Shown: one piece after another, positions 1-64,000 of the stretch
How positions within the stretch are numbered: the stretch's first letter is position 1
Layout: each line of letters begins with the position of its first letter
Assembly (NCBI GenBank): GCA_009746045.1
Contig: RPFO01000104.1
Coordinates: 3,426,534-3,490,533 of the forward strand
Origin: Mesostigma viride
Lineage: Eukaryota > Streptophyta > Mesostigmatophyceae > Mesostigmatales > Mesostigmataceae
DNA length: 64,000 nucleotides
Reading direction: 5' to 3'
Position numbers and translations under genes: made by a program
Notes under the pieces: generated by a model
What the model saw: the letters and a program-made list of their open reading frames with translations, nothing else
The model's database searches: none
Told to the model about the DNA's origin: nothing

Positions 1-233
1 GCTGCCATGATGTGTTTGTTTGGTTCTGGGTTCTGGACGTGCATGCTTTGTCATCGTGACCCTTGTGTTCGCTCGCCATCTCCAATGTCGAAGTTCCAGC
101 CGAAGGTGCACCAGAGTTCTACGTCATGCTAATGCCGCCGCCCCATCCGTTTTGGATCCTGAATATCATTTGTCGCCCCTTCCCTCCCCTCCCTTCCTCC
201 CCCCCCCCCCCCCCCCACACTCAAACATCGCAG
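1..233 (+). other. Intron sequence upstream of the first visible S1P exon
   Basis: No recognisable coding exon. It contains a C-rich polypyrimidine tract (about 195-217) and ends in a CAG acceptor at 231-233, directly before the first recognisable S1P exon. The open frames here are chance frames. Confidence 0.6.
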
Positions 234-3200
234 CCGCTTTACGCAGGGGCGATGCCGGTCATCTTCAACGCGACCATCATCAATGGGATGGGCGTGACAG
301 GGACGCTGGAGGGAGAGCCGCGATGGGTGCCGAAAAGTGAGGCTGGCCGTTTCTTATCTTTCTCTCTCTTTCTCCGTGGGTCTGTGGGTGCCAGAGCCCC
401 CATGATGAATGAACCAAGGAGGCTAGGCTCGAGCTTGCCTTGCTCTCAGACGAGGCTGGGTTTGGGCGAGTGCCCTGGCGGGCCAATAGACGGTGTCTAT
501 TCCTTAGGCCCGGGACATCATGAACCAAGCATCCAGCAAGCTTGCATGTCCGCTGTTTCATTCCTTGCCAGGTTGCCAGATAAGATGATGGGGCGGTCAC
601 GGTCAGGGTTTTTATGAGTGGCGTTTTGCTGCCAATTGTGGCGGTGTAGCACCAAATTTGATGATTTGTGGCGGTGCCACACCCTTTGGCGAGGGGGTCC
701 TTATGCCACAATTCGGCGGTGTTGTTCTACTTTCTCGTTTCCGTTCGCCACAGAGTGGCCGTGCATATTAGTTTACCCTACTACAGCTGACGCCACGATT
801 GGCTGTGTCAGAACACTCCTCTGCCACCCTTCCGCCACAATCCGCCCTAGTAAGTACGCAGGTGGCGCTGAACCCCACTCTCCAGTGAGCTGTGGGTACT
901 GAGCAGGGGCCGCATTGCGCTCACTCGCTATAATCTTGGCCCTGTAACGCTGCGCCGTTCTACTTGAAGTTGCTGCGCCAGGGAATCACTTCGGTGCATC
1001 AAGGAGGGTTAGACTAAAGGCCCTTGGGTGTCCCCCCCCACGTGGCCGTGCCGGGCCCAAGTTTTATTGGCTGAAAGCCACACGGTGCCCGAGTCAACAC
1101 TTGTTCCGGAAGTTGAAACCGCCACACGCGGCCGAGTGCAAAAACCTTCAAGGAAACCCTGGGCACGGTGTTTGGATAACCATATGGATTAATAAGGAAT
1201 CACCCATTGGGTCTGTTGGGTTGGAGTGGGGCAGTTGATAGAATAATGGGTAAGAATTCGTGAATCGTGTTTTAGCCTTCCATGCTGATTTCGTGGCTTA
1301 TTCAGCATTCACGGTTTCTATAAAACAGAATCGCGTCCTGCTCTACTTGACACCATTCGTTGTTTTTTACTTGATCTGTCCTGATTTTTCAAGCTTTTAT
1401 GATGGGCATGATACCACCGCTCACCGGGCCGTCCTTGTATCTAGCATCCGAACCCTTTCTAGGTTTCACGCCATCCTTCCCTCATTGTTTCCTTTGCTTC
1501 GCATGGTTCCGATCTGGTTGCACGTGGTTCCAGATAAAGATGGACAGCTGCTGGACATCCGCTTCACCTACTCCGACGTTCTCTGGCCGTGGTCCGGTGA
1601 GTGCCACCTGCGTATCGAAATAGCGACATAATTACGGTGAGTGCCACCTGCATGGCAACAGCAACAGATAGATATGGTGAGCACAGGCTGCATGCATGGC
1701 AACAGCAACAGCGAGATTTGGTGAGCACAGGCTGCATGCCAAGGAGCTGCAGAGGGCCCGACATGTCACTTCCTTTTTTTTTCTTTTCTTGGTGTGGCGC
1801 TTGAGATTGTACCACGATCACCTTTATACGCCCTACCCGTCGGACCTGCAGTCCCCTGCGTTGGCTCGCCACCAGGGTTCCTGGGCATCCTCATGCGCGT
1901 GCTCCCTCTTATCGCTCCCACCCCTAAATGCCCTACCCGTCGGACCTGCAGTCCCCTGTGTTGGCTCGCCACCAGGGTTCCTGGGCATCCTCATGCGCGT
2001 GCTCCCTCTATCGCTCCCACCCCTAAATGCCCTGACCATCGGACCTGCTTGCCTGCTTGATGGCTCGCCACCAGGCTTCCTGGGCATCTTCATCCGCGTG
2101 CTCCCCGAAGGAGCGCGCTTCCAGGGCACGGTGGAGGGCACCATCCAGCTCACGTGAGTGGACCATATCTTACTGTGACACATCTACACCTGTTGCTATG
2201 AATGGGAGGGTACTGTTCAGCTTACGTGAGTGGACCATATCTTACTTTGACATCTACACCTGTTGCTATGAACGGGAGGGTACTCTTCAGCTCACGTGAG
2301 TGGACCATATTTACTTGTAACATCGCCCCCTTCGTTTGCTGTTGGTGGGAGGGTACTCTTCAGCTCACGTGAGTAGACAATATCTACATGTGACATCCAC
2401 CCCTTCGTTTGCTATAGGTCGGATGGAGGGCACTCCAAAGCTCACGTGGGTATATACACTAGAAATGGCACGTCTACCCTTTCTTCTCTTTTTTATTTTT
2501 TTCGGTGACTGGTGATGGGGAGCATCCTCGAGCTCCTGTTGAGTCGATGGATTTGATCGCGCTGCCATCCATTTGTCTTCTGTGCAGGCAGTTGGATGGG
2601 ATTTGTGCGACCATGTGCGCAGGAGTTATAACCCATATAATGGGGGGTAGGAATAATTATTCCTACATCTGCTGCAAGACCGACATACTTATATCGCACA
2701 ATAATGAACCCAGTTGGCCACCTCGTTGCATTGGATAGTTAATTGTATTCATCAATCTCACCGCCATCCATCCAACCTGCCCCGTTGTGGCATCCACTCA
2801 TTAATTAAATGGTTACTAATGCCCCACCATCCATTTTTCGTGGCTTGTTGTGTTCATTGATTTAATTTGATGCAGCCCACCCCTTTGCGGCATCCGCCAG
2901 CGTTTGTGAAGTCATTCTAAATTTCATTCACGTACTCATCTAATTAATTCTAACCACTGCCATCCACCCACCCCCTCCCCGGCAGCCGCCACTCAAATCA
3001 TTCTACAATGCCTACAGTTCCCGGAGTACTGGCATTTCCTGCCGCCGTGAACCCAACCCTGGCTCCCTCGTGGCATCCGCCAGTGTTTGTGAATTCGTTC
3101 CGTTTTTCATACTACTAGGTATTGCGCTCTCTGACATCAATCCCGCCATCCACCCCATCATGGCGTCCGCCAGTGTCACCTCGCCGCCTGGACCGGGGGA

Positions 3201-6200
3201 GCATCAGCGGCGGCGCTTCTCAGTCAGCGTGCCGTTGAAGGCGGCGGTGATACCGACGCCGCCGAGGGAGCGGCGCATCCTGTGGGACCAGTTCCACAAC
3301 GTCAAGTACCCGCCTGCATACATCCCGCGTGACAATTTGGACATCCGAAACGACATCCTGGACTGGTGAGAGGGGAAAGGGGGGTCACTTTATTTAGAAA
3401 AGGGCCATGATGAGTACCCGCCTGCTTACATCCCGCGCGACAATTTGGACATCAGCAACGGCAGCCTGGACTGGTGAGGGGAAGAAAAAACTTGCTTGGC
3501 GGTGAACAAGAGTAACTGAATCGAGGGGGCAGCACCGCATCGGGGTTGCAGAGAGGAGAGGAAGGCTTTGGGGCTGGCCTTGTGAGGAAAAAGCCCTATG
3601 TATGGTACGGGGGCCAATAGCATGGCTGCTGTGGTGGATGGAATATTTGAGGAGCCAGTTGCTGCTTATTCGGGCAGCTCTCCCTCCCTATGTACCAGGG
3701 CTGTCTGTTAGATTCCTAAGTAATCTAGTTTAGGAGGATTATTGATTGGATTTGGGGGCTGTGTGCTAGGTTGCTTTGTATGGCTCGTGGGCCCTGTGGC
3801 CGTGCCCCACGTGTGTTTACTTTTGCAAGAGCAATCTCTCCTGCCTGTTATCTTTTTTCTTTATGTTGTCTTTTTTCCTGCCCATACCCCCTGCAGGCAT
3901 GGGGACCATCCCCACACCAACTTCCACGGCATGTACGATTTCCTGCGGAACAACGGTTACTATCTGGAGGTGCTCGGCTCGCCGTATACCTGCTTCGACG
4001 CGCGTCAGGTAGGTCTGTTTAATGTGAGGAGAAGGTTGAGGGGGCTATAGTACGGCTATGACATATACACGCACATATGGCCTGTACAGGTCATTCATGC
4101 TTACGTTGGCATTCATGATTCATGCTACTGTATGACCTATATTGGAACCGTAAGCCCAAGTAGGCATTCATGATTCATGCTGCTATATGACCTATATTGG
4201 AACCGTAAGCCCACGTTGGCATTCATGATTCATGCTGCTATATGACCTATATTGGAACCGTAAGCCCAAGGAGAAGGTCAAGCTGGCAGGCCCATGGCAC
4301 GCAATTCCACAACGGATTGCATAGGAATAGTAAAGGGACTACAACTGATAAATAGGTACACATAGTAAGAACTACAGAATCATTTTAAAGGAAATATACG
4401 CATCTGCTGAACCTATACTAGATTCAATAGATGGCTTGTATAGAAACCGGATGCGATGGGACTGCAGAGCCGCCTGCAAAAGAAAAGCATGTGGCCAAGC
4501 ATTGCCTGTTAAACAGTTTGGTCCATACCCGACAATAATCGAGCTAACCGCGCGTTGCGTTTCTTGAAACTGATGGCGTGGTGTGCGCCTGTACGACCTT
4601 GATGGCTATCAACCGTGGTGTGTGAGATGCTGTCCTGGTGTGGCGTGACCCATGCCAGTATAAGTGATGTATTGACTTGTGACCTGGCTGATGCTTATTC
4701 ACTCCTTGCGTTTTAGCGTTGAAAATGATGTCATGACATTTGCCAGTGCTGGCTAACGTTTGTTGCCTTCTCCTGGGTTGCTTGAATTCACGGTGATGTT
4801 GCTTAAATTCCCGGGTACGTGACGTCTGCCAGTACGGCGCGCTGCTGCTGGTGGATCCGGAAGAGGAGTACTACCCAGCCGAGATCGCCAAGCTCAAGAA
4901 CGACGTGGAGGAGCATGGCTTGGGCCTCATCGTGTTCGCCGAGTGGTACAACGTGGACGCGATGATCAAGATGCGGTTCTTTGACGACAACACGCGCAGG
5001 TAAGAGGACCTAGATAGTTGGTGTGTGTTTTTTTTTTTTTTTTTTTTGGGGGGGGGGAAGAGTTGCCTTCTCTTTCGTTAAATAAAAATGAGCCAAGGCG
5101 TTGTGGTACAATGAGGATGGTCAAGATGCGGCTCTTCAACGACAGCATGCGCAGGTATATCCAGGCCTTTGATAGCATATGGGGCTGGGGGTAGAACGAT
5201 TAGCCACCCTTCGACTCTAGCGAAGTGGGCAGTGACAAGTGGAAGGCGTGTGTTGAGGATGGGATAAAGTTGGTTACGTATGGCAACACGTGCCGGTGGG
5301 GAAACCACTCGTTGACCTCCTTGTGTGAGAGCAGAAAGGCAAGAAAGAAGAGCTATGGGCAAGGCAATTTTGTTTGTCAAAGACTCCTAAAAGCCAATTT
5401 CCAAGAAGCTGTGTTATGGAATATTCTTGCATTAGTTCTCGCAGCTGTCACTTACCCTTTACAAAAACCGAAGCATGTAAAAAGGCAAGCTGCCGTACTT
5501 ATGTCAAGACCCCTGTGTGTGTGGAATGCTGCCACCTGTCCCCCCCCCCCCCCAGCTGGTGGACACCTGCCACAGGCGGTGCCAACATCCCCGCCCTCAA
5601 CGATCTGCTCAAGGTGTTTGGCATCCAGTTTGGGGACACGGTGCTGACGGGGCAGGTGGGTGGGTGGTCTATTTGAAGATGGGGTTAGGTGCTTGTTTGC
5701 TAACGCTTATTGAATGCTACTATCTGCTCATTGCTTACTTATCCAGTTTGGGGGCACGGTGCTGACAAGGCATGGGTGTGTGTGGCCTAAACATAGATTG
5801 GCGAGGCTAGTAGTAGACAGGCAGATAGACGGTCATTCTTGTGCGAGGGGAACACGGTGCCTACATGTTTGCGAATGGGGCAGGTGCATGGGTGGGCTAG
5901 TTATGGCTAGAACTAGGCTAATGCTGTTTGTTGGTGTTCTTAAAAGAGAACATGATGCTGGTGGGGCAGGTCCGCAGGTGGTCGGGCGGGCAGGCAGGCG
6001 GGCCATTGAATGGGTTGGGGGGAAAACGATGGGATGTGTGGTGTAGCTGATAGGGCAGACTTGTTTTTGCTGTTGGCCACCTGATGGTTTCACGGGGGCG
6101 CTAGGCTTCCGAAAGAAGGGTAGGGAAGAGGCAGGGTGCTTAAGGGCAGGTGGGGGTGGTGTGATGGCCTGGGAGGGATGTAGGAGAACAAATGTCAATG

Positions 6201-9200
6201 CCTCTGCGGTTAACGCATAGCTTTGCTGTAGCCATTCCGTATGGCAAGTATCTTACGGCCGCTCTGTGGCTGTCAGTAAGAAGGCGTTTACCCTGCCACG
6301 TGTTGGATACTTCTAGCGGTCAATTAAGATCTAATTAAGATCCTTACAATCCAGTCCAAGTTGCTTAGATGTTGCTGTGCCATCCCTACCCTGCGGGTCA
6401 AGGCTGCTTGGTGGGCGAGTTGCGGCTGTGGGTCACCATTTGCTGCCTTTTCCTCGTGCACGGTGCGTGATGGTGCCGCATGTCTCTCGCGTGCACAGAT
6501 CGCCCTGGCGCGCAAGCACCTCAACTTTGCGTCGGGCGTTCCGCTGGTGGAGTTTCCCCACAACGGCGTTGTGCACGCCTTCCAGCTGCAGGTGAGCACA
6601 GGCGCGGTGGTGACGTGACAGGTGGCAGGTGGCAGGTGGCAGAAGCCGTATACACGGAATGCCATCCAGCTGCAGGTGGGGGTGGACAGCGTGTAGAATG
6701 ATGGTGGATTTGGAATGATCTCGCATGTGCGTGATGGACTCGCAAGGTCACGAGTGCCTTGGTACGTTGTCAAATTGGCCGCGCCATAAATCGGTCTGTA
6801 CCATGCAAGAGAAGCTTTTTGTCAACGCACTCGTGCCAGAAACAGGCATTAGAAGTTCAAGAAAATGTAATTTGGTTTGTGAATTCGGCTTGATGCGCTT
6901 GGTATTCTCCCCTCCCCCCCCCCCTTTCCCCCCTCCTTCCCCTCCCCCCCCATGGTCCCACGATAGTGGGTAGGAGAAAACCTCGGCCTGCTCTCTCTTA
7001 TACCCTCTTTTCACCCCTGTTGACCATTCCGAGAACCTAGGGGAAGGGGTTACTCTTTTATGACACAACTTTTTAAAGCCAATTATCTCGTAAGCGTTCA
7101 ATAGTCAGCCTGACCACCAGACTGAGTATCTCTTAATCTCTTTACCTACATCATCTGTTTCCATGCTCCCTTGTTCACAGCTACACAGATGCAGTTAATT
7201 AGCGGTATGCTAAGCAATTAGGCACGATCTGTCACCGGACTCAGCTGACCGACATGTTTATCAATCATGCTGTGTCGTGCACCAACAGGCGCGGGACTCC
7301 CCCGGCGCGGCCCACCACCACGCCACCTTCCAGCGGGCCGCGGGACCTGGGGGGGTAGCCACTGGGGACTACCCGGTGCTGGGTCTCGTGCAGCACGTGG
7401 CCAAGGGAATGGCCGCCAACGTGTCGGGGGTCAACAGCGGGCGCATCTTTGTGCTGGGCGACTGCAACTGCCTCGACAGCTCGCACCAGGTGAGGGGGGG
7501 CGTTGCGCTCCGGGGGTTAAGAGGAGTGGCGAGGAGGGGAAAGGAGTTCGCACTTCTGGGGGTAAGAGAGGTTAAAGGGTGGTTGGGCTGTGGGCGGTGA
7601 AATGGAGGTATGATGAAGGTATGATGAGGGATGACGAGGTTCCAGACTAGGCGTTATGTGCGTGACCCCTCACAGCGCCGAGTAGGCGTTGGCAGTTCTA
7701 GGATGGCATGCTTAGCTGAGTTGCTGGGACAGTATGAGTACTCATTACTCAGTCACATGCCAGCATACATGCATGAAGCCACCTGCGTTAAAGGCCAACG
7801 GTAATTATCACTCATATGATGTAGGTGACTGCCAGCGACCAACAGCCAGCAGTTTGTGCTCTCTGTAAAGCCGCTATCGTTCTCTTTGCTTGATCTCAGA
7901 AAATATGCTAAGAATGTCGTAATTCGGTCAAACTCACCCCTGGAGGCCATCCGTGTGGCGGCCACCAGCCTGCCATGTTCTGTTTTCTGCGTTTTGCTTT
8001 CCCTACTAATGCCCCGTTTTGCTTTCCCTACTAATGCCCCGTTTCGCTTTCCCTACTAATCCCCCGTTTTGCTTTCCCTACTAATGCCCCGTTTCGCTTT
8101 CCCTACTAATGCCCCGTTTCGCTTTCCCTACTAATCCCCCGTTTTGCTTTCCCTACTAATCCCCCGTTTTGCTTTCCCTACTAATCCCCCGTTTCGCTTT
8201 CCCTACTAATCCCTCGTTTTGCTTTCCCTACTAATCCCCCGTTTCGCTTTCCCTACTAATCCCCCGTTTTGCTTTCTGTTTCGGTTTTCGGTTCTCGACG
8301 CCCGCATTGCACGTGATGGGTGCCAGACCATGGACTGCTACTGGCTACTCGAATCCGCAATGGAATACACCGCAAGAGGACGCAGCCCGCCGGGGCTACT
8401 GCCGGCCACCGCAAAGGGCACGACTGGGGGTGGGAGCGCAGCACGCGTGGACGAGCCGTTCACGGGCCATGTGCTGACGTCGCCGATGGTGGCCGCCAGC
8501 TCGCTGCTGCCGCGTCGCCGCACGGACATCAGCTTTGTGGAGTACTCGACGGTGCTGCAGGAGCCGCGGCCGACGGTGAGACCGTGTGGCAGTGTTAAGG
8601 GCCTTTGTTAGGGAGGTTAGTTTGGCAGTATTATAGGCGACATGGGGCATGCTGCAGGAGCCAAGGCCGACAGTGAGACCGTGCGGCAGTGCTAGGGGTG
8701 TTGTTCGGGGGTTTGACAGTGTTTTAGGCGTTATATGTGCGGTAGGTTTGGCAGCAGTGGAGGCATTGCTGGGAAGTTGGCAGTGTTATCGGCATCGTCG
8801 GGGTGTGTTCCAGGCCGGGTTGGGTCAGACGGCACCCTCGTGCGCTTCCGACGCGCCGCGACGCTCTTTCGCTGCCTCAAGTTTCCGACGCGAATCCGAC
8901 GCCGCCGACGGCGACGCGGCCGCGTGGGCCTGGACTCAGGAGCTGCACAGTGTGGATCACACTGTAGGGATCATACTCTAGAGTTGGGGCGGACTATCCA
9001 TCCAAGTTTGCATGTTGTTGTTGTTGTTGTGGCCCACGCCGCACATGGGCAGCAGAGAATCTAGGGTACAGTAGGCACGCCACCTGACACTGGCAAGGTT
9101 CCACCCTGGCCGTCGGTTTCGGCGTCGGATTCCTCCCCTGGGTAACCGACGTCGGTTTCCCCCCCTGAGTTTCTGACTTTTCAGACGTCTGACCCAACCC

Positions 9201-12200
9201 GGGTTCCAGGGGCCCAGCGGTTTATGCGGAGTGCGTGGGGCGGCATGAGAGCTGCTGGCATGAGGTGGGATCATCGGCGGCGGTGGGAGATGCGGCGATT
9301 TTAGGGAGTCGGTGGTGACCAGGATATGGCAATTTTATAGGCACGAATGCGGACGTGTGCGGAGGATAATAATTGATAGTGTGTGTTTGTGCTGAGAATG
9401 TAGCAGCAGCCGAGAGCCAAGGGTGGGGATGTGGGGGCATGGGGCAGCTCTATTGCCAGTGTGGGGCCGTGCGGTAGTATAAAAGGCTGTACGATCTTCA
9501 TACTGGTAAAGTCTGCTTAGGGGGGAGGGCGCTCGTAAATGGACAGGTGCTGCGGTAGCTGTCGCTTTTCTGACCCCCTGGCCCTTAGCGCCTTCCTTTC
9601 CTCCCTCCTTTCTTCCCCCCTCCATCCCTCGCCACATGCTCCACCCTCGTTTCCCCCGCTTTTTCTGTCTGTGCTCACATGCAAACTCCTTTTCTGGTCA
9701 TCCCTTGCATACCACTTGTCCCATTGCTCCGCGGCCGCTGCCCCCTTTCAGTGCATGCTGGACTCCTCATTCGCGCCCGAGTGGGCAGGGAAGGGTGGAG
9801 GAGGCAGAGGCGGCGTAGGGGTGTCTGGAGTTGACCCCCAGCGCATGAAACCGTCCGACAAGCCGGCCGTGACCACCACGGTGACGGCGGCAGTGGCCAA
9901 GGATTCGGGGGGTGCGAGCGAGGCGTCAGGGAAGGCAGGCGCAGAGGCATCAGCATCAACTGATGCCAAAAATAGTGGCAGGAGTGCAGGTGGCAATGCT
10001 AACGCCTCAAATAGCAAAGGCGGCTCGCCTGATGGGTCCACTCCTGGGGAGGAGGAGGAAAAGATACCTGCCCGGTTCGAGGGGGGGGGCTTATCGGCAT
10101 CGGCAGGGGAGGCAGAGGGGAATGGTGGGGGTGACGGCGGTCAGCAGAATGGCGGGCAGATTGGGTCTGCGGACTTGAGCACGTCGGCGCAAGGTTTGGC
10201 GGGCACTGGTGAGCAAGGGGCGGGCGCTGGCAGCTCGTTTGGGAACGGTCACAGTAGCGTCAGTGACCCAAGCACCGCTGGCATGAACACCGGTGGTAGT
10301 GGTGGTAGCATTCGCGACGTGGGCCTGCGTGGCCAAGCGAATGAGAGTCAAGAAGCCAAGGCCAAAGAGATCGCGGATCAAAGGCTCGAGAGACTGGGTA
10401 AGGGCGAATGGAGGCCCCTGGGGGACAGCCTCACGAAGCCGTTCATGGGCTTCCCGAGGAACCAGGGGGGTGGCGGCGGTGGCAGTGCTGGCGATGCTAC
10501 CGCCAAGTCGGATACGTCCCCATCCCTTCCAACCTCAAGCACGACAGCAGAATCCGCAACAACGACAACAGCAGCGACGACCACGGCAACCACAGGGACT
10601 GCGGCCACCGCAGACACAGCGGCAAGGACCGCTGCGATGACCCCCCCCCGCCGCCAGCGGCCTCGTGTGGCCGAGCTGGCCTTTGCGCGGGCGCAGGCCC
10701 GGGAGGGGCGCGTGGGCCAGGGTCCCTGGGCGCACGGCCGGTCCGGGACGGATGCCGGCAGTGAGTGGGAGCATATCAAGATGATGAATGACATTATTCG
10801 GTCCTTGCCCAATGGCTTGGGTTTGAGTGGGGGTGAGGGTGGGGCGGGGGGCGGGGCGGGGATTGTTGCCTCGGATCCTCAGCTCCTGCTCAAGATCCGG
10901 CGACAAAATGACCGTGACAGCCCGCCGGTGGCGACGACACCGGTGACGGGAGGGGGCGAGGGGGCGAGGGGGGGTCATGGGGCGGAGTCGGGGGGAGCCG
11001 ATGTAAGTAGTAGCGGTACGGATGGGGTTGGGAGCAGCGGGACATGGGCGTCGGGGAGTATGGGTGGGGGTGGGGTGGGGAGTGGGGGTGATGGGGAGGC
11101 AGCATCGGGCATGCTAGCGGACGGTGCGGTCGCGTCGGCGGCGACAACGCTGAGCAATAACCAGGTGAGCCGCCTTCTGATAGGATCACGTTGCCATTGG
11201 CAGGTCAAGTTTGTAGTCTAACCGACCTATTGTTATAGACTTTGAGTTCATGCTTGTATCTCAGCCTACATTATGTCAGTGTGTGTGTGTGTGTGTTGGC
11301 GTGGGGGTGGAACGTTTGGTCGCATGGTTGATGGAACACAGTGGATTACCACCATCATCGCCACCTTCGGCATCGTCATATATATATGGATAGATAGATA
11401 CCAATCTCACCTTCGTTTATTATTTATCATTCTCAATGAATATATATCGATACGCCACCTTCGGCATCATCATATAGATATATATAAATGCGCCATCTTC
11501 GGTATCATCATATGGATATATATAGATACGCCATCTTCGGTATCATCATATAGATATATATATAGATACGCCACCTTCGGTATCATCATATAGATATATA
11601 TAAATGCGCCACCTTCGGTATCATCATATAGATATATATAGATGCGCCATCTTCGGTATCATCATATAGATATATATAAATGCGCCATCTTCGGTATCAT
11701 CATATGGATGTATATAGATACGCCCAAATCCTTGGTGCACCCACAGGATACGTAGATAAGCGCAGAGCTGGGAATCGGATGCTTCAAAGGCAGTGCATCA
11801 CCTTTGTGGGGATTCATGGCAGTTCAGCGGCGGATGCAAATGGCTTTCGGTCCACAAATGCCAGAGCATCTGGGTGATGCTGATATGCAGGGACACCTGT
11901 CAGGATGTCGTTAGTCCGCAAATAATGGCTATCTGTGAAAATAGGTCGGTTCGCACAGCACATGGCTAGCTATAAAAATTTCGGGTTGTGCCTGTGGTCA
12001 CATGGCTCGCCTGGCAGTAATAGCTTCTACTGCAGTTTTACTGCCTCTTGGCGGATATAAGGTAAAGAAATTTGAGTAGTCATGTCAAAGGAATCGACAT
12101 CTGTCATGTTACCTTGCAAAGTTGCTTGTTGGCACTGTAGGTGTCTCACAGGCACGCTCGCTGTTTTGTATCTTTCTTCTTGCTCGCAGGAGCTGCAATT

Positions 12201-13591
12201 CTCGGACATGGAGATGAGGGTGCCGTTGCTGCTGGGGCTCATCGGTGAGCCTTTTCACTCTTCACAAAGACGATGCAGACGTATGGACCTATTGCACCCT
12301 AATCACTTGGACCCTAGTCACTCGCACCCTTATCACTCACATCCCAGTCACTTGTACCCTAGTCACTTGCATCCTAGTAAATTGCATCCTAGTCACTTGC
12401 AGCCTAGTCACTTGCATCCTAGTAAATTGCATCCTAGTCAATAGCATCCTAGTCAATAGCATCCTAGTCATTCCGAAGGAATCCTAGCCCGAAATATGTG
12501 CCATGATCCGTACAAGTCAAGTTTTCGTCTGGCTGGTTGCATCGTGCTATGCATCCCATGCAAGGCCTGTCATTTTCCGATTAGCGTCGAAGTATGTGGA
12601 TGGCTCACTTACTACTTACTTACTTATGTGGATGCCTGCCACTGCTCTACCACTGGTAGTTAGTCCACATCATACATCAAGTAGAGTTTTTTTTTCCATT
12701 CGAAGGAGTCACTGCCCATGGAGTCGCAGCGTTATTAGGTGTATGCAACGGATAGTATATCGTGCGCTGTCTTAGATCGACCGGGACGTCCTCTGGCGCT
12801 GCTGGCCCTCCAAACCCAGAGGTTAGATTGTATGCCTGGGTTAGTAGTTCTATGTAGTGATTCACCATAACATGGCACGATAGGTGGGCACAAAGGTGGT
12901 TAGGCCATGCAGGATTGTTCTTCTCTGAGAATTTGTTCCTACTATTCATCAATAATAAAAATAATAATAATGCGTCACGCCCATTTTATCGTTGAAACAA
13001 CCAGCGCAGGCCAGAAATCTGGAGAAATCTGGAGAAATCAGGAGATCTGTGCCCACGTGGCGCAAGTGTACTTCATTTATTAATGCCATGCGTCTATGCT
13101 GCTGCTCTACTCGGTTGTCCTTATGTTCCTGTTGCCTAGGTAGCGAGGTCCTCCTAATCACACCAGAAAATAAATGTGCATGGCAGTGTGCATGGCAGAT
13201 GTCGGCTGCTTTGTGCTCATGTGTCACTAGAGCTTGCGGGTAAAGTGATAAGACTCATCAATCTTGTTGTTTGCTCCAAGGCAGTTTGCAAGGAGGCAGG
13301 CACTTGTGTGGCCATGAGACAAGCGTCAATCAGCTGTATGTTGTCTGATTGTGACACAGAAATATTTGACGCAGCCAAGAACTGGGTTTGGCATACTCGG
13401 TCGGGACCACACACACACACACACACACACACAACTTTTGTGCAATCCCACCCGTCTCAACAACAGCAATGTGCACCAAATTGCTTATGACTTGGACGCT
13501 TCTTTGATGCACAGGTGGCTGCGGGATCATCTACGGCCTGTACAACATGCGAGGCAGCCGGAGACGACATGCAAATCGCGCCACGGTTTAG
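234..13591 (+). CDS. MBTPS1: Membrane-bound site-1 protease (S1P/SKI-1), C-terminal 13 exons; 5' part outside the window
   Basis: S1P is a Golgi type I membrane subtilase that cleaves membrane-tethered transcription factors such as SREBP, ATF6 and plant bZIP28. Exons read here: 234-336, 1534-1596, 2075-2153, 3174-3365, 3897-4008, 4833-4999, 5556-5655, 6499-6591, 7289-7489, 8327-8575, 9752-11164, 12190-12244, 13515-13591. All introns are GT-AG, all phases match, and the sum is 967 codons plus TAG. The translation follows animal S1P after the catalytic domain: [91 protein letters not shown] and [13 protein letters not shown]. The last two exons give a hydrophobic segment ([18 protein letters not shown]) and a short basic tail (RGSRRRH), as expected for a Golgi membrane anchor. 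Odd: exon 9752-11164 adds a 471-residue Gly/Ala/Ser/Thr-rich stem, and the introns carry copies of adjacent splice junctions. The catalytic triad cannot be checked here. Family call very sure; exon 9752-11164 is supported by phase and position rather than by homology. Confidence 0.93.
1597..1745 (+). repeat. Donor-site echoes of S1P exon 1534-1596
   Basis: The donor GGTGAGTGCCACCTGC at 1596-1611 recurs at about 1636-1651. Two looser copies (GGTGAGCACAGGCTGCATGC) start near 1676 and 1720, linked by CATGGCAACAGCAACAG. Each keeps a GGTGAG splice-donor core. Confidence 0.7.
1841..2074 (+). repeat. Acceptor-side echoes of S1P exon 2075-2153 (about 100-bp unit)
   Basis: Two upstream copies, starting near 1841 and 1930, plus the genuine junction near 2030 share the order GTCGGACCTGC, GGCTCGCCACCAG, then the first 35 or so bases of exon 2075-2153 (TTCCTGGGCATC, CGCGTGCTCCC). 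The two upstream copies are nearly identical to each other and more diverged from the genuine exon. Each retains a CCAG acceptor. Confidence 0.9.
2154..2460 (+). repeat. Donor-side echoes of S1P exon 2075-2153 (four copies, 70-76 bp apart)
   Basis: The exon end and donor CAGCTCACGTGAGTGGACC (from 2147) recur at 2218, 2288, 2361 and, degraded, about 2438. Each is preceded by a GGGAGGGTACTCTT-like stretch matching the exon end GGAGGGCACCATC. Four of the five junctions keep GTGAGT; the last has GTGGGT. Confidence 0.92.
2880..3173 (+). repeat. Acceptor-side echoes of S1P exon 3174-3365
   Basis: The genuine acceptor GGCGTCCGCCAGTGT (3163-3177) has earlier copies GGCATCCGCCAGCGTTTGTG (about 2889) and GGCATCCGCCAGTGTTTGTG (about 3073). 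They lie among repeated GCCATCCACCC stretches. The copies cover the acceptor and only a few exon bases. Confidence 0.65.
3405..3478 (+). repeat. Donor-side echo of S1P exon 3174-3365
   Basis: About 65 bases repeating the exon end (3305-3365) and its donor, with scattered substitutions: ACCCGCCTGCTTACATCCCG, GACAATTTGGACATC and CTGGACTGGTGAGG. The copy would encode [18 protein letters not shown], compared with [18 protein letters not shown] in the genuine exon. It could act as an alternative donor or exon end. Confidence 0.92.
4105..4272 (+). repeat. 54-bp tandem repeat in an S1P intron, about three copies
   Basis: The unit contains GGCATTCATGATTCATGCTG, then ATATGACCTATATTGGAACC and GTAAGCCCA. 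It lies in intron 4009-4832. No exon similarity was seen. Confidence 0.85.
5095..5165 (+). repeat. Donor-side echo of S1P exon 4833-4999
   Basis: About 50 bases match the exon end. TGGTACAA, ATGGTCAAGATGCGGCTCTT and ATGCGCAGGTAT correspond to TGGTACAA, ATGATCAAGATGCGGTTCTT and ACGCGCAGGTAA at 4941-5003. The GT donor is kept. A poly-T/poly-G tract (5029-5058) separates echo and original. Confidence 0.9.
5740..5980 (+). repeat. Donor-side echoes of S1P exon 5556-5655 (three, progressively degraded)
   Basis: The exon end ATCCAGTTTGGGGACACGGT..GGGGCAGGTGGGTGG recurs near 5743 (ATCCAGTTTGGGGGCACGGT), 5848 (GGGGAACACGGTGC..GGGGCAGGTGCATGGGTGG) and 5950 (ATGATGCTGGTGGGGCAGGT). The last two keep the CAGGT junction; the first is changed to CATGGGT. 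Confidence 0.8.
6618..6690 (+). repeat. Donor-side echo of S1P exon 6499-6591 plus GGTGGCA repeats
   Basis: GCCATCCAGCTGCAGGTGGG at 6661-6680 repeats the exon end GCCTTCCAGCTGCAGGTGAG (6578-6597). It is preceded by three tandem GGTGGCA units. Confidence 0.75.
7985..8277 (+). repeat. 25-bp tandem array carrying branch-point-like CTAAT and pyrimidine tracts
   Basis: About 11 to 12 copies of a 25-bp unit (key parts CCCCGTTTTG, CTTTCCCTACTAAT). The array ends about 50 bases before the acceptor of S1P exon 8327-8575. Each unit combines a pyrimidine stretch with a CTAAT that fits a yUnAy branch-point consensus. Confidence 0.92.
8645..8702 (+). repeat. Donor-side echo of S1P exon 8327-8575
   Basis: TGCTGCAGGAGCCAAGGCCG followed by ACAGTGAGACCGTGCGGCAGTG repeats the exon end and intron start at 8553-8595 with a few substitutions. 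The copy spans the junction on both sides and keeps GTGAG. Confidence 0.92.
8990..9065 (-). repeat. Dispersed (GTT)n / CCCATGTGCGGCGTGG repeat copy
   Basis: On the minus strand: AGATTCTCTGCTGCCCATGT, then GCGGCGTGGGCCACAACAAC and more CAA units. Related copies lie near 19855, 19910, 20405 and 52165. A body ending in (CAA)n suggests the 3' end of a small retroposon. Confidence 0.7.
11375..11722 (+). repeat. Tandem repeat of about 43-48 bp in the S1P intron 11165-12189
   Basis: About eight copies of a unit with TATAGATATATATAGATGCG, CCATCTTCGG and TATCATCA. The spacing varies because the TA stretches vary in length. Confidence 0.85.
12295..12478 (+). repeat. 15-bp tandem repeat in the last S1P intron
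   Basis: About 12 units of the type CCTAGTCACTTGCAT, with AAATTGCAT and CAATAGCAT variants. It starts about 50 bases after the donor at 12245. Confidence 0.85.
13410..13434 (+). repeat. (CA)n microsatellite
   Basis: Simple CA dinucleotide run inside the last S1P intron (12245-13514). Confidence 0.9.
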
Positions 13592-13682
13592 ACCATCGTT
13601 TTTGTTTCCCAGCTTTCCTTGCAAGTGTCAATGAGACGACCAGCACAGGCATGGCATTACTATATATATAATACAGTGACCG

Positions 13683-13822
13683 CGAGACAACCAGTGCGGG
13701 CCAGACTGAATCGGGAGAATCCGGACCATGGTAGCTCGAGCCTGCTGTTATCTTATCCGCGTTTTCGAGTGGTTCAGGATGATGGATATGAATGGAGATG
13801 GAAGCGTGTAGCCTTGTTCTAG
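13683..13822 (+). repeat. Dispersed SINE-like repeat, copy 1
   Basis: Begins GAGACAACCAGTGCGGGCCA, continues CGGGAGAATCCGGACCATGG, TAGCTCGAGCC and TTTTCGAGTGGTTCAGGATG, and ends with AATGGAGATGGAAG. Other copies lie at 27857-28010, 55893-56060 (two) and, inverted, 57268-57402. Shorter fragments lie near 13005 and 13631. TAGCTCGAGC and TTTTCGAGTC resemble RNA polymerase III A and B boxes, but they are only about 20 bases apart, so the tRNA-derived origin is a guess. Confidence 0.75.
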
Positions 13823-14223
13823 TGTATCAAACCGCTCTCAGCCTGGTTTGTCGAATGGCTACAACATGAGAACGGTGACTACCGCAGCAGCCGGGCAGGG
13901 GCCATATAGTAGAGGAAGAGGCAGCTGTTGCATAGGCATCATGTGCTGGCCGTAGGTTGCCAGGGTGCGTTGTTGCCCGTAGCATAAAGACGTTTTGTGG
14001 AATATACCCCGTCCCTACGAGGTAATTGTTAAATTCTCTTGGCAGTTCAGTCGGAGGACTAGTTGCATCGTAGATGTACTTATCATAACAATGATACAAC
14101 CAGCACAGGCTTGACTTTGCGATCTGTACCTGGGGTATCCCGTCAAGGCTGCCTCTGTCCTCCCCGTGTTATCGGCTCGTTCAGGTGGATGGAAAGGAGA
14201 TGGTGATCATGGGATGGGAGTGC

Positions 14224-14442
14224 ATGTGTGTTGTAGCGACATTAATTAATTAATTAATTAATTAATTAATTAATTAATTAATTAATTAATTATCAACATC
14301 ACTCCGTTGGGATCGAGTAAATGTAGCACATATCCCTGAGAAGGGGCATATGGCTTTTAATACATTCTAGGCTACTTCATGCAAGGGTGGGAATGTAAGC
14401 TAGGCCCCTGCTCTAGGTGCACCAGGGCACCTGCACCACCAT
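14224..14442 (-). mobile_element. Truncated LINE 3' end with (AATT)n tail
   Basis: On the minus strand this reads CACCAGAG..CTTACATTCCCACCCTTGCA-type 3' UTR and ends in a run of (TTAA)n (14230-14291). The same 3' end occurs near 24220, 28441-28645, 30010-30184, 56140-56225, 56430-56545 and 56900-57090. It is 5' truncated and noncoding. Confidence 0.8.
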
Positions 14443-14559
14443 GCTGTCTCACCATGCTGTAGCGACATCAAAGTGTGAATCATGCCGATTGCAGGCCTAG
14501 ACACACGTTGCATTGGGAATTTAAATGCAATGAAATACTACAGTAGTATCTGGCATTTC

Positions 14560-14885
14560 TCAAGGCTGGACCGCCACCGCCTGCAGCTCACTTTTGAGTA
14601 CATGGCGGACATGCAAGGTTCTGTTCCTCAAATGTCGCAAGCGGCTCGAGAGGACTCCCTTCACGCTGGACGACGACCCTGGCGCAGCAACAACAGCGAC
14701 GGGAGCCATGACCGACCTACCTCCGGCTCCGGCTGACAGCGGCAGGGAAGAAGCCGGATACTCCAGGGGGGCTCAATTACGTACGTCGACCACAAAAGCA
14801 CTGGCAGGCGACCCCAACCGCCCCAGCAACCCCAGAACAGGGGACCGATAGCAGTAGTGTAGACTAGTAAGGCTTAGTAGACGTG
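14560..14885 (+). pseudogene. LINE ORF1 C-terminal fragment (frameshifted)
   Basis: CRKRLERTPFTLDDD and the following sequence match the C-terminal part of the better preserved ORF1 at 29525-29742 (CRKRLEKTHFTLDDD). Frames shift several times. It continues into the LINE 3' UTR (GTGGCCATGCACATGAAGCC). Confidence 0.7.
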
Positions 14886-15169
14886 GCCATGCACATGAAG
14901 CCTGGCCCAGGCCAGGCCTGCCGATGCGGATGTCCACATCGTCTGCATCATCCCCCAACCGATAGATGGGGATGTAATCCTCATCCGAGCTGTCCTCTCA
15001 CATGTGATTCATTAATTAATGCATGAAAAGGATCGATGGACTCGGAGTGAGCAAAATGGCTGGTGGGGCACCCCTTGATACTCCACGCGCGCCGCGTGCA
15101 CTGACAGTGGTGGGAAACTGAAGAAAAAGAAACGGCTGCCGAAATGGTTCTACAGGCGGATGCGCCAAC

Positions 15170-17085
15170 TTAAGGGGACTCGGCGCGGCGAATATTTTCT
15201 GCGCCAAAAAAATTCCGCGGTACCCTCCGTACCGTGAAAAGTGGGTGCACGGTGCGCGCACCCCTTGCGGAAGTGGCCATGGCGACTGCTTTTAGATGAA
15301 ACGTGACAAATCTGGCTCGCGGAAAGCAGAAAAAATGCTCGATTGTTGGAGAAAATCAGCTACTGATTCTAATTTATGGTGGGATGGTTGCGATCTATAA
15401 TGTCGCGGGCTTTTTTTCTTTGCCATCGGCAGGGGGGGTCCGGCCTGAATTTCTGTCGGGATGAATAAAGTATAATGGATGCCTGCCGGTGTGATTGTCG
15501 ATTGTTGCCAGTTTTGATGGTCGTAAGGAAAGCTAGTTTAATGATGTTTCTAAGGCCGTAAAAATTCCCGCTGCTATCTTTACCTTTCCCGTCATTTTGC
15601 GGTAAGATAACATTAGGCCTGCGCGATGTGTGCCCAACCTCTCCATGAAAGGGTGGCCTTTCTTGCGCGCCTGGGCACGAATAAATGCCCGTTATGGTAC
15701 GTTCTTGTATTAAACGTCTTAATCTAGCGTTTTCCTGCTTTCTTAGCTCGTTGAGCGTAAGCTTTTTGCCTTCTTTCCGGCCAGATGCTGCCAGTAAGTT
15801 GCGGGTCCTGGCGCTGCATCGCTGGATTCCTGGATGTCTTTTAGCAAGTTCGTCTGTGACATGGCTGGCTTTCTGCAGCGCGTGGCACACAACCTGTCGG
15901 GAAGGTGTAATGCTTTTATTTCCATGCTTCTCTGAAATTTCTTTTGCTTTATAGACAGTTGTGTTCGAGGAAATTCACGCGGTCTTCCTAAGCAGCGGCA
16001 TCATTTTCCCCAGACACTGACGAGCTGGCACCTGTCTCCTAAAGAAAGTGGCTCGTGCTTGTTAGAAAGGAGGCAGTGTGCATTTTGTGGGACACAATGC
16101 TTTGGTGGCACATGCGTCAGGTAGGTTGTTCCAATGGTCTCTTCACCTTTCCCACTGAGTAAATGATAGCCTTTGTCATGCTAACCAGAGCAGCTAGCCA
16201 CAGGTTGGCTGGATAAAAGGCAGCTTATTTTCTCTTTACATACTGCGTGTGTGGTCCTCCACGTGTCCGGCTTGTTGGGCATTTTGGAAGAGGGTTTTTA
16301 ATGTGTTGTTGGGTGAAACAACTTGGTTGTTGGCACAAAATCACACATTATTAGCCTGAGATAGGCATTACATATGCTGCTCAGGCGTGTCGTCCTACCA
16401 GCCTTGTTGTTAAGGGTAGACTCACAAGGCTGGCTGTGCCGATGGAGGGGTGGGGCGTATGAGGCTCCGGACATCCTCCTCACACTCCGTGATCAATGTG
16501 GGCATGTTTTTGGGTGTCTAGGGTAGCAAAACAGATGTTATTTTGGCTCAGCACTAGCTCAATTCTCTTTTAGCGTCTACCCAGGTGGCATCACGGGAAA
16601 GTCAATAACTTGAGCTAGGGGTGTCAGATTGAGCTCAAATTTTGGCAGTGTGTTTCCCCCCACTCAGTGGAATTTTGTATGTATGGATGACCCAATCTGA
16701 TGTGTTAATGATTTGATTTATTTTTTTTTTGGCTAAAAAAAGTACCCATTTTGCGGGAAAATTAATAACTCAAACAAATGTGACCATTTTGGCCATGTAA
16801 ATAGCCCAGCTTTTAAAAAAGTGGGGGAACTTTGCAGGTATGTATGGGCAAGTCATTTAGACAAGTGGTTTGTCTTGGGCAAAATATCCCATAAATAGCG
16901 TCTTTTTCTATTTTTAGCTCGCCACCAGTGCGTGGTTGGGGGTAGTACCCCCAACAAGTGGTGGTATGAATGTCCAAACATCATATTTATGGTACCCAAT
17001 CATCACTAGATTTTTCCCATGTGCATTGGAACTGATACTCACTAAAGTCTGTTTTTCAGGCTTTTGGACGTGCGAGTCCCCTTAA
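15170..17085. mobile_element. TTAA-flanked non-autonomous DNA transposon, copy 2 (1.9 kb)
   Basis: Bounded by TTAA at 15170-15173 and 17082-17085. The left terminus starts GGGGACTCGGCGCGGCG and the right terminus, read inward, starts GGGGACTCGCACGTCC, so there are inverted termini of at least nine bases. Its left part resembles 58101-58920 and its right part (about 16590-17081) resembles 59930-60386. No transposase frame is recognisable, so it is probably mobilised in trans. TTAA duplications are typical of piggyBac-type elements, but no piggyBac protein is present here to confirm the class. Confidence 0.8.
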
Positions 17086-17633
17086 AAGACGGTGTGGTCC
17101 ATTAGACTGTGCTGGTTGTATCTTTGTTATGTACAGGCTCTCCAGGGCTAGTAAAGGAATACAATGCGAAGGTGCTAATCGTCGATTGTCAACAACGAGG
17201 ATTTATTAACTTTTCGCATAAATTACAGCTACAGACAACTCCATGCCTTTCAAGCACGGTTGCATCGTATTTGTCATGAAAAAACCTTGACAGCAACAAC
17301 CTGTCCATTGCGAGGAGAATGCCACCTGCCATGGCATGTCCAGATGCAAGACCTCGGCTACAAATGCCCGGGAGAAGCCCCAAATAGGATGTCAACAGAA
17401 AACGGGCCGTGTAATGGGCCCAGCTGACACACAGTAAGTTGTCTGTCTCGCTCAAATGGTACCCCACGCCAAGGTATTATACTTGGCATGATGTCAATGA
17501 GACATATTTGCATGATATGCCCATGCAAATATTCAGGGTCCCCAGGCAGGGCCGGGACGAACATGGAGGTCACGCCATGTTCCCTTCACGAGTGGCCCCT
17601 GCTAGCCGAAGTGTAACCACCTCATGTGGCCGC

Positions 17634-19292
17634 TTACTCATCGGCCACCTTGTTGTGCTTCTTGCAGTACCGCTGGTTGCGGACGAACTTGGGCTCCATC
17701 TGCTCCACGGCAACAGCGACAAGCATTCAGCAGCAACAATTGCTTGGTTACAAACTTGGCAACAGATGTAACACGACACATTTGGCAGCTTTGGTTTCGA
17801 ACTTTGCCGGCACACTGGGCACAAACATGACAGTGTGCAGAGGCAAGGGAACGTTAAGAACAATCAACAAAGGGAACATGGATAAAGACCACAGAACAGA
17901 ACCCAAAAAATAGCGAAACACTGATCAAATTATCATGGGCGCCCCGAAAACCAAACAAACAAAAATGTACCGGCACTACAGCCGGAGATATGTGTCTTTT
18001 TTTGGCCACGCTGGGGGAAAAAGGACAGAAACCCACCATAACAAAACCACTAAACACGGTGGGAATGACAGTTACCACCGATACAAAATGCAGAACATAA
18101 AGGGAGGAGGGGGGAGGGGGAGACAAAAACTAACAATAAAATAGCTAGAGACTGCTGTCAGAGTCAGGAGCAAACAACAAGTTTTACATGGCAAAACCAT
18201 ATTGAGCAAAAAAATCACAGATCATGCCGCAAATGCCATGCCTCTCGTGGAATTTTCTATCCACATGTCATGCACATTAAACTACTGAACACATAATCTC
18301 AGGGGGCAAATTGATAAATAGCCTCCCTACCAGTATACCGCCCAAAAGACTGTTGTGCTGGGTGAATTGCCACAGGAAATCGGTCTGCGCGCCCATCCAC
18401 TCACGCAAATCTAATCGCTTTTGTATAGGCACCCGCATATCCATCATCCACTCACACAAATGAGTACAGCCCACATTCAAAACCTTCAAAAATCTCAAAT
18501 GCAGGACCATGCTTTCAGACACGCAGCCAAAATCAACAAGCCATGGTACAACGATAGCCCTGGACTGCCTGTACCAACCGCATGCTCGTGATGACTCGGC
18601 GACAACGCTTGGGTATGCAAACCAAGCCCTGTAAAGCCTATGAAAAAATTTACAACATGCTGCCATGCATCTCGACAGAGCCTGCGCTTTGTCCAGGATT
18701 CCAAAATATGGCTTCCAGACATATGCCTGCGCTGGTCGTCTCATTGATATGCCTCCAAAACCTAAAAGAAACCATCCAAAAGATTCCCTCAAAACCAACA
18801 CAAACACCCTGGAACCATGAACACCTTGGTGCCATATGGTTCATGGACGGCAACAACACAATGCCTGATCCATGCCCCCATAAGTGCCTGCAACCAGTAA
18901 TGCCTAGATGTTTAGAAGTCTCCGGCGTTAACAAAGTTGCAGATGGCAGTTTCTGAGCCAAGTACGCTACGGCAGAAGACGCAGTGACTCCTACCAGCCC
19001 ACAGCGTCACACCAGCTCAGCTATGTATAAGGTTCAACGTGCTGCCATCAGCCTCCACAAGGCCAACTTTACAATGACGGGTAATAGCCTTAGCTCCAAT
19101 CCCCAATAATCACATCCGGAAGGATTGCCATGTCCTTGTCCTCTATAACCACTGCCGGATATGGTGAGGGAATGGCTGGCTGAAACTTACCCCCTTCGTC
19201 GAGGAGTACTTGGTCTTCTTTGGCTTTTTGATACCATTCCTATGGTTCTTGTAGGACTGGTTGTGAGCTGTGTGGTTCTTTGACTTGGCCAT
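17634..19292 (-). CDS. RPL29: 60S ribosomal protein eL29 (RPL29), two exons
   Basis: Exon 1 is 19292-19191 (34 codons, start [20 protein letters not shown]) with donor GTAAGT. Exon 2 is 17699-17634 after a GAGCAG acceptor and gives [21 protein letters not shown] and TAA. The joined protein has 55 residues and covers the conserved core of eL29 ([29 protein letters not shown]). It is close in size to the roughly 60-residue plant protein and lacks the long animal tail. eL29 is a small basic protein of the large cytosolic subunit. The ATG is the conserved start; an in-frame upstream ATG (19331) is not needed. The 1,491-bp intron contains a 176-codon open frame on the same strand (18807-18277) that I do not recognise. 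The gene is divergent from TIC21, about 1.75 kb away. Confidence 0.93.
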
Positions 19293-19639
19293 TGGTGAAA
19301 GCTGTCGGTGCAACGTATATACCACGCACAAGGTCGCAAAGAGCTCCGAAGATTCTTAGCATATCGATTACTGTCTTCTTATGACCCGGACTAAAAATGC
19401 GAATCAACAGGCGTGACATATCACACCACAATCCTGCGGTACTGCAACTGCATCTACTGCCCAATTGCTCAACCGCCTGCTATTCTAAAGTGTTTTGCTC
19501 CGACATCCGATCATCCCCACGAGATATTAGCCGCCGCAAGACAAGCTATCATCTGACCAAAATTACCTCGGAAGCTGCTGGAGACCAAGAAGGAAGAAGA
19601 CAAGAGAGAAGGGTAACGATGGCGGACCAAGTTTTTTAA

Positions 19640-20012
19640 CAATGCAAGGCGGCTCGCTGCCATGCTCGGGCGCCGCGCTCGGAGGAACGGAGGAATAAGC
19701 ATGCAACAAGCCTCGCGGGTCGGGAAGCGGCGCGCACAATTTACATTGGCTACACTCCTACTACCACTAAAGACTTCTGCTGCCCACTGCCCATGTTCTG
19801 AGAGCTGTTCTGAGTTGAGTTGAGTATATGAACTTATTCCCGCGCCGCTCCTCTGCCCATGTGCGGCGTTGTTGTTGTGTCTGTGGTTCCGCTTACAGCA
19901 CTGTGCTATAGATTCTCTGCTGCCCATGTGCGGCGTGGGACACAACAACAACAACAAGAACAACAACAACAACAACAGCACTGTGCGGCGTTGTTGTTGT
20001 TGTTGCCCACGT

Positions 20013-20046
<34 letters not shown>

Positions 20047-20520
20047 AACATACAGTACGGTAAGAGATATAATACTATAGACCGGCCCTCGCCCAGACGG
20101 CCACTACATGTACAGTTGTTGTTTCCCACGCCGCCACAACAACAACATGTACAGTTGCACGCCGCCACAACAACATGTTCCGTCGGATCCGGAAGTCCCC
20201 AGTTCAAACCCGCGCAGGGGCTAGCGGTCCTAAGTTTTCTGCATGTTCCCATCAGCTGCTATCTACAGTGCCGTAAGCGGAACCGCCCACACATGTACAG
20301 TTGTTGCCATCAGCTGCTATCTACAGTGCCGTAAGCGGAACCGCCCACACACATGTACAGTTGTTGTTGTTGTTGTGTCCCACGCCATGTACAGTAGACG
20401 AGGACTCTCTGCGGCCCATGTGCGGCGTGGAAACCAACTGAACTGAACTTAACTGAACGGTTCAGTTCAGTTCAGTTCAGTTGTTTCCCACGCTGCGCAT
20501 GGAACTGAACGGTAAGCGAA
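19640..20520. repeat. Intergenic cluster of (GTT)n/(CAA)n dispersed repeats and small tandem repeats
   Basis: Between the eL29 and TIC21 starts. It holds several copies of CTGCCCATGTGCGGCGTGG followed by (CAA)n in both orientations, an (ACTA)n run (20014-20045), duplicated blocks with AGTGCCGTAAGCGGAACCGCC (about 20267 and 20323), and an inverted pair of GTTCAGTTCA/TGAACTGAAC runs (20430-20515). CAGTTCAAACCC near 20209 resembles a pol III B box. No gene recognised. Confidence 0.65.
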
Positions 20521-21041
20521 CACAGTTGGCAAGATCCCCGGCGTCAGGAAACCTTGTCCGGTCATTGTAATTGTAAATCGTACCTGATTCATAGAAACTC
20601 AGAGTAAATGAGTTTTAGGCGGGAAACGAGGATCCCTTCTTCTTTATCCCGTGGTTGTGCCCATTCACTCCTGATTGGCATGATTATGTCTGCTGCCAAC
20701 AGTCACAGCTCTACATATCCAGTTCCCCCAGGGTTCCCCATTCGATCTGACCAGGCAATTGGCCGGGTGTCACAACACTCAACGCACCGAGTCATCAGCT
20801 TCCGTTCTGGATGTCTTCAAGTCACGACGTCAACAAAAAAGATCCCAACCAACCCAGCACGCGCGAGTCGACGTCTCAACTTGAAACGTGCAGGCAGGTA
20901 GGTGTCTGCGATATTACTGCAATCGGCGTCCTGTACCCAATTATCCCTGCCCATAATTGTAGTGCTGTGGCAGTGCCTCAAAAGCATCTCAATTTCGTTG
21001 TATTAGCGGTGCCCGCCCCGTAGTGCATTTATTAAGTAAAA
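20521..21041. other. Probable TIC21 upstream region
   Basis: Unique-looking sequence between the repeat cluster and the TIC21 start. No conserved gene and no clear TATA box recognised. Confidence 0.4.
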
Positions 21042-23901
21042 ATGGCAGCCATCTTGTCAGGCACCGTGGCATGTGTGGATTCACGACTTGCAGTGGCGTA
21101 TAGCATCCGAAGGGGCTCATATCTTGGAAAGAAATTACATGCACCCCCAATGCCAAATGGACGACCCACAAGCGTGTGCCTTCGGTTGCCAGCGATCTGT
21201 GGTCTATCCTATCCCCATATCACTCCCCTCAATTCCCGGGCGCCCCACGCCCGGCCACATCCACGATCGGCTGGCATCTGCGCCGCCTACCCGGATGACC
21301 CCGAGGAGTCGAACATGGCTGTTCCGTCCGACATGGCCGTTGAAAACGATGAAGACAAGGAAATGCTGGCAGCGGTCGCCAAGCGGCTGGGCAACGCTGC
21401 CGTTGGGTTCTCCCGGCTCGGCTTCGTGTCCTTTTGGTGCCAGCTGGTCCTCAACGTTGTCGCCGCGGTCGTGCTGGTGTTCTCGAACCTTTTCTCCAGC
21501 GTCTCCAACGCCGCCGCCCGGGCGCCGCAGACCGTATCAGCGGGGTCCACCGCAGGGCAGTGGCTGACCCTGGCAGGGATCGCGTTCGGGTTGCTGTCCG
21601 TGTTCTGGGCGTTCGGGTACACGCGGCTGGCGCAGCGCCTGCGGGTGGGCGTGAAGAAGCCAAAGCAAGTAAGTGCTGCATCCCCGCAGGATCAGTAGCC
21701 AAGAAGTCAACCTTGCCAGATTACATAAGACATGCATAATTATGGGTAAGTCGCAGACAGTGCCATTCAATTGCAGACATTGCCTGTTCTGGACTCTGAA
21801 TAATAGGATAGGTTCTTATTCCTCGTCATGCTCTTTTGACATCTCATGGCAAATAGCATCATGGGTAGCTTTGTATTTAACACCCCAACCCCCCACCCCA
21901 CCCCCGGCACACGTGAATGCATGCATGGTCACGTGCACGTGCACGTGCACGTGCATGCATGGTAAATGACCTGCTGAAAGCGGGATTTTCCATGGTCATC
22001 CCTTTCCCTTCCCCTTCATGGTCATCCCTTCCATTTTCCCCTTCTATTCCATCTCGTGTGCCCTCTATTTTTAGGCGGAGCCATGAGTGGTATATATTTG
22101 TAGGTATACGTGACTGTCAGTGGCTGAAGGTCCTTGGCAGATTGTTGGTGCATGCAACGGGACAACGGTAGGGAAACATGCTGGCCGCAAACAGGCACGT
22201 TGCGTGCGTACCCTCTTAGACTCCGTGTCGCAGTGGCTCATTATCTAATAAGTTACTTCGATAGGGCTTTGGAATGGAGTATGTCTATGCTCTGCGGGAA
22301 CTCACCCACCTGTGAGAATTCAAGGCTTTGTGGAATAAATTCTTATGCAACTGCGAAAGGAGGCATATGTCCTTTGGTGTGACCGCTCATGCCAAATGGA
22401 CTTCACGACAGGAATTCTAGGTGCTACCATACGTCACAAATCTTACAGCCCAGGACATACACGAAAGAATAGAAGGATGAGCAGGCATTTTATCAATGAG
22501 AAGCGTTTGGCATTTATGCTCAATAGCCGTGTTTGTGAGCACTCGCTCCTCTATCCTCCCTCTCTCATCCCTGTTGAAAGTTTTCCTCGCCTCCTATCTC
22601 CCCCCCCTTGCCTGCCCCGAGCCCTTTTCAACTCTTTTGTAACCTCCTCCGGCCTGCCATGTCCTGACCCTCCAGACCTCCCCCCCCGTTGCGACCCCCA
22701 TCCCCTCTCCCTGCCCCCTTCCCCTGCCCGACCCCAAACCCCTCGCCTTCCCTCCACCTCACGCCTCCCCCCCCCCCCCCCCCACGCCCCTCTCCACAGG
22801 CCCCGCGCCGCGCTGACGTCATCAACACGCTGACGCAGGGCGTGACCATCAACCTGGTCGGCATCCTTCTCGGCACGCTGGGCCTGGAGGCGACCGTGGG
22901 TATTCTCGTGGCCAAGACACTGACATCCGGCACCAGCCCGCTCGTGGGAGGGGCCGTGTATAACCCCGTGCTGGCGCTTGACGTCTTCCTGGTGCAGGTG
23001 GGTGCTGTGTGTCTGGTAGAGAATGGATGTGTCTGGTAGAGAATGGATTTCTATTTTATAGAACTGATGACTTTTTCTACTTCTCTCAAGCATTGTTCTA
23101 CTCCTAGCACAGGAGCCTACTCTTAGGGGTATCCGGTACAACCATGTCCCGGCGTTCTTCGCTGAACCATAAACACCTATGGTGCGAGTGGTGTATCAAA
23201 CAGCGATGCCGCTGAAGATTCCAATAACGCTTCCCTGCATGGCTATGCAGCTGCTCACCAATGTGGATATGTATTGCAGGTGGATGGTGTGTGGGGGGGG
23301 GGGTAGGGGGGGGCGGTTGGTGCTTGTTGCTGGTGCTTGGCGGTTGATGGGTGGCAGGTGGGTGGTGGTTTGCCAGCAGTCATGGGTGCGAGAGTAAATG
23401 GTGTCGACAGTTGAGTGTCACGGTGCAGAGAAGGCCGTCTTGAATAGCAGCGGTACAGACATCAGGGCCATCTGTTAGTCGCTTAGACCTGTGCAAAGGA
23501 TGGACTAATATATAACCTGATCGTGGGTTGATTGCTGTGTATGCCAATTAGAATGCAGGTTCTAGTTATGCTACCTGACAGCAAGCAAGGCGGCCTGCAA
23601 ATACTCTTTCCTTCATACGCTGCGAACAGTGAACTGGCGGGGCTTGGGGCCCTCCTGGTGAATCTGGCCTTTATGCCCTCTCAATGCCGTTCCTGTGGTA
23701 TTTGATCCTAGTGGATTGATGTCTTATTCCATCCCATTTTGCTTGCCGCTGCCACCTGTCCCGCAGGCATCGACCAACAGCATCCTGGCCCACGTGATTG
23801 CCATCATCGTCTCGCTCCTGCTGCTCCGGCAGCTAACAAACCCAGCGGAAGTTGTTGCTGACAAGGGACGCCCATTTGTCGCGACTGCTAGTGCGTCGTG
23901 A
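21042..23901 (+). CDS. TIC21: TIC21/PIC1-like chloroplast inner-envelope protein, three exons
   Basis: Exons 21042-21668, 22800-22997 and 23767-23901 join in phase 0 to 319 codons plus TGA. TIC21 (PIC1/CIA5) is a four-helix inner-envelope protein implicated in protein import and iron uptake; DUF3611 proteins are relatives. Visible: a Ser/Arg/Pro-containing N-terminal extension of about 95 residues that fits a transit peptide; helix 1 LGFVSFWCQLVLNVVAAVVL (about residues 125-145); helix 2 LAGIAFGLLSVFWAFGYTRL; the hallmark APRRADV at the start of exon 2; helix 3 around GLEATVGILVAKTL; the signature NPVLALDVFLVQAS across the exon 2/3 junction; helix 4 ILAHVIAIIVSLLLL. Arabidopsis TIC21 has about 296 residues. 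The first ATG is chosen because it yields the transit peptide; a second in-frame ATG at 21315 would remove it. Intron 1 ends in a long C-rich tract; intron 2 starts with a duplicated TGTGTCTGGTAGAGAATGGA. Confidence 0.92.
21915..21962. repeat. (GTGCAC)n palindromic repeat between two ATGCATG motifs
   Basis: Alternating purine-pyrimidine run (ACGTGCACGTGCACGTGCAC, flanked by TGCATGCATGG on both sides) in TIC21 intron 1. It is self-complementary. Confidence 0.8.
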
Positions 23902-24219
23902 TGTGATTAGCTTTAGGGGCTTGGGAATCCTTCCTACTCACATCACCCGAGGAAATCCTAGGCTAATGTCGTTGTTTTTGCTGGTGAGATGTTTTCGTGT
24001 TTTTTCCCAACACGATACATCGCGTGGTAGTGTTAGAACGCGATGTATCAGGTTGTAATTTGACACGTGGCGGACACAGTAGATACAAGATTTTCGGTCT
24101 GAAACTCGGTGGACGGATTCCTTACATCCCGTAGAGTTCAAGAAAAAATCCTGTTTTTTTTTTCTTCTTTTTTTTTTGTGACAGCTGCAAACAAATACTA
24201 GTTAATACATATACCCGTG
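23902..24219. other. Downstream of TIC21; nothing recognised
   Basis: Holds a broken T-rich stretch (about 24147-24177), probably an insertion tail. A near-palindrome GATACATCGCG..CGCGATGTATC lies at 24013-24050. No gene. Confidence 0.4.
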
Positions 24220-24365
24220 GGGAGCATACGTAACACATATCCCTGAGAATGGGGCATATGGTTTTTGATACATTCTACGCGACATCCTGCAGGTGGGGGA
24301 TGTAAACGGCCACCTACTCTGGGTGCACAATGTGCACCTGCACCACCATGATGTATCATACCTAA
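24220..24365 (-). mobile_element. Diverged LINE 3' end fragment
   Basis: Contains AACACATATCCCTGAGAATG, GGGGCATATGG, GATACATTCTA and the GGTGCACAATGTGCACCTGC region. It matches the (AATT)-tailed LINE 3' end, inverted, without the tail. Confidence 0.7.
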
Positions 24366-24419
24366 AAGGCCTGGCATGGGGTGGAAGCCTATAACCACGA
24401 GCCACGAGGTAGCCATGGC

Positions 24420-25344
24420 TGACGGCGGAGCTCATAACTTTCACGTTCGGGCACCAAATTCGGCTGTGAATATCACAATCGCTTCGTCTTTCTAAGACGC
24501 ACACGCTGATATAGTTTTCCGAAGCTATTATGCAATGTACATGGCGAGCAAACGCTCCTCCGCGCAACGCAGCCTGGCGGCTGCGCTTAGCCCTGAAAAT
24601 ACGTCTGCAGCTTCGCCCTCCGGGCCAGAAGGCAGCGGCGCCACTAGCCAAGCCCTAGTGGTCGCCCACCCCCCCGGGCTCGCCTCGCCCGCAGCGTCGC
24701 CTGAGCCCAAGCGCAGTCGCCCTGCCGAGCCGAACTGGGAAGAGTTCGACTTTAATTGACGTCAGCCAGCCCGGCTTTTTTGACAAGCTCAACCACGACC
24801 GCATCCTGAGCTATGTGTTTTTTGGATCGCACGCCTCGCTAGCTTCTTGAACTGTGCAAGCAGCTCTTCCACCTGGGTCGCATCGTCAATGCTTTCCTTC
24901 AGAGGCGCCCACTCGACTACATCCTCACCGCCCGCCGCCCCCACCTTCAGCAATACGCCGTTTTCTCCCTCCTTGGGTTGTCTCCTTGATACGCCCTCTT
25001 CTCCCTCCTTGGACGCGCTCCCTCGCTGAGGAGCTCTGGCCCCCCAAGCCCCTCACCACCACCTTGACCGAATCCTCCATCCGGGGAGGCCATCGCGCAG
25101 CACGTGCGTGGTCCCCCTCGCTGCAGATGTGGCAGCTATGGGCAGCACGTTGGCTGCCGAGCTAGCTCCCCCTCCTCTCCACCATCTCCACCGCCACCTC
25201 CACCCTCCTCGCCTCCTCCACCGCCGCCACCCCCGGCACCTCCGACGTCATATCACCGCCCAGCTCCGCGACATCGACCAGCGCCTCAAGGACAACGCCA
25301 TCGCCATTGAGTGACGCGCCAGTTGCGTGCACGCTTTACTGCTC
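24420..25344 (+). pseudogene. LINE 5' UTR and ORF1 N-terminal region, decayed
   Basis: The 5' UTR (ACGGCGGAGCTCATAACTTT, CTTCGTCTTTCTAAGACGC) precedes ORF1 starting MASKRSSAQRSLAAALS at about 24543. It continues to KRSRPAEPNWEEFDF and then loses frame. Later Pro/Ser-rich stretches (to about 25315) match 28650-29060. The last 30 or so bases (to 25344) resemble the reverse transcriptase region at 58065-58096, so this copy is internally deleted. Confidence 0.75.
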
Positions 25345-25815
25345 TTAAGGGGACAGGACATGCCCGACTTTGTCGGCGCCGAAAAATTCGCGGCACCGTC
25401 CGAGGTACCATCCGTACCGTGAAAAGTGGGTGCACGGTGCGCGCACCCCTTGCGGAAGTGGCCATGGCGACTGCGTTCATGCAGGCAAAATTACCGGCCA
25501 TGCACAATAGGGCAAAATATTTACTTGAATGTTAAAGACGATGATTTTATGATATTGGTTTGTGGCAGATCGAAACGAGCTGGTTTACAATATCGCTGTT
25601 GTTTTTATATATGCCGTCGGCATGGGGGGTACTCTGAATTTTAATTTGGTAGCGCGGAATGAAATAGAATTCATGATAGCGGCAGCAAAATCGCGGTTTT
25701 GGCGGTTGTTCTGACCGTGAAGCAGGCAAATGTTAATATCGGTAGCATCGACTAGCTTCTAAACCGAGCGGGTGCTTTTTGCCACATTTTTCTCGGTAAC
25801 TTAATTGTTCAGGCC
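25345..25815. mobile_element. Left part of a TTAA element, copy 3, truncated
   Basis: TTAA at 25345-25348, then GGGGACAGGACATGCCCGA, matching the left terminus of the 58101-60386 element. It follows that copy through TGCACGGTGCGCGCACCCCT, CAATATCGCTGTTGTTTTT and GACCGTGAAGCAGGC. No right terminus was found. The left flank (GCTTTACTGCTC) is the same LINE site as in copy 1. Confidence 0.8.
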
Positions 25816-25854
25816 GAGTCCGGAAAAGAATCCATCCGGACCATGATAGCCACA

Positions 25855-26015
25855 AGCCACGAGGAAGCCTTGGCTGACGGCGGAGCTCATAACTTTCACG
25901 TTTGGGCACCGGCCGATTTCGGTTGTGAATATCACAATCGCTTCGTCTTTCTAAGACGCACCGCACTCTGATATAATTTTCCGACGCTAATTACGCAATA
26001 TATGGCGTTCCCGTC
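25855..26015 (+). mobile_element. LINE 5' UTR fragment
   Basis: GACGGCGGAGCTCATAACTT, TATCACAATCGCTTCGTC and TTTCTAAGACGCACCG match 24425-24535 and 28025-28095. It ends before any intact ORF1. Confidence 0.75.
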
Positions 26016-26829
26016 TCGCAGCCGCAACGTCTCTCCTCACGGACATTAAAATTAACGTGATCCATGCGTAGAACTCCTGCGCACTTCGGTCTAGTGGTGA
26101 GTCATCTTATATAGATTCAGCAATATCGCGCACCCCTCTCCGGTAAAGAGGTTTTTCGCAGTTGGGCTGTTTCGAAGATGCCTTCGGATCGGGAGACTCA
26201 CACAGCCGCGAAATCATGCCAAAGGTCCTATGTTCGATTCCTTGCTGGTAGCTTCTAGGCTTTCTTACTTTCTGTGTTCCGCGGAATCTCAGATTTGGGC
26301 AGCTAGCCTTTTCACCTTTGTTGCTTTCTGGGCGGCGATTAAAATTAACGCGAGAATAATACCGGCCACCCGCGGGGCACTTCTAGCTGTCAACTCATCA
26401 AAACTTCGCGAATCCGTACAGGAAATTCCGGGTTGGTCAGTACGCCGTACGGAGCCGCAGAAGTACGGGAAAACGTACACTGAAGGCCTCCGCCGTATGT
26501 ACGCGTACTTTACTTCAGAATACGCGGTTTGGACTTAGAATTTTTCGGGGGTACCAGCGGGCAGCGGGCACTGGCGCGGTGCCCAGGTTCTGGGCGCGTC
26601 GCGTTCACTGCACATTTGAGATTTTTACTACTAGAAGTAGATGCGTACAGTTCTTTCCATAAAGCGCAAGCCTTGCAAAATCTTTGGCCGGTAGGAGACA
26701 GCTAGGACTAGGTACATCACGCATAATGACAGCAAATGCCAGCTGTGCTACTGACGGTGTAATGCAATATAGCGAGGACGAGGCCAGTGCGACTGTGCGA
26801 TAGTGTGCAGCCATTTTCGATTTGCAGCC

Positions 26830-27668
26830 ATGCCGAAGAAAGGGCCTGAATGGGATTTCGTTGTCGAGAAGAAAGAAGCAGTCACGGATGCTGTTAGTAA
26901 CACAACGCAGTATGTGTCGAGGATGTTCTGCTCATTTTGCAACAAGAACTTCTCCTACAAGGCGGGGCCAATAAGCGTATTCCGAGTCCGTGCACACTTT
27001 GCCGGAATCGCAGGGGAAGGGGTGTTACCCTGCGACAAAATTCCACCGAATATCCGGAACAGGTTTCTCAGGATTGCTAACAACAAGTTGCAGAAGTCAG
27101 ACGCCAAGAAGGTGCACACTTTGAACAGGGCAATGGCGGAGATGGGAGGGGCTGCGCCGGCTGACTTGTCGTCGGTTCCCAGCAAGCATCAAGGCCAGCT
27201 GAGCATCACCAAATGGCTGGTTCCCGTCGACGAACAAGGTATCCAGCTGCTGGCTGCCGAATTTTTTATCGAGAACGGCATTGCCTTCAATGCGGCTGAG
27301 AGCGCCTCTTTCAAGCAGATGGTGGCCGGCATGATCCAATACAAAGGAGGGCACGTCACCCCTCCTTCTCGGAAGTTGTTGGGTGGCGAGCTGCTCGTGA
27401 AGAAGTTAGTTGTGTCTTATGTCCTCTCATGCATTATATAGTGGATGGCTTTCCTTACAATTAACTAATTAATTGATTCCTTACAGTTCCCGTTGCAGTC
27501 TGCTCCCCCCAGCATTTAACAAATCATAATCAGATAGGATTGCAGGGCATAAATTAATGGAAGATGTTAATAAATAAGCATATACACCAAATTTCAGTTG
27601 CAATAACTGCATGACCATCATCAAGGAGCGTGCTAATTGGGTGACTGACAATTGGACCACAAAAACGG
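26830..27668 (+). pseudogene. hAT-family transposase, N-terminal part (BED zinc finger), interrupted
   Basis: MPKKGPEWDFVVEKKEAV opens a frame containing a BED-type zinc finger (CSFCNKNFSY, then RVRAHFAGIAGEGVLPC) and, further on, a DUF659-like stretch (FNAAESASFKQMVAGMIQY, TPPSRKLLGGELL). A plausible intron 27405-27597 (GTTAGT donor, TTTCAG acceptor) joins it to NCNNCMTIIKERANWVTD. The frame then runs into an unrelated sequence with repeated CGCGTATTTTA motifs (about 27668-27745). The DDE catalytic core and hAT dimerisation region are missing, so this is a remnant or a 5' fragment. Confidence 0.75.
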
Positions 27669-27760
27669 TCGCGTATTTTACCGCCGCGTATTTTACACCC
27701 CCCACGTATAATACGCGTATTTTAGGTCCGCGTATTATACCCCGTACCCGTATTTGCCAA
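27669..27760. repeat. CGCGTATT(A/T)TA motif cluster interrupting the hAT remnant
   Basis: Five or so copies of CGCGTATTTTA, CGCGTATTATA or ATAATACGCG in both orientations. They lie where the hAT frame ends and may be the end of another insertion. Confidence 0.45.
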
Positions 27761-27856
27761 CCTAGACAGGAATATGCCATTAGAGTGGCGCCGGACCGGC
27801 GGCGAGGCCAGCTCTGATCTTACGGAAAATCAAGCTGCACCCTTACTTTAATTTCA

Positions 27857-28012
27857 AGGAGACAACCAGCGCAGGCCAGAAATCGGGAGAATCCGGACCA
27901 TGGTAGCTCGAGCCTGCCGTTAGCTTGTCTGCGTTTTCGAGTCGATCGTTCAGGATGATGAATATGAATGGAGATGGAAATGTGTAGCCTTGTGCATTGA
28001 AATTATGGCTGG
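27857..28012 (+). repeat. Dispersed SINE-like repeat, copy 2
   Basis: GAGACAACCAGCGCAGGCCA through CATGGTAGCTCGAGCCTGCC, CTGCGTTTTCGAGTC, GGATGATGAATATGAATGG and ATGTGTAGCCTTGTGCATTG. This is the most complete copy in the window. Confidence 0.8.
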
Positions 28013-28099
28013 CTTAGGTGTAGAGAGATATCACAATCGACGCGTCTTTCTACGACGCACATGCTGATATAATTTTCCGAAGCTATTACGCAATATACG

Positions 28100-29742
28100 A
28101 TGAGCAAACGCCCATCGACGCAACGCAGCCTGGCGGCTGCGCTCGGCAATGAAAATACGTCTGCAGCTTAGGCTGCAGCTTCGCCCTCAGGCCCGGCAGG
28201 CAGCGGTGACACTAGTCGCGCACTGGTGGTCGCCCAGCGCCCTCCCGGGCTTCCTGCCTCGCCTTCAGCCTCGCCCGAGCCCAAACGCAACCGCCCAACC
28301 GAACCGGCTAGCTGGTCTGAGTACGACTTTGACGTTGGCGAGTTATTTTCAATCTTCGACGTCAACAGACCTGGCTATTTCGACAGGGCACCTTTCCGGA
28401 TCCTGGAGCTTTTGTTTTATGGGTCGTATGCCTCCCACATAACATACTCCCCCTTAGCTGGGCATATTGTGAAGATTATGAGGGTACAGGTGCCCTGGTG
28501 CACCTAGAGCAAGGGTCGCTTACATTCCCACCCTTGCAGGAAGTAGCCTAGAATGTATTAAAAGCCATATGCCCCTTCTCAGGGATATGTGCTACATTGA
28601 CTCCCAACGGAGTGATGTTCCTAATTAATTAATTAATTAATTAATGCCTCCCTTTCCGACCTGTGCCAGCGCCTCCAACGCCATAAATGCTTCCGCAGCC
28701 AGTCTGACGGCCAGTTCCAGCCTCGTCAACCTGACCTGTCTGGCTGGACGCGCGACCGCGCCTTCAGCTTGCCGCCCTCTTTTCCATCCTTCAGCGCAGT
28801 GCCATTGACGTCTGGCGCCCCATCCCCCTGACCGAATCCACCCTCCTCCTCCACCTCAACGAAGCCCTCTCACAGCACGTGACGCCCCTAGCTGCAGATG
28901 TGGCAGCTGTGAGGCGCACGCTGGCTGCTGAGCTCTGGACCCCACCATCCCCACCGCCACCGCCACCCTCCTCGCCTCCCCCCCCCCCCCGGCCCCCTCC
29001 GCCTCCACCGCCTCCATCACCGCCCAGCTCCGCGACATCGGCCAGCGTCTTAAGGACAATGCCATCGCTATCGAGGTCCCGTGCAGAACACCGCAGGCCT
29101 CACCGCCCGGCAGGCGGTGAAGGACATTGCCGCCAAGCCAGCCCCGGCTGGCCTGCATGGCCGGCGATGCTCCTCCCATCCCAACCTGGGCGGACATGCT
29201 TTAAGCAGCACGCCACCCCCACCACCTCCGCCGTCGCAGCACAGCTCCAGCAGCTACAGACGCTTGACCTCCCGGCGAGGAGGCCGAGCTCGCCAAGCGC
29301 AGCCTCAACGTCATTGTCAAGAACTTCGACATGGAGGAAGGTGAGAATTCCGAGAAGCTTGCGCGTGCGTTTGAGAGAGAAATCCTTGGTCGCATGCGGG
29401 GCCTTAATTAATAATGGTGAGATCGAGCTGGTCGCCCACCGCCTTCCACGCACGCGGGGTAAGGCAGGGGCTACCCCGCTACTTCTCACCTTTAAGAACC
29501 CGGCAGACAAGATTTCTTTTCTCCGATGCCGCAAGCGGCTCGAGAAGACTCACTTCACCCTTGACGACGACTTGACCCTGGCGCAGCAACAACGGCAACG
29601 GGAGCTATGGCCGACCTACCTCCAGCTCCGGCAGACCAAGGCAGGGCAGCCGGTGTACTGGAAGGGGGCGGCCATCTACGTCGGCCACAAGCCCTGGCAG
29701 GCGACCCCCGCGGCCCCAACGACTCCAGACGCCCCAGCTTAG
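28100..29742 (+). pseudogene. LINE ORF1 (RNA-binding, L1 ORF1p-like), frameshifted and interrupted
   Basis: N-terminal low-complexity region (RSLAAAL, SPEPKRNRPTEPASWSEYDF), a Pro/Ser-rich middle, then a folded C-terminal half in two frames: LNVIVKNFDMEEGENSEKLA (about 29306-29365) continuing in another frame into NNGEIELVAHRLPRTRGKAG, LLTFKNPADKISFLRCRKRL and KTHFTLDDDLTLAQQQRQRE, and ending at TAG after DAPA. This order fits the RRM-like and C-terminal domains of L1 ORF1 proteins, which coat the element RNA. Several frameshifts make it nonfunctional as read. Confidence 0.7.
28441..28645 (-). mobile_element. Antisense LINE 3'-end insertion inside ORF1
   Basis: This 205-bp block (CCTTAGCTGGGCATATTGTG, TTACATTCCCACCCTTGCAG, ACTCCCAACGGAGTGATGTT, AATTAATT) has the same sequence sense as the plus strand of 30005-30184. 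It sits between ORF1 N-terminal and middle parts, so it is a 5'-truncated copy of the family landed within another copy. The strand symbol refers to it not continuing the ORF1 frame; its 3' tail reads on the plus strand. Confidence 0.55.
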
Positions 29743-30184
29743 GGGAATACAGCAGTAGTAGTGCAGAAAAGAAAGACCGTGGCCATGTACATGTAAGCCT
29801 CCTACAGGCTCTATACCAGCTGGTCAACTCACGAGTCTCATTTAGCCATGTACATGTGTGCCTATGATGTGCCACACTCCAGATGATGCCTAGCTTTATT
29901 TAGTTACTAGTGCCGTGCCCATGCAGAGAGCTGCTCTCTGCTGAGATGCCACGCTCTAGCTCTTGTATAGCTATGCTGATCTTCCCCACCTATGGCGGGC
30001 TCCCCTTAGCTGGGCGTTGCCCGAGACTCTGGGTGGTGCAGGTGCCCTAGTGCACCTAGAGCAAGTGTTGTTTACATTCCCACCCTTGCAGGAAGTAGCT
30101 TAGAATGTATTATAGGCTCATATGCCCCTTCTCTATGTGCTACATATACTCCCAACGGAGTTATGTTCCTAATTAATTAATTAA

Positions 30185-31310
30185 TGGCGAGAGCACGCAG
30201 CCCTGCCACACACCCAGCTTCCAGATGTAAAGGGCATCGGTGCCTGCCTGGTCCCGTAGGAAGTGCGCACCGAGGTGGTGGACCCGCCTTCATACAGGTT
30301 GCGGATGATGTAGCAATCATAAGGGGGAGGGGGATCCGGAACTGAGCGAGGATGTCAGCCACAGCGCAGACCAGAAAACCGAATCGAAGGCTTTGATGAA
30401 GTCCACCAGCACAAGTGAAGGTGCTGAGGGGACTCACTCACCAGGTGGCTAGTGGAGGCGGTGCAGTTCTTCCACGATGCGGAGGCAGTGAGTAGCTAGC
30501 GAAGAGCGCTTGTACTGTGTTGCGGCCTAGTGGATGGAAGCCGAGCTGAGTCTCGCTGAGCCGGTGGCCGTCCAGGGCAGTGCGCAGGCGGTTCAGGATG
30601 CATGTGCCGCATGAGAAGCTTGAGGGGGACACTTTGGATGCAAAGCCCTCTGTGGTTGCCGGGGTCGGCGGGAGACCCCTTGATTTTGTACAGCATCGTG
30701 TGAAAACTGTGTTGCATGCATGCTGGCTGGCCGCTGGGAGCGGTTGCGACGGCAGCAGAATGCGATTGCAGATGTCCCGGAAGATCTGCATGACACCAGT
30801 GTCCTCAAACTCGGCGGCGAGTTTCACGACCGCTGCCGGAATCTTGTCGGAGCCTGTGGCTGCATCGTAACGCAGGCGCTGGACCGCCTCCGTGACCTCA
30901 CGGGAGGTGAAAGGAGGCATGTCTGACAGTTCGCCGAGCGGGCCGGTCAGCAGGGGGACTATGTAGTCCGCCGCTGACCCGGGCGGCCCCGCTACCTGGG
31001 GGCCCGGCTAGGCCGCCTGGCGGGCGGCGGCAGCTGGTAGCAGGGGCGGGGGTGGCGCAGCCAGTCCCCAAGACGTCTGCAGTGGCCCGGTGCCCCGGGT
31101 ACATCTTGGCCGTGGGATCGGCCAGTCCGGTTGTCCGAGGCGCTTGTACCAGAACCAGGCCCCCTTGCCGTCATTCTTCGGCTGGCAGGTGCGCAGGTCC
31201 TTGACCGTCTGCTGAGCGTCGGCCTTCTCAGCTTGCTCGTAGGCGACACGCAGAGCCGCTTGCAGGCGAGGCTTGGCGGTCAGGTCCCTGTTGCGGCGGA
31301 GCATTTGCCT
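30185..31310 (-). pseudogene. LINE reverse transcriptase (ORF2) N-terminal part, antisense and frameshifted
   Basis: Read from 31304 downward: MLRRNRDLTAKPRLQAALRV, KNDGKGAWFWYKRLGQPDW, then from 30920 PPFTSREVTEAVQRLRYDAA and TGSDKIPAAVVKLAAEFEDT (typical region before RT motif 1), then near 30435 LVDFIKAFDSVFWSALW (RT motif A, which carries the first catalytic Asp). The segment from motif C (YADD) onward is absent: the fragment ends abruptly at the (AATT)n tail of the plus-strand LINE at 30184. Several frameshifts. Family: non-LTR retrotransposon. Confidence 0.8.
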
Positions 31311-31986
31311 GAAGAAGGAACCTAGATCTAGTTAATCACTACGTCATTAACAAAGAAACCTAGACAGTGGCAGGGTTTTATCGCATCGAATCTCCTGCCA
31401 CCTGGCCAGAAAAACTGGCCAAATCTTGTGTTACGACCGATCTGGATCAGGCAGCAGCGGCCTCAAAAGGTCATGGAACCCGATAACCTAGCTATAGCGG
31501 CTCCACTTCCATCTCACTATAAAGAAATTATGTTCAGAGTATCACGATAGGATTTGGCCCTAGCAGTGAAGCACACATGCACAAAATATAACCCTGGTTA
31601 AGCAGGTAGAGCATACCACACATACTTCCCCAATAGACTTGGAAGGCACAGTTTAGTGGCATGCATGCCTGCGCGTGGAGCCGTACTGAAGGCGACTAAA
31701 CGGCGGTATAGTACATGTCTGGGGTTGCGACCATGCCTGCGCCGCACCATACGCGCATTACATCTGCCCCGTTTACCTATAATTACCCTGAACAACCCTA
31801 TACTATTGATGGTCGTCTCATCCATATACAAGCGCATAATAACATCTGGACAGCCCTTTGCCATGTGCTAGCTCTCCTGCACAATGCGGCCTGCAAGTCG
31901 CAAGGGGGAACCCTGGCCCCCTCGGCCATCATGGCTGCCTAGGCCGGCCGCCTGCAACCCTTCTTGCGTGCCCTCATGGCAGCCAG
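31311..31986. other. Gap between the LINE fragment and the NLR-like gene 3' end
   Basis: No gene, long repeat or RNA gene recognised. It includes the 3' flank of the minus-strand gene that ends at 31987. Confidence 0.4.
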
Positions 31987-34900
31987 TCACGCATTGGCGG
32001 GGCCACCTTGTGGGCGTTTTTCACCCTCCCCCTCCCCCTCCTCCTTCTCCTCCTCCTCCTCCTCGTCATCTGCTTGGTCCAGTATAGTGACCGCAAGCTG
32101 AGCAAGCGCGTGCAGCGTGCGCTGCACCTGCGCATGGTATTCCGGTAGCCGCTTGCGACGCAGCGCCAAGCAGCGCTGGAGGGCCTCCTCCGCCTCCTGC
32201 AAGGGGACAGATGGGCAAGCCAAGTTCTTTGTTATTATAAATGAGACTGGCATAGTACTCTATGACATGGCCCCGTGCACGGCAGGAAATGCCTCCCTCC
32301 CTCCCTCCCTCCCTCCCTCCCTCCCTCCCTCCCTCCCTCCCTCCCTCCCTCCCTCCCTCCCTCCCTCCCTCCCTCCCTCCCTCCCTCCCTCCCTCCCTCC
32401 CTCCCTCCCTCCCTCCCTCCCTCCCTCCCTCCCTCCTCCCTCCCTCCCTCCCTCCCTCCCTCCTCCCTCCCTCCCTCCCTCCCTCCCTCCCTCCCTCCCT
32501 CCCTCCTCCCTCCCTCCCTCCCTCCCTCCCTCCCTCCCTCCTCCCTCCCTCCTCCCTCCCTCCCTCCCCTCCCTCCCTCCCTCCCTCCCCCTCCCTCCCT
32601 CCCTCCCTCCCTCCCTCCCTCCCTCCCTCCCTCCCTCCCTCCCTCCCTCCCTCCTCCTCCCTCCCTCCCTCCCTCCCTCCTCCCTCCCTCCCTCCTCCCT
32701 CCCTCCCTCCCTCCCTCCCTCCCTCCCTCCCTCCCTCCTTCCATACAAGCCGGCAGCGCGCCATGTGTGTGAGACGTCAGGTACATTGCCATATGACTTT
32801 GGGCCCTGTGCATGCATTCGACTGCTTTGGTACCATCCATCTCCCCCCCTTCATCCATGCACCCATGCGCCCGCATCTGTGCTTGTGCATCTGACTATCG
32901 GTCATGCGGTGTCATTGGATCTGGTCTTGCTACGGCGCAGGCCACAACGCCTAGTGCAAAGAAACAAAAGCACCCCCTGTTAAACACAAAAAGCATAGAT
33001 CGTGTGCAGGGGCGTAACAGGAATTTCCCAAGCTACTTCACTGGTTTTCCTTCAATCAACAGAACTGCAACTGCTGCTTGAGCTATGTGTCATCACCCAC
33101 ATCTCGTCCCCCCCCCCCCTCTCTTTTCCATCTTTAAAGGACCTTTGTTACTGTTTTTGTTTTCAGGCACGACTAGGATGGCAGTACAAAGTGTCTGTTG
33201 AGACCAGCCATACAGTATATTATGTTGTTGACACGATTCCATCAACCAAGTGGGTCGGAGCGTCAAGTTATCAATTAATTGATTCATGACTGTACTGGAG
33301 ATCCTGGCAACGGCCTCATGATGACGAAGAAGGGCTATCACTTGTTAGCGTGCCAATTTGCTGCACGCATAGCTAATGCAGTGCAGGGCAGTCAGTTACG
33401 TAAGAGTTGGGTACAATATCGTGGGCATAGTCGAATGTCAATCAACTACTATCCCACCATCCACGGCACTCTCGCGTCTTGTCGAACTTCTTCACTTGAA
33501 GAAGTTCTGACTTGAAAGGCCCATGACTTGAAGAATTTTAGACAAGATGTGAGAGGTGCTACGGATGGTCACAGCGCCTGGTCTGATAGTAGTTGCTCGT
33601 CATTCGACTATGCCCACGATATGTATTGTACCCAACTCTTACGCAACTGACTGCCCTGCGCTACGTTAAGCCATGCGCACAGCAAATCGGCACATTAACA
33701 GGTGATAGCTGTGCAACACTACAATGCAGCCCTTTCCAGATGTCCGGTACAGTCTCCAATCAACTAGTGTACAACTGGCTACTCCAATCCATATAATTGC
33801 ATGAACAGTGTTGATAACATTTATTATGATATGACTGGTCTCAAAGGACACGTAGTACTGCCTGGCCACGACGACCTGGTCGTTCCTGAAAAGAAAAACA
33901 GTAATGAAGGAATCAACACAGAGCTAGTAACCCATCTTTTCAGCACAACATTCCTTACAGGGCATCCACGCAAAAATGCTAACGTTTGTCACCATCAGGG
34001 TGGCAAGAACATAAGATCCACTATCATAGCGACATACACACATGTGCGGCAATGTTGCTTCCCAGCCACTGCCTGTGTGGCAATCGTGCAACAATGCGCC
34101 AGTCTAGGACTGTGGGGTGGTCACCGAAATCCACCCGACAGCTAGGTTCACAAAAATGGCGGTGGGACCTACAGTGAACCGGCGTTCGCCCGTGTACGCG
34201 CCGGCTAGCCGTTCCCACGACGCCGCAACCTGTAAGTCCTCGGGCCCCAGCACCGCCTCCTGGTCCTTGATGAGCTGGCGGTAGACCGCGGCCGCCTCGG
34301 GAAAGGCCTGCCGGTGCAGCAGCAGCGCGCCAAGCCCGTGCCGTGCCATTAACACCTGGCGACCGCAACCGGTGGGCGCGACCCGCATGGGCCAAGCATG
34401 GCAGGTGCGACACGCAGTAAGCGCAGTACCAAGAGCACGCATCAGATTAGATAAGATTAGATAAGATTAGATCCAAGCAGATGAAACTAGAGAGCGCGCA
34501 TGGGATTCTGGTTGTTAAGAACTGCGAAAAGTAGGGGCATCAGCTGCGATGGTTTATGGGCAGAAACCGCGAGTGGTGCGGCACACAGCACACGGAATAA
34601 AGGCGAGGTATAAAAGTGCGGCATCAAAGGGGAGGTGTAAAGGCAGAGCATGCATGGGTAGAAAACACGAGTGCGCGTGGCTGCCGGACGCGGAAACCTC
34701 CCCCCTTTTCCTTGCCAAGCTTAGCACACCATTGTAGAGAGAACGCATCCGATAATGTAGAGACATAACACTTGAGTGCATTACATAGCACCACAACGCA
34801 TCACAACGCATCACAACGCATCAGATAATGTAGAGACATAACACTTGAGTGCATTACATAGCACCACAACGCATCACAACGCATCAGATAATGTAGAGAC

Positions 34901-37900
34901 GTAACACTTGAGTGCATTACATAGCACCACAACGCATCACAACGCATCAGATAATGTAGAGACATAACACTTGAGTGCATTAGATAGCACCACAACGCAT
35001 TACAACGCATCAGATAATGTAGAGACGTAACACTTGAGTGCATTAGATAGCACCACGACGCATCACAACGCATCCGATAATGTAGAGACATAACACTTGA
35101 GTGCATTACATAGCACCACAACGCATCACAACGCATCAGATAATGTAGAGACATAACACTTGAGTGCATTACATAGCACCACAACGCATCACAACGCATC
35201 AGATAATGTAGAGATTTAACACTTGTGCACTCAAAATGATGGGATACAAGGGGTACAAGAGCCCCCGCCAGCACATGGTTAAAAAAAGAAGAAAAGGAGC
35301 AAATCATCGTGTTGCCGTGAAAAGAATGCAGGCCGGGCAGAGAATACAAGGGCATCAACTGCCACTTGCATACGATGCGGAAAAAACTCTGGGCATGGTA
35401 CAGGATGGTTGGTGACATGGCCCCCACCCACCCTTTTGTTCGTGGCCCCCATCGGCCCTCCCTCATTGGCCTTTACAGCCTACCCACGGCAAGAGTCATA
35501 CTAGCATGGGACGCACAACGCCCACGGCCTACTCACCACTTTGTTAGTGCCTCCCACCAACCTTGAACATCAATTTGACCAGCCCCTGTGTACAATGGAT
35601 AAAAATGGCGGCATCCATTGCGCCCACCCACCTTTCACTTAAGCGTCCCCACCCACTTCCTCCTAGATTTCGACCCAGCGAGGGTGTGGAAGCAACAAAT
35701 GGTGCCGACTGCCCACCCGCCGCCTAGTTGATGCCCCCCGCCCCCCACCATCCACCCCCCTTTGTCAAACGATTAATGCCCAAAACGCCCAACCACCTTC
35801 TTGTTGGCCCCTCTGGATCCCCCCCCCCCACCTCAGGGCGCTTACAGCCGAACCACAGCGAGAGAAATCCTGGCAAGAGACGTACAACACCCTTGGCCCA
35901 CCAACCTCCTCGTTGGTGCCCCCCGCGCGGCTGTCCATGATGTCCAGCACACGGAAGAAGAGCTCTTCCGCTTCAGCGGCCGGTGACGGTGTGTTTGGCG
36001 CTGCCGGCGATTAGCACCAGATGTGTACGAAGGAAAAGAGGGTAGAAGAAGACAAAAAATAGACAGTATGAAGACGATTAGAGAAAATGATGAAAGAAGA
36101 AGATTAAGCAGAAGAGGAGAGAAGAAGATAAAAAGACAGGAAGAAGAGGACAGAAATGAGGAGAGAAGAATGGACAGAAGAAGAAGAAGACGAAGGCATT
36201 GGGCCAATGTGAGATTAGATATGAGGCGATGTACAGCAGGATGGGAGGGGCATTACTCCAAAACGGCATGCACAGCACTCAGAGAGTCATGATTGGGGGA
36301 GAGACCGAGGCCACATGGAACAAGTCAGAAGGAAATACAGGGGAGAGGCCAGCATTCCTGAAGGCAGGGGGGAGAGCACAGGCAGGAGCGCAACCGAGAG
36401 GCTTGCACTTCATTACTTAGCAAGAAAGAAACCTCATCCTTAACTCTGAAACATTCTTTAATAAGGGAATTCCCTAGCTGGTAGCTGAAAAAGTGACAAA
36501 GCGAGAAGCGTTGGTGACAAAGCCACATCTGTCACCAACCAGAGAGGGAGGCCTCGCACGCCTCATGCCATGTGCCGAGGGCGGAAAGGACTCCCCAATC
36601 CCCGCCATCCGGCACAAAGGCGGAAAGGCTTCCCCGCCATCCGGAAACATTATTCTAAAAAGCTCAATATAAAAAATAAAATTCTCCAACGAAGCTCAAA
36701 AGCGGAAACAAAAACAAATAATAGTAGTATCGATAATGTAGCTCTATGAACCGCAACCATGGCGCTCACCACCGGATGCCGACGCAGGTGCCTTGGCAGC
36801 GGCCAGCGCGACGCCCGGCTTGCGCACGAGCAAGGTGGCAAGGCAATTGATTGCGCGGCACCGCTGCAGGTGCCACTCGCCTTGCCCGCACTCCTCCATG
36901 AGGGAGATGCCCCGACGCAGCAGACTCTCGACTTGGGCAATGCCCTCGGAGAGCTCGGCTGCAAGGGAGACGGGGCAGTTGGATAAGCTCATGAGATAAG
37001 AAAGCACATACGAGCAGCTTTTCGACTTCAGGGCAGTGCCCTCAGTGAGCTCTGCTGCGGGGGAGGAGGGGCAATACATGAAGCGGTCTGAAATGAAAAT
37101 ATATAATTAACTTCTTCACTTGGGCAATGCTCTTGGACCGGTTGGTTGCCAAGGAAACGGGGTGGTAATACGAGAGAAAACGAAACATGATACAGAAGAC
37201 AAGGGGGTTCTCGACCCAATTATAGTGGACGATCACTGTAGCCAATCACAGTACATGATTCAAGTAGACGATAAAGTGTTGCACTTGTCCCTAAGCAGCA
37301 TCCAAAACAGTGATGCGCCGGACCCACACGCCTTTAGTACAACCACAGCAGAATAATCCAGGAAAGAGATAATTGAATCGTTGAATCAATCAATAGTTAA
37401 CTGAACCATCGAATCCATGAGCAGGGGCCAAGGAACATATATAAGTACAACAACTGCAGCAAAAAAAATAGGGCAGAAGATGTACTGATTATAATTCACG
37501 AGCAGCCGCCAAAAAAAGTCCTCCTATCAGCCAATGTTAGGAAGGAAGCCAAGGAACAGAATAGAAGGGAATCGAAGAAATAGAATAGAAAGGAAGCCAA
37601 GGAACAGAATAGGAAGGAGGCCCCCATCTGCTCACCTGCGCTCATCGGCTTGCCCTCGCCTCCGCTGCCCGCCCCCCCGCTCGTGAGCGCGCACCACCGG
37701 TACCACCCGAGCGCGCACGAGGCCTTGGCCTGCGCGAGCGGGTCCCCCGCCTCCTCGGCCGCACGAAGCATCCCTGACGCTCCTTCCGCCAGCCGCCCCG
37801 CGTCCACACGCGCCACCAGGACCAGGTACCCTGCGTACAGCAGGTCCAGGAACGACCACAAACCCGTGGCCTTCTGCGCAAAGAAGCTGATCCGGAGCGC

Positions 37901-40900
37901 GCACGCGCGGGGGTCCTCTGCGTCCGGCGGCGCGTACGGCTCGTGGGCGCTCGACCAGGACTTGGACAGGCTGCCGGCGCCACCTGGCGGCGTGACGGAC
38001 GACTGCCGGATCACATTCCCGACCGGCAAGGAAGACTCGGACGACACCCTGCCCGCATTGTCATCTGTCTTGTCGACGCTCTCCACTGGAGCAGGCTGGT
38101 CCACGCCTGCTTCTTCCAAAGCCCCGCCGACGTCCTTGCCCTGGGCTCCCGCCGCTGACGTCGCACCTCCCGCGCTGTTCACGTCCTTGCCTCCCGGGCC
38201 CGAGAGCCCCGGCGCGGTCCCCAAGCTTGATGTGCCCACCGCCGCAGGGGGGTTATTGCTGGCGTCTGCCCCCCGGTTCCCACGTTTCGAGCTCGGGGCC
38301 TTGGACCAGCCCAGCTGGCGGATGATCCAGGGACCGTCCTCAGAGGGCGCCTCGGGGCCCTTGGTCACGAGGTGCCACCACGCCTGGTCGCTGAACATGC
38401 ACGAGGTGAGCGGGATCTGCTGCAGCTCGGCCCAGGAGAGCACCATCTCGATGTAGTGCGCACAGCGGTCAAGCAGGTAGAGCGCGCCGAGCGGCGACGT
38501 GCACGAGTACATCACGCTCGCGCGGTGGATCAAGCAAGAGACGCCCGTGACGGTGCCGCAGCGGACCTGGTCCACGAAGAATGCGTTGTGGGGATCGCTG
38601 GGTCGAGCCTGGCTCAGGATCACGCGCCCGCGCGCGGCGCTGCCGCTGCTTCCAAACAGGTCCCCATCCTGCGAGTGTCCCAGCGCGGCCGCCCCCATGG
38701 CTGCACCGCCGAGAGCCGTCACCGCCGACGACGACGACGCGGCCACCGACGCTTGTGCTTGCGCCGCCACAACCGAGGGAGTGGCACCGCCGGGAGGCAA
38801 TCCGTCGGAAGAGGCCAGGTGGGCATGATTTGAGAGTGTGTGGCCCGCGCCGGCGCCGGTGCGGGGGGAATTTTGCGGCGATGAGTGCGTGTATCCCTGC
38901 TCAAGCAGGGCCTCCAGGGTCACCTGGCGGACGAGGGACGGGAGCCAGAAGCGACCATTCAGCGCGTCCTCCTGCCGGGGCGGGGGAGAAGAAAAAGAGA
39001 AAAAGAGAAAAAGAGAAAAAGAGAAAAAGAGAAAAAGAGAAAAAGAGAAAAAGAGAAAAAGAGAAAAAGAGAAAAAGAGAAAAACAGAAAAAGAGAAAAA
39101 GAGAATAACATTAGGGAAAAAAGAAGAAGGATAGCGACGGGTAAATGGATGGTTACATCCTTCCCTCCTGAGGGGGGGGGGGAGGTAAAAGAAGAGGTTC
39201 GGGATGGGTCTATGGATGGGTATGTGGATGGGTACATTGACAGGCATGTTCATGGGTATATTGACGGTTACGCTGGTGGGTGTATTCGTTGGTCTATCGA
39301 TGGTGGGTGTATTCGTGGCTCTATCGATGGTGGGTGTATTCGTGGGTCTATCGATGGTGGGTGTATTCGTGGGTCTATCGCTCGTGGGTGTATTCATGGG
39401 TCTATCGATGGTGGGTGTATTCGTGGGTCTATCGATGGTGGGTGTATTCGTGGGTCTATCGATGGTGGGTGTATTCATGGGTCTATCGATGGTGGGTGTA
39501 TTCGTGGGTCTATCGGTGGTGGGTGTATTCGTGGGTCTATCGATGGTGGGTGTATTCATGGGTCTATCGATGGTGGGTGTATTCGTGGGTCTATCGATGG
39601 TGGGTGTATTCGTGGGTCTATCGATGGTGGGTGTATTCATGGGTCTATCGATGGTGGGTGTATTCGTGGGTCTATCGATGGTGGGTGTATTCGTGGGTCT
39701 ATCGATGGTGGGTGTATTCGTGGGTCTATCGCTGGTGGGTGTATTCGTTGGTCTATCGATGGTGGGTGTATTCGTTGGTCTATCGATGGTGGGTGTATTC
39801 ATGGGTCTATCGATGGTGGGTGTATTCGTGGGTCTATCGCTGGTGGGTGTATTCATGGGTCTATCGCTGGTGGGTGTATTCGTGGGTCTATCGCTGGTGG
39901 GTGTATTCATGGGTCTATCAATGGTGGGTGTATTCGTGGCTCTATCGCTGGTGGGTGCATTCGTGGCTCTATCGATGGTGGGTGTATTCGTGGGTCTATC
40001 GATGGTGGGTGTATTCGTGGCTCTATCGATGGTGGGTGTATTCGTGGCTCTATCGATGGTGGGTGTATTTGTTGGTCTATCGATGGTGGGTGTATTCATG
40101 GGTCTATCGATGGTGGGTGTATTCGTGGGTCTATCACTGGTGGGTGTATTCGTGGGTCTATCGATGGTGGGTGTATTCGTGGGTCTATCGATGGTGGGTG
40201 TATTCGTGGGTCTATCGATGGTGGGTGCATTCGTGGCTCTATCGATGGTGGGTGTATTCGTTGGTCTATCGATGGTGGGTGTATTCGCTGGTCTATCGAT
40301 GGTGGGTGTATTCTTTGGTCTATCGCTGAACTGGGGATGACAGGGGCTAATAGAAGATACACCGTTCGCCCGCAGCAACCATTCAACGATACCATTAACG
40401 AGCACGGGTCTACGGCTGCGCAAGGACGTTGGACGGTGACAATGGTGGCGCAACTACACCGTTCACCCACAGCAACCCATGATGACGCCAGTTACGACAG
40501 CTTTCCCCCGCAGCAACCAATGATGGGGGGGGGGGAACCGACGACACCAGGGAAGGAACTCACCTGCAGCAGTCAGCGCTAGCAACGATGAGCAGATCGT
40601 AAGCCGTACAACATAGCAACTAGACGAGCCCACAGTAGCCCACAGTAGCCCACAGTAGCCCACAGTAGCCCACAGTAGCCCACAGTAGCCCACAGTAGCC
40701 CACAGTAGCCCACAGTAGCCCACAGTAGCCCACAGTAGCCCACAGTAGCCCACAGTAGCCCACAGTAGCCCACAGTAGCCCACAGCAGCCCACAGCAGCC
40801 CACAGTAGCCCACAGTAGCCCACAGTAGCCCACAGTAGCCCACAGCAGCCCGCAGTAGCCCACATCAGCCCACAGTAGCCCACAGTAGCCCACATCAGCC

Positions 40901-43900
40901 CACAGTAGCCCACAGTAGCCCACATCAGCCCACAGTAGCCCACATCAGCCCACAGTAGCCCACAGTAGCCCACATCAGCCCACAGTAGCCCACAGTAGCC
41001 CACAGTAGCCCACAGTAGCCCACAGTAGCCCACAGCAGCCCACAGCAGCCCACAGTAGCCCACAGTAGTCCATAGCAGCCCACAGCAGCCCACAGTAGCC
41101 CACAGTAGCCCACAGTAGCCCACAGTAGCCCACAGCAGCCCACAGCAGCCCACAGTAGCCCACAGTAGCCCACAGTAGCCCACAGTAGCCCACATCAGCC
41201 CACAGTAGCCCACATCAGCCCACATCAGCCCACAGTAGCCCACTATACGTCCCCACACTCACCCGCACCAACCCGCGCGCAACCAGCCGCCGCAACAGCG
41301 CCAGCGCCCGTGACGGCAGGCTGTAGCACCCCGCCACAACGTTCGCCTCCGCCTGGGTGAAGTGGCCAGGGAGGTGGCTGATCGCGTCAAGGCACGTGCG
41401 GCTGTCCATGTCCAATGCGTCCACGCACATGCGGACCACCCGCCGCATCTTGCGACGGTTGTCTGCCGCGGCCGCCACCGCCGCGGCCGCTGACGGCGCC
41501 GCTGCCCCGGGGTCCCCTGCCGTGAATGACAGGGAGCTGGCCAGGGGGGCTGGGGGGGATGACGATGGCATTCCTGTCGCCGCCGCGACGGCCTGGGTGT
41601 CAACTTCGACCGTCCATGGGTTCGCGGTGCCGCTCCCGCCGCTGGTGTCGATGCCGGCCGGATGAATGCCCCCGCCGCCCCCAGGATTACCATCCGTGCG
41701 GCTATTACTGGCATTGTTGTTGCTATTCGCGAGGGCGAGCGCGCGCTCGACGGTGATGCTGCCCCACCCGATCGCCGCGCCGAGGCAATGCACTGACGTG
41801 GCGTGCGTGCCGCAGACCCCCCTCACGAGCGCGCGCGCCTGCGACGTGGTCACGCTCACCCCTTGATCCACGGGGACGGAGCGCAGCAGCAACCGCGTGG
41901 CGTCGTCCTCGGAAAGCGGCTTGACCTCGTGGACGAGGAAAGAGATGCTGGCAGACGCGCACGCGGCGCCCCATTCCGCCCGCATCCCCGCAAGCGTGCC
42001 TCCCCTTCCACCCCCACCATGCACTGCCGCCGATGACGGTGCCGGGTGCGCGTGAGCGCCAGACGAGGTTCCTGTGTGGCCACTCATGGGAGGAGCCCCA
42101 CCAGACTCTGCCGACAACGCCGGGGGATCGGCCGGATGGTTCCCGCTGGCATCATGCTGACCTGCCGCCCCGTTGGCGCCAACACTGCTGGCATCTGCCC
42201 CAGCCACTCCCCCCACCCCCCCAATGGTGACCGCGGCGCACGACCCGTCCATATCGCTCCCTGGCCAGCACGCGAGCACCTGCAGGTTGCCACGGGCTTC
42301 CCGCACGACACGCACAAGCACCGTCCTCACGATTGCCAGCTGGTCGCGCGACAGCCCTTGAAGGCCATGGACGACGAGGCCCACGCGGCCCCGGTCCACC
42401 CATGGCGCGGGCCCACGCTGTCGCCCGATGCTATCCCCCGCCACCGAGCGGCCCGCCGTGCTCCCCGCCTGGGAGTGGTCGTCGGCGAGGGGCGTATTGT
42501 TGGCGGTCGCGACCGGGGCCGCGTTGTCTGCCGCCGGGGAAGAAACCCCAGGCTCTGCTGCCGTCACGGCCCCCGTGGCCGGGGAGCCTGTTCCCACAGC
42601 TGTCGCGGCGCCTTGCACGGGGTTGCCATCGGAAAAAGAAGGCTTGAGGTCGACGTCCACTTGTGACGCGGACGCGGAGGATGCTGGTGCTACCACCCCG
42701 GCACTCGCGCTGGCCTGCATTTCGTACAGTGGTCTTGCCCCCCCGGGCAGCAAGGAAGACGAGGAGGACGAGGAACCCTGCGTGGAGAGCCCAAGGCCTC
42801 CGGCGCCACTCTTCTCATTATCGCTGGCAGCACCGGAAGAAGCGGTGGCCGAGCCAGCCTGATTCTTGTTGTTGTTACGGGCGGGCTCCCCCCACGGAGC
42901 CGCCCCAGTGATCAGCAGCTCCGATAGGAGCGCGTAGACCGCGTCCCGACCCCGCTGCGGGACCAGGAGGCCCAACGCGTGGCCGATGCGGCGAGCCACC
43001 CCTTCCTCGTCGGTCACCCCGCAGATATGGGCGGAGTAGACCGCGGACCAATGGGCATCGTACAGGTGGAGTGACCGCGCGGCCGCCACCGCCACGGAGA
43101 GCTTGCCCACGCCTTGTGCGCCCGTGACGAGTGTAACAAGGCCGGCATCCCCTGCCGCGATGATGCCGCGGCGGATGGTGGCCACCTGCGTGAGTGGAGG
43201 TGGAGGCCGCGGCAGTGAGGGTGATGGGGCCGTGGCGGCAGGAGGCATGGGGTGGTGGCGGTGGCGATAAGGGTGATGGGTTGGTGGTGGCAGAAGGTGA
43301 TGTGAAGGCCGGCGCAGTTGGCGTAGGGCAGTGCGCAGGGGCACATGTGAATTGAAAGGGGCAGTACGTGTTTGCACGTGTGCAGGAATGCATGGCAGTG
43401 GCGGCAGTCACGTGGGAGGTGGGTAGTAGGCTTGGAGTAGGACAGGAGCAGCAGCACTAGACATGGGGCAGTGTGCTCGCGGGCACATGTGAGCTAGATT
43501 AGACCGTGAATGACGAGACATGACGAATGGCATGAGTGGGAGTATGTCGCAACCTTGTGCGCGTCACAATTACAAAAACAAACAGGAAACACAAAAAAAC
43601 GACCGACCGACCTACCGACCGACCGACCGACCGACCGACCGACCGACCGACCGACCGACCGACCGACCGACCGACCGACCGACCGACCGACCGACCGACC
43701 GACCGACCGACCGACCGACCGACCTACCGACCGACCGACCGACCGACCGACCGACCGACCGACCGACCGACCGACCGACCGACCGACCGACCGACCGACC
43801 GACCGACCGACCGACCGACCGACCGACCGACCGACCGACCGACCGACCGACCGACCGACCGACCGACCGACCGACCGACCGACCGACCGACCAAAACAAC

Positions 43901-46900
43901 AAACAAACACAAACAAATAATTGGGCAAGCAGACACATACTAAAAAGATCAGCTCGTTGGTTGGCCTCACCTGGTCCGACCGGCCGATCACCTGCGCCCC
44001 CCCCACAGCGTGCGGCCCAACAAGCAGGCCCCACAGCGACGCCTGCGGGGGGACCTGGTGCTCCGCCGCCACCAACGCCTCCACTTCCGCGCGCGTGGGC
44101 GAGAGCGACTTGACGAGCGCGAGGCGGGGGGGTGGGGTTGCGGCGACATTATCATTGCTATAATAAGCATTCACGGCATCGTTAGTGGCAGCAATGGCGG
44201 CCCCTCCTTTCTCCGCCGATTGCCTCCCGCCCACTGGGGTCAGATCGGTCGAGCTCCTCCAGGAACCATCACGCGCGGCTGATTTGTCGAGCGACAAGTC
44301 AACGGAATCCGACGCCCCCGAACACGCCAGCAGTGTGACGGCAGACAGGATGCTCATGCCGGGCGGGAACGCAAAATCCAGCTCCCACGGGGTGACGACG
44401 CGCTCACAGGCGAGCGCGCCCCCGTGGCCGCGCGTGCGCCGGCATAAGCGGTCCTGGAATCGGCGGCGCGAGGCGGTGGACCATACCAGCGGGTCGATCT
44501 GGGAAGGCAGGTTGCCGGGCAGAGCGTGGGGGAACACGCGCCAGAAGTGGTCCCAACTGACCTTCTCGAAACTGGTGGGGCGGCGGGGTGTGCATTGGGG
44601 AACCCCATTTGGGGGTGGACGGGCGGGCAGGGGGGAGGTGGGACGAGGATGAGGCAACGAGATAGGCATTAATAGCAACCTTCATTTTATCTACTTTACT
44701 TTAATATAAATGAGGGGTGCTGAAACGGGGATCTCACACAACGTATCCTTTCGGGGGGCGAGTTCCTTGGGCAAGGAAGCAAGGAAGACACCTGAAATCA
44801 TCCCGCTCCCCCGCTTAAGACACACAAGGATACAAACATACACACTAACAAATACAAGCGGAAGAAATGCAAAAGCTAGAGACCTAGTGCGGGCTGGCAC
44901 ATGCCATAGCGTGGCCCGTGTCGCGTACTACGGCAGGTGCTCACGCGCCAACCTGCACACACAATCAGCCCATCTCATGCACGCAAGTGCACACGTGACC
45001 CACCATGATACATCTGGTGACTGATGCCGGCACACGCCCCATCCAATGTGCTGCAGGTGCATTGGCGCAAACGCGCACACACGAGCAGCCCTCACGCTGG
45101 CCACGTGGGGAGGCTTTCTGCCTTTTGTAGAGCATGATCCTTCATCAATCAAGCAAGCCATGCCAGCAAGCAAGCAAGCCATGCCAGCAAGCAAGCAAGC
45201 CATGCCAGCAAGCAAGCAAGCCATGCCAGCGAGCAAGCAAGCCATGCCAGCGAGCAAGCAAGCCATGCCAGCAAGCAAGCAAGCCATGCCAGCGAGCAAG
45301 CAAGCCAGGCCAGCAAGCAAGCAAGCCATGCCAGCAAGCAAGCAAGCCATGCCAGCAAGCAAGCAAGCCAGGCCAGCAAGCAAGCAAGCCATGCCAGCGA
45401 GCAAGCAAGCCATGCCAGCAAGCAAGCAAGCCATGCCAGCAAGCAAGCAAGCCATGCCAGCAAGCAAGCAAGCCATGCCAGCAAGCAAGCAAGCCATGCC
45501 AGCAAGCAAGCAAGCCATGCCAGCAAGCAAGCAAGCCATGCCAGCAAGCAAGCAAGCCATGCCAGCAAGCAAGCAAGCCATGCCAGCAAGCAAGCAAGCC
45601 ATGCCAGCAAGCAAGCAAGCCATGCCAGCAAGCAAGCAAGCCATGCCAGCAAGCAAGCAAGCCATGCCAGCAAGCAAGCAAGCCATGCCAGCAAGCAACC
45701 AAGCCATGCCAGCAAGCAAGCAAGCCATGCCAGCAAGCAAGCAAGCCATGCCAGCAAGCAAGCAAGCCATGCCAGCAAGCAAGCAAGCCATGCCAGCAAG
45801 CAAGCAAGCCATGCCAGCAAGCAAGCAAGCCATGCCAGCAAGCAAGCAAGCCATGCCAGCAAGCAAGCAAGCCATGCCAGCAAGCAAGCAAGCCATGCCA
45901 GCAAGCAAGCAAGCCATGCCAGCAAGCAAGCAAGCCATGCCAGCAAGCAAGCAAGCCATGCCAGCAAGCAAGCAAGCCATGCCAGCAAGCAAGCAAGCCA
46001 TGCCAGCAAGCAAGCAAGCCATGCCAGCGAGCAAGCAAGCCATGCCAGCAAGCAAGCAAGCCATGCCAGCAAGCAAGCAAGCCATGCCAGCGAGCAAGCA
46101 AGCCATGCCAGCAAGCAAGCAAGCCATGCCAGCAAGCAAGCAAGCCATGCCAGCACACACGCCCCACGCCACACACTGCAGATGTGCCCCAGAACGTGCG
46201 CAAGCAACCAGCAATGTGCGCAGGCAACCACCATCGTGCGCAAGCAACCAGCAACGTGCGCAAGCAACCACCCACACGCCCCATCCCACGTACTGCAGGT
46301 GCTCGCGCCAGAACGTGCGCAGCGTGAGGTGGCGGATGATGTACTCGGGTCCTGACCGCCCCTGCTTCAGTTCCTGCACCTTTGCGTCTTCCAGAAGCTC
46401 CGCGTAGAACGCCTCCTTGGTCAGCGACGCATCCTGAAATCGCGCGGAATGTGTGTATGTTGGGGGGGGGGGGGGGGGAGGGGCGGAGGAAGGAGGGGAG
46501 GGAGGCGGTCAGACACGCGACCTGTTGGCAGTGAGCATGTGTTGGGTTGGGTTGGATTGTGGGAGATTGTTTTGAGTGGTGGGTTTTGGGTTATAAGTGT
46601 GTATATGTGGTGGTGGTGGTGGTGGTGGTGGTGGTGGTGGTGGTGGTGGTGGTGGTGGTGGTGGTGGTGGTGGTGGTGGTGGTGGTGGTGGTGGTGGTGG
46701 TGGTGGTGGTGGTGGTGGTGGTGGTGGTGGTGGTGGTGGTGGCGGCGGCGGCGGCGCAGCGGCGGCGGTGGCAGCGGGGCTGTTGGTGTTGGTGTTGGTG
46801 TTGGTGTTGGTGTTGGTGTTGGTGTTGGTGTTGGTGTTGGTGTTGGTGTTGGTGTTGGTGTTGGTGTTGGAAGGTGGTGGTGATGGCGGCGGATGTGGTT

Positions 46901-47155
46901 GTGGTGGTGGGGTGGGGCGGGTGGGGGGTGGGGGGTGGGGGGGGTGGCGGTGCCGGTGGTGGTGGTGGTGGTGGTGGTGGTGGTGGTGGTGGTGGTGGTG
47001 GTGGTGGTGGTGGTGGTGGTGGTGGTGGTGGTGGTGGTGGTGGTGGTGGTGGTGGTGGTGGTGGTGGTGGTGGTGGTGGTGGTGGTGGTGGTGGTGGTGG
47101 TGGTGGTGGTGGTGGTGGTGGTGGTGGGTGGTGGTGGTGGTGGTGGTGGTGGTGG

Positions 47156-47186
<31 letters not shown>

Positions 47187-50100
47187 GGTGGTGGCGGCGG
47201 CGGCGGCGACGGTGGCAGCGGGGGTGTTGGTGTTGGTGTTGGTGTTGGTGTTGGTGTTGGTGTTGGTGTTGGTGTTGTTGGTGTTGGTGTTGGTGTTGGT
47301 GTTGGTGTTGGTGTTGGTGTGGGTGTTGGTGTTGGTGTTGGTGTTGGTGTTGGAAGGTGGTGGTGGTGGTGGCGGATGTGGTTGTGGTGTTGGGGTGGGG
47401 CGGGTGGGGGGTGGGGTGGGTGGCGGTGCCGGTGGTGGTGGTGGTGGTGGTGGTGGTGGTGGTGGTGGTGGTGGTGGTGGTCGTGGTGGTGGTGGTGGTG
47501 GTGGTGGTGGTGGTGGTGGTGGTGGTGGTGGTGGTGGTGGTGGTGGTGTGGTGGTGGTGGTGGTGGTGGTGGTGGTGGTGGTGGTGGTGGTGGTGGTGGT
47601 GGTGGTGGTGGTGGTGGCGGCGGCGGCGGGGGGGGGGGGGCGGCGGCGGTGGCGGCGGCGGCGGCGGCGGTGGTGGTGGTGGTGGTGGTGGTGGTGGTGG
47701 TGGTGTGGTGGTGGTGGTGGTGGTGGTGGTGGTGGTGGTGGTGGTGGTGGTGGTGGTGGTGGTGGTGGTGGTGGTGGTGGTGGTGGTGGTGGTTTCACCG
47801 ACACGTCCTAGGGGCTTCAGGACGTTAATGGGGTGTCTTTTGGTGTGGTTGGTGGTGTGGGTGTGGGTGTGGTGGTGGTGGTGGGTTAGGGGGTCAGCTA
47901 CACATCCTGGGGTTTGCGGAAGGTGGTGGGTCGTGCGTAATGGGTGGTAGGTGCAGGGTGGTGAGTGGTGGCTGATGTGCGCTCGGCCATTCTTGGTCCC
48001 ATCCTCCCCCACCCTCAACAAAGTGAAAGGTCTATCGCGCCTGCTGTCACCCACCACACACCCACAAGCAAACTAACGTTGCCTTATGGCCACCCCATTC
48101 GCTCCCATCCTCCCCCACCGTCAACTCTGCAGATTACGCACTGCACTCTACGCCAGAAGTGTCCCCAACCGCTCACCCCCACCGGCTCAATCAATCCCTT
48201 ATCCACACCACCAACCACCGCTACCAAAGAACCGTTCACAGCGTCATAACCACCAACTTCAACTCCACAAACCGTTTGACGCGCATGCTGCCCCCCACGC
48301 CCATGCCCACTCAGCCCGGCCGCATGCTCAGAAGGCATTGCCACCATGCCCACGCCAACACCGTCATCGTCACCATCGTATGTCCTAACCCACCTCTAGG
48401 TCTGCATCAAGTTTGTCGCGCATGCATGCTGTCCCCTACGACCGATCCGACCATCCATCAACACAGGGAGACCCCCGACAGCCCAACGACGCCCACCTTG
48501 AGTTCTATGTACAGCTTGTCGCGCATGCTCAAAAAGCACAGCCATCATCACCATCATCATCACCATCACCGTCACCATCGCCATCGCCATCATCATCATC
48601 ACCATCCTGACCCCACCTTGAGCTCTGCGTACAGCTTGTCGCGCATGCTCTCCCCCACGTCCGAGCTGACCACGCCCTTGGCCCCGCCGTACTCCACCAT
48701 GAGCTCGTACAGCACCTCATCCTCTGGGATATACGGCGAGTCCCCCGGTTGCACCCCCCCCCCCGCGACGGGAGTATCCGGCAGCACGGGTGTCAGTAGC
48801 GGGGCCAGCAGATCCTGAGGGACAAACGGCAGCCCCTCGAGCTTCCTCGCGACCTCCACGATGCCATCATCGAGGCGGGCAAACTCGGCTGGATCGTCCG
48901 GCATCGCTAGCATCCGGTACATCCACCCGGGAGCCGAGAATTGGGCCAAGTACTCGCGGACGTCACCCAGCTGCTCGAGCGCTGCGGTGCAAAAGTCCTG
49001 GGGGGGCGGGCACCCGGCCTCGAGCAGCTCCTCGAACAATACTTGCATCTGGTACGCGCGGCGCGTGAGCTGGCGGCAGGACCGCTTGTACACGCGCGCC
49101 GCGTTCGCCAGCGTCAGCATCTCAGAGAGGAGTGAGACGACGCGGTCCCCCGGGAAAGGGAGAGGCTTCCGCATGGCCTTGGAGAGGCGGCGCGCGTGGC
49201 CCTTGGACGCGACCACGGTTTCCACGGCCTTGGCGGCCTTAGTGTTAGCAGCCGAGTTGGGGGTGATGAGGACGGCTGGAATGGCATCCGCCACCGTCGC
49301 AAACGTGCCATTCTGGGCCGGCCCCGGCGCCTGCGAATTCCATGTGTATATGGGTGGTGGTGGGTGCATGGTCGTAGGGGGGTTGGGGGCCCGGGGGGGG
49401 GGGCAGAAGGGGGTTAAGAGGGTTTGTTGATTGGTCACAAAAAAAGTACGATACAATCAGCGACATTGGATCGCCTGGAAAAGTTCCTTCAAGTGGGTGG
49501 GTGGGCGGGCGGGCGGGCGGGCGGGCGGGCGGGCGGGCGGGCGGGCGGGCGGGCGGCGTGGGCGGGTGGTGGGCGGGCGGGCGGGCAGGTGGGCGGGCGG
49601 GTGGGTGGGTGGGTGGGTGGGTGGTCGGTCGGTCGGTCGGTCGGTCGGGCGGGCGGGCGGTGGGCGGGTGGGTGGGCGGGCGGGCGGGCAGGTGGGCGGG
49701 CGGGTGGGTGGGTGGGTGGGTGGGTGGGTCGGTCGGTCGGTCGGTCGGTCGGTCGGCGCGGGCGGGCGGGCGGGTGGGCGGGTGGGTGGGCGGGCGGGCG
49801 GGCAGGTGGGCGGGCGGGTGGGTGGGTGGGTGGGTGGGTGGTCGGTCGGTCGGTCGGTCGGTCGGTCCGTCGGTCGGTCGGTCGGTCGGTCGGTCGGTCG
49901 GTCGGTCGGTTGGTCGGTTGGTCGGTCGGTCGGTCGGTCGGTCGGTCGGTCGGTCGGTTGGTCGGTCGGTCGGTCGGTCCGTCGGTCGGTCGGTCGGTCG
50001 GTCGGGCGGTCGGGCGGTCGGGTGGGTGGGTGGGTGGGTGGGTGGGTGGGTGGGTGGGTGGGTGGGTGGGTGGGTGGGTGGGTGGGTGGGTGGGTGGGTG

Positions 50101-51801
50101 GGTGGTGGGTGGGTGGGTGGGTGGGTGGGTGGGTGGGTGGTCGGTCGGTCGGTCGGTCGGTCGGGCGGGCGGGCGGGTGGGCGGGTGGGCGGGTGGGTGG
50201 GCGGGCGGGCGGGCAGGTGGGCGGGCGGGTGGGTGGGTGGGTGGTGGTGGTCGGTCGGTCGGTCGGTCGGTCGGTCGGGCGGGCGGCGGGCGAGCGGGTG
50301 GGCGGGTGGGTGGGCGGGCGGGCGGGCAGGTGGGCGGGCGGGTGGGTGGGTGGGTGGGTGGGTGGTCGGTCGGTCGGTCGGTCGGTCGGTCGGTCGGTCG
50401 GTCGGTCGGTCGGTTGGTCGGTCGGTCGGTCGGTCCGTCGGTCGGGCGGTCGGGCGGTCGGGCGGTCGGGCGGTCGGGTGGGTGGGTGGGTGGGTGGGTG
50501 GGTGGGTGGTGGTGGGTGGTGGGTGGGTGGGTGGGTGGGTGGGTGGGGGTGGGTGGGTGGGTGGGTGGGTGGGTGGGTGGGTGGGTGGGTGGGTGGGTGG
50601 GTGGGTGGGTGGGTGAGTGGGTGGGTGGGTGGGTGGGTGGGTGGGTGGGCGCGGGCAGTTAGGGGTTGGGTTGAGTTGGGTTGGGTGGTTGGGTGGTTGG
50701 GCGGGCGGGTGGGCGGGCAGTTAGGGGTTGGGTTGAGTTGGATTGGGTGGATGGGTGGGTCAGGCAACCATCATACATCATGGCTGAACCATGCGTAAAG
50801 TTTGCTCCTTTCTGCCTTGGGCCGGGGAAGTGGCTCCTTGACCATGCCTCCCCTTTCCCCGAGCATAACAGTGTCATCCCAGCCCCAGCCACTCCATGGC
50901 ACCCAGATCATGCTATCCACGCAAAGATGCTATCCCCCGCCAACGCCACCCAAATGGCCATCGTGTGGCTGCTGGCCGGGGTGGCCGCAATCCACTTCTA
51001 CACCAGAATCTAAGAGAAGTGTACATCCCACCCAACCCTACTAGTGTCCTAGCACTACCATACTGCTTTAAGTGGATACTTCAAGTGCTGCTTGAAGTGG
51101 ATGCTAGAGCTACTGCAATCCAACTGATAGTACATGTGGAAAAAGACCCTCAATTATCTTAAAACTGGGAATCCTGAAGTCAGGTATAAGGGAGTAACAT
51201 GTCGGGTATGGGAGCGGGGGGGGGGGGGGGGGGGATCAAATCTGTTTTCCTAGTGCCACCACTGTCGCAATGCCCGAATTCCTGAGGCAGACAAGGCCTC
51301 CTGCCAGACCCACTTCTTCTGATACCTAGGGCGCGATACCTAGGGCCCAATACCTAGGGCCCAATGCCTAGGGCCCAATACCTAGGACCCCGTACCTAGG
51401 ACCCACGCAAGCGATGGCCGCTGTTGTATTTCTAGTGATGTGCCCCAGTAGTGCGACGTGCCCCAGTAGTGCGACGTGCCCAGTAGTGTGACGCGCCCAG
51501 CAGTGTGGCGTGCCCAGTAGCATGGCGTGCCCAATAGTGTGGCGTGCCCCACTAGTGTGACGTGCACATTCTGGCGAGCACGCAAACGCAGCTCGCACAG
51601 GGAGGGAGGCAGCCCGCAGTCGGCTTCAAGAAACACGATTCGGTACCCAGCATGTTCGTTGCATAGCTTGGATCCCTCCCATACGTCGGCAAACGGGCTT
51701 TCATGAAGTGGACAAGGAGAAACGTAACCTACAATGGAGTCCTTGCTTTCACTCACCTTTGTATCCGGACCGTTTGCGGGCTGTGACACGCAACAACCCA
51801 T
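31987..51801 (-). CDS. NLR-like protein: putative lipidated N terminus, MLKL-like four-helix bundle, STAND NTPase, C-terminal TPRs
   Basis: Exons (minus strand): E1 51801-51568 (probable), E2 49330-48617, E3 46433-46294, E4 44571-43971, E5 43185-41263, E6 38971-37636, E7 36958-36770, E8 35970-35906, E9 34355-34173, E10 32196-31987. Phases match throughout, giving 1,864 codons and a stop. E1 starts MGCCVSQP, a dual acylation type. In E2 (about residues 140-250) [40 protein letters not shown] and [14 protein letters not shown] follow the spacing of the MLKL N-terminal bundle. E3-E4 hold a helical linker ([31 protein letters not shown]). E5 carries the P-loop GAQGVGKLS (about 585), a Walker-B-like [25 protein letters not shown] and a winged-helix-like [16 protein letters not shown], with large disordered inserts. 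E6 continues [21 protein letters not shown]9-E10 form TPRs ([40 protein letters not shown]) and an acidic tail. Role in immunity or cell death is inferred. E1 linkage rests on phase and position; E8 uses AAG/GTTGGT sites. Weakest parts: E1, E8. Confidence 0.8.
32289..32740. repeat. (CCCT)n array in NLR-like intron E9-E10
   Basis: About 450 bp of CCTC/CCCT tetramers with occasional three- or five-base slips. Open in every frame on both strands; not coding. Confidence 0.97.
33147..33907. mobile_element. Foldback (long inverted repeat) element, about 760 bp, in intron E9-E10
   Basis: The left arm (33147 to about 33445) begins TTACTGTTTTTGTTTTCAGG; the right arm, read inward from 33907, begins TTACTGTTTTTCTTTTCAGG. 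The arms are similar throughout (GAGACCAGCCATA/GAGACCAGTCATA, GGGCAGTCAGTT, AAGAGTTGGGTACAATA, CGTGGGCATAGTCGAATG). A middle of about 140 bp holds a smaller inverted pair (CTTCTTCACTTGAAGAAG). It has no coding capacity and resembles a MITE or foldback transposon. Target duplication unclear. Confidence 0.85.
34440..34472. repeat. AGATTAGATA microrepeat
   Basis: Three or so tandem AGATTAGATA units inside intron E8-E9. Confidence 0.8.
34740..35225. repeat. 63-bp tandem repeat, nearly eight copies, intron E8-E9
   Basis: The unit contains CATAACACTTGAGTGCATTA, CATAGCACCACAACGCATCA and GATAATGTAGAGA. 63 is a multiple of three, which creates a false 221-codon frame on the minus strand. Confidence 0.95.
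35400..35830 (-). repeat. Donor-side echoes of NLR-like exon E8
   Basis: The E8 end and donor on the plus strand (ACCAACCTCCTCGTTGGTGC at 35900-35919, with CAAGAGACGTACAACACCC just before) recur with changes near 35790 (ACCACCTTCTTGTTGGCCCC), 35532 (TCACCACTTTGTTAGTGCCT, with GGGACGCACAACGCCCACGG before it) and 35425 (CACCCTTTTGTTCGTGGCCC). The 35475-35555 block parallels 35850-35920 for about 80 bases. Confidence 0.75.
36020..36205. repeat. AGA-rich purine tract in intron E7-E8
   Basis: GAAGAAGA-type imperfect purine repeat on the plus strand, which is a long pyrimidine tract on the sense strand. It lies 35-240 bases upstream of the E8 acceptor and may serve as an extended polypyrimidine region. 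Confidence 0.6.
37028..37165 (-). repeat. Acceptor-side echoes of NLR-like exon E7
   Basis: The E7 acceptor region on the plus strand (TTGGGCAATGCCCTCGGAGA, GCTCGGCTGCAAGGG, 36932-36966) recurs at about 37030-37062 (GGGCAGTGCCCTCAGTGAGC, TCTGCTGCGGGGG) and 37121-37150 (TTGGGCAATGCTCTTGGACC). On the sense strand the nearer copy reads CCCCCGCAGCAGAGCTCACT and keeps the CAG; the farther copy has lost it. Confidence 0.85.
37530..37620. repeat. Short tandem repeat directly after the E6 donor
   Basis: Three units of AGGAAGCCAAGGAACAGAAT with AGAAGGGAATCGAAG spacers, starting within about 20 bases of the GT donor at 37635. Confidence 0.8.
38985..39112. repeat. (AAAAAGAG)n array upstream of the E6 acceptor
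   Basis: GAGAAAAAGAGAAAAA-type repeat on the plus strand. On the sense strand it is a 110-base C/T run ending 15 bases from the E6 AG. Confidence 0.95.
39275..40335. repeat. 27-bp minisatellite, about 39 copies, intron E5-E6
   Basis: Unit key parts GGTGGGTGTATTCG and TGGGTCTATCGAT, with G/A and C/G variants. 27 is a multiple of three and the unit has no stop in most frames, so the array reads as IDRPTNTPT on the minus strand and GGCIRGSID on the plus strand. It lies between two firmly spliced exons and is intronic. Confidence 0.97.
40625..41247. repeat. 10-bp minisatellite, about 62 copies, intron E5-E6
   Basis: Unit CCCACAGTAG with CAGCAG, CATCAG and CGCAG variants. On the sense strand it starts about 15 bases after the E5 donor. 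Confidence 0.97.
43600..43893. repeat. (GACC)n array, intron E4-E5
   Basis: About 72 tetramers with only two CTAC interruptions. It is open in all frames (PTDR on plus, SVGR on minus). Confidence 0.98.
44930..45072 (-). repeat. Distant echoes of the E3 donor region
   Basis: The E3 end on the plus strand (CCCACGTACTGCAGGTGCTC, GCGCCAGAACGTGCGCA) is echoed near 45035 (CCAATGTGCTGCAGGTGCAT, TGGCGCAAACGCGC) and near 44925 (CGCGTACTACGGCAGGTGCT, CACGCGCCAACCTGCAC). These lie on the far side of the 21-bp array. Confidence 0.7.
45147..46156. repeat. 21-bp minisatellite, about 48 copies, intron E3-E4
   Basis: The unit is GCCATGCCAGCAAGCAAGCAA with rare GCGAGC and AGGCC variants. It is highly homogeneous. 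Because 21 is a multiple of three it gives false frames of 370 to 480 codons ([14 protein letters not shown]). Confidence 0.98.
46157..46275 (-). repeat. Near echoes of the E3 donor region
   Basis: ACACACTGCAGATGTGCCCC followed by AGAACGTGCGCAAGCAACC (46171-46210) repeats the E3 end. Three further GTGCGCAAGCAACCA-type blocks follow up to 46273. Confidence 0.75.
46603..47796. repeat. (GGT)n and (GGTGTT)n compound microsatellite, about 1.2 kb, intron E2-E3
   Basis: Long GGT runs alternate with GGTGTT runs (about 46785-46870 and 47225-47352) and a repeated linker (GGTGGGGCGGGTGGGGGGTG). The whole GGT / GGTGTT / linker cassette is present about twice, so it is a repeat of repeats. Confidence 0.98.
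48250..48530 (-). repeat. Donor-side echoes of NLR-like exon E2 (three copies, 106-137 bp apart)
   Basis: The plus-strand form of the E2 end (CCCACCTTGAGCTCTGCGTA, CAGCTTGTCGCGCATGCTC, 48612-48651) recurs at 48492-48530 (CCCACCTTGAGTTCTATGTA, CAGCTTGTCGCGCATGCTC), 48388-48429 (ACCCACCTCTAGGTCTGCAT, AGTTTGTCGCGCATG) and 48251-48290 (CACCAACTTCAACTCCACAA, GACGCGCATGCTG). Similarity falls with distance from the exon. The nearer two keep the GT donor. Confidence 0.92.
48540..48608. repeat. (CATCAC)n/(CAT)n microsatellite
   Basis: Runs of CATCATCACCATCAC between the genuine E2 donor and its first echo. Confidence 0.9.
49497..50650. repeat. Compound GGTG/GGCG/GGTC tetramer array, about 1.15 kb, intron E1-E2
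   Basis: Blocks of (GGGT)n, (GGGC)n and (GGTC)n recur in the same order at least three times. It is open in all frames on both strands; not coding. Confidence 0.97.
50651..51400. other. Remaining E1-E2 intron sequence
   Basis: No exon supported. A plus-strand frame ending near 51013 encodes a hydrophobic tail ([19 protein letters not shown]) but has no partner exon. A poly-G run lies at 51218-51233, and a short CCTAGGGCCCAATA repeat at 51320-51400. Confidence 0.45.
51412..51567 (-). repeat. Tandem repeat of about 17 bp starting at the E1 donor
   Basis: On the sense strand GTGCACGTCACACTAGTGGG is followed by GGCACGCCACACTATT-type units for about eight copies. The array begins exactly at the proposed donor. 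Confidence 0.8.
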
Positions 51802-53090
51802 GCCTTGATTCGAACTTCCGGGAAATAGATAATATCGGGGATTATTTCGACATTTTTTGTACGAGGATGCCTATGGATGCTTCCTCGTACAAATTGACGT
51901 CACCCTTCATCCACGACGGCAGCGGTACAGACAAGGGGAGAACCGGGTAATCACATCCCTTCAGCCGTTCCCATGGTGAGTCTAGACCTGGTGTCCTGCG
52001 CTTGCCGCCTACGATCGGGCCTAGCTAGCGTTGGACGTCCTGTTAGCTGCGACCGCCTTTAGGCTTTAGCGTGAAACCACGTTTGAACGTGAACCACGTG
52101 GAATTAGGTTCACGGATCAGCGAGCCGGTACCTGCTCCATGCTATCAGAACTCGATATTTCGAGTTGTTGTTGTTGTTGTTGATTCCAGCGCCGCACATG
52201 GGCAGCAGAGATTCTATAGCGGCCGATGGCCGGATCGTATATCCGATATTCGAGTAAAAGCCGTTGAAAGACTCCAATCGCCACAAGTCAGCATGATACA
52301 GTACTGCTTAGATAATCCGGCGGAGCCCATTTTCGGAAGAACCAAAGGTTCGAAGAAAGGGCGAAGCCAATTTAGTTGGAGAGGTGCGTGAGAAGGGGAT
52401 GCACGATTAGCGTTACCATTGGACGAAACTAAGCCGACGGTGGATCTTTGTTTAAAGTTTTTGCATCTGCGGCTGTAGTGGTACGGTCAGTAGAAAAAGG
52501 TCCATTTTTTTGGGAAACTTCAACCGGCGAGTAGACCATCAACCGAATTTCTTCAAACGGCTAGTTGTATTTTCTTCAAACGGCTAGTTGTATTTTCTTC
52601 AAACGGCTCGTATGTGAAAATGGGCTCCGCCGACGAAAGTTTTAACGTGAAAGTTACAACGCACGTTACTTGACTACCTATGTCTACAATACTTGCTTGT
52701 TTGTACGGCGTTGCTATCCTCCTGTACGGCGTTGACTCTGATGGCTCAAGGCTGAAGGCCTGCCGGGCGCCTGCGCTTGGCAACGGACAAACCAAGGGAC
52801 AAACTGATAACGGGCAGTTGCACGACGGACATGGGCGACCCTGCGCTGCCCGTGAAACGAGTGCAACGGATACCAACGGATCGAGTGGTGATTCTAGTAG
52901 GAGGGGTGGCATGCCCGGGCAAAATTTCCTGGAACCGCGGTACCAGAGAGGGTTGTCCCAGGGGCTGACGGTGGTGGATTTTCGCGGGGCCCATGGTTAA
53001 CCGCGGGGTTTGACGGTCAAAAACTTGCCGGTGGCGGTTCGTGGGCCCTGGGTGATCAGAACCGTCTTTTACTACATGCCAGTAGAAATC
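51802..53090. other. Divergent intergenic region between the NLR-like gene and the FSP1-like gene, proximal part
   Basis: Holds a (GTT)n/CCGCACATGGGCAGCAGAG repeat copy (52165-52217), a TTCTTCAAACGGCTAGTTGTA triplet repeat (52550-52610), and near-repeats of AACGTGAA. No gene recognised; the region should contain both promoters. Confidence 0.5.
52165..52217 (-). repeat. Dispersed (GTT)n / CCCATGTGCGGCG repeat copy
   Basis: TTGTTGTTGTTGTTGTTGAT then TCCAGCGCCGCACATGGGCA and GCAGAGATTCTATA. Same family as 8990-9065 and 19850-20420. Confidence 0.75.
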
Positions 53091-53346
53091 TGCCACGTGT
53101 AATATGTTAGACTAGGGCTGTACGTCACGCCGGGTTGGCTCAGGACCGTGGTAGCCTATGGACCAGTAGAAGTATGCCACGTGGATAATATTGTAGGTAC
53201 TGTACCTGTGCCTGCCACGTGGCTTTTCACGGCCGCCACGTGCGAAGTCACTTGAACCATCAGGCGCATGCCACGTCATCATGTGCATCATGTGTGCGTC
53301 AGGTGTGTGCATCATGTGGGTTTGTTTTGAGGGCTGTTGCCACGTG
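53091..53346. promoter_or_regulatory. Cluster of GCCACGTG (G-box) motifs upstream of the FSP1-like gene
   Basis: CACGTG occurs at 53093-53098, 53178-53183, 53216-53221, 53237-53242 and 53341-53346, nearly always as GCCACGTG, plus a CACGTC at 53272-53277. The cluster lies 650-900 bases upstream of the ATG at 53997. G-boxes are bound by plant-type bZIP and bHLH factors. Part of the cluster results from a tandem duplication of about 86 bp (CAGTAGAAATCTGCCACGTG / CAGTAGAAGTATGCCACGTG). Regulatory function is inferred. Confidence 0.5.
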
Positions 53347-53996
53347 GCAGAATAATGAAGTACGGATAGAGAAGAATAGTGGTAGAATGTTCAGTTTAGT
53401 GGGTAGTGTGGATAGTTACCGCAAATAGGAGTCCGAGGGGGTAACCATGGTACCGGCTCTCGGGCTTGCCGGCGGCGGCCGGCGGGTACCATGGTCCTGG
53501 ACGCTACCGTGGTACCAGCAGCGGTGAGTGCCGGTTGCGGTCCACGCGTCATGGTTGGACCGCGGGCCCGGCCTTTTTTGTCCGGCGGTGGTGGTTTTTG
53601 TGACCGCGGACCCTTGGCTGCATGCCACCCCTCCTGATTCTAGTAGTGATTCCACCAGTCAGGCCGCCATGCAACGAAAAGAAAACCCTGGAAAAGACAG
53701 TAGAGAGCTTCCTCGCTGGACCGCCTGCGGAAAGCAATTAGCCGCGCGGGCTGCTTTTCACCCACGAGGGCCGGCGGCCCGAGTGGTGCGCTCTGCTTCC
53801 AATGGCGCACTCTCAGGCTTACACCAAAAGTGCACTTGTCCCACGCTGGGGACAAGCTGAAGATCTTTTTGATCACGTTGCCCACTGGTCAGCTATCAGG
53901 GCACGTCTCTCGCACTGAGTTGGCATTCTCAACGACGCCAAGCCTGGTTTCTCGGTTTCGGAGGGGTTTTGCCAACAGTCCATTACCGGATTAAAA

Positions 53997-55175
53997 ATGG
54001 GTGCATCCCAGTCAATTGATGCCAAAAAGCATGTTGTAGTTGTCGGAGCCGGTTTCGGTGGAAAGGCGATGGCAAGTCTGCTTGATCCTTACTGCCGCGT
54101 GACGCTCGTGGAGCAGCGGGGGGGGTTTCTCTTTAAGGTTGGAGGCCCAAGGGCCGTGCTTAACGATTCTTATGCGAAGGACTGTATCGTTCCACTTGAT
54201 CGCGTTTTAAAGCGCGGCAAGGTCAGAACCGGCGTTGTCACTAAGATCTCGCCAACCACCGTGACGTTCGCGGACCAGAAAGATCCGCTTGACTATGATT
54301 ACCTCGTGCTCGCGGTGGGCGCACGCTCCGACAGCGCGTGCGAACCGCCTGCAGGTTGTGATACGATCCCAGATATGGTAGAGCATTACAGAAAGGTCGC
54401 TGCCGCCATTGGCGCTGCCAAGGAAATAGTTCTCGTCGGCGGCGGTCCCGTCGGAGTGGAGCTTGCGGGGGAGATCCGCGACAAGTACCCGGACAAGAGC
54501 GTGGTCATCGTGTGTAGCGGGCCAGGGCTGTGCCACAGCCAGCAGGGCATCCCCGCGCCCAAGCCTTTTCAGGATGAGCTGGGCAAGATCTGCGCGAGCA
54601 AGAAGATTGAGGTCAAGTACAACGTGAAGGCGAACCTGTCGGCGTTCAAGCCGCAGCTCGAGCAGAACCATTTCTTCGCGTCCTCGGCGCCCGTCAAGGT
54701 GCCCCTATCGGACGGGACGGATCTCCCCGCTGACCTCATCATTGGGTGCGTGGGCGCCACCCCCGGGGGCAAGCAACTTGAGGGGATCCCTGTCGACGAC
54801 CATGGCCTGATCAAGGTGAACAAGTTCCTCCAAGTCGAGGGCTTCGACAAGGGCAACGTGTTTGCGATCGGCGACTGCAACAACAGCGGCGACATCAAAA
54901 TGAGTGGAACGGCCGGGTCCAAGAAAGGGATGCCAATGGGGTCCCCGCCGGGACAGGCAGACACGACATTCAAGAACATCCTGGCCATGGACACCAAGGG
55001 GAAGCCGGTCAAGGCACCGGTCCCTATCAAGAAGGCGACGATGATCGTCCCGGTGGGCACCAATGGCAAGGTGGGCGCGTGCGCTGGCATCCCGAGCCTG
55101 TTTTCGAGTATGGTCTTGGGGCTCAAGGCCAAGGACTACTTCGTTGGCATCCACCGGAAGACGCTCGGCTACTGA
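53997..55175 (+). CDS. AIFM2: FSP1/AIFM2-like FAD-dependent NAD(P)H oxidoreductase, intronless
   Basis: 392 codons in one exon, starting AAAATGGGTGC. The N terminus MGASQS fits an N-myristoylation signal, as in animal FSP1 (MGSQVS). Order of motifs: FAD dinucleotide fold VVVVGAGFGGKAMASLLDPY (about residues 13-32); Y-D-Y-L-V-L-A-V-G-A region (about 100-109); NAD(P)H fold IVLVGGGPVGVELAGEIRDK (about 143-162); LIIGCVGATP; and the second FAD signature GNVFAIGDCNN (about 285-295). Animal FSP1 (373 residues) reduces coenzyme Q or vitamin K at membranes with NAD(P)H and so suppresses lipid peroxidation; AIF-like proteins of plants and algae share the fold. Whether the substrate is a quinone here is inferred. 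The N terminus has no targeting peptide. It is divergent from the NLR-like gene, 2.2 kb away. Confidence 0.9.
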   Translation: MGASQSIDAKKHVVVVGAGFGGKAMASLLDPYCRVTLVEQRGGFLFKVGGPRAVLNDSYAKDCIVPLDRVLKRGKVRTGVVTKISPTTVTFADQKDPLDYDYLVLAVGARSDSACEPPAGCDTIPDMVEHYRKVAAAIGAAKEIVLVGGGPVGVELAGEIRDKYPDKSVVIVCSGPGLCHSQQGIPAPKPFQDELGKICASKKIEVKYNVKANLSAFKPQLEQNHFFASSAPVKVPLSDGTDLPADLIIGCVGATPGGKQLEGIPVDDHGLIKVNKFLQVEGFDKGNVFAIGDCNNSGDIKMSGTAGSKKGMPMGSPPGQADTTFKNILAMDTKGKPVKAPVPIKKATMIVPVGTNGKVGACAGIPSLFSSMVLGLKAKDYFVGIHRKTLGY

Positions 55176-55890
55176 GCCCTGGTGCCCGCCACATGGGCGA
55201 GATCTCGACGTGTGGTTGGTTTTGCGGGGGAGATCATGCGGTGGGGTGCTCTTAATGCTGGCGAAACCAGGCTACATGGTTTCTGTATGTTTATGTTCGA
55301 TACAGCCGGCCATTTCTGGTCCCCTGTCGTACCATGGATGCAGCTTCGGTATTTATTGATGAGACAAGACCACGTTTTGCGTCGATGCACGGTGCTGCTG
55401 CCACCAAATGCCAGGCTTTGTGGCTAGCAGCCGGCCGAGTTTCCTCTCTGCTGGCAAGCAGCATACTGATGCAGTGGCCAAGCTCATGAAGTCGACAAAG
55501 TAAAAGGCTGCAAGGCGTGGCGCCACAGCAGTGACACATGTTGTACTGTTACAAAGGCAGCATATGTGTGTTATGTGAGCCCCGTTCCCATGTTATGATG
55601 TGAGTGTGGTGGCACGTTAGCAAATAATCCAACCCTGGACCACTGTCTACCTGGTACATATTTATAGTGAAATGGCATCGCAGAGGAGTTTCACAGACTT
55701 TTTAAAAAGCCATTTTGCGGCATTTCAAGCTTAAAGTTGTATTTCAATAATTGGATGCCTTCCTTAAGTTTAAGTTTGCGATGCCACAGAGCATCTATGG
55801 ATGTCCTGCATGTGCATGTTTCATCTTCACCCTACATGGCCGCAATTATGCAAAACGGGGCCCTGCCAGCCTAGACTACACTATCAAAGA
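55176..55890 (+). other. FSP1-like gene 3' flank; nothing else recognised
   Basis: Presumed 3' UTR and spacer. No repeat longer than about 20 bases and no further gene seen. Confidence 0.45.
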
Positions 55891-55892
55891 GA

Positions 55893-56060
55893 CAACCAGA
55901 GCAAGCCAGAAATCTGGAAGACTCAGTACCATGGCAGCTCGAGCCTGCTGTAATACACTATCAAGGAGACAACCAGCGCAGGCCAGAAGTCTGTTGAATC
56001 CGGACCATGGTAGCTCGAGCCTGCCGTTATCTTGTCCGCGTGTTCGAGTCTACATTATCG
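55893..56060 (+). repeat. Dispersed SINE-like repeat, copies 3 and 4 in tandem
   Basis: Two head-to-tail copies, each starting CTATCAA(A/G)GAGACAACCAG and running through CCATGG(C/T)AGCTCGAGCCTGC. The first is shorter; the second continues to GTTCGAGTC. Confidence 0.8.
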
Positions 56061-56137
56061 TGTACGAGACTAAATTTAGACAATAAGTCAAGCAAGCTGT
56101 TTCCGGCCCCACCGTCTAGGTCATCTAGTCGCTCTAC

Positions 56138-57265
56138 ACGTAATTAATTAATTAATTAATTAGGAACATAACTCCGTTGGGAGTATATGTAGCACATAGC
56201 CCAGAGAAGGGGCATTAAATTAATTAATTAATTAATAGACACGTGACTGCGTCACGTGAGCATAAGTCCTCAGTGGGAGGGGAACATGGGATGGTATAAG
56301 CTATCTAGGTCCTAGTTACAGGGGTGTGGGCACCGCGGCCCGAATCGCTATGAATGCCATACTTGGTCACACGCGGAGCCCCCACAGGCTTGGGGGTGGT
56401 CTCCTTCATCACTACTTGCCATCTATCCTAAGCAGAGAAGGGGCATATGGCCTATCATACATTCTAAGCTACTTCCTGCAAGGGTTGGAATGTAAAGGAC
56501 CCTTGCTCTAGGAGCACCAGGGCACTTGCATCCCCATGATCTTCAAGCTATGCCCAGCGAAGGGGGAGCCTGTCATTGGGGGGAAGACCAGCATAGCTAT
56601 ACAAAAAAGCTAGGGCATGGCGTCTCAGCAGAGAGTTACTCCCTGCATGGGCACAACACAACTAAATAAAGCTAGGCATCATCTGGAGGGTGGCTCAGCA
56701 TAGGCACACATGTACATGATTAAATAAAGCGCGTGGCTTAGCCGGGATAGCTACACGTAAGCCAGCCATAATTTCAATGCACAAGGTTACACATTTCCAT
56801 TAATTAATTAATTAATTAATTAATTAATTAATTAATTAATTAATTAATTAATTAATTAATTAATTAATTAATTAATTAATTAATTAATTAATTAATTAAT
56901 TAGGAACATAACTCCGTCTGGTTGTCTCTTTGATAACTCCGTTGGGAGTATATGTACCACATAGCCCAGAGAAGGGGCATATGGCCCATCATACATTCTA
57001 AGCTACTTCCTGCAAGGGTGGGAATGTAAAGGACGTACCCTTGCTCTAGGTGCACCAGGGCACTTGCATCCCCATGATCTTCAAGCTATGCCCAGCGAAG
57101 GGGGAGCCTGTCATGGGGGGGAAGATCAGCATAGCTATACCAAAAAAGCTACTAGGGCATGGCGTCTCAGCAGAGAGTTACTCCCTGCATGGGCACAACA
57201 TAACTAAATAAAGCTAGGCATCATCTGGGGGGTGGCTCATCATAGGCACACATGTACATGATTAA
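56138..57265 (-). mobile_element. Cluster of LINE 3' ends with (AATT)n tails
   Basis: Several truncated copies in the same orientation: one near 56140-56225, one 56430-56760, and one 56900-57265 preceded by a perfect (TTAA)n run of about 95 bp (56802-56901). Read on the minus strand they run from the ACATGTACATGTGTGCCTAT region through the shared 3' UTR to the tail, matching 29840-30184. Noncoding. Confidence 0.8.
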
Positions 57266-57267
57266 AT

Positions 57268-57402
57268 GCACATTTCCATCTCCATCCATATTCATCATCC
57301 TGAACGACTCAAAAACGCGGACAAGATAACGGCAGGCTCGAGCTACCATGCATGGTCCGGATTCTCCCGATTTCTGGCCTGCGCCAGCTGGTTGTCTCTT
57401 TG
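57268..57402 (-). repeat. Dispersed SINE-like repeat, copy 5, inverted
   Basis: On the minus strand: ATCAAAGAGACAACCAGCTG, GCGCAGGCCAGAAATCGGG, ATGCATGGTAGCTCGAGCCT, GTTTTTGAGTCGTTCAGGAT. Confidence 0.8.
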
Positions 57403-57779
57403 ATATTTAGACAGTAAGTAGACTCGAATGATTTATCTAGCACCAAATTCGAAAGGCTTGCATCACTCCCCGGAAAGGAGAACTTTTGCGGATGACTGTA
57501 GGTGTAAGTTGGCGATGCCCTAGGATCCGGAGACGTCCGTCCCTATAGTCAGCGAAACTGAAGTTGGTGCGAGAGGTCCCCAGTTCGATTCCGGTCGGAT
57601 TCATTTGTAGATCGCGTTTTCCGCGTTTTCCGCGGCCCGGCACTGAACGCAAATGGTTTTCACCTTTGCGGCGTGCCAAATCAGAATAAGTAGACTCGGT
57701 TAGACTACTGTAGATTTCTTTCCACATGCAATGCTCGGCGGCGCCGACGGGGCCGTGTGTTAATGTTTGCGCCTATATA
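57403..57779. other. Spacer with a tRNA-like B-box remnant
   Basis: CAGTTCGATTCCGGTCGGAT at 57572-57591 resembles a pol III B box, but no matching T-stem or cloverleaf can be drawn. Otherwise nothing recognised. Confidence 0.35.
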
Positions 57780-60700
57780 TACTTCATGCGTCGACTTCCC
57801 CCTGACAGTTTGCCGCTGGTCTTCATTTTTGTTGACTATATCAAGGCCTTTGACACGGTTCTCTGGGAGGCTCTTTGGGCCATCCTAGCTCTGGATCGGG
57901 TACCACCTGCGTTTATTGCTGCCATTCGCCGACTGTATGAGGGCTCACAGGCAGTAGTGCGGACTGCGGAGGGCACCACTCCACCATTCCCCCTTCACCA
58001 CGGGGTGTGGCAAGGTTGTGTCCTGTCCCCATGCATACCTGTTTATTATTGTCGTGGATCACGTCATGCGCCGGGCACGTGCGCGCTTTACTGCTCTTAA
58101 GGGGACGGGACATGCCCGAATTTTTTGGCGCCAAAAAATTCGCGCCGGTACCGAAGGTCATAAATTTCACGTGCACGGTGCGCGCACCCCTTGCAGAAGT
58201 GGCCATGGCGACTGCGTTCAGGCGAAACTACCACACTAGGGCAGGCGAAATGCAAAAATTTTACTCGAATCTAAAAGACGATGAGTTTATGATGTTAGTT
58301 TGTGGCGGAAATCAGCTGGTTTACAATATCGCTGTTGTTTTTTAATGCCATCGGCATGGGGGGTAATCTGAATTTTTTGGTCGCGCGGAATAAAATAGAA
58401 TTCATGATAGCGGCAGTAAAATCGCGGTTTTTAGGGTTGTTTTGACCGTGAAGCAGGCGTTAATACCCTTTGCATCGAATTCTAAACCGAGCTGGTGCTT
58501 TTTGCCAGATTTTCGGCCATAATGATTCGGTAAGTAATTGTTCAGACCTGCGCAGTGCGTGTCTGACCTGTCCATGGAAGAACGGCGGTTGTTGCGCGCC
58601 TGGGCGAGGGATTTACGAGAGCGAGGTACAGGTTTGTCGCGAATGTTATCTGCTATCAGTGCTTTCTTCTATGAGCTCATCGTTCGAGGTTTTTTGCGTT
58701 CTTTTTGGGCCGTTTCCGCCAGCTATCTCGCCGTCGCTTGCCGTTGTGTTGTCGAATACCTGGCAGCTTTAGATTGTTTTCGTTGATGTCGTGATCAGGG
58801 CCGCTTCAGTCGCAGCCTATAGCTCTTCGGGAAGGTATAAGGCATTTCATAAAACGTGTTCCGGCAAGGATGTTGTGCGTATGGACGCTTCTTGTTGTGT
58901 GAGAGTGACGCACCCTCTCTTCGCAGCGGCATCACAGCGCTCATGCGCTGAAGGGCCGCCAATAGTTTCTTTGAATTTTATCGTGCAGGGATGGAAGTGT
59001 TTTAGTGATGATGATGTTGGAGATATTGCATTTGTGTGACTGCATGTAGATAGCTGTCACCAATGGTTGTTTGAGCTTTCCTTTGTTATGATGATGTGAC
59101 AAGACTACAATGTGCTGAGCCAACCATGGTTGACATGCATGACTGCATGCAAGCTATATATACCATGTTCCTACTTGGTTCCTTGCCCTCCATAGTCCCA
59201 GTTTGTCATTCATGCCGGGGAGGACAGTTTAGGAGGTGTTGTTGAGTTGATTAGCTTGGTTGTCATCAACCTTACACTCTAACCTAGGAGAAACATAGGA
59301 AATGCTGCTTAGGCATATTAGGGCTACCATCGTCAAGGCTATGAACATATTTACAAGGCTGGCCATGCTGGAGGGATGATGAAGACATATGAGGTGCGTG
59401 GCCACCCCTTCGTACATTGTAAACATACTCAGCATGGTTTTGGTGCATGTTGGATGGCATACGAAGTGGCACTGTGGGGTTACTAACTTACTGAGTGGTC
59501 CTTAGCGCCTTGTCAGGTGGTCATATAGGAAACCCATCAACTTGAGTAGTTCTTGTCACAATGACCCCCCACGTTGAGCATGCGTTGCCGTCAGCGTGCA
59601 AGAGTTAATTATGTGTGCTTTGGTCAGTTTGCAGATGTCCTTGATGAAGAAGGAGGTGCTAGTGTGGCTGAATGGTTACTCTAATTTCCTTGTAGAGTCT
59701 ACATGGGTGGCCGTCTTGGAATGGTTGTAACTTGGGCAGTTCTTGTCAGAATGGCGTCAAACCTTGAACATAGTCCTGAGGTACCGTATGTGCAGAGGTT
59801 GGCAGCATGTGGTTTGGCCAGTTTTTGCATGGTTTGGATGGATAAAGGGGTGTTTATGGTGTAAGATACACTAAGAAACCTCCCTTAGCTTCGTCACAGG
59901 TGGCTACCTAGGAAATCCATCAACTAGAGCTGCGCTCGTCAGAATGACCTGAAAATTTGGGGCTGCATGTCCCCCCACCTGTAATATTTGGGAATATATG
60001 GTGGAGCATGATATGATGTGTTTATGATTTGATTTTTTTTTTTTGGATTAAAAAAGTACCTGTTTTGCGGGAAATCCATCAACGTGAGTAAACATTCTTA
60101 TTTCTTGGTCCCAATTAGGTAGAATTTCTCAAAAGTGGGGGAACTATGCGGGAATATATGATTTGGTCCCAATATGTTTGCCCATTGTCCTAGGGAAAAT
60201 GTGACTAAAATAGCGTCTTTTTCTATTTTTAGCGCGTTACCGGTGTATGGTGGGGGCTAGTACCCCCCCCAAGTGGCTGGAAAATTTTTTTTTTATCATA
60301 TTTATGGTCCCCAATCATCATTGGATTTTTTGCACATGCATAGGTATGGTTTCCAGAAAAGTGCCCTTTAGGCATGTCCCCTCCCCTTAAGGGGTTCGAG
60401 CCAGGCTTGGACATCCTTAACGTGAAAGAGCACGGCGGGGTTAAACCTGGTTACCGCCTTGCCGACCTGATTTATGCGGATGATACCACCCTCATCGAGA
60501 GCCCCGAGCACATTCAGACCTGGCTGGACTGCCTGGGCCTGGAGGCGCGGGCGGTGGGGTTGGAGATTAGTGTCAAAACCGAGGCGATGGTGATTGGGGC
60601 CTCCAGTAAACCACCGCTGCCGCGCCTGCTCGACGGGACGGAGGTCCCGTTCCGCGACCGCTTCAAGCTGTTGGGGAGCTGGCTTCCTGACACCGCCGAC

Positions 60701-61190
60701 GATGTGGACACCCGCATCGGCCTTGCCTGGGCCAAGCTCCGTTCGCTCACACCCTACTGGCGCTCGAAGGGCCTGAGCGGGCACCGCAAGCGCATGCTCT
60801 TCAAGGTCCTCGTCCTCACGGTGCTCACGTATGGCGCCGAGGCGTGGACCCTCCCACCCAAACTGGCAGCTAGGCTAGACGGCACGGTTTACACTTTACA
60901 GGATGCTCCGACAGGTCCTTAACGTAGGTTTTTCCGAGCGTCCGTCATCAGAGTCTTTGTATCATGGCATGCCTCGTGTTTCGGATGAGATTAGGCAGCG
61001 TAGGATAGCATTTGTAGGACACCTTGCTCGCACCAGCCAGGTCGACACCGCCCTTGGCCTGGCCGGCCCCCAGCTAGCGGCTTGGCCAGCCAGGGCGGCA
61101 CATTCTGACCTGGCCTGGCCCCGAGGACATTCCCAAAAGGGTAGGGAAACCTGTCACGAACTAGTAACGTTCAGATGTTGCTGGACGACC
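57780..61190 (+). pseudogene. LINE reverse transcriptase (ORF2) split by a TTAA transposon
   Basis: 5' part 57780-58100: FVDYIKAFDTVLWEALW (motif A), RRLYEGSQAVVRTAEG, WQGCVLSP (motif B), then a +1 frameshift into YLFIIVVDHVMRRARARFTA. 3' part from 60391: GFEPGLDILNVKEHGGVKPG, RLADLIYADDTTLIESPEHI (catalytic YADD), GLEISVKTEAMVIGA, RFKLLGSWLPD, LKVLVLTVLTYGAEAWTLP, another frameshift, then IRQRRIAFVGHLAR. The two parts are contiguous across one TTAA if the insertion is removed. No endonuclease domain is present on the 5' side, and frameshifts make it inactive. Confidence 0.85.
58097..60390. mobile_element. TTAA-flanked DNA transposon, copy 1 (2.29 kb), inserted in LINE ORF2
   Basis: TTAA lies at 58097-58100 and 60387-60390; the element is 58101-60386. 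The left terminus is GGGGACGGGACATGCC; the right terminus read inward is GGGGAGGGGACATGCC. That is a 16-base inverted repeat with one mismatch. Next to the left end lies a palindrome TTTTTTGGCGCCAAAAAA. Internal landmarks shared with copies 2 and 3: GGTGCGCGCACCCCTTG, CAATATCGCTGTTGTTTTT, AATAGCGTCTTTTTCTATTT. No transposase is recognisable, so it is presumably non-autonomous. TTAA duplication suggests a piggyBac-like mechanism. Confidence 0.88.
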
Positions 61191-61317
61191 TAGTGGTCCC
61201 ACCCTAGCCTAATATGGATTTGTACTAGAGCACGCCATTTGTACTTCATTTTTCAAAGTTGCATTTCTATGCATCTAACATCTCAACTAAAGTCTTTGAG
61301 GAAGGGGAAGTTCATAG

Positions 61318-62100
61318 GACCTGTGACACCGTGACACCGTGACACCACCATGGCGCCTCATATTGCATGTAAACACACATCTTTGCACATTTAGTGATTA
61401 AGTAATGGGGATTATATGTCTATTTGATGATGACAAGGTTGCCCTAGATGACCTGGACAACGTGACACCGTGACACCGTGACACCGTGACACCGTGACAC
61501 CGTGACACCACCATGGCGCCTCATATTGCATGTAAACACACATCTTTGCACATTTAGTGATTAAGTAATGGGGATTATATGTCTATTTGATAATGACAAG
61601 GTTGCCCTAGATGACCTGGACACCGTGACTCCGTGACACCGTGACACCGTGACACCGTGACACCGTGACACCGTGACACCGTGACACCACCATGGCGCCT
61701 CATATTGCATGTAAACACACATCTTTGCACATTTAGTGATTAAGTAATGGGGATTATATGTCTATTTGATGATGACAAGGTTGCCCTAGATGACCTGGAC
61801 AACGTGACACCGTGACACCGTGACACCGTGACACCGTGACACCGTGACACCGTGACACCGTGACACCGTGACACCGTGACACCGTGACACCGTGACACCG
61901 TGACACCACCATGGCGCCTCATATTGCATGTAAACACACATCTTTGCACATTTAGTGATTAAGTAATGGGGATTATATGTCTATTTGATAATGACAAGGT
62001 TGCCCTAGATGACCTGGACACCGTGACTCCGTGACACGGTGACACCGTGACACCGTGACACCGTGACACCGTGACACCACCATGGCGCCTCATATTGCAT
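61318..62100. repeat. Higher-order repeat: GTGACACC octamer runs inside a unit with a 140-bp constant block
   Basis: Four complete constant blocks and the start of a fifth (each from CACCATGGCGCCTCATATTG through GTAATGGGGATTATATGTCT to TTGCCCTAGATGACCTGGAC) alternate with runs of the octamer GTGACACC. The runs contain about 2, 6, 7, 13 and 6 units. Blocks alternate between TTGATGATG and TTGATAATG variants, and between AACGTGACACC and ACCGTGACTCC after GACCTGGAC, so the true unit is a dimer. Confidence 0.9.
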
Positions 62101-62402
62101 GTAAAGACACATCTTTGCAGAATTGTATTGACATTGTAGTTGTCTAACTATACACATGTAAGCATTCACAAATTGCAGCTAAGCGTTTATTAATTGCTGC
62201 TTGCCTTGACAATATTTAAGCATGCACATAATTTATTTCAGCATGGTACGTGGGAACACATCATGTGACTGTATAAAAGAGACAACTAAGTATATTCATG
62301 GGTGCCTCATTGACATCATACATGTCTAACTTAAAATGAAAAATTATAACACATTCTCATTGAGTCGTTATAGTGAGGGACATTTATGACATAGAGTCAT
62401 CA

Positions 62403-63529
62403 TTAGAGGGACCATGCCAGGCAAAACATGACCTCGCGATAACCAGCCATGCACTGATTGTTATGCACCCTTGCACACTGCTGTGCAAAGGCACGCTTCA
62501 GCCCCTGCAGCACGTCTTGAAACGTCAGCATCAGCACCGGTGGAAGATCTGACACACGGTTCTTGATGCCGTTGTACCACCGGATGAACCAACCAAACCT
62601 TTGGTCAGCATCATTGTGTGTGTGTCCCGGTGGAAGCCGGCACACCCTGATGCGAGCAAAGAGGCGGCGGACAATGAGAACAGCTAGGAACCCCAACAAC
62701 TCGTTGTTCATGTTGTCCCCACCCCCATCCACTTGAAGGACGAGGTTAGGGGCAAGGCCAAACTCACGAATCTCAGGATCAGTGGACTTCTCCATGGACG
62801 CTCAACAACCACTTCCAACAACTGATGCGTGAGCACTGTTGCCGTGACGCGCCCTGAATTACCAGAAACCTCAGAATTAGCTACCCATGGCATGATGACC
62901 CAAAAATACGTCCTCACCCCGTGCAAAATAGAGCAGACTAACTGGTACGGTATATGAAGCTGGCGGCTGCTAAGCCACTCTTTCGAGGCGCTCCCCCTCG
63001 TTGGAACCGCTGTCTTCATCTTTGCCAAACCATCCATGACTATGGAAACAAAAAAATGCTTGGCGCCTTCGAACCTTCGCTGCAGATAAGCCATCCGCTC
63101 CCCATTAAAGAAATCAGTGTGATCAGCTAACTTCTCCTTACTGGCCTCCCACCTGGCCCGGTCAGTGGTCCGGTAAAACAAAATGGCATCCTTCAGCTTT
63201 CGACAGCGGGAACATTCACCCATAACCTTTGTGCGAAAACGCTCAACATGGACTTCCATGATTGTCGCCACTGCTTTGAAGATTGTCCTGAAAAGCGAAA
63301 TACTAACCACAGGTGCATTGTAATCTTGTCTCTCCCTAACATACTCCGAGTACAAAGTCTTCTTGCAGGGTTGCTCAAGAATGCTGCGGCCATCTCGAGG
63401 ATCTTTCTCAACTGCTGGGCGTAACCAACGCCGAATCCATAGCTCACAAAGCGCTTTGGCCTCCCCAATCCTGGCAGATATTGAACGGGATCCTCGAACA
63501 CGCCGTCCAGCAGTGCTACCCAAGCCCAC
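62403..63529 (-). pseudogene. DUF7869-like (transposon-associated) protein with one frameshift
   Basis: Two overlapping frames. The first (63529 to about 62800) has a zinc-binding-looking CSRCRKLKD, KHFFVSIVMDGLAKMKTAVP and QLHIPYQLVCSILHG. The second (about 62800-62403) has NLVLQVDGGGDNMNNELLGF and CRLPPGHTHNDADQRFGWFI. The pair D-G-x-x-N and GHTHxDxDQxF is characteristic of DUF7869-type proteins, which are repeated in many genomes and have an RNase-H/integrase-like look. A one-base shift near 62800 or an unrecognised small intron separates the halves. The start at 63529 is only the first ATG; the true start may lie upstream. Function unknown. Confidence 0.6.
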
Positions 63530-64000
63530 AACGGTATGAAAGTGCCAAAAAATGCCCTTATAAGCCCTACAAGGAGCAAATTGAGTCCAAACATGCTAGA
63601 TATTGGTAGGCAGCATGTCCATGACACCAGTAAAAGGAATTTGACTTTCCAGAATTTTTCGACATCGGTTGGTCTATTTTTGGCATGTCTATTTTTAGCA
63701 ACTTTCCAGATTTTAATACAAACAAATACCATTTGATATGCAAATAAAGAGCTCCTGACCTGGCTGTTTGCATGTAGGCTTATGCTCATGTCTACCATCT
63801 GTGCACCATGTCCCATGGTCATCTGACCTCATTTGGTGACAAACTGCCACCAAATGCTAGCAAAAACGCACCGTTTCACCACATCTCATAGCAGTTTCCA
63901 TGGAAGATGTGTTCAGTCGAGGCTGGAAATTTGCAATCACGTTACACATCATAAATGTAGACATGGCACAAAAAATCAGGTCCATCGTACTGTATTTGGT
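63530..64000. other. Window end; possible 5' part of the DUF7869-like gene
   Basis: Minus-strand frames here are short and A/T-rich. No domain, RNA gene or repeat recognised. Confidence 0.35.

Follow-up and report, generated by a model that had tools for sequence, protein, structure and literature searches.

Acylated plant CC-NLRs (the RPS5/PML5 group) have an acylation signal followed by a helical module, a NOD-like core and C-terminal repeats. The signal is of the G2/C3/C4 type; Arabidopsis PML5 no longer caused cell death once G2, C3 and C4 were mutated, and putative acylation sites of this sort occur in 21 CNLs of Col-0 (PMC11467418, excerpt). Fungal NLRs include forms with an MLKL-related HeLo bundle at the N-terminus, with an extra N-terminal helix in basidiomycete forms (PMC9815663, excerpt). 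Among streptophyte algae, Chara, Chlorokybus and Klebsormidium are described in an excerpt of PMC10952240 as encoding NLR-like proteins with TIRs or CC/RPW8-like four-helix bundles.

The protein considered here, P0001 (eukprot jgi/Mesvir1 Mv17461-RA.1), is a large protein with the layout of a plant immune receptor, encoded by the single-celled Mesostigma viride (Streptophyta). The branch of this organism is among the deepest of the streptophytes (PMC9490259, excerpt), which makes P0001 relevant to the question of when plant receptors acting at membranes arose. The sequence-only reading had spoken of a green alga; the organism is indeed an alga, and streptophyte is the more telling label. An acylated, MLKL-like, NLR-like protein in Mesostigma would also bear on whether the acylation signal preceded the LRR.

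In the window (the whole stretch of 64,000 nucleotides analysed, to which all coordinates refer), the gene comprises ten exons and nine GT-AG introns on the minus strand (Table 1), and its translation agrees letter for letter with the 1811 residues of the annotated protein. P0001 was used to place exons 1 and 8 and the final three bases of exon 7, and a six-exon join spliced by hand matched it in 1633 of 1633 residues. The exons described in the sequence-only reading thus exist at the place given there, on the minus strand. As the ten-exon translation is identical to P0001, E2 and E5, which had been supposed to be joined, lie within one gene model.

Table 1. Features of the P0001 gene, with positions in the window.
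Feature	Coordinates	Strand	Description
Exon 1	51757..51801	-	15-residue peptide; predicted signal for N-myristoylation at G2 and S-acylation at C3 and C4
Exon 2 (E2)	48617..49330	-	residues 16-253; houses the MLKL-like helical module
MLKL_N-like core	48776..49159	-	residues 73-200; within exon 2
Exon 3	46294..46433	-	linker; no Pfam match
Exon 4	43971..44571	-	linker; VIGRSDQ at its end is the opening of the NTPase-like core
Exon 5 (E5)	41263..43185	-	STAND-like core to winged-helix-like segment; motifs assigned by the authors
Exon 6	37636..38971	-	end of winged-helix-like segment (ten residues, 1148-1157) and pre-TPR region
Exon 7	36770..36958	-	translation of the ten-exon model
Exon 8	35906..36000	-	set from P0001
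Exon 9	34173..34355	-	TPR; TPR_10 and TPR_12 over cut-off on P0001, under cut-off on the ORF alone
Exon 10	31987..32196	-	TPR, acidic tail, stop codon; TPR_12 stretch 1724-1778 of P0001

Third-position G+C amounts to 0.71-0.85 in nine of the ten exons and to 0.53 in the 45-base exon 1, compared to 0.75 in a neighbouring gene. Codon preference, taken from that one neighbouring gene and computed with exon 7 and 8 ends that differed slightly from those in Table 1, favoured the coding frame over the other two same-strand frames in all ten exons, by a margin of only 0.01 for exon 1; in four exons (1, 8, 9 and 10) some reverse-strand frame outscored it.

Exon 1 opens with MGCCVSQ, a G2/C3/C4-type acylation motif when compared by eye with the motif rule PROSITE PS00008. 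A lipidation motif is thus present at the level of sequence, and myristoylation and S-acylation are predicted for the MGCC end. This exon lies outside the coordinates covered by the sequence-only reading, from which the signal was absent; its recognition strengthens the receptor reading. The predicted signal is of the kind found in the RPS5/PML5 group. Unlike the members of that group, P0001 has TPRs in place of LRRs, no detected NB-ARC, nucleotide motifs that look degenerate, and a helical module situated off the extreme N-terminus.

In plant CNLs, alpha-1 is terminal, whereas the helical module of P0001 starts only some 73 residues into the protein, a point against the proposed reading. Exon 2, which includes the 24- and 13-residue stretches pointed out earlier, had been said to match the MLKL bundle. 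Pfam MLKL_N (PF22215) was found on the 285-residue ORF around this exon with E=0.033 (14.1 bits), and on a 128-residue core, trimmed after the ORF match was known, with E=0.0049 (16.8 bits, compared to a curated cut-off of 27 bits). An MLKL-like N-terminal module, predicted to be helical, is supported, though weakly, and “matches” was too strong a word. Since MLKL had been named before the scan, the one-family chance (E divided by 24736 models, our own arithmetic) is about 1e-6 for the ORF and about 2e-7 for the core. MLKL_N was not listed at E<=10 in the scan of full-length P0001. None of 20 control sequences (one reversed, nine shuffled, ten shuffled within hydrophobic/polar classes) matched MLKL_N; one of the reversed and shuffled set matched CRF (E=0.077). 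The only other Pfam match of the core was MCAfunc (E=0.15), a family related to MLKL. RPW8, a model against which E2 was to be checked, and Rx_N were not listed for the core at E<=10, a scan in which HMMER filters drop weak matches. The MLKL relationship of the module is thus supported but marginal.

A single-sequence AF2 model of the core (pLDDT 73.8, pTM 0.66) placed helices at core residues 3-23, 28-47, 54-74, 90-107 and 115-122. In this model, the helix lengths are similar to those of MLKL, as is the long link that separates helix 3 from helix 4. Foldseek gave no match at E<=0.001. No MLKL chain appeared either among the best 50 of 565 Foldseek matches or among the 50 listed by VIA-align, which for a single-sequence helical model is uninformative either way; the matches were generic helical proteins and designed repeats. 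The model of the whole of exon 2 was poor (pLDDT 55.9) and its structure matches were uninformative, with no MLKL chain among the 50 listed by either program.

Such generic matches would suit a NOD-TPR regulator like the bacterial STAND-TPR proteins, with N-terminal helices forming a generic coiled-coil or adaptor that lacks any membrane-damaging function. A match to bacterial FxSxx_TPR on residues 1659-1790 (E=2e-6; 26.6 bits, compared to a cut-off of 300) points the same way. We consider this explanation rather unlikely, as no Pfam family matches the core better than MLKL_N, which was found in none of the 20 controls, and a lipidation motif stands at the N-terminus.

With its putative MLKL-related bundle towards the N-terminus, P0001 resembles the fungal HeLo/MLKL-like NLRs (PMC9815663, excerpt), but differs in its predicted lipid-anchor signal, apparently degenerate core and plant lineage. 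The weak MLKL_N profile match is its likeness to MLKL and the plant MLKL proteins, from which it differs in that the Pfam scan of P0001 listed no kinase or pseudokinase family. The truncated or alternative C-terminal repeats reported for the streptophyte-algal NLR-like proteins recall those of P0001, whereas its module matches MLKL_N, weakly, with RPW8 not listed, and Mesostigma is not named in the excerpt on them (PMC10952240).

The sequence-only reading had placed a P-loop NTPase with NLR-like ordering after this module. A STAND-like core with a P-loop-like motif can be recognized, although its motifs appear degenerate in our own alignment. Pfam analysis of the insert-stripped core listed neither NB-ARC nor NACHT, the two families with which E5 was to be compared, but only AAA families at marginal values: AAA_16 (E=0.03, starting at QVIGR), AAA_22 (0.085) and AAA_18 (0.16), all under cut-off. 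By the same alignment, the Walker A position reads GAQGVGKLS (residues 522-530), with L after K in place of the usual T/S, and the Walker B position LVVHGLQ (residues 770-776), with H at the aspartate site; intact forms of GxxxxGK[ST] and of the Walker B aspartate are absent. Exon 5 also carries long Gly/Ala/Ser-rich inserts. Assignment of the core to the STAND type is supported but marginal, and it is probably a pseudo-NTPase; if so, the dispensability of the STAND nucleotide switch becomes testable. NCBIfam yielded NorR (0.042) and RFC (0.062) on the stripped core, weak matches that were set aside as general P-loop noise.

The C-terminal TPRs, likewise noted earlier, are solid: TPR_12 (E=8.6e-9, 35.9 bits) and TPR_10 (E=5.6e-7, 29.8 bits) both exceed their Pfam cut-offs on P0001. 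A C-terminal repeat sensor feature is therefore present, in the form of TPRs and not LRRs. In combining a NOD with TPRs, P0001 resembles the plant TIR-NB-ARC-TPR (TNP) proteins (PMC10952240, excerpt), but no TIR family was listed in its Pfam scan and its core looks degenerate.

Nephrocystin-3 (NPHP3) has a similar layout, being a myristoylated protein with a helical N-terminus, coiled coils and TPRs, targeted by UNC119B and ARL3 (PMC6678300, excerpt). P0001 might accordingly be a ciliary protein of this type, with a myristoylated helical N-terminus, P-loop core and TPRs, delivered to the flagella by myristoyl-chaperone transport. Mesostigma is biflagellate, the MGCC end would fit, and TPR_NPHP3 was found on P0001 (E=1.5e-6). 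However, the latter scored 28.3 bits where its cut-off demands 100, and less than the general TPR_12; the scans of P0001 and of the stripped core listed no other NPHP3 family at E<=10 (HMMER filters drop weak matches); and the N-terminal module matches MLKL_N instead. This explanation is improbable.

Searched three times, a collection of some 5.8 billion proteins returned only P0001 itself: with the spliced model (E<=1; best 7989 word-sharing candidates scored), with residues 62-345 (E<=10; 3585 candidates) and with region 73-535 of the insert-stripped 1216-residue query (E<=10; best 7992 candidates scored). As the search needs shared 5-residue words, distant relatives may escape it. Six short peptide patterns revealed no relative in viral contigs or in prokaryotic genome contigs. 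Neither the stripped core nor that of exon 2 gave a match in a PDB sequence search or in PADLOC, and exons 2, 5 and 6 none in NCBIfam at E<=1; the exon 6 ORF had no Pfam match either. The single PDB sequence match of exon 2 (E=1.6) was irrelevant. In literature coverage taking in few subscription papers, no publication linking Mesostigma with MLKL was found, and one paper on the Mesostigma genome (PMC6947507) uses none of the words NLR, NBS, immun and resistance in its main text. That genome project reports the deposition of full-length transcriptome data (PMC6947507, excerpt).

The lack of relatives in these searches, the degenerate nucleotide motifs, the long inserts and the tandem repeats filling the introns are what a decaying or mis-annotated gene might display, that is, an old NLR-like gene with a non-functional nucleotide-binding core, open by chance. 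Such a history is very unlikely given 1811 open codons over ten exons, whose phases match and whose nine introns are all GT-AG, the high third-position G+C of nine exons, and TPRs over cut-off.

We give about even chances to P0001 being a STAND-derived protein that is anchored in a membrane, acts in cell death or signalling and contains a probable pseudo-NTPase; on the best reading, it is a divergent form of the NLR-like proteins known from other algae of the streptophyte lineage (PMC10952240, excerpt). We infer the lipid modification, localization, pseudo-NTPase state, activation and output, together with a possible immune or cell-death role. The MGCC end, if myristoylated and S-acylated as predicted, would hold resting P0001 at the membrane, with (i) the divergent MLKL-type helical module as output, (ii) a NOD-like core with eroded nucleotide-contact motifs next to it, and (iii) the TPRs as a ligand- or partner-binding sensor. 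Engagement of the TPRs would release or cluster the helical module at the membrane, where its oligomerization could perturb the membrane or recruit partners, with cell death or stress signalling as the outcome. Given the degenerate look of the Walker and sensor positions, a standard ADP-to-ATP switch is probably not how activation works; a scaffold-like mechanism or reliance on a partner NTPase may take its place. A bolder version, which we hold to be quite unlikely, makes P0001 a lipid-anchored executioner near the base of the streptophytes, in which an MLKL-family bundle is fused directly to a pseudo-NTPase STAND core and membrane killing is driven by the TPR sensor, with no nucleotide switch involved; it would be a self-contained receptor-executioner predating the CC-NLR resistosomes, or an independent invention.

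Outside the gene model, the introns are packed with tandem repeats. A repeat of the start of exon 7, absent from the blastn listing, was seen by eye near 37,000, and intron 2 holds a 22-base copy of sequence near the end of exon 2.

The gene under study belongs to Mesostigma viride, a streptophyte alga, and its product is the annotated 1811-residue protein P0001 (EukProt jgi/Mesvir1 Mv17461-RA.1). A six-exon join spliced by hand agrees with P0001 at 1633 of 1633 residues, and the complete model of ten exons, in which the positions of exon 1 and of one short exon were derived from P0001 itself, is translated into this protein with no difference. All nine introns (14379 bases in total) are of the GT-AG type. 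Thus, exons 2 and 5 and the TPR exons recognized in the sequence-only reading are all parts of one gene model; exon 1 lies beyond the interval of that reading. The G+C content at the third codon position is 0.71–0.85 in nine exons. When frames are scored against the codon preference of a single neighbouring gene, the coding one ranks first among the three same-strand frames in all ten exons (margin of 0.01 in exon 1); a reverse-strand frame outscores it in exons 1, 8, 9 and 10. Expression support was reported for >90% of genes in one Mesostigma genome paper, whose annotation may not be Mesvir1 (PMC6947507). A 22-base sequence close to the 3′ boundary of exon 2 is repeated exactly in intron 2, a few bases before a GT (a potential cryptic donor). 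Several of the long tandem arrays that fill introns (27-base units ×39, 21-base units ×48, plus 3- and 4-base units) are open in many frames.

Features of the P0001 gene and its surroundings (window positions)
Feature	Position	Strand	Remarks
P0001 gene	51801–31987	−	ten exons
Short exon	35906–36000	−	derived from P0001
Copy of exon 2 sequence	48509–48530		intron 2
Intron tandem arrays	39274–40325, 45146–46155, 46607–47793, 49493–50717		long
FAD/NAD oxidoreductase gene	53997–55175	+	single ORF; Pyr_redox_2, E=1.3e-27; start MGASQS
Reverse transcriptase fragment	57714–58100	+	RVT_1, E=5.2e-6; 26.7 bits vs cut-off of 29.6
DUF7869 match	62403–62801	−	E=7.2e-13, above cut-off

The translation of exon 1 ([15 protein letters not shown]) fits the motif rules for a putative N-myristoylation and S-acylation signal. 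Among the newly noticed features, this one ties the protein most strongly to plant NLRs. Putative sites of this type were reported in 21 CNLs of Arabidopsis Col-0; mutation of G2, C3 and C4 abolished the cell-death activity of PML5, and in RPS5, too, the acylation sites play an important part in function (PMC11467418).

An MLKL-type four-helix bundle had been proposed for exon 2. MLKL_N was the top Pfam family for its 128-residue core (residues 73–200; E=0.0049, profile positions 3–111 of 142), which was trimmed after a match (E=0.033) had been seen on the surrounding 285-residue ORF; the sole further match was MCAfunc (E=0.15). MLKL_N appeared in none of 20 control sequences. One of the ten reversed (1) or shuffled (9) controls gave CRF at 0.077, and the ten shuffled within hydrophobic and polar classes matched no Pfam family. 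However, the score (16.8 bits) is below the curated cut-off (27 bits), and MLKL_N was not listed for full-length P0001. AlphaFold2, run without an alignment, predicted helices at core positions 3–23, 28–47, 54–74, 90–107 and 115–122 (pLDDT 73.8, pTM 0.66). Foldseek returned no match to this model at E≤0.001, and the top VIA-align Z (11.9, to a designed repeat) is within the tool's stated chance range for helical models. Homology of the module to MLKL is likely but unproven.

As regards the proposed NLR-like P-loop NTPase, a STAND-type order (GR motif, P-loop, Walker B position, PLSEDDA segment, winged helix) is visible by eye, and after removal of the Gly/Ala/Ser-rich inserts the core gave marginal matches to AAA_16 (E=0.03, beginning at QVIGR), AAA_22 (0.085) and AAA_18 (0.16), all below cut-off, but neither NB-ARC nor NACHT was listed. 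By our own assignment, judged against the canonical motifs, Walker A reads GAQGVGKLS, and the Walker B, sensor, GLPL and MHD positions are occupied by LVVHGLQ, LQVLACWPG, THATS and LPS. If this assignment is right, these positions are degenerate, so the core would be a pseudo-NTPase and a standard ADP/ATP switch is unlikely. That the whole gene is decaying seems improbable.

The predicted C-terminal TPRs were confirmed by TPR_12 (E=8.6e-9) and TPR_10 (E=5.6e-7), both above cut-offs; the bacterial NCBIfam family FxSxx_TPR also matched this region (E=2e-6) but fell below its own. The ciliary protein NPHP3 is likewise myristoylated (PMC6678300), but the TPR_NPHP3 match (E=1.5e-6) fails its cut-off, and a ciliary protein of this type is a rather unlikely reading. 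A generic NOD-TPR regulator is somewhat more plausible, though still doubtful. We favour a membrane-anchored protein: P0001 would be held at the membrane by its predicted lipid anchor, and engagement of the TPRs would cluster the helical module there. Such a mode of action would resemble that of acylated plant NLRs and MLKL; membership in either group is not established, since the nucleotide motifs expected of NLR/NB-ARC STAND proteins look degenerate and the relationship to MLKL is marginal.

NLR-like proteins that bear TIRs or CC/RPW8-like bundles, together with truncated or alternative C-terminal repeats, have been reported from streptophyte algae, including Chara, Chlorokybus and Klebsormidium (PMC10952240), and three of five tested Chara CC-type domains were active in N. 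benthamiana (PMC11218826). MLKL-like N-termini occur on fungal NLRs (PMC9815663), and in Mesostigma strain CCAC 1140 NB-ARC, winged-helix and APAF1_C domains are combined in a protein (PMC8891106). Given these reports, the kind of protein is already known; a protein that unites an acylation signal, an MLKL_N-like module, a degenerate core and TPRs was not found in the literature searched. Searches of ~5.8 billion proteins with the spliced model (E≤1), residues 62–345 (E≤10) and an insert-stripped query of 1216 residues (E≤10), which need shared 5-residue words (for the first and last queries, only candidates sharing most words were scored), returned P0001 alone. Six short peptide patterns revealed no relatives in viral and prokaryotic genome contigs.

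The P0001 gene stands head-to-head with the oxidoreductase gene, which we take to be of FSP1/AIFM2 type; its start is a possible myristoylation signal, as at the P0001 N-terminus. The DUF7869 region is possibly part of a mobile element.
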